This document shows, in pieces, positions 1-19,466 of a DNA stretch of 19,466 bases (the first letter of the stretch is position 1; the number at the start of each line of letters is the position of its first letter). The translations under genes and the position numbers were made by a program. Under the pieces are notes generated by a model. That model made no database searches and had not been told where the DNA came from. It was given only the letters and a program-made list of their open reading frames with translations. Source of the stretch: Actinomycetota bacterium. GTDB lineage: Bacteria > Actinomycetota > Actinomycetes > Nanopelagicales > Nanopelagicaceae. Location of the stretch: NCBI GenBank assembly GCA_009699645.1, contig WLNU01000010.1, positions 1 through 19,466 of the forward strand. The letters run 5' to 3'.

Positions 1-437
1 CCTGCAAACTGTGTTACGCCTCCGCCAACTGAGGAGATAAGGATGATTTTGCCCGAGCCTCTTTTAATCATCGCTGGCATAAGTAGCTCATTGAGCCACA
101 AGGTTCCAATGGCATTTACTTGAATCAATAACCGCGACTGCTCATGGGCGATATCACTAACATATTCAACTGTTGCAGAGCCAAGGCCGGCATTATGGAT
201 AAGGACATCGGGAGTACCAGGTAGTGCTTTAACTAACCCGGCGACAGAGCCGTGATCGCCTAAGTCCAATTGAAAGGCTTGAACTTTTTCTGGCTCATAT
301 GATGCAACGATGCTATCGGGCAGCTCACTTTCCTTTACGAAAGTTAGCCATACTTTGTCACCATTTTGAACAAAGCGATCAACAAATGCTCGGCCAATTC
401 CACCCGTTCCACCTGTAACAAGGATATTTCTGCTCAT
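1..437 (-). CDS. Short-chain dehydrogenase/reductase (SDR), 3' end beyond the window
   Basis: The first 145 codons of an NAD(P)-dependent SDR read leftward from an ATG at 437 and run off the window edge. The Rossmann nucleotide-binding motif TGGTGGIG is at residues 8-15, the NAG motif follows in the stretch LIHNAG, and the strand carrying the catalytic serine (IILISSVGGG) is reached just before the edge. The YxxxK catalytic pair would lie outside the window, so activity cannot be confirmed. The start is supported by a TACTAT -10 box exactly six bases upstream of the ATG, as expected for a leaderless transcript. It is divergent from the MFS gene with only 45 bp between them, so the two may be co-regulated. 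Substrate unknown; it is not obviously tied to the sugar locus downstream. Confidence 0.9.
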   Translation of the reverse strand, partial: MSRNILVTGGTGGIGRAFVDRFVQNGDKVWLTFVKESELPDSIVASYEPEKVQAFQLDLGDHGSVAGLVKALPGTPDVLIHNAGLGSATVEYVSDIAHEQSRLLIQVNAIGTLWLNELLMPAMIKRGSGKIILISSVGGGVTQFA

Positions 438-482
438 GAACTCATAGTAACGAGTGGAGAGTCCCGAGGGTAGTCTAAGGCA
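438..482. promoter_or_regulatory. Divergent promoter pair, probably leaderless in both directions
   Basis: The 45-bp gap between the SDR and MFS genes holds two outward -10-like boxes. On the minus strand TACTAT (444-449) ends six bases before the SDR ATG at 437. On the plus strand TAGTCT (471-476) ends six bases before the GTG at 483. Both spacings place transcription start on the first base of the start codon. No good -35 box is visible for either. Read by eye only. Confidence 0.45.
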
Positions 483-1679
483 GTGCCCCATACAGCTATG
501 AGTAATAGAGAAGCGATAGCAAAGGGCTTACCAATATTTATTGCGGCTATAAATATGCGTGCTGGTTTAACGATTATGAGTCCACTAATTCCAATTCTTA
601 AAGAGCAGTATCACTTGAGTTCGTTTCTGCTCTCCTTTCTTACTTCTTTATCGGTGTTATGTTTTGCCGGAAGTGCATTTCTCATGCCCCTCGTAGGCAG
701 AATCGGTGGTACTAACCGTGTTATTGCGGTAGCACTCACGGTACTGACAACTGCAATTTTCTTTAGGGCGATTGGAAATTTGCCGATGCTCTTTATTTCT
801 TCCCTTACCGTTGGAATTGCAATTGCTATTCTCAATTTTTCATTACCCGTATGGGTAAAAGAGAATACTTCCAGTCACTCAGGATTAGTGACAGGAATCT
901 ACATAACTATCATGGGTAGCTTTGCTGCTATTTCAATTGCTGTGGCTGTTCCATTGGCAGATGCATCATCCTGGGGATGGCGTTTATCTATGGTCCCATG
1001 GATCGTAATCGGCTTGTTTTCGTCGGCCTGGTGGCTACTAAAAATCTCAAAAGCATCCGAAAAGCAGCACATGCAACTATCCTCAACTTTTCATCGCCAA
1101 CTTTTGCACAGACCCGGCGCGTGGAGCATTGCAGTATTTTTTGGATTACAGTCCATGATCTATTACGGCACAGCAACCTGGTTTCCAACGATTTTGGTTT
1201 CAAAGGGTTTTACTTTAAGTGATGCAGGTTTTGCAGTGTCGATTACCGGTCTCTTGGGTTCGATAGTGGGAATCGCTGCACCATATTATTCATCAAAACT
1301 GAGCGATCTTCGAATCCTTCTGGCGCTCATCGGAGGAATAGTTACTCTGTGCTTTTTTGGCATCATCTTTGACCATGGTTGGCACCTTAATGTCTGGTTG
1401 CTTATTGCAAATATCTGCCTATCTATAACCTTTCCACTCTCTCTCCTTTTAACGGTGACACGAAGTACGGGAGCTGGTGAAACGCGTTCACTCTCCATCA
1501 TGGCTCAAGCCATTGGTTATTCAATGGCAGCAATTTCACCTGGCATTGTTGGAGCGATATTTGATGCAACTTTGAATTGGAATATTGCCTTAATCTTCCC
1601 TGTCGTGCTCTCTATTGCGTTGGCCACCGTTGGATACTTTGCAGGTAAGCCAGATAAAATTTTAATTGAGGCTTCTTAA
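483..1679 (+). CDS. MFS transporter, CynX/NimT-like
   Basis: A polytopic inner-membrane protein of 398 residues with about twelve hydrophobic segments, the normal size for a major facilitator. The N-terminal stretch NMRAGLTIMSPLIPIL resembles the first helix of the CynX/NimT family (COG2807: cyanate, 2-nitroimidazole and related anion transporters), and a GRIGG-type loop follows the second helix. The family identification is from memory of these patterns, and the substrate is open. The GTG at 483 is preferred because a TAGTCT -10 box ends six bases before it; an in-frame ATG at 498 is the alternative, and neither has a well-spaced Shine-Dalgarno sequence. It is divergent from the SDR gene and followed after 70 bp by uppP on the same strand. 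Confidence 0.8.
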   Translation: MPHTAMSNREAIAKGLPIFIAAINMRAGLTIMSPLIPILKEQYHLSSFLLSFLTSLSVLCFAGSAFLMPLVGRIGGTNRVIAVALTVLTTAIFFRAIGNLPMLFISSLTVGIAIAILNFSLPVWVKENTSSHSGLVTGIYITIMGSFAAISIAVAVPLADASSWGWRLSMVPWIVIGLFSSAWWLLKISKASEKQHMQLSSTFHRQLLHRPGAWSIAVFFGLQSMIYYGTATWFPTILVSKGFTLSDAGFAVSITGLLGSIVGIAAPYYSSKLSDLRILLALIGGIVTLCFFGIIFDHGWHLNVWLLIANICLSITFPLSLLLTVTRSTGAGETRSLSIMAQAIGYSMAAISPGIVGAIFDATLNWNIALIFPVVLSIALATVGYFAGKPDKILIEAS

Positions 1680-1711
1680 CTCATTCTCCCAAGTCTCTAT
1701 GAGCAAGTAGT

Positions 1712-1742
1712 TATGATTGGCATTTGGAATCAGATGAAAGGG
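1712..1742 (+). promoter_or_regulatory. Possible uppP promoter -10 and ribosome binding site
   Basis: TATGAT at 1712-1717 matches the -10 consensus at five of six positions and would start transcription near 1724. AAAGGG at 1737-1742 is a Shine-Dalgarno sequence seven bases before the uppP ATG at 1750. No convincing -35 is seen, and read-through from the MFS gene is equally possible. Confidence 0.35.
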
Positions 1743-1749
1743 TGGCCCG

Positions 1750-2586
1750 ATGTTTGAAGTGATTTTCTTGGGAATTTTGCAGGGCCTAACCGAGTTTTTG
1801 CCGATTTCATCGAGTGCCCACCAACGTATTGCGGGGGAGTTTTTCAGTAATGCGCAAGACCCAGGCGCGCGTTTTACGGCCATTACTCAAATTGGTACTG
1901 AATTAGCTGTACTTATCTTCTTTAGGCACGACATCAAGAAAATTATCGTGGCATGGACTCGTCAAACTTTGATGCGAGCCCCACTCTCAACTGATGAAAA
2001 GCTTCAGGCTCGCATGGGTTGGTTGATTATCGTTGGATCAGTACCAATCGTTATCTTGGGCTATCTTGGAAAAGATATTATTACAAATGACATTCGCTCC
2101 TTGTGGCTCATAGCTTCGACCCTGATTATTTTCGGCATCATACTTGGAATTGCAGATCATTATGGCAAGAAAGATCGTGGACTTAGCGATTTAAAAACAT
2201 CGCACGGTATTTTGTATGGATTAGCTCAATCTCTTGCATTAATGCCAGGTGTTTCGCGATCTGGTGCAACGATAGCCATGGGCCGCTTGCTTGGTTACAG
2301 CCGTGAAGCAGCACTTCGGTACTCATTTCTGTTAGCACTGCCAGCCGTATTTGGAAGTGGTTTATATGAACTCAAAGGCGCAGTTGGCGAAAGCTCTGGA
2401 GTACAAGTCTTCACCTTAAGTCAGACTCTCATTGCTACATGCATTGCATTTGTTGTTGGTTATGCCGTTATCGCTTGGTTACTTAAATTTGTCACTACTA
2501 AAAGTTTTATGCCCTTCATCATTTACCGAGTTGTTCTTGGATCTACACTTCTAGTGTTGCTCTCACTTGGTGTCATTAATCCATAA
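1750..2586 (+). CDS. uppP: Undecaprenyl-diphosphatase UppP (BacA family)
   Basis: Integral membrane phosphatase that removes one phosphate from undecaprenyl diphosphate, recycling the lipid carrier for peptidoglycan and other wall polymers; loss or overproduction of this family changes bacitracin sensitivity. Both family signatures are present: QGLTEFLPISSSAH near residues 11-24, with the conserved acidic residue E15 and histidine H24, and MPGVSRSGAT at 165-174 with the catalytic-loop arginine R170. Length 278 residues and several hydrophobic helices fit the family. The ATG at 1750 has an AAAGGG ribosome binding site seven bases upstream. The following gene, a Ddl-like ligase, is separated by 45 bp that contain its own promoter; both have cell-wall-related families, but a functional link is only suggested. 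Confidence 0.95.
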   Translation: MFEVIFLGILQGLTEFLPISSSAHQRIAGEFFSNAQDPGARFTAITQIGTELAVLIFFRHDIKKIIVAWTRQTLMRAPLSTDEKLQARMGWLIIVGSVPIVILGYLGKDIITNDIRSLWLIASTLIIFGIILGIADHYGKKDRGLSDLKTSHGILYGLAQSLALMPGVSRSGATIAMGRLLGYSREAALRYSFLLALPAVFGSGLYELKGAVGESSGVQVFTLSQTLIATCIAFVVGYAVIAWLLKFVTTKSFMPFIIYRVVLGSTLLVLLSLGVINP

Positions 2587-2597
2587 ATAGCATTATT

Positions 2598-2631
2598 TGC
2601 TTCACGATAACCTGTGAGATATTATCTCCTA
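2598..2631 (+). promoter_or_regulatory. Leaderless promoter of the Ddl-like gene
   Basis: TTGCTT (2598-2603), a 16-bp spacer and TATTAT (2620-2625) form a sigma-70-like promoter. TATTAT ends six bases before the ATG at 2632, so transcription should begin at the A of the start codon. This excludes the in-frame GTG at 2614, which lies upstream of the predicted transcript. Confidence 0.55.
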
Positions 2632-3714
2632 ATGAGCATTTCAGAGAAGACACGCATTGCAGTACTTTTTGGTGGAGCAAATAGCGATAACTTTCGATCA
2701 TGCCAGCAGATTAAAGATGTAGTTCCAGCACTCCTTAGTCGTGAGTTTGAGGCTGAAATATTTGGCGTAACACTTGAGGGAATGTGGGTTTCTTTTACTG
2801 ATGTGCAGGCACTCCTTACTGCGACGAAAGTTGATGGATTTGAACTTTCAAATGAAAGCGCCGATAAAATCTCTGGCAGCACTCTTTCAAATTTCCCCAC
2901 CCAGGAGTTCATCTCATTTGACGCGGTTTATCCATTGATTATTGGTTTTCCGGGGGCTGATGGTTCGATAGCTGGTCTTTTTGAAGCTGTGGGAGTTAGA
3001 GTCATAGGTTCAGACTCATTGGGATCAGCGATTGCCTCCGATAAATCGACTACTAAACTTGTGCTTGAGGCTGTTGAAATTGCAACGCCAAAGCATGTAG
3101 TAATCCCAGATAAAGCTTGGCGCAGAGATGCATTGTCCAACGTTGCCCGTGCGGCTTCACTGAAGTTACCAATAGTTGTGAAGCCTTGTCGTGGCAGCAA
3201 TGGTGTTGGAATATCTTTAGTTAAGTTTCCAAATGGCATGAAGGATGCTGTAGCAATTGCCCGTCGATTCGATGGTCGTTTTATGGCCGAGGAGTACTAC
3301 AAAAATGCACGTCATTTGGAGTGTGCAGTTATGGGTGATTCTGAAAATCGTAATTATATAAGTGGGATTTTAGAGACCATAACCCACGAAGGTGAACTTT
3401 TTAATTACATTACTCGAACTGATTCAACCAAATACAGCCAAAAAATTGCAACTGATTTAGCTGACGATATTGTTGAACTAATCAAAGAGACGGCAGAGAA
3501 GGTTTTTGAGGCCCTTAAAATCTCTGGATACCTTCAAGTGGAGTTCTTGCTCACCGATGAAGACCAAGTCTTGGTTCTTGAGGCAAATGCTCACCCTTAT
3601 CTTGGAAAAGATGGTTCATTTGCTCAGGTCTGGCAAGCTGCCGGTCTTGAATATGAAGATGTCATTTATGCCGCAGTAATGGAGGCAGTACGCCGGCCAG
3701 TGGGAATGATTTAA
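2632..3714 (+). CDS. Divergent D-alanine--D-alanine ligase-like ATP-grasp protein
   Basis: A 360-residue member of the Ddl branch of ATP-grasp ligases, which join an amino acid carboxylate to an amine through an acyl-phosphate. The Ddl fold is clear: VLFGG near residues 11-15, GFPGADGS in place of HGxxGEDGT, IVVKPCRGSNGVG as the ATP-binding lysine and loop, and LEANAHP (E317, N319) for Mg binding. Several positions that define true Ddl are changed: the N-terminal SSEHEVS segment is NSDNFRS, and the RxD of the substrate site reads Q302-V-E304. The start at ATG 2632 is set by the leaderless promoter. It follows uppP and converges with the TIM-like gene, 8 bp apart. It could be a diverged Ddl or a dipeptide-type ligase with another substrate. 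Confidence 0.75.
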   Translation: MSISEKTRIAVLFGGANSDNFRSCQQIKDVVPALLSREFEAEIFGVTLEGMWVSFTDVQALLTATKVDGFELSNESADKISGSTLSNFPTQEFISFDAVYPLIIGFPGADGSIAGLFEAVGVRVIGSDSLGSAIASDKSTTKLVLEAVEIATPKHVVIPDKAWRRDALSNVARAASLKLPIVVKPCRGSNGVGISLVKFPNGMKDAVAIARRFDGRFMAEEYYKNARHLECAVMGDSENRNYISGILETITHEGELFNYITRTDSTKYSQKIATDLADDIVELIKETAEKVFEALKISGYLQVEFLLTDEDQVLVLEANAHPYLGKDGSFAQVWQAAGLEYEDVIYAAVMEAVRRPVGMI

Positions 3715-3722
3715 CTCAGCTC

Positions 3723-4466
3723 TTATAATTTCTTTTTAGAGGCCTCATACCCAGTTTGGAAAACCTTCTTATAGCCTTCAGCGCTCCATGCACTGCGCCC
3801 GACAAAGAGGCCGTCACAAGCCTGTAGAGCGCCATAAAGGGCGGCATTGTGCATATCCACAGAGCCGCCATAGAGCAGTGGAGCATTGGGGATATTCAAC
3901 GCTGACAACTCTTCCTTAATGATTGTTAAAACCGTATCTACGTACTGTGGATCGGCTGGAACCCCACCTACCCCTATCGAAAAGACGGGCTCGTAGGCGA
4001 TGATTAAATCTAATGAGCAGTGAGCAAGGGGCTCTAACTGCGCCTTGAGGAGTTTTCTGAGTGCTTCAAAGTCATGTGCCTGAAGGCTCTCGCCAATACA
4101 GAAAAGTACCCGCAGATCTTTACTCTCTGCAGCTTTAAGCTGGGCCGCGATTTCGGCATCGCTATCAAATAAGCGCCTGCGTTCGGCATGAGCAATCATC
4201 ACCAAGTCAGAGCCCAAAGCCTTAAGGGTTGCCCCTTGAACTTCACCGGTAACATCCTGTTCACTCGTTGATGAAAGCGATTGATTACCAATCCACAGAG
4301 ATGAGCCTAGAGAATTTGCTTTTAACTCTCGGAAAAAAGGGATTGAAGGCAATAGGAAAAACTGTACATCAGGATAGGTGTTAGCCAGATCTTTAGCTGC
4401 TTGGACAATCTCATGATGTGCGGCCGCGCCAAGATTGCTCTTGGTATTTGACCCAAAGTAAAACAT
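3723..4466 (-). CDS. Triosephosphate-isomerase homologue, probably a catabolic tetrulose-phosphate isomerase (EryH/LerI-like)
   Basis: A 247-residue TIM barrel that keeps the catalytic triad: K9 in SNTK, H93 in HAERR and E159 in AYEP, with CIGE (123-126) and YGGSV (199-203) also present. It departs from housekeeping TIM at signature positions: GNWK is SNTK, HSERR is HAERR, YEPVWAIGTG is YEPVFSIGVG and the phosphate-gripping DGALVGG end is DGLFVGR. TIM paralogues of this sort in Brucella (EryH) and M. smegmatis (LerI) convert L-erythrulose 1-phosphate to D-erythrulose 4-phosphate. Here it is the last gene of the importer operon, 35 bp after an ATPase gene, with RpiB and DhaK/DhaL homologues nearby, which favours that role over glycolysis. 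A tpiA for central metabolism should exist elsewhere in the genome. Confidence 0.8.
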   Translation of the reverse strand: MFYFGSNTKSNLGAAAHHEIVQAAKDLANTYPDVQFFLLPSIPFFRELKANSLGSSLWIGNQSLSSTSEQDVTGEVQGATLKALGSDLVMIAHAERRRLFDSDAEIAAQLKAAESKDLRVLFCIGESLQAHDFEALRKLLKAQLEPLAHCSLDLIIAYEPVFSIGVGGVPADPQYVDTVLTIIKEELSALNIPNAPLLYGGSVDMHNAALYGALQACDGLFVGRSAWSAEGYKKVFQTGYEASKKKL

Positions 4467-4501
4467 CCCGCCTCACATTCGAAATTTAACGAGCACGAGA
4501 A

Positions 4502-5566
4502 TTAAATGGCAGCCCCATTTTCATCAAACATAATAATGTCATTAGAGTTAACACTAGTCCAAACATTCTCACCGATTTCACGACCACGTTGGTGCGGCAC
4601 GCGTGCCTTAACCTTGAGGGAGCCATACTCCAAATCAAGTAAGTACTGACCGCCGATTCCAAGTGACTTACGGACAACACGGGCTGCACGGGACTGTGGA
4701 GTTTGCTTGGTATGAACTTCAATTGCTTCGGCTCTTACGCCAAGCACTTTAACTTTCGATGCCATCGAACCGGCTTCAAGGGTCTGAGAAAATAGTGATG
4801 AAGTTATTCCGCTACCAGTTTGACTGATGTGCTCTTTCTCAATGAAGTTAATACCTGGATTACCAAGGAACCACCCTGCGAACTGGCTCTTGGGCCTCTC
4901 ATAAATCTCTTTTGGCGGGGCACATTGGGTAATTACGCCATCTTGCATGAGTGCGATTTGATCGGCGAGTGTCATAGCTTCGGTCTGATCATGAGTTACA
5001 TAGACAATTGTCTGTGAGAGGCGACTAAAGACCTCTTTCAAAGAGCGCTTCAGCTCTAACTTGGCAGTGATGTCGATATTTGTAATGGGCTCATCAAAGA
5101 GGATTATTTGAGGTTGGCGCGCGATAGCTCGCCCTACAGCGATCTTCTGCCGTGTTCCGTTATCGAGCTCCTCAACCATCTTATTTAAATCCCCTGAAAT
5201 TCCAAGCAGATCGGCAACATCATGGACACGCTTAGAAATCTCTTCCTTACTCAACTTTTCAGTTAGCAGTGGAAGCTCTAAGTTGCGCTTGACGCTTGTG
5301 CCGCGATAGATCACGGGATACTGAAAAACCATACCTAGATTACGGCGCTTGGTTGGAACACGGGTAACTTCAATATCATCGAAGAAAATATTTCCAGATG
5401 TTGGAACCTCAAGCCCAGCGATCATGCGCATCAAGGTTGTTTTTCCACATCCTGATGGCCCAAGAAGCACGGTTACAGAGGACTTTGGAATTGTGAAGGT
5501 GATGTCATCAACTGCATTTAATGAACCAAAACTCTTTGTGACGTTCTTTAAATTAATGTCATACAC
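4502..5566 (-). CDS. MalK-like ABC importer ATPase with degenerate signature motif
   Basis: Cytoplasmic ATPase of a carbohydrate/polyol ABC importer: an N-terminal nucleotide-binding domain and a C-terminal TOBE-like region, 354 residues. Walker A is GPSGCGKT (36-43), Q-loop FQYP near 81-84, Walker B IILFDEP with D158 and catalytic E159, and H-loop H192 in VTHDQTEA. The ABC signature is unusual: LDNGTRQ at 134-140 instead of LSGGQxQ. The partner ATPase encoded just upstream has the opposite defects. The start is uncertain: GTG at 5566 gives an 8-base overlap with the upstream gene and the usual short N-terminus, while GTG at 5575 and an in-frame start at 5608 are alternatives. It matches the GlpS/GlpT arrangement of two distinct ATPases. 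Confidence 0.88.
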   Translation of the reverse strand: MYDINLKNVTKSFGSLNAVDDITFTIPKSSVTVLLGPSGCGKTTLMRMIAGLEVPTSGNIFFDDIEVTRVPTKRRNLGMVFQYPVIYRGTSVKRNLELPLLTEKLSKEEISKRVHDVADLLGISGDLNKMVEELDNGTRQKIAVGRAIARQPQIILFDEPITNIDITAKLELKRSLKEVFSRLSQTIVYVTHDQTEAMTLADQIALMQDGVITQCAPPKEIYERPKSQFAGWFLGNPGINFIEKEHISQTGSGITSSLFSQTLEAGSMASKVKVLGVRAEAIEVHTKQTPQSRAARVVRKSLGIGGQYLLDLEYGSLKVKARVPHQRGREIGENVWTSVNSNDIIMFDENGAAI

Positions 5567-6650
5567 GGGCGACACCTGTACCAATCTTTTTCTTTGAGGC
5601 AGAATCAAAAAGTGTAATTGCCTCTGGCTTGATGGAGATTGTTAGATCTTTGGACTCAAGTAGCTTGATTCCTTCGATATCTGTTCGAGAAACTACAGTT
5701 ATAAATTGAGTACCTTTAACATCAAGGTAGGCAGCAAATTCAGAGCCCAAATTTTCCAGCAGCGTTAATGAGGCGCTCACTGAGATTGTTCCTGGGTGTT
5801 TGCCTATCAAAATACCCTCAGGTCGAATCCCTGCAATGGCGGCAGTACTTTTTCCAGCAACATCAACAACGGCCTCAAATATTTCAGAGGTGAAATTCGA
5901 ACCCTGAATTTTTCCTGGTACTACGTTTGCCTCAGGAAAGCCTAAAGTTGTCATCGAAGGCAATGAAGAAGGGGCATCATAGACATCGACTAGAGCGCCC
6001 TGTTGAACGATCTTGCCATCGGCTAAAATCATTACAGTCTTAGCTAATTGCAGAGCTTCAAGTGGGTCAGAGGTGATGTATAGGAAGGCTACTTTTAGCT
6101 GCTCCTGTGTCAAGCGTAAATCTTCAATGAGCCGCTCACGGAGTTTAAAGTCCAAACCAACGAGTGGATCATCTAAGACATACACATCTGTAGCCTTTGA
6201 GAGTCCACGCGCGATTGCAACTCTCTGCTTTTGACCACCAGAGAGCTGAACTGGCATCTTTTCAAGCAGGTCCCCAATTTTTAGTAGCTCGGAAACTCGA
6301 TCAACGGCTTCGGCTTTTGCTTCCTTGCTAGCCTTAATCAAATCAAGTGGATATTCGATGTTCTTACGAACAGAAAAATGTGGGTAGAGCGCAAATGACT
6401 GCGGAATATAACCAATATTTCGCGAGCCTGAATCGGCCTCTGTAACGACTTGACCACGGACAATAATTTGACCAGAGTCCACCTCTTCAAGACCCATGAT
6501 TGTTCGAACAAGTACAGATTTTCCATTACCTGGCTTTCCACATATTACTGAAAAGTCATTGAGAGCTGCGGTAAATGAGAGATCTCTCAATACAGATTTA
6601 TCTCCGTAGGATTTGGATAACCCCTTTACCTCTAACGCTGAGTTCGACAT
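5559..6650 (-). CDS. MalK-like ABC importer ATPase with degenerate Walker B and H-loop
   Basis: Second nucleotide-binding subunit of the same importer, 363 residues with a C-terminal TOBE-like region. Walker A is GKPGNGKS (38-45), the Q-loop is PQSFALYP (84-91), and the signature QLSGGQKQR (135-143) is fully canonical. The catalytic half is not: Walker B reads VYVLDDP with D161 where the general-base glutamate is expected, and the switch histidine of the H-loop is serine (S194 in YITSDPLEA). Alone it should hydrolyse ATP poorly; paired with the downstream ATPase it supplies the good LSGGQ to that subunit's good Walker site. The ATG at 6650 is preferred over the in-frame TTG at 6659, because AGGAG lies only two bases before the TTG but a workable distance before the ATG. 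Confidence 0.88.
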   Translation of the reverse strand: MSNSALEVKGLSKSYGDKSVLRDLSFTAALNDFSVICGKPGNGKSVLVRTIMGLEEVDSGQIIVRGQVVTEADSGSRNIGYIPQSFALYPHFSVRKNIEYPLDLIKASKEAKAEAVDRVSELLKIGDLLEKMPVQLSGGQKQRVAIARGLSKATDVYVLDDPLVGLDFKLRERLIEDLRLTQEQLKVAFLYITSDPLEALQLAKTVMILADGKIVQQGALVDVYDAPSSLPSMTTLGFPEANVVPGKIQGSNFTSEIFEAVVDVAGKSTAAIAGIRPEGILIGKHPGTISVSASLTLLENLGSEFAAYLDVKGTQFITVVSRTDIEGIKLLESKDLTISIKPEAITLFDSASKKKIGTGVARV

Positions 6651-6664
6651 TGTTTTCAACTCTC

Positions 6665-6952
6665 CTAAACTCGACCAAGATTAACAAGGAATGGAGTCAC
6701 AGCGATTGAAAGTGCAAAAACAGCAGCGACTATTGCTAAGTAAAGAAGGATCTTTTTAATCGAGCGTGCAGCGCCCCATTCAGGCTTAATATTGCCGACT
6801 GCCACCTGTAGCGGAACAAGAACTAAGAGGGCTCGAAAACCCCAGACGTAAACGGTATAAGAGAAGCTCTGCGCTAGCAGGAGGAGACATAGTCCAAGTA
6901 ACCAAATAAGTGTTAATTGCAGACGGGCTGCGAAAGGAGTGTCGGTTTTCAT
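6665..6952 (-). CDS. Small membrane protein of the ABC importer (GlpU-like position)
   Basis: A 95-residue protein with three hydrophobic segments (about residues 12-30, 33-52 and 68-90) separated by short charged loops, and no signal peptide cleavage site. Its ATG directly follows the TAG stop of the upstream permease without any gap, and the first ATPase gene begins 14 bp after its stop, so it is translated as part of the transporter operon. The rhizobial glycerol importer operon glpSTPQUV contains a comparable small membrane protein gene (GlpU, DUF2160) among its permease and ATPase genes. I infer it is an accessory membrane subunit; I cannot show homology to GlpU by eye, and its function is not established. 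Confidence 0.75.
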   Translation of the reverse strand: MKTDTPFAARLQLTLIWLLGLCLLLLAQSFSYTVYVWGFRALLVLVPLQVAVGNIKPEWGAARSIKKILLYLAIVAAVFALSIAVTPFLVNLGRV

Positions 6953-7810
6953 CTATACCTCTCCTCGGACAGTTCCAAATGTGAGTCCAACGAGTAAGTA
7001 TTTCTGAAAGAAGAAAATTACTAATGCCAATGGCATTACATACAGAGTTCCAATTGAGGCGACAAAGGACCAGTCAACCTGTCCGCCCTTTGTGATGGAT
7101 GTAAAGAGTCCCACTGGAATTCCATAGGTTTTTAGGCCACCCAGCTGGAAATTAAAGAGGAACTCATTCCAAACAAAGATGATATTGAAAACGAATGCTG
7201 CAACTAGACCAGAACGCACTTGTGGCAGGATTACCTTAAACATAATGTGCGCCCTCGATGCCCCGTAGACCATTCCAGTCTCATCAAACTTTGTCGATAC
7301 TCCATCCATAAAACCCTTTAAGATCCAGACTGAAAAGGGAATCGAAAACATTGTGTAGAAAATGATTAGACCTGGGAATGAGTCTTTCAACTTTAAGATA
7401 TTGAAAAGTTGGAAGAACGGGATAACAAAGGCTGCAGCAGGGACAAAGCGAGTTGAGAGCAGCAAGAACATAATGAAGTCGGTTCCAGCTGGCTTGAAAC
7501 GAGAGAAGGAGTAAGAGGCTAGAAAGGAGACAAAGATTGCAAGGAATACCGAGATGAATGAGTAGATTGCGCTATGGACAAAGTAGGCGAGAGTATTTGC
7601 AAAATTAATTGCATCTAATAAATTTTGAAAAGTCGGCATGAATAAAAAATTCGGTGGAATATCAAGGACTGTGGTCTTAGGCTTTAGCGCAGTCCCAATA
7701 ATCCAAGCGATAGGTAAAAAGAAGAGAATTGACGTGGACCAAGCCAGCAGAGTAAGGAAACTGATAGGACCTTTTCGGCGACTTGGCTTCATTGTGGCTG
7801 CAGTGCTCAT
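6953..7810 (-). CDS. ABC sugar/polyol permease, MalG type
   Basis: Inner-membrane permease subunit of 285 residues with about six transmembrane helices, the first at roughly residues 17-40. The cytoplasmic EAA loop that docks on the ATPase is visible as ETGMVYGASRAHIMFKVILP, with E177 and the conserved glycine G183, followed by the usual proline. It forms the translocation pore with the MalF-type permease upstream. Its ATG shares the sequence ATGA with the stop codon of that gene, implying translational coupling. A GAGG lies seven bases before the start. The short, charged N-terminus (RRKG) before helix 1 is normal for the family. Confidence 0.93.
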   Translation of the reverse strand: MSTAATMKPSRRKGPISFLTLLAWSTSILFFLPIAWIIGTALKPKTTVLDIPPNFLFMPTFQNLLDAINFANTLAYFVHSAIYSFISVFLAIFVSFLASYSFSRFKPAGTDFIMFLLLSTRFVPAAAFVIPFFQLFNILKLKDSFPGLIIFYTMFSIPFSVWILKGFMDGVSTKFDETGMVYGASRAHIMFKVILPQVRSGLVAAFVFNIIFVWNEFLFNFQLGGLKTYGIPVGLFTSITKGGQVDWSFVASIGTLYVMPLALVIFFFQKYLLVGLTFGTVRGEV

Positions 7811-8751
7811 CCTTGGGCCTCAGCTTTCTTGCGGGCGTTTAATACATGAAGGTAAATCGCCGTTAGGGCGATTGCAATAAAGAGTAAGAAGACTGAAACC
7901 GCAGAGGCGTATCCCAATTTGAAAGATTTAAACGCGAATCGATATAGGGAGAGTGCAATTAACTCAGTTCGATCTCCCGGACCACCGTTGGTCATGATGT
8001 ATGTCAGGTCCATAGTCTTGAATGCATCGATTGAACGGAGCAGAATTCCAAGCATGAGAATAAATTTTGCGTGTGGCCAAATAACGGTGGTAATTTGACG
8101 GTGAATCGGAAGTTTATCCACAGAGGCCGCTTCAAGCTCGGCCTTAGGTACTGATCCAAGGGCTGCAAGTGTCATCAGCGCCATAAATGGCGTCCACATC
8201 CATGTATCGACAACGATTAAAGTTGGGAATGCAAGGTTCGAGTCAGTCAGAAAATCTACCTTAGACAAACCCAGAGAGGTTAAGAAGTAGTTCATCACAC
8301 CAAAAGTTGGATCAAGGATGAGCTTCCAAAATAGCGCCGTTGCAATCGGTGTCACAACCATTGGTGTGAAGAAAAGAGTCAGAGCAAAGCGGCGGCCGGG
8401 CATTTTGTCATTTTTCCAAAATAGGACTCCTATTAAAATCCCAAGAAAAGTCTGACAAATAATGGCGATGATTAAGAAAACAAAAGTTCGGGATACAGAT
8501 TGAGATAGCTGTTCATTTTTCACAAAATCCAAATAGTTGCTAAAACCAGTAAATGTAGCCCCTTTAGAAGAGGTGAGCGTGTAGTCATAAAAACTTAAGC
8601 CCAACATCCAAATTGTCGGCAGGATATTCATAAGTGCAAAAAAGATTAAAACCGGTATTAAGAGAATCCAGCTCATCCGCTTATTTGCACGGGCTCTAGT
8701 AGATGTCTTCTCCTTTATTGAAGACTCGAACTTTGCTACCTTCTCACTCAC
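7807..8751 (-). CDS. ABC sugar/polyol permease, MalF type
   Basis: Inner-membrane permease subunit of about 314 residues with six predicted helices after a charged, lysine-rich N-terminal tail. The EAA loop is ELEAASVDKLPIHRQITTVIWP, weaker than in the partner because the conserved glycine is replaced (DK in place of the usual DGA-type turn). The GTG at 8751 is preferred: AAAGGG sits six bases upstream, the same ribosome binding site used by the binding-protein gene. An in-frame GTG at 8766 gives five more residues but has AAGG only two bases away. The gene follows the binding-protein gene after a strong stem-loop, so its mRNA level is probably set by read-through. Confidence 0.92.
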   Translation of the reverse strand: MSEKVAKFESSIKEKTSTRARANKRMSWILLIPVLIFFALMNILPTIWMLGLSFYDYTLTSSKGATFTGFSNYLDFVKNEQLSQSVSRTFVFLIIAIICQTFLGILIGVLFWKNDKMPGRRFALTLFFTPMVVTPIATALFWKLILDPTFGVMNYFLTSLGLSKVDFLTDSNLAFPTLIVVDTWMWTPFMALMTLAALGSVPKAELEAASVDKLPIHRQITTVIWPHAKFILMLGILLRSIDAFKTMDLTYIMTNGGPGDRTELIALSLYRFAFKSFKLGYASAVSVFLLFIAIALTAIYLHVLNARKKAEAQG

Positions 8752-8797
8752 TGATATCCCTTTCACAACCTTATTATTAATTATTGCAGAGTAACAG

Positions 8798-8841
8798 AAA
8801 AAGATTGTCCTAGTGTCAAGAAAAACGACACTAGGACAATC
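8798..8841 (-). terminator. Intrinsic terminator or attenuator between binding protein and permease genes
   Basis: On the minus strand a perfect 15-base stem, GATTGTCCTAGTGTC (right-hand copy 8827-8841, left-hand copy 8803-8817), encloses a 9-base loop and is followed at once by TTTTT (8802-8798). It lies 16 bp after the binding-protein stop and 46 bp before the permease start. This is the layout of a partial terminator that lets the binding protein be made in excess and also protects the 3' end of its mRNA. Confidence 0.85.
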
Positions 8842-8857
8842 CTATATTTCTAGAGTT

Positions 8858-10369
8858 TTAGAGCTTAAGTGAATCTACGTTTGCAGGTGGTTCAGTCTTT
8901 GTGCGACCAGCCTTGAATAAAATCTGCTGTTGCTTTGCAGCAGCATATTCAAGAGCAGCAGCAGCGCTCTTTACCTGACCTGTTGCAAATCCATTAAATG
9001 CCTCTTGCTGAACTGCAAGCATTTCTGCATATTCAGGTAAGTGCCAGAAGTCCTGTGAACGACCTTCTTCTAGCATGGAAAGGAATGGCTTTACATAGTG
9101 TGAGCTCTCTAGGTACTCAGGATTTGCAGCACCTTCGGCGCTCCAAGGCAATCCACCGTTTTCTAGGATGAACTTGTCTTGAGTCTCCTTGGTGTACCAC
9201 CACTTGAGAACGTCAACAGCAACGCGCATGTGATCGTCATCGTTGAATGCATTAATCACCCAAGGCTGTCCACCCATAGCACCGATCAACTGTCCATTCC
9301 ACTTAGGAAGTGGGATAGACATAACCTTGCTCGCTGGCACCTTATCTGATGACATGAACTTGCCAATTGCAAGCCATTGCCATGCTGAGAAGGCTTTACC
9401 TTGTGTGAATAGATCGATCATGTCGCCAATACCAAATGCTGCAAAGTTCTTTGGCTGGTACTTCGAGAGTCCTACGAACTGCTCCATCGCTGCAGCATTT
9501 TCAGGGGAGTTCAAGATGCCATAGACATCATTTGTAGCTGGATCCCAGATCTTTCCACCTGTTGAATATGCAAATGGGTAGTAGGCACAGCTAAAGAAGT
9601 CATACTCCTTTGAGTACATCAACGCTGTTCCATACATTCCCTTTGATGGGCGGTGGAAGAAGTCGATGATTTCAACAAGATCTACGTATTCGATCTGGCT
9701 AAGAACTTCATATGTTGATGGAAGATCTTTACCAGTCTTCTTCTTAAATGCAGCCTGCTCTTTTGGATCCTCAAGCATGTCCTTGCGAAGGAATATTCCT
9801 TGAGTATCAGGCATCTGTGGGAATCCCCAACGGATACCAGAACCATCTGGATATACCTGGTAAGTATTAGTTACCAAAGATGAGAACGGGGCAATGTCTA
9901 GATCTGGATTAGCAGCAAAGACATCATCTGCCTTAACAATCCAACCTGGCTCTGATAGTGCACCTAACCACTGTGAGTCAACAACTAATAGGTTGAACTC
10001 CTGTGATTGTGATGCAAGTGTTGGTGCAACTTTCTGGAAGAGCTCACCAAATGGTGCCTCTGCGAAAGTAATTTTATTTACTGTGTATCCGTAATTTGCT
10101 AGTGCATAGGCTTGGAAATCTGCCCACTGTGTCTCTGGAGCAGCACTAGGTGGCCAACCACCAATACGTGAATAGGCAAAATCAATAGTCTTGCCCTTCA
10201 TGTTTTCTGCATTGCTTCCATAGAGCGGACTATCTTTTGCTACTGCGCTAGAATCATCACCCTTGCTGCATGCAGCAAGAAGGCCAGACATTGAAACTGC
10301 AGCAACAGCTGCAGCCCCGCCTTTCAGTACCATTCGGCGGTCTATATTCTTATCGGTAATCGTTGACAA
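8858..10369 (-). CDS. ABC importer solute-binding lipoprotein with Tat-type signal
   Basis: Extracellular solute-binding protein of family 1 (MalE/UgpB/GlpV-like), 503 residues, that captures the sugar or polyol and delivers it to the permeases. The N-terminus has a twin arginine (R11-R12 in DRRMVLKGG), a small hydrophobic core and a lipobox LAAC ending in C34, so it should be exported folded by Tat and anchored as a lipoprotein. The mature part is rich in tryptophan and aromatic patches (GGWPPSAAPETQW, QWLGAL, AWQWLAIG), common in carbohydrate binders. The TTG start at 10369 is supported by AAAGGG seven bases upstream; no ATG is near. It is the first gene of the importer operon and is divergent from the RpiB gene. 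Confidence 0.92.
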   Translation of the reverse strand: MSTITDKNIDRRMVLKGGAAAVAAVSMSGLLAACSKGDDSSAVAKDSPLYGSNAENMKGKTIDFAYSRIGGWPPSAAPETQWADFQAYALANYGYTVNKITFAEAPFGELFQKVAPTLASQSQEFNLLVVDSQWLGALSEPGWIVKADDVFAANPDLDIAPFSSLVTNTYQVYPDGSGIRWGFPQMPDTQGIFLRKDMLEDPKEQAAFKKKTGKDLPSTYEVLSQIEYVDLVEIIDFFHRPSKGMYGTALMYSKEYDFFSCAYYPFAYSTGGKIWDPATNDVYGILNSPENAAAMEQFVGLSKYQPKNFAAFGIGDMIDLFTQGKAFSAWQWLAIGKFMSSDKVPASKVMSIPLPKWNGQLIGAMGGQPWVINAFNDDDHMRVAVDVLKWWYTKETQDKFILENGGLPWSAEGAANPEYLESSHYVKPFLSMLEEGRSQDFWHLPEYAEMLAVQQEAFNGFATGQVKSAAAALEYAAAKQQQILFKAGRTKTEPPANVDSLKL

Positions 10370-10420
10370 GAGTTATCCCTTTCCCCCAAAGACAGACCCA
10401 GGTGGACTGTCCGTGTAGAG

Positions 10421-10449
10421 ATTCTTGGGTAGTCACGCTCAACTGTCAA
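10421..10449 (-). promoter_or_regulatory. Promoter of the importer operon
   Basis: On the minus strand a perfect TTGACA -35 (10449-10444) is followed by a 17-bp spacer and AAGAAT (10426-10421) as a weak -10. It would start near 10414 and give a leader of about 45 bases ending in the AAAGGG ribosome binding site. A strong -35 with a poor -10 suits an activator-dependent or repressible promoter. The leader contains a short inverted repeat (GACAG at 10391-10395 with CTGTC at 10407-10411). Confidence 0.5.
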
Positions 10450-10495
10450 GGACTTTGGGTAATTCTTCGATGACAATGTTGTAACATTTATAACA
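10425..10495. promoter_or_regulatory. Candidate operators in the importer/RpiB divergent region
   Basis: TTGGGTA occurs twice in direct orientation, at 10425-10431 and 10455-10461, exactly 30 bp (about three helical turns) apart; the first touches the importer -10 and the second lies just upstream of its -35. Further right is the palindrome AATGTT-GT-AACATT (10475-10488), with TAACA repeated at 10482-10486 and 10491-10495. These are plausible regulator sites shared by the two operons. No regulator gene is in the window to pair them with. Confidence 0.35.
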
Positions 10496-10557
10496 GGCTA
10501 AAGCAGCCACTCAATCGATTATCTCAAAATGTGAAACCAACTCTGGAGGCGTCAAAA

Positions 10558-11016
10558 GTGAGAATTGCCGTCGGATCGGATTTCATCGGCTGGGAGCTCA
10601 AAGCCACACTCACAGAGCTACTCAAGGCCCATCCACAAGTTACAGCCTTAGAGGATCTAGGTGTTGCCAGCCGGGAGGATAAGAGCGACTACCCAGATAT
10701 TGGCTTTGCGCTCGCGCGCTTTATTGCACAAGGCAAGGCCGATAGAGGCCTTCTTATCTGTGGCACAGGAATCGGAATGGCGATTTCGGCCAACAAGGTT
10801 CCCGGGATTCGGGCAGCGACCACGCATGACCCCTATTCATTAGAGCGGGCTATTTTGAGCAATAACTGTCAAATAATTTGTATGGGTGCCAGAGTTGTAA
10901 CTGCCGAGCTAGCCAAGAGCCTGATTGCGCCCTGGCTTGAGTACACATTCGATCCTGCAGGAGCATCGAGTTCTAAGGTAGATAAAATCAATGCATTAGA
11001 GCGAGAAGGGCTGTGA
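10558..11016 (+). CDS. rpiB: RpiB/LacA/LacB-family sugar-phosphate isomerase, probably a tetrose-phosphate isomerase
   Basis: A 152-residue aldose-ketose isomerase of the RpiB fold, the normal family length. It has VGSD (5-8), DYP (44-46), the active-site C68 in CGTGIG and the phosphate-loop ANKVPGIRAA. Compared with E. coli ribose-5-phosphate isomerase B, the histidine after D8 is F9 and the one in SRQHND is serine (S101), so the sugar-handling residues differ. Relatives in erythritol/threitol catabolism convert D-erythrulose 4-phosphate to D-erythrose 4-phosphate. The GTG at 10558 is chosen because GGAGG (10545-10549) lies eight bases upstream; the longer in-frame start at 10531 would put that site inside the gene. 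It is divergent from the importer operon and overlaps the next gene. Confidence 0.88.
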   Translation: MRIAVGSDFIGWELKATLTELLKAHPQVTALEDLGVASREDKSDYPDIGFALARFIAQGKADRGLLICGTGIGMAISANKVPGIRAATTHDPYSLERAILSNNCQIICMGARVVTAELAKSLIAPWLEYTFDPAGASSSKVDKINALEREGL

Positions 11017-11528
11017 TGAAAGAGGCAACGATAGTTTTTCCAATAGCCGACGGAGTTGAGGATTTAGAGTACTACGTAACTCGTATGCGATTAGAAGAGG
11101 CAGGATTTAGAGTCCTTAGCGCTGGGATTACCAAAGATGATGTCATTGGTAAGAATGGTCTAGTTATCTCTGTCGATGTGATTCTCTCAGAAGTACGGGC
11201 CGATGATCTCGTCGGTTTGGTTTTAGCTGGCGGATGGGCTCCAGATAAGTTGCGCCGATATAGTTTTGTAAATGATTTAATTCGATCAATCAACGAGCAG
11301 AATAAAGTGATTGGAATTATCTGTCACGGTGGATCTATGGCGATTTCTGCAGGTATTGTTAAAGGAAAGCGATCAACGGGCTCTCTAGGAATTAAGGATG
11401 ATCTAGTTAACGCGGGAGCAATCTGGGTCGATGAATCGGCCTTTACCGAAGGAAATTTAGTATGGGGCCGGGTAGTTGCCGACATTCCTAACTTCTGTCG
11501 CGAACTGGTCGCAGCCTTTACACGCTAG
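11016..11528 (+). CDS. DJ-1/PfpI family protein
   Basis: A 170-residue class I glutamine-amidotransferase-like protein of the DJ-1/PfpI superfamily. The nucleophile elbow is GIICHGG with C103 followed by H104, and the usual acidic partner is E15 in DGVEDLEYY. AGGWAPDKLRR (71-81) matches the conserved surface loop of PfpI-like members. Family members are described as glyoxalase III-like enzymes, aldehyde- or glycation-repair enzymes, or proteases; which applies here is unknown. The ATG at 11016 overlaps the rpiB stop as TGATG and has GAAGGG five bases upstream, so the two are translationally coupled; an in-frame GTG at 11013 is less well placed. Linkage to sugar-phosphate enzymes hints at dealing with reactive short-chain carbonyls. 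Confidence 0.85.
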   Translation: MKEATIVFPIADGVEDLEYYVTRMRLEEAGFRVLSAGITKDDVIGKNGLVISVDVILSEVRADDLVGLVLAGGWAPDKLRRYSFVNDLIRSINEQNKVIGIICHGGSMAISAGIVKGKRSTGSLGIKDDLVNAGAIWVDESAFTEGNLVWGRVVADIPNFCRELVAAFTR

Positions 11529-11553
11529 ATAGAGCACTGACAAGGCTTGTTAA

Positions 11554-12198
11554 TTAAGCCCCATCAACTCCATCGGCAATGGCCTGCAAAATAATCGCCA
11601 ATGAGGTCGCGCCAGCATCTTGGAAGCCAATAGCCCGCTCCCCAAGCCTTGCAGCACGGCCCTTTTTAGGTATTAAATCCTTAGTTGCAATGGCTGCATC
11701 GAGGGCCGCCTTTGCTGTGGAGTGAAGGGCATCGCTGAGTGATCCACCTTTAGTTGACAGTGATTTGATGTGATCAACTGCTGGGAAAAAAGAGTCCAGC
11801 ATTGTTTTATCTCCGAGCTCGGCCTTACCAAGAAGCTGAATTGAGATGGCCATCGCTTCATAGAGCTCGGCCCAGTCAGAGATATTATTTAGGTTATCTT
11901 TATTTGCGGCAGATGTTGCCGCTGCAGCAAATGCAGCTTCATAGAGTGGTCCAATAGTTGCGCCAACATCATCGGCATATGCCTCGGCTGCGGTTTGAAA
12001 AACCTCTGATGGCGCAACTGATTCATCAAAGCCCTTCATTGCGCGAGCAACGGCGCGCATTCCAATTGTCATTGAAACTCCGTGATCACCATCTCCGACT
12101 TCGCCATCTAATTCACACAGATAATCCTTATTTTCCTCAACCTTTTTAGCTACATGAATCAGAGTCTGCGCGATGACATGGCCATTAATAGGCTTCAT
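11554..12198 (-). CDS. dhaL: DhaL-type ATP-binding subunit of a ketose kinase
   Basis: Nucleotide-binding subunit (DAK2/DhaL domain, 214 residues) of a dihydroxyacetone-kinase-type enzyme; it phosphorylates the ketose bound covalently by DhaK. The Mg-ATP motif is LDGEVGDGDHG, with D31, D36 and D38 in the positions used by DhaL for the two metal ions, followed by a helical bundle with GDKTMLDSFFPA and the GRAARLGERAIGFQDAGATS nucleotide loop. The ATG at 12198 is chosen because AGGAGG (12213-12208 on the minus strand) lies nine bases upstream, overlapping the dhaK stop; longer in-frame starts reach into dhaK. No DhaM phosphotransfer subunit is in the window, so an ATP-dependent two-subunit kinase is the simpler reading. 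Its 3' end converges on the DJ-1 gene, 25 bp apart. Confidence 0.92.
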   Translation of the reverse strand: MKPINGHVIAQTLIHVAKKVEENKDYLCELDGEVGDGDHGVSMTIGMRAVARAMKGFDESVAPSEVFQTAAEAYADDVGATIGPLYEAAFAAAATSAANKDNLNNISDWAELYEAMAISIQLLGKAELGDKTMLDSFFPAVDHIKSLSTKGGSLSDALHSTAKAALDAAIATKDLIPKKGRAARLGERAIGFQDAGATSLAIILQAIADGVDGA

Positions 12199-12211
12199 GG
12201 TGTTCCGCCTC

Positions 12212-13207
12212 CTAGATTTTCTTGTACATACATGTATCAATGACTGAGTTAGTAATCAAGTCATGCATCTCTGTATCAAGGCGCATGAGACTAACTGAAA
12301 CCCCGGCCATTTCTAGGGCAGTTACTTGCTCGCCTACATGCTTAAAGCGAATATTTATACTATTAGCATCGCAAATCTGCTTTACTCGACGATAAACAAC
12401 ATAGAGCTCTTCGGCAGGTGAGCCCCCTAGACCATTTACGAGTAGGGCTACATCGCTACCCTTGTAATCAAGATCTGCCAAAATAGATTCAACGATTTCA
12501 TCAATAACTGAGTCAATTCCACGGGCCTTTACCCGCTTGATACCTGGTTCACCGTGAATTCCAAGGCCAATTTCCATCTCATCATCTGGCAGGGTAAAAG
12601 TTGGCTGGCCATTTGCCGGCACAATGCACGAGGTCAGACCCACACCCACAGTGCGAGTGTTGTTATTTGCCTTATTCGTCACTGCAACAACTTCATCGAG
12701 TGAGGCCATCTGCTCGGCCTTTGCGCCAGCTACATGCCAGACAAGAAAAAGACCACCGATACCACGACGCTTTGAGGCTGACTCCTTTGGTGCAGATAAA
12801 ACATCATCGTTGAGAACCACTGATTGGACAGGAATTCCCATCTCGCGGCACTGGTCTTGGGCCTTATCAAAGTTGATGCAATCTCCTTGATAGTTTCCGT
12901 AGGAATACATAACTCCAGCTCCACCATTTACCGCAACGGTGGCCTCAACAATTGGTTTTGATGGAGGGGATGCAAAGATATTTCCAAAGGCTGCGCCATC
13001 GGCCATACCTTTACCGACATATCCTGCAAAGGCGGGTAAGTGTCCAGATCCTCCGCCAACAACGATTCCAACCTTGCCGGCAATAGGGGATTGAATTCGC
13101 GCAATCGAGCGCTTACCTACAGGTTTAATAATCTGGTCATTGGCTGAAATGAAGCCCTCAAACATCTCATCTACGACTTCAAATGGATCATTAATAAGTT
13201 TCTTCAC
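12212..13207 (-). CDS. dhaK: DhaK-type substrate-binding subunit of a ketose kinase
   Basis: Substrate subunit (DAK1 domain, 331 residues) that holds a short ketose as a hemiaminal on a histidine. All three key residues fall at the same numbers as in E. coli DhaK: H56 in GGGSGH, D109 in NYQGD and the covalent H218 in LGIHGEPG. The loop after H56 is LPAFAGYVG rather than the typical EPAHAGYVG, changing two residues near the substrate. Members of this subfamily in mycobacteria phosphorylate erythruloses. The GTG at 13207 has AAGGG nine bases upstream. It follows the PfkB gene after 76 bp and precedes dhaL by 13 bp. Dihydroxyacetone itself remains a possible substrate. Confidence 0.93.
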   Translation of the reverse strand: MKKLINDPFEVVDEMFEGFISANDQIIKPVGKRSIARIQSPIAGKVGIVVGGGSGHLPAFAGYVGKGMADGAAFGNIFASPPSKPIVEATVAVNGGAGVMYSYGNYQGDCINFDKAQDQCREMGIPVQSVVLNDDVLSAPKESASKRRGIGGLFLVWHVAGAKAEQMASLDEVVAVTNKANNNTRTVGVGLTSCIVPANGQPTFTLPDDEMEIGLGIHGEPGIKRVKARGIDSVIDEIVESILADLDYKGSDVALLVNGLGGSPAEELYVVYRRVKQICDANSINIRFKHVGEQVTALEMAGVSVSLMRLDTEMHDLITNSVIDTCMYKKI

Positions 13208-13283
13208 AGTAGGTGACCCTTCGTAGGTATGCCGAGTATGAGAGGAGAGTAAAGGGTGGCAATTATTTTCGTCAATCTGGTGA

Positions 13284-14237
13284 TTAGTCTCCTAGTGGCA
13301 GGGTAGGCGTAGATTCCATGAAGGCGCGCGTTGACTCTAAGTCGATGATTCCAGCGTCGGAGCCAAGGCCTGATGCAACAAGTGAGCCACAGGCACTGCC
13401 AAGTTGTGCTGCCTTTGTCACTGACATGTGGAGGGAGAGGCCAGCGATAAAGCCAGCGCTCCAGGCATCGCCACACCCTGTTGTGTCGACTAGTTTTACT
13501 TTATATGCGGGCACACGAACTCTCTGACCACTTGCACTCAGAATCAGACTTCCGCGCTCGCCCATTTTTAACACTACATTCTTAGCGCCAGCATCCAGGA
13601 AGTACTGACACATCTGATCGGGATCAGATAAGCCGGTGATCATGCCCGCCTCCTCCAGATTCGGCATAAAGTAATCAAGATATGGCATGCAGGGAAGTAT
13701 TTTTTCGGCCATATTCTCTTGCTGCACACCCAAAATATCCATCGTCGTTATCGCCCCTGATTGCTTGGCACATTGCAAAGCTTTAACCGTATCTGGCCCA
13801 TCAAATTTGGGCATTAGATAAAAACCACCGATATGAACAAAATCGGCCTGTGCAACAACTTCAAGCGGAACATCCTCAAAGCTAAAAACCGCATTAGAGC
13901 CCATCACGTGTAGAGCTGGGCGCTCACCATTTGGGCGGATGGGCAAAATAGATCCCGAAGTCTGTACACCATCTTTTCTAGCTAGATATTTAGTGTTAAC
14001 ACCGTATCGATTTAGAATGCCGATGAGAATATTTCCCATTTCATCATTTCCAACTGCGCCAACTGCAGTGACGCTGCACCCAAGTTTTGCTAAGTCAACC
14101 GAAGTTCCAGCCGCAGTGCCTGCAGCAGTGATTCGAATCTCATCAATGAGTGAAATTCCCTGCCCGGGCGGAATCTCAGAGACATGTCGGCCTAATACAT
14201 CCAGAATATGGACGCCCATTGAAACTATCTCTGTCAT
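13284..14237 (-). CDS. PfkB-family carbohydrate kinase
   Basis: A 317-residue ribokinase-like (PfkB) kinase that would phosphorylate a free sugar or keto-sugar with ATP. The first PfkB signature region is visible as AAGTAAGTSVDLAKLG (38-53) followed by GAVGNDEMG, and the second as DTTGCGDAWSAGF (251-263) with the catalytic base D257; the usual GAGD anion hole reads GCGD. Length is typical. The ATG at 14237 has an AAGGGAGG ribosome binding site five bases upstream. It is the first gene of the kinase operon and is divergent from the aldolase-dehydrogenase gene, which suggests it makes the ketose phosphate that the aldolase splits. Family-level data do not fix the substrate. Confidence 0.9.
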   Translation of the reverse strand: MTEIVSMGVHILDVLGRHVSEIPPGQGISLIDEIRITAAGTAAGTSVDLAKLGCSVTAVGAVGNDEMGNILIGILNRYGVNTKYLARKDGVQTSGSILPIRPNGERPALHVMGSNAVFSFEDVPLEVVAQADFVHIGGFYLMPKFDGPDTVKALQCAKQSGAITTMDILGVQQENMAEKILPCMPYLDYFMPNLEEAGMITGLSDPDQMCQYFLDAGAKNVVLKMGERGSLILSASGQRVRVPAYKVKLVDTTGCGDAWSAGFIAGLSLHMSVTKAAQLGSACGSLVASGLGSDAGIIDLESTRAFMESTPTLPLGD

Positions 14238-14264
14238 GAATGCCTCCCTTGGCCTTCAGAGCGA

Positions 14265-14328
14265 ACTATAGCCAGACTCAGATTATTGTAGATAAGATTT
14301 GGAAATTATTAAAGTGTGCCCCTAAATT
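14265..14328. promoter_or_regulatory. Divergent promoters for the PfkB operon and the aldolase-SDR gene
   Basis: The 125-bp gap holds a leftward promoter with TATAGT (14270-14265) as a good -10 and TCTACA (14292-14287) as a -35 with 16-bp spacing, giving a leader of about 20 bases. A rightward candidate is TTGGAA (14299-14304), 18 bp, TAAATT (14323-14328), giving a leader of about 28 bases before the ATG at 14363. The leftward one is the more convincing. Confidence 0.45.
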
Positions 14329-14362
14329 ACGGGTAAGAAAAATCAACTAGAAAGCGTCGTCC

Positions 14363-16342
14363 ATGAATGTGAATCAAAGCCCGCTGCCTCTAGTTGAACT
14401 CGTCGCGCGTTCAAAGAAAATCGGCGCCGATCAGTCTTTAGTTGTATATGGCGGAGGTAACACCTCAAGTAAAGGTGAAATCCTTGATCATTTAGGTCGA
14501 ACACATCAAGTAATGTGGGTTAAAGGTTCAGGTTCGGACATGATGTACGGCGGAGAGCGAGATTATCCAGCGCTGTATTTAGATGATTTGCGCCAGTTGA
14601 TTTCATTTGATGATTTAGATGATGACACCATGGTTGATTACGTAACGCGCGCATTAGTTGACCCGACCTCTCGCCGCCCATCCATTGAAACTCTGTTACA
14701 TGCATTTTTGCCTGCCAAACACATCGATCACGTACATGCCGATGCCATTTGCGCCCTTACAAATCATCCCGGTGGTGCAAAGGCTGTAGCAGATGCCTTG
14801 GGTAATGGTTTTGAGTATGTCGATTGGATGCTCCCTGGTTTTACGCTCTCAAAAATCGTTTCTAAACTCAAAGATGCCGAAGGCATTGTCTTAGCCCACC
14901 ACGGATTAGTGGTGTGGGATGAGTCGAGTGAAAAGTGTTTAGAAAAGACACACTTAGCTGTCGCCAAGGCCGATAGATTTTTGGATTCACTCAGCGTTAA
15001 GCCTGCTGCCGCCTTCGATCATGGAGATATGCCACAGAGTGAGCTCAATGAACTGCTCTTGCAACTTCGAAAGAAGTTAGGGAAAAAACAGATTCTTCGT
15101 ACAGATCGCCGTTTGCAGCAGATTGCATCACGAAAGGATTGCGCAACCGTAGTTGCAGCTTCGGCATCTAGCGCCGACCATATGTTGCGGATTAGACCTA
15201 AATCGGCATTAATCGATATCAGTGTGCCAGCGGAGTCAATTGAGAGCTATCAAAACGACTACGCACAATACTTTGAGAGAAATAAGGCGAATATACAACC
15301 TGGCTACTCAAGCCATGGAAATGATCCCAAAGTTCTCCTTGTGCCAAAAGTTGGAGCAATTACCACCGGTAACTCCTTAAATGAGAGTTTGATGCTTGCC
15401 GATATTGCTTTCCACACACACAGTGTGGCTGCACGAGTAATTGATTCATTCGGTGAAGCTGACACGATTCCAGAGTCAGAGATATTTGGCTTTGATTACT
15501 GGCCAATGGAGCTCTTCAAATTGGCATCAAAGCCGGCTCCGGCAAAGTTTGCAGGTTCAATCTACGTTGTAACGGGTGCTGGAAGTGGAATTGGAAGAGG
15601 CATTGCACTTGAGCTTGCTCGTTTAGGAGCTAGCCTAACTTTGGCAGACCTGGATGAGAAAGGCTTAGAAGAGGTTGCGAGTGTTTTTAAAGAGAAAAAA
15701 TTCCTTGAGCCTTTGTTAATTGCCGGAGATCAATCCAAGGAGGACGTCGTTTCAAAAACTCTTAATGAAACCATTGCCCAATTTGGTGGATTAGATGGCG
15801 TAGTTATTAATGCAGGTATTGGCGTATCAGATAATTTAGAGGATTTAACTCTCGAGAAATTTCGCACAGGCTTAGATATAAATCTCACTAGTGCCTTTTT
15901 AATGACTAAGGGAGCTATGCAGATTTTGCGCAAGCAGGGGTTAGGTGGATCAATTGTTTACATCGCAAGCAAAAACGCCTTTGCTCCAGGTGCTGGCTTC
16001 GGCGGATACTCAGTAACTAAAGCTGGAATGCTCCAGTTGATGCGTATTGCAGCCCTTGAAGGTGGATCAGTTGGTATTCGCGCAAATGCAATTAACCCTG
16101 ATGCCGTCTTTGATAACAGTAAGTTGTGGGAGGGCGGTATACGTGCGCAACGCGCCGCCGCGCATGGCGTAGCGCCAGAAGAGCTTGAGGATTTTTATGC
16201 ATCTCGAAATCTTCTCAAAGTCCGGGTACAGACCGTCGATGTTGCCCACTCAGTTGCATTTCTTCTCTCGGATGAATCATCACGAACAACTGGAGCAGTC
16301 ATTGCAGTTGATGGGGGAGTCTCAGCAGCTTTTCCACGTTAA
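14363..16342 (+). CDS. Bifunctional class II aldolase / short-chain dehydrogenase (RhaD-SDR fusion type)
   Basis: A 659-residue two-domain enzyme. The N-terminal class II (zinc) aldolase domain has the phosphate-binding YGGGNTSS (29-36) and KGSGSDM, E109 in SIETLLHAFLP, and the metal histidines H123/H125 in DHVHAD and H179/H180 in LAHHG. The C-terminal SDR domain starts near residue 398 with TGAGSGIG (404-411) and has catalytic S536, Y549 and K553 at the standard spacing. Fusions of this kind (COG3347, rhamnulose-1-phosphate aldolase/dehydrogenase) cleave a ketose 1-phosphate to DHAP and an aldehyde that the second domain oxidises or reduces. With no rhamnose isomerase or rhamnulokinase nearby, another ketose is likely. 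The ATG at 14363 has only a weak purine stretch (AGAAAG) upstream. Confidence 0.92.
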   Translation: MNVNQSPLPLVELVARSKKIGADQSLVVYGGGNTSSKGEILDHLGRTHQVMWVKGSGSDMMYGGERDYPALYLDDLRQLISFDDLDDDTMVDYVTRALVDPTSRRPSIETLLHAFLPAKHIDHVHADAICALTNHPGGAKAVADALGNGFEYVDWMLPGFTLSKIVSKLKDAEGIVLAHHGLVVWDESSEKCLEKTHLAVAKADRFLDSLSVKPAAAFDHGDMPQSELNELLLQLRKKLGKKQILRTDRRLQQIASRKDCATVVAASASSADHMLRIRPKSALIDISVPAESIESYQNDYAQYFERNKANIQPGYSSHGNDPKVLLVPKVGAITTGNSLNESLMLADIAFHTHSVAARVIDSFGEADTIPESEIFGFDYWPMELFKLASKPAPAKFAGSIYVVTGAGSGIGRGIALELARLGASLTLADLDEKGLEEVASVFKEKKFLEPLLIAGDQSKEDVVSKTLNETIAQFGGLDGVVINAGIGVSDNLEDLTLEKFRTGLDINLTSAFLMTKGAMQILRKQGLGGSIVYIASKNAFAPGAGFGGYSVTKAGMLQLMRIAALEGGSVGIRANAINPDAVFDNSKLWEGGIRAQRAAAHGVAPEELEDFYASRNLLKVRVQTVDVAHSVAFLLSDESSRTTGAVIAVDGGVSAAFPR

Positions 16343-16373
16343 AGACGGAGCTTCTGGCCGAGTTTAAGGTCTC

Positions 16374-17756
16374 TTAGCTTCCAGGGCTCACCGTCGACAT
16401 ATTGAAATCTTTAATAACCAGTGCTGGCGTTGCCATATTAAATACATCACCGGCCCATTCACGCGGTTGAGTCCACTCCGTTGCACCGGCATGCACAATC
16501 CGAGAGAGGGCTGAAACCGGCGAATCATTCCAACGGAAGTTATTGGTGGCACCAACAACTTCGCCGCCTTTAACGTGATAGACACCATCGCGAGTTAAGC
16601 CTGTAAGTAGAAGCGAGTTTGGATCAACCATACGGATGTACCAGAAGGTTGTAAGAAGTAGCCCGTTATCAACTTTCTTCACTAAATCCTCGTGCGTGCC
16701 AGTTCCGCCATCAACGCTAATAACTGCATTATCGCCCATAGGGGTGAAGTCGAGCTTTGTTAAGGCAGCAGTTGCACGTGTTTGGATCAAGGATTGCAAG
16801 GTGCCATCTTTAAACCAATTTACGCGCTTGATTGCTTGGCCATTATCGAAGACAGATGAAAATGGAGAGCTTACAGCCGTTGCAACAAAGTTGGCTGCTG
16901 GCAACTGCTTGTAATCAGGATCGGTAAAGAACTGGAAACCCACGTTTGAGAGTTTTTCTCCTACGCGAGTTCCGCCGCCTTTTTTAGAAAAGACTGATTG
17001 GCCTTCATGAGCATCGCGCGCCGCAGATACCCACATCATGTAGATAAATAAATCGGCAACTGAACCTGATGGTAGAACCGTGTCATAGCGACCTGCAGGC
17101 AGATCTACTTTTCTACCCTGCCAGGTTAAGCGCTGGCGTATCTGGGCATCGATGGATGCAACTGATACATCTTTAAAGTCGCGGGTTTCAACTCCATTCC
17201 AAGTTGAGCGCGTACGGTCGTGGGACTTGCCAGTCATCTCTACGCGACCAACGGGGGCATCTTTGCGAAGACGCAGTCCACCCTTTGATCCAATCCATGT
17301 TGTCTCACTTGTGTGTTCGGCATAACCAAAGAGTTCGATTGCATCGGCAACTGATCGCGAAAACATATCGCCAAGGGCTGGTGCAAATGTAGAAAATACC
17401 TCTGGGCCAGTAGGAACGTGGGGAGCGCTCCAATCACCAATAGAGAGATTGGTAGCAAGGGGTGCGAAATCTTCAGCTGCCCCGGCCGCCTTTGCCGCAG
17501 CAACTGCCTCGCCAAGAATCGTTGGAATATCGGCCAGAGTTACATCGGTTCGAGTAACTCCACCCGATGCCATACCGGCGGCGGTTGCAACAAATGCAAT
17601 CACTGTTACGTTGCGCTCTTGAATAACACCATTAGTTGTTAATGTGCTGCCGGCCCAACGCAAGTTAGCTTGCGTTTTATCCTTTACAACAACGATGCAG
17701 TCATCGCATGTGGCACTAGATGTAATCTTTTCAATAAGATCTTGAGCAGAGATCAT
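16374..17756 (-). CDS. tldE: TldE/PmbA metalloprotease subunit
   Basis: Non-catalytic partner of TldD, 460 residues, one half of the TldD/TldE heterodimer that degrades or trims unfolded peptides (known in E. coli for microcin B17 maturation and CcdA breakdown). The C-terminal half shows the family pattern, including LPAGRYDTVLPSGSVADLF, the position where TldD has its HExxxH; no such metal motif is present, as expected for TldE. Its ATG at 17756 overlaps the tldD stop as ATGA, so the subunits are translated together. It converges with the aldolase-SDR gene, 31 bp apart, with no clear terminator between them. Length is close to the usual 450 residues. Confidence 0.92.
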   Translation of the reverse strand: MISAQDLIEKITSSATCDDCIVVVKDKTQANLRWAGSTLTTNGVIQERNVTVIAFVATAAGMASGGVTRTDVTLADIPTILGEAVAAAKAAGAAEDFAPLATNLSIGDWSAPHVPTGPEVFSTFAPALGDMFSRSVADAIELFGYAEHTSETTWIGSKGGLRLRKDAPVGRVEMTGKSHDRTRSTWNGVETRDFKDVSVASIDAQIRQRLTWQGRKVDLPAGRYDTVLPSGSVADLFIYMMWVSAARDAHEGQSVFSKKGGGTRVGEKLSNVGFQFFTDPDYKQLPAANFVATAVSSPFSSVFDNGQAIKRVNWFKDGTLQSLIQTRATAALTKLDFTPMGDNAVISVDGGTGTHEDLVKKVDNGLLLTTFWYIRMVDPNSLLLTGLTRDGVYHVKGGEVVGATNNFRWNDSPVSALSRIVHAGATEWTQPREWAGDVFNMATPALVIKDFNMSTVSPGS

Positions 17757-19255
17757 TTGCCAGCCTCCGCAACGGTATTAAGGATATTTACTTTGTCGAA
17801 TATCGCCGCCGGGCAGCCATGGCTTACGGCTGCAACTTGGCCGGGTTGGGCCTTTCCGCAGTTAAAGGCGCCACCTAATACATAGGTAGATGGCCCGCCA
17901 ACAACCTTCATAGAGCCCCAAAAATCAGTCGTTGTTGCTTGGTAGGCAACGTCTTTTAGCTGGCCGATGATTTTCCCATTTTTAACTCGGTGGAACTGCT
18001 GGCCGGTAAATTGAAAGTTATAGCGCTGCATATCGATAGACCAGGACTTATCGCCCTTAATGATGATGCCATCCTCCATCGATGAAACCATCTCATCATA
18101 AGTTGGTCCAGTTGGATTTGCAGCCAATGAGACATTGGGCATGCGTTGGATTGGAACGTGAGCGGGGGAGTCAGAGTAGGCGCAGCCATTACTGCGATCT
18201 CGGTTAACGCGGGCGGCGATGCGACGATCGAGCTGATATCCGACTAGTACACCATCTTTAATGATGTCCCATTTTTGTGCAGCAACACCCTCATCATCGA
18301 AGGCGACAGTGCTCAAACCGTGGGCAGTGTTTCGATCACCCGTAACGTTCATGAGCGCAGAGCCATACTTGAGGGTATTTAACTTATCGGGTGTAGCAAA
18401 TGATGTGCCGGCATAGTTTGCTTCATAACCAATCGCACGATCTAACTCTGTGGCATGTCCAATTGACTCGTGGATTGTTAGCCAGAGGTTAGATGGATGC
18501 ACCAGTACGTCATACCGACCAGGTTCAACTGAAGGCGATAGAGTTTTTTCGGCCAATAATGTAGGAAGCTCTGCAATCTCAGCATCCCAGTTCCAGTGTG
18601 TATTGCCCATCCACTCCCAACCAAAGCCGGCAGGCTGAGCCAAAGTACGCATAGATTCAAAGCCATTAGCACCGATGGAGATCGCTTCAATCTGAGTCTG
18701 AATACGCACACGCTGCTGTGTAGTACTTGTGCCGTAAGAATCGGCATAGTGCTTCTGCTCCTTAACATACATAGTATGGGCAGATGTGTGATTAACGCTT
18801 CCGTGCTTTAACAACTCATTACTTAAATGCGCTAGGCGATCTTTTTTATCAGAATCTGAGATTGAAAATGGATCGATTTCATATTCGGATACCCATGTTT
18901 GATGTGCATAGATAGGCTCGCTCACAAGGGATACAAGCTCAGTCGAAAGTGGTTTAGAGGTCTTAGCCATCGCAACTGCAGTAAGCGCTAACTTCTTGGC
19001 CGTTGCAACTGAGATCTCGGGAGATGATGCAAAGCCCCAAGCACCATCAACGATTACCCGAACGCCAAGACCGGCAAGAGTTTCATCACTTTGAGTCTCA
19101 GGTTTTGCATCACGCAGTGAAAGCAGGCCAGTGCGCGTGCGTTCAATGCGAACATCAACATGGGATGCACCAGCAGCTTGTGCTGCGCCAATCGCGGCAT
19201 CTGTGACGGCCGATAGTGGAAGTGCTAAGAAATCTGCATCTACATTTTTTCTCAC
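17753..19255 (-). CDS. tldD: TldD metalloprotease, catalytic subunit
   Basis: Zinc metallopeptidase of 500 residues, catalytic half of TldD/TldE. The metal motif is HESIGH with H262, E263 and H267, and a cysteine that can serve as the third ligand is in the C-terminal FNCGK. The family's AGTSFA and VAFDDEGV stretches follow the motif. Substrates are unfolded or ribosomally made peptides; no peptide-maturation genes are next to it here. The GTG at 19255 is placed by a TAGGGT -10 box ending six bases upstream, so the message is probably leaderless. It overlaps tldE by four bases and is divergent from the HU-like gene. Confidence 0.94.
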   Translation of the reverse strand: MRKNVDADFLALPLSAVTDAAIGAAQAAGASHVDVRIERTRTGLLSLRDAKPETQSDETLAGLGVRVIVDGAWGFASSPEISVATAKKLALTAVAMAKTSKPLSTELVSLVSEPIYAHQTWVSEYEIDPFSISDSDKKDRLAHLSNELLKHGSVNHTSAHTMYVKEQKHYADSYGTSTTQQRVRIQTQIEAISIGANGFESMRTLAQPAGFGWEWMGNTHWNWDAEIAELPTLLAEKTLSPSVEPGRYDVLVHPSNLWLTIHESIGHATELDRAIGYEANYAGTSFATPDKLNTLKYGSALMNVTGDRNTAHGLSTVAFDDEGVAAQKWDIIKDGVLVGYQLDRRIAARVNRDRSNGCAYSDSPAHVPIQRMPNVSLAANPTGPTYDEMVSSMEDGIIIKGDKSWSIDMQRYNFQFTGQQFHRVKNGKIIGQLKDVAYQATTTDFWGSMKVVGGPSTYVLGGAFNCGKAQPGQVAAVSHGCPAAIFDKVNILNTVAEAGK

Positions 19256-19261
19256 TCCCGA

Positions 19262-19291
19262 ACCCTATTGCTCACTCGGGATAGATGCCAA
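19262..19291 (-). promoter_or_regulatory. Leaderless promoter of tldD-tldE
   Basis: On the minus strand TTGGCA (19291-19286), an 18-bp spacer and TAGGGT (19267-19262) lead to a start at the first base of the GTG at 19255. The -35 matches consensus at five of six positions. Confidence 0.55.
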
Positions 19292-19303
19292 GGAGATCTC
19301 TAA

Positions 19304-19330
19304 CGCCGCTTTTTTGAGCTCAAAGCGGCG
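19304..19330. repeat. Perfect GC-rich inverted repeat between tldD and the HU-like gene
   Basis: CGCCGCTTT (19304-19312) and AAAGCGGCG (19322-19330) form a perfect 9-bp stem around a 9-base loop. The centre also contains the self-complementary TTTGAGCTCAAA, so two foldings compete. There is no T tract on either side, and it lies upstream of both flanking genes, so a terminator is unlikely. Two weaker overlapping repeats follow: AACCAC/GTGGTT (19354-19375) and AAATCA/TGATTT (19362-19386). Confidence 0.75.
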
Positions 19331-19411
19331 ATAATTGGATAAATAGATCGAAAAACCACCCAAATCAGCGTGGTTGAGCGTGATTTAGGCTCTTTTGCTG
19401 GCAGGATTCAT

Positions 19412-19438
19412 TATGTTAACTTCAACTAAGTACTGGAG
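19412..19438 (+). promoter_or_regulatory. Possible -10 box and ribosome binding site of the HU-like gene
   Basis: TATGTT (19412-19417) would start transcription near 19424, and GGAG (19435-19438) is a ribosome binding site eight bases before the ATG at 19447. No well-spaced -35 is visible. Confidence 0.35.
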
Positions 19439-19446
19439 AGTTCACA

Positions 19447-19466
19447 ATGAATAAGAAAGAAATCAC
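19447..19466 (+). CDS. Start of a probable HU-family DNA-binding protein, cut by the window edge
   Basis: Only the first six codons are inside the window, reading MNKKEI. Bacterial HU proteins commonly begin MNKxEL or similar, and the GGAG ribosome binding site eight bases upstream supports a real start. The identification rests on six residues and context, so it is tentative. Confidence 0.5.

Follow-up and report, generated by a model that had tools for sequence, protein, structure and literature searches.

The window analyzed here is a 19,466-nt stretch of the forward strand of contig WLNU01000010.1, from an Actinomycetota bacterium of the Nanopelagicaceae (GCA_009699645.1). It contains a cassette of 12 genes (3723-14237), running from a triosephosphate isomerase (TIM) homolog to a PfkB-family sugar kinase; judged by its gene families, the set looks suited to taking up a small C4 sugar and converting it to a common sugar phosphate. 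ORF and profile searches bear out the first-pass annotation on the co-occurrence of TIM, RpiB, DhaK/DhaL and an ABC importer: every gene it named is a long ORF of the stated family. Its interval, 3723..13207, holds these genes, but the boundary falls short and misses the PfkB gene, which extends to 14237. It had also seen no stand-alone polyol dehydrogenase, and none lies within 3723-14237. The freshwater actinobacterial host it considered fits the closest loci, L001 (an Actinomycetota MAG) and L004 (a Ca. Nanopelagicaceae MAG from Lake Baikal).

Importer and promoter region

The importer consists of a solute-binding lipoprotein (SBP), two permeases, two different ATPases and a 95-aa membrane protein, all on the minus strand. 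ATPase 1 (UgpC/MalK type, 4502..5608), ATPase 2 (UgpC/MalK-like, 5559..6659), permease B (6953..7810) and permease A (7807..8766) were assigned by family match and conserved gene order. Because the ORF of ATPase 1 overlaps ATPase 2, its true start probably lies inside the ORF. The small membrane protein (6665..6952) has no match to DUF2160 or any other Pfam family over cut-off, and homologs occur in 56 of the 80 best SBP loci (of 192). Rhizobium GlpSTPQUV, which we take to be a glycerol importer, was considered as a model and set aside: DUF2160 gave no match over cut-off, and the listed plasmid permease matches are 32-35% identical.

Between permease A and the SBP_bac_1 lipoprotein (PF01547; 8858..10369) lies a spacer (8767..8857, minus strand) that contains an inverted repeat with 11-bp arms. 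The lipoprotein carries an RR...LAAC leader. A fold search with its predicted structure model returned mainly disaccharide and oligosaccharide binders, and these define the general CUT1 binder class only; the ligand we predict is a short ketose. The divergent promoter region between SBP and RpiB (10370..10530) has an inverted repeat just before the SBP start. In an alignment of this intergenic region a TTGAC box is common to 7/7 loci and a GTTAY-like box, read by eye, to about 5/7. A shared operator was rejected, as the palindromes of window and kin differ in their letters. No Rfam family was found in the window.

The isomerases

The TIM homolog (3723..4466, minus strand; PF00121, 140 bits) has as its best PDB match 11ef, an L-erythrulose-1-phosphate isomerase (E 1.5e-31; next TIM, 3.3e-22). 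Our tree groups EryH and its R. etli relative with 30 cassette TIMs and two copies from outside cassettes, a clade of 34 (support 100/99) that excludes E. coli TpiA and 14 canonical TpiAs of cassette-bearing genomes. After a long-branch warning, the tree was rerun: this LerI/TpiA split kept 100/99 when L010-L012 were removed and 100/100 when the group of the window was. Branching within the LerI clade is taken from the first tree, in which TIMs of the window type form the sister group of the EryH clade and do not fall within it. At the GGASL site of TpiA the window TIM reads GRSAW. The pattern GR[SAF][AG][WLH] is present in 35/35 clade sequences and GGA[SA]L in 15/15 TpiAs; catalytic K, H and E are retained in 35/35. 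The window TIM also carries S96A, and it evolves fast, with 58% identity to L001 where DhaK has 94%. Its score is under the NCBIfam equivalog cut-off, and its relatives are mostly named 'triosephosphate isomerase' in public records. We predict from these data an L-erythrulose-1-phosphate isomerase of the LerI/EryH type. Left out of the tree were L009 (a full ORF of the L010-L012 type), L043 (a fragment), re-fetched duplicates and the fragments L110-L112, of which L110 and L112 are pieces of the broken TpiA of draft genome G010 and L111 is an end-of-contig piece from G002.

The RpiB homolog (10531..11016, plus strand; PF02502, 149 bits) scores best against NF051858 (DerI), with 160.4 bits, under the cut-off of 240. 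NF051858 is by name a rhizobial model. The RpiB tree places the window protein in a clade of 31 that includes EryI (100/96), with E. coli RpiB and 11 canonical second copies outside. Residue columns of the clade show H99 replaced by S, H134 by S and R137 by K or N, each in 32/32; H10 is lost in 31/32 and C66 retained in 32/32. RpiBs outside the clade retain H10, H99, R133 and R137 (12/12). The clade lacks the histidine proposed to help open the ribose ring, a loss that fits a substrate without a ring. We predict a D-erythrulose-4-phosphate isomerase of the DerI/EryI type. The tree omits L005 (near-duplicate), L009, L137, L138 (partial), duplicates, and L140, which the ORF search did not recover.

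Kinases and accessory genes

DhaL, the nucleotide-binding kinase subunit (11554..12240, minus strand; PF02734), passes TIGR02365 with 158.3 against a cut-off of 138.3. DhaK (12212..13207, minus strand; PF02733, 363 bits) is non-canonical and falls below its equivalog cut-off (347.6 of 406.25). Seven canonical DhaKs have both H60 and K104, whereas the window protein reads F and G at these positions, retaining H56, D109 and H218. Replacement of H60 by F or Y together with K104 by G was seen in 53 of 60 sequences, the window's included; rows under 80% query cover were dropped, and the DhaK trees are quick trees without bootstrap. Public records call DhaK relatives 'dihydroxyacetone kinase'. Neither the locus nor any of the 7 kin genomes encodes DhaM, so the phosphate donor is probably ATP.

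The PfkB gene (13284..14237, minus strand) is co-directional with DhaK, 76 bases upstream of it. Its assignment rests on family match and conserved order, and it is a conserved cassette member, present in 39 of the best 80 of 192 loci. We guess that it is a further kinase, acting on a different isomer or on some related sugar. The PfpI/DJ-1 family ORF (11013..11528, plus strand; family match) overlaps RpiB by 4 bases and recurs in 12 of these 80 loci, all on Actinomycetota-like contigs; it might, again as a guess, limit carbonyl damage from a reactive open-chain sugar.

Next to PfkB lies an aldolase/SDR fusion (14363-16342), whose SDR domain the first-pass annotation had offered as the missing dehydrogenase. 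This proposal is weakly supported at best: the fusion is probably not that enzyme, since in five kin genomes (G002, G003, G005, G006, G010) its 64-72% ortholog lies away from the cassette, beside MtnA. This MtnA scores over cut-off in L164, has 54-92% homologs of the L164 protein in L166, L167 and L168, and is a contig-end piece in L165; L164 also has an MtnK that passes its cut-off, and L168 a 93% homolog of it. Pointing the other way, G004 matches the window in having the start of the fusion (its first 26 residues, at the end of a contig) adjacent to PfkB, and full-length relatives near the SBP occur in 6 of the 80 best loci, besides an 81% fragment in L015. A route through an erythrulose monophosphate and the RhaD-like domain (an idea from PMC10733421) was dropped, because RhaD yields the D form, which needs EryC, and nothing EryC-like was seen in the window.

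Conservation of the cassette

How often do these genes travel together? Our counts cover the best 80 of 192 confirmed SBP loci, those cut by contig ends included. TIM, RpiB and DhaK lie within 10 kb in 17 of the 80, from three phyla; in L020 the DhaK match is a fragment of another copy and the cassette DhaK lies ~5 kb further. In the 33 loci that span 21.3 kb or more, the full set of TIM, RpiB, DhaK and PfkB occurs in 9, three members in 6, two in 11, one in 5 and none in 2. TIM is present in 17 of the 33 (that of L026 is a canonical TpiA), and a 21-kb stretch would hold one by chance in ~1-4% of cases (arithmetic for 1-5 Mb genomes with about two TIM genes). The linkage is thus more than chance. 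All four enzymes also lie near the importer in alphaproteobacterial isolates (Rhodobacter sp. SW2, Aurantimonas, Aureimonas). G008 lacks the cassette TIM, but its contig has a GRSAW-bearing TIM ~4 kb beyond DhaK; in L032, RpiB-TIM and one regulator gene are followed by a transaldolase gene. No RpiB or DhaK was found in draft genome G006.

The trees confirm that the isomerases stand apart from housekeeping TpiA and RpiB. That the genome should hold further tpiA and rpi genes was borne out in most kin: an intact canonical TpiA is separate in 13 of 15 genomes with the cassette importer (in pieces in G010), and a canonical RpiB in 10 of 15 (partial in G001). It did not hold for draft genome G015, which has the cassette-type TIM and no canonical TpiA, nor for RpiA, found in none of the 7 kin searched; G011 and G012 have an EryI-type protein as their sole RpiB.

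Comparison with known systems

The Rhizobium/Brucella erythritol locus (eryABC plus eryR-tpiB-rpiB) has an adjacent LerI-type TIM and DerI-type RpiB, and its EryH and EryI share clades and marker residues with the window proteins. It differs in carrying the FGGY kinase EryA, EryB, EryC and a CUT2-type importer, in place of DhaK/DhaL and the CUT1-like importer of the window. None of EryA, EryB and EryC is among the window ORFs; EryA matches in 4 of 7 kin genomes score 16.8-78.9 bits at no more than 29% identity, with none in the other 3. A literature search found no paper for the S. meliloti locus tags.

The M. smegmatis-type tetritol locus, which we take to comprise LerK/DerK, LerI, DerI and tetritol dehydrogenases, is represented here by the Arthrobacter plasmid locus L171, a stand-in of putative function. 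The M. smegmatis enzymes are named in PMC12780249 and PMC10733421. L171 encodes RpiB, TIM, a one-chain DhaK-family kinase, two alcohol dehydrogenases and a CUT2 importer with DUF2291. Its kinase, on a long branch and standing in for characterised LerK/DerK, shows the same H60 and K104 changes as the window DhaK; its TIM has A at position 96, a long branch and the motif GRFAH; its RpiB shares a 14-row subclade with that of the window (100/100). In contrast, DhaK and DhaL are two genes in the window, which has an importer with two ATPases as well as PfkB and PfpI, and no such dehydrogenase.

PTS-type DhaKLM shares the DhaK and DhaL families with the window, which lacks DhaM and has H60 and K104 replaced. 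Roseibium and Paracoccus plasmid operons combine a PfkB (45-46% identical to the window's) with DhaK/DhaL, non-canonical DhaKs in Paracoccus, and CUT2 importers; unlike the window, they have another importer type, an extra regulator-DhaK fusion and no TIM or RpiB in the operon. By annotation, the Roseibium operon adjoins an ery-like gene run.

Discussion

Clades, active-site columns and linkage together support breakdown of a tetrulose to erythrose 4-phosphate. We regard import of a C4 keto-sugar, followed by the action of DhaK/DhaL, TIM and RpiB, as the best explanation of the cassette and a reasonably probable one. The CUT1-like importer, with its lipoprotein receptor and two different ATPases, would take up most likely L-erythrulose, though possibly D-erythrulose or a similar short ketose. 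DhaK-DhaL would use ATP to form L-erythrulose 1-phosphate, the TIM homolog would convert this to D-erythrulose 4-phosphate, and the DerI/EryI-type RpiB would act on the latter, the pathway ending at erythrose 4-phosphate. The core of the erythrulose-type pathway in the first-pass annotation thus stands on clades, residues and linkage; the substrate, its stereochemistry, ATP as donor and import of the ketose itself are what we infer.

Could the importer instead bring in erythritol or threitol? Such a tetritol would need a dehydrogenase from elsewhere in the genome to make erythrulose, and the kinase and isomerase steps would follow unchanged, as in the M. smegmatis-type pathway. The Arthrobacter locus joins the same three enzyme types to two alcohol dehydrogenases, and rhizobial erythritol loci hold the same TIM-RpiB pair (PMC3599248). 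Kin genome G005 has a 55% relative of one Arthrobacter dehydrogenase, and many SDRs in kin genomes could serve. Against this, the cassette has no polyol dehydrogenase, and when 7 kin were searched with one of the two Arthrobacter dehydrogenases, the 6 besides G005 gave top matches, ranked by E-value, of 26-32% identity; we consider tetritol import unlikely.

In another reading, which we find improbable, the imported sugar is larger or has a branched skeleton (apiose/apionate, for example, or a pentose or hexose that PfkB phosphorylates), and DhaK, TIM and RpiB process a C4 or C3 product derived from it. PfkB is present in 24/33 and DhaK in 27/33 of the full loci (at least 21.3 kb), and the receptor is predicted to fold like CUT1 binders of sugars and oligosaccharides. 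Six of the best 80 of 192 loci have a full-length relative of the aldolase/SDR fusion no more than 10 kb from the SBP. xylA or Gfo/Idh genes are near the cassette in some kin (next to it in L010 are an xylA that passes its cut-off, a Gfo/Idh gene and a gene resembling xylose isomerase), and in R. etli a TIM-RpiB pair lies within ~10 kb of a four-carbon acid sugar kinase and OiaX. These neighbours, however, vary from locus to locus, and no aldolase or decarboxylase among the gene clusters listed is as widespread as the importer and kinases.

Uptake and phosphorylation of dihydroxyacetone or glycerol beside an ordinary TIM and RpiB, which the DhaK/DhaL families and their public names would suggest, is very improbable given a DhaK without H60 and K104, isomerases that are neither TpiA-like nor canonical RpiB, and 7 kin genomes without DhaM. 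In L022 and L073 the same SBP family does adjoin a canonical DhaK and a DhaM-EI fusion (DhaM domain over cut-off in L073, 94.4 of 98.25 in L022), so this family may transport C3 sugars or some larger sugar.

The enzymes are of known kinds; what appears new is their pairing with this importer, of which we found no description in the literature searched. According to PMC12780249 (2025), tetrose uptake and catabolic pathways are still to be elucidated, and no tetrose-specific transporters or kinases are reported. The C4 keto-sugar reading would give this question concrete genes, in a lake lineage and in alphaproteobacterial isolates. The residue markers let annotators tell LerI, DerI and this type of DhaK from TpiA, RpiB and canonical dihydroxyacetone kinase. 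More tentatively, and with rather less than even confidence, we propose a dedicated uptake-kinase system for free short ketoses (erythrulose, and dihydroxyacetone in related loci), in which PfkB would be the second tetrose kinase and PfpI would repair carbonyl damage, spread over Actinomycetota, Chloroflexota, Alphaproteobacteria and, in parts, Thermomicrobiota. If true, it would supply the transporter-kinase pair that PMC12780249 calls unreported, and free tetroses would be a real carbon source in lakes.

Organization of the locus

In the window, the genes for a solute-binding protein (SBP), PermA, PermB, a small membrane protein, two ATPases and a TIM-family isomerase run from 10369 to 3723, divergently from RpiB. 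The RpiB and PfpI genes (10531–11528, plus strand) overlap by 4 bases and converge with PfkB-DhaK-DhaL, which extends on the minus strand from 14237 to 11554. Read from the sequence, the SBP leader is twin-arginine-like and of the lipoprotein type (RR...LAAC). The 95-residue membrane protein of the importer operon (6665–6952) has no Pfam family above cut-off. An aldolase/SDR fusion adjoins PfkB at the right edge of the locus. The left flanking block encodes an MFS protein, UppP and a Ddl-like ligase, the right one a 460-residue protein (16374–17756) with no NCBIfam match and a TldD-like protein (17753–19255). No regulator was seen in 3723–14237.

Conservation of the cassette

How widely is this cassette shared? 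We searched contigs of species-level genomes with an alignment of SBPs, which confirmed 192 loci, and kept the best 80. The closest of these (89–90%), both with the Ddl gene on the same side, are L001, in an Actinomycetota MAG, and L004, in a Lake Baikal MAG of Ca. Nanopelagicaceae. Among the best 80 of 192, TIM occurs in 31 loci (that of L026 is a canonical TpiA), RpiB in 26, DhaK in 46, DhaL in 41, PfkB in 39, the small membrane protein in 56, PfpI in 12 and a full-length aldolase/SDR protein in 6. Seventeen loci combine TIM, RpiB and DhaK, and 14 of these have PfkB too; L020 is included on the strength of a piece of a different DhaK, its cassette-type copy lying ~5 kb past the stretch analysed. 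The 17 comprise 8 Actinomycetota-like contigs, 4 Chloroflexota and 5 Alphaproteobacteria. In the 33 loci with full flanks, four enzymes were present in 9, three in 6, two in 11, one in 5 and none in 2. In genome G008 no TIM belongs to the cassette, but a long-branched one carrying GRSAW lies ~4 kb beyond DhaK on that contig; in G015 (Thermomicrobiales) another contig carries DhaK and RpiB at a distance of 0.9 kb. In L032, a transaldolase gene comes after RpiB, TIM and a regulator, consistent with erythrose 4-phosphate being the product.

GntR, creatininase-like, UPF0261, sugar-epimerase-like and GlcD-type FAD oxidase genes lie in or beside the cassettes of kin and are missing from the window. 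This gene run is found in L002, L003, L005, L006 and L020, within the DhaL-PfpI interval where both genes are in the locus (~7 kb in L002, L003 and L005), and at L010:755–6099. L010 further encodes an Arthrobacter-type xylose isomerase (8421–9590; 622 bits, cut-off 447, the L010 copy alone having been scanned) that ends 0.2 kb ahead of the SBP reading frame; homologs occur in six more loci (L009, L011, L012, L015, L036, L048). The MAG contigs of L005 and L010 are titled Bifidobacterium breve and Rubrivirga, and their cassettes are nearly identical to those found on MAGs of Nanopelagicales or of other Actinomycetota; the contigs are probably mistitled or misbinned.

The isomerases group apart from canonical TpiA and RpiB

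Do the isomerases group with housekeeping TpiA and RpiB, the outcome that the first-pass annotation had named as speaking against a ketotetrose or tetritol pathway? Both fall in clades apart from them. The TIM of the window matches best, in the PDB, L-erythrulose-1-phosphate isomerase (11ef, E 1.5e-31; next TIM 3.3e-22). In a TIM tree of 49 rows, a clade of 34 (100/99) unites 30 cassette TIMs with EryH of the Rhizobium erythritol locus (L081), an R. etli relative and the non-cassette L099 and L101, and leaves outside 14 canonical TpiAs of cassette-bearing genomes and E. coli TpiA. The tree program warned of long branches meeting inside the 34-row clade. The split between LerI (the EryH type) and TpiA held in trees rebuilt without L010–L012 (100/99) or without the window's group (100/100), which strengthens the TIM assignment. 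Window-type TIMs form a group of 20 rows (100/99) from Actinomycetota-like contigs, Chloroflexota and Thermomicrobiota, sister to the alphaproteobacterial EryH clade. This group sits on a long branch, and of all cassette genes TIM (3723–4466) differs most from its L001 counterpart (58%; DhaK 94%, permeases 91–92%). In the RpiB tree, a clade of 31 including EryI (100/96) excludes 11 canonical second copies and E. coli RpiB. When an Arthrobacter plasmid locus (L171) was added, its RpiB fell inside the window's 14-row subclade (100/100); its TIM formed a long branch of unsure place.

Separate canonical copies, which the earlier reading called for, were found in most of the 15 genomes holding the cassette importer. 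An intact canonical TpiA accompanies the cassette-type TIM in 13; G010 has pieces, and in G015 the cassette type alone was found. RpiB matched in 14 of the 15, with none in G006. Ten carry a full canonical RpiB (G002, G003, G004, G005, G007, G008 with two, G009, G010, G013 and G014), G001 a partial one, and the second RpiB match of G015 is likewise partial; G011 and G012 have EryI-type RpiB alone. No RpiA was found in the seven actinobacterial kin searched, which makes canonical RpiB their probable housekeeping enzyme.

Active-site residues point the same way for RpiB. In E. coli numbering, all 32 clade members have H99 and H134 replaced by S and R137 by K or N; H10 is lost in 31, and C66 is kept in all. 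The 12 other RpiBs all keep H10, H99, R133 and R137, with C at position 66 in 7 and G in 5. H99 has been proposed to assist in ribose ring opening; since tetrulose and tetrose 4-phosphates have no ribose-type ring, the loss of this residue is consistent with a C4 substrate. The TIM clade (n=35) keeps the catalytic K, H and E throughout, has A at S96 in 21, and carries GRSAW (22), GRAAW (9) or one of four single variants; TpiAs (n=15) carry GGASL (13) or GGAAL (2). The family-level assignment of the cassette enzymes is well supported.

The kinase and its phosphoryl donor

H56, D109 and H218 are kept in all 60 DhaKs compared. H60 is changed to F or Y together with K104 to G in 53, including that of the window; the 7 that keep both are E. 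coli DhaK, the first copy of L019, L022 (two copies), L041, L062 and L073. A DhaM-EI fusion adjoins canonical DhaK in L022 and L073, with the DhaM domain above cut-off in L073 and just below it in L022. No DhaM was found near the window-type kinase or in any of the seven kin genomes searched, which makes ATP the likely donor for window-type DhaK/DhaL.

L171 combines a CUT2 importer, two alcohol dehydrogenases, a one-chain DhaK-family kinase, RpiB, TIM and a DeoR regulator, the same layout as for tetritol use in M. smegmatis; its kinase shows the residue changes of the window's DhaK (HYPAF, GNYAGD). Roseibium has a PfkB-DhaK/DhaL-CUT2 operon adjoining a gene run that is ery-like by annotation, and Paracoccus has the same operon with non-canonical DhaKs. 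PfkB and the non-canonical DhaK type thus accompany two importer types.

In alphaproteobacteria, a sugar-binding transcriptional regulator is fused to a DhaK domain (L045:18696–20762, L170:9915–12002, L173:4056–6125), with DhaK/DhaL genes alongside; here DhaK possibly has a ligand-sensing role.

Is a dehydrogenase part of the pathway?

No polyol dehydrogenase was seen in 3723–14237, in agreement with the first-pass annotation, which had offered the SDR domain as one candidate. The best models of the fusion are PRK08324.1-4 (534.8 bits, cut-off 1014) and RhaD_aldol-ADH (496.3, cut-off 567.75). Orthologs (64–72%) lie away from the cassette, adjoining MtnA or an MtnA homolog, in five kin genomes (G002, G003, G005, G006, G010); yet in G004 the fusion (first 26 residues, contig end) has PfkB next to it, the arrangement of the window, and the full-length relatives in 6 of the best 80 of 192 loci lie near the SBP. 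We tentatively place the fusion outside the cassette. One L171 dehydrogenase, searched in kin, gave a 55% match in G005 only, and EryA matched at most at 29% in four of seven kin genomes and not at all in three. On this gene-content comparison, import of the ketose itself would be the simplest reading; SDRs are numerous in kin genomes, so it is no proof.

In Nanopelagicales genomes the fusion occurs together with MtnA (L164:6921–17900, L168:1612–12599, L165, L166, L167). Genes for MtnK and for a sugar importer of the CUT2 type are also present in L164 and L168, and those for a RubisCO-like protein and a split transketolase in L164, L165, L166 and L168; in L164, MtnK scores above cut-off, the RubisCO-like protein below its cut-offs, and the importer gene adjoining is a CUT2 permease. 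These look like loci for 5-methylthioribose or 5-deoxyribose import and salvage, with an odd RubisCO-like protein/transketolase branch.

Non-coding elements

An inverted repeat with 11-bp arms in the SBP-PermA spacer (8767–8857) may raise SBP expression. Another lies just ahead of the SBP start (10370–10440, minus strand) and, with different arm letters, at the same place in L001, L002, L004 and L006. Its folding was clearly better than that of shuffles in L004 only (z -4.64; window z -0.22), it had no Rfam match, and it is possibly a leader hairpin or an operator.

Proposed C4 sugar use

According to PMC12780249, tetrose uptake and catabolism are still to be elucidated, and tetrose-specific transporters and kinases are unreported. 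Two further papers document LerI, DerI, LerK and EltD in E. coli (PMC10733421) and an eryR-tpiB-rpiB module (PMC3599248). Among the top matches listed in our literature searches, no title named a tetrulose importer or such a locus in freshwater actinobacteria, and the main text of PMC7527133 contains none of the terms dihydroxyacetone, glycerone, erythr- and polyol.

We propose that the importer would take up a C4 ketose, its inferred substrate, that DhaK/DhaL would phosphorylate it, and that the LerI step (TIM) and then the DerI step (RpiB) would lead to erythrose 4-phosphate. A fold search with the modelled SBP (mean pLDDT 83.5) led to sugar binders of the CUT1 class, among them 6dtq, 5iai and 1eu8, and points to no particular ligand. 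Because the SBP family is also linked to canonical DhaK and DhaM in L022 and L073, our data suggest that it may serve as a receptor for short ketoses generally, or for a larger sugar from which these are produced.
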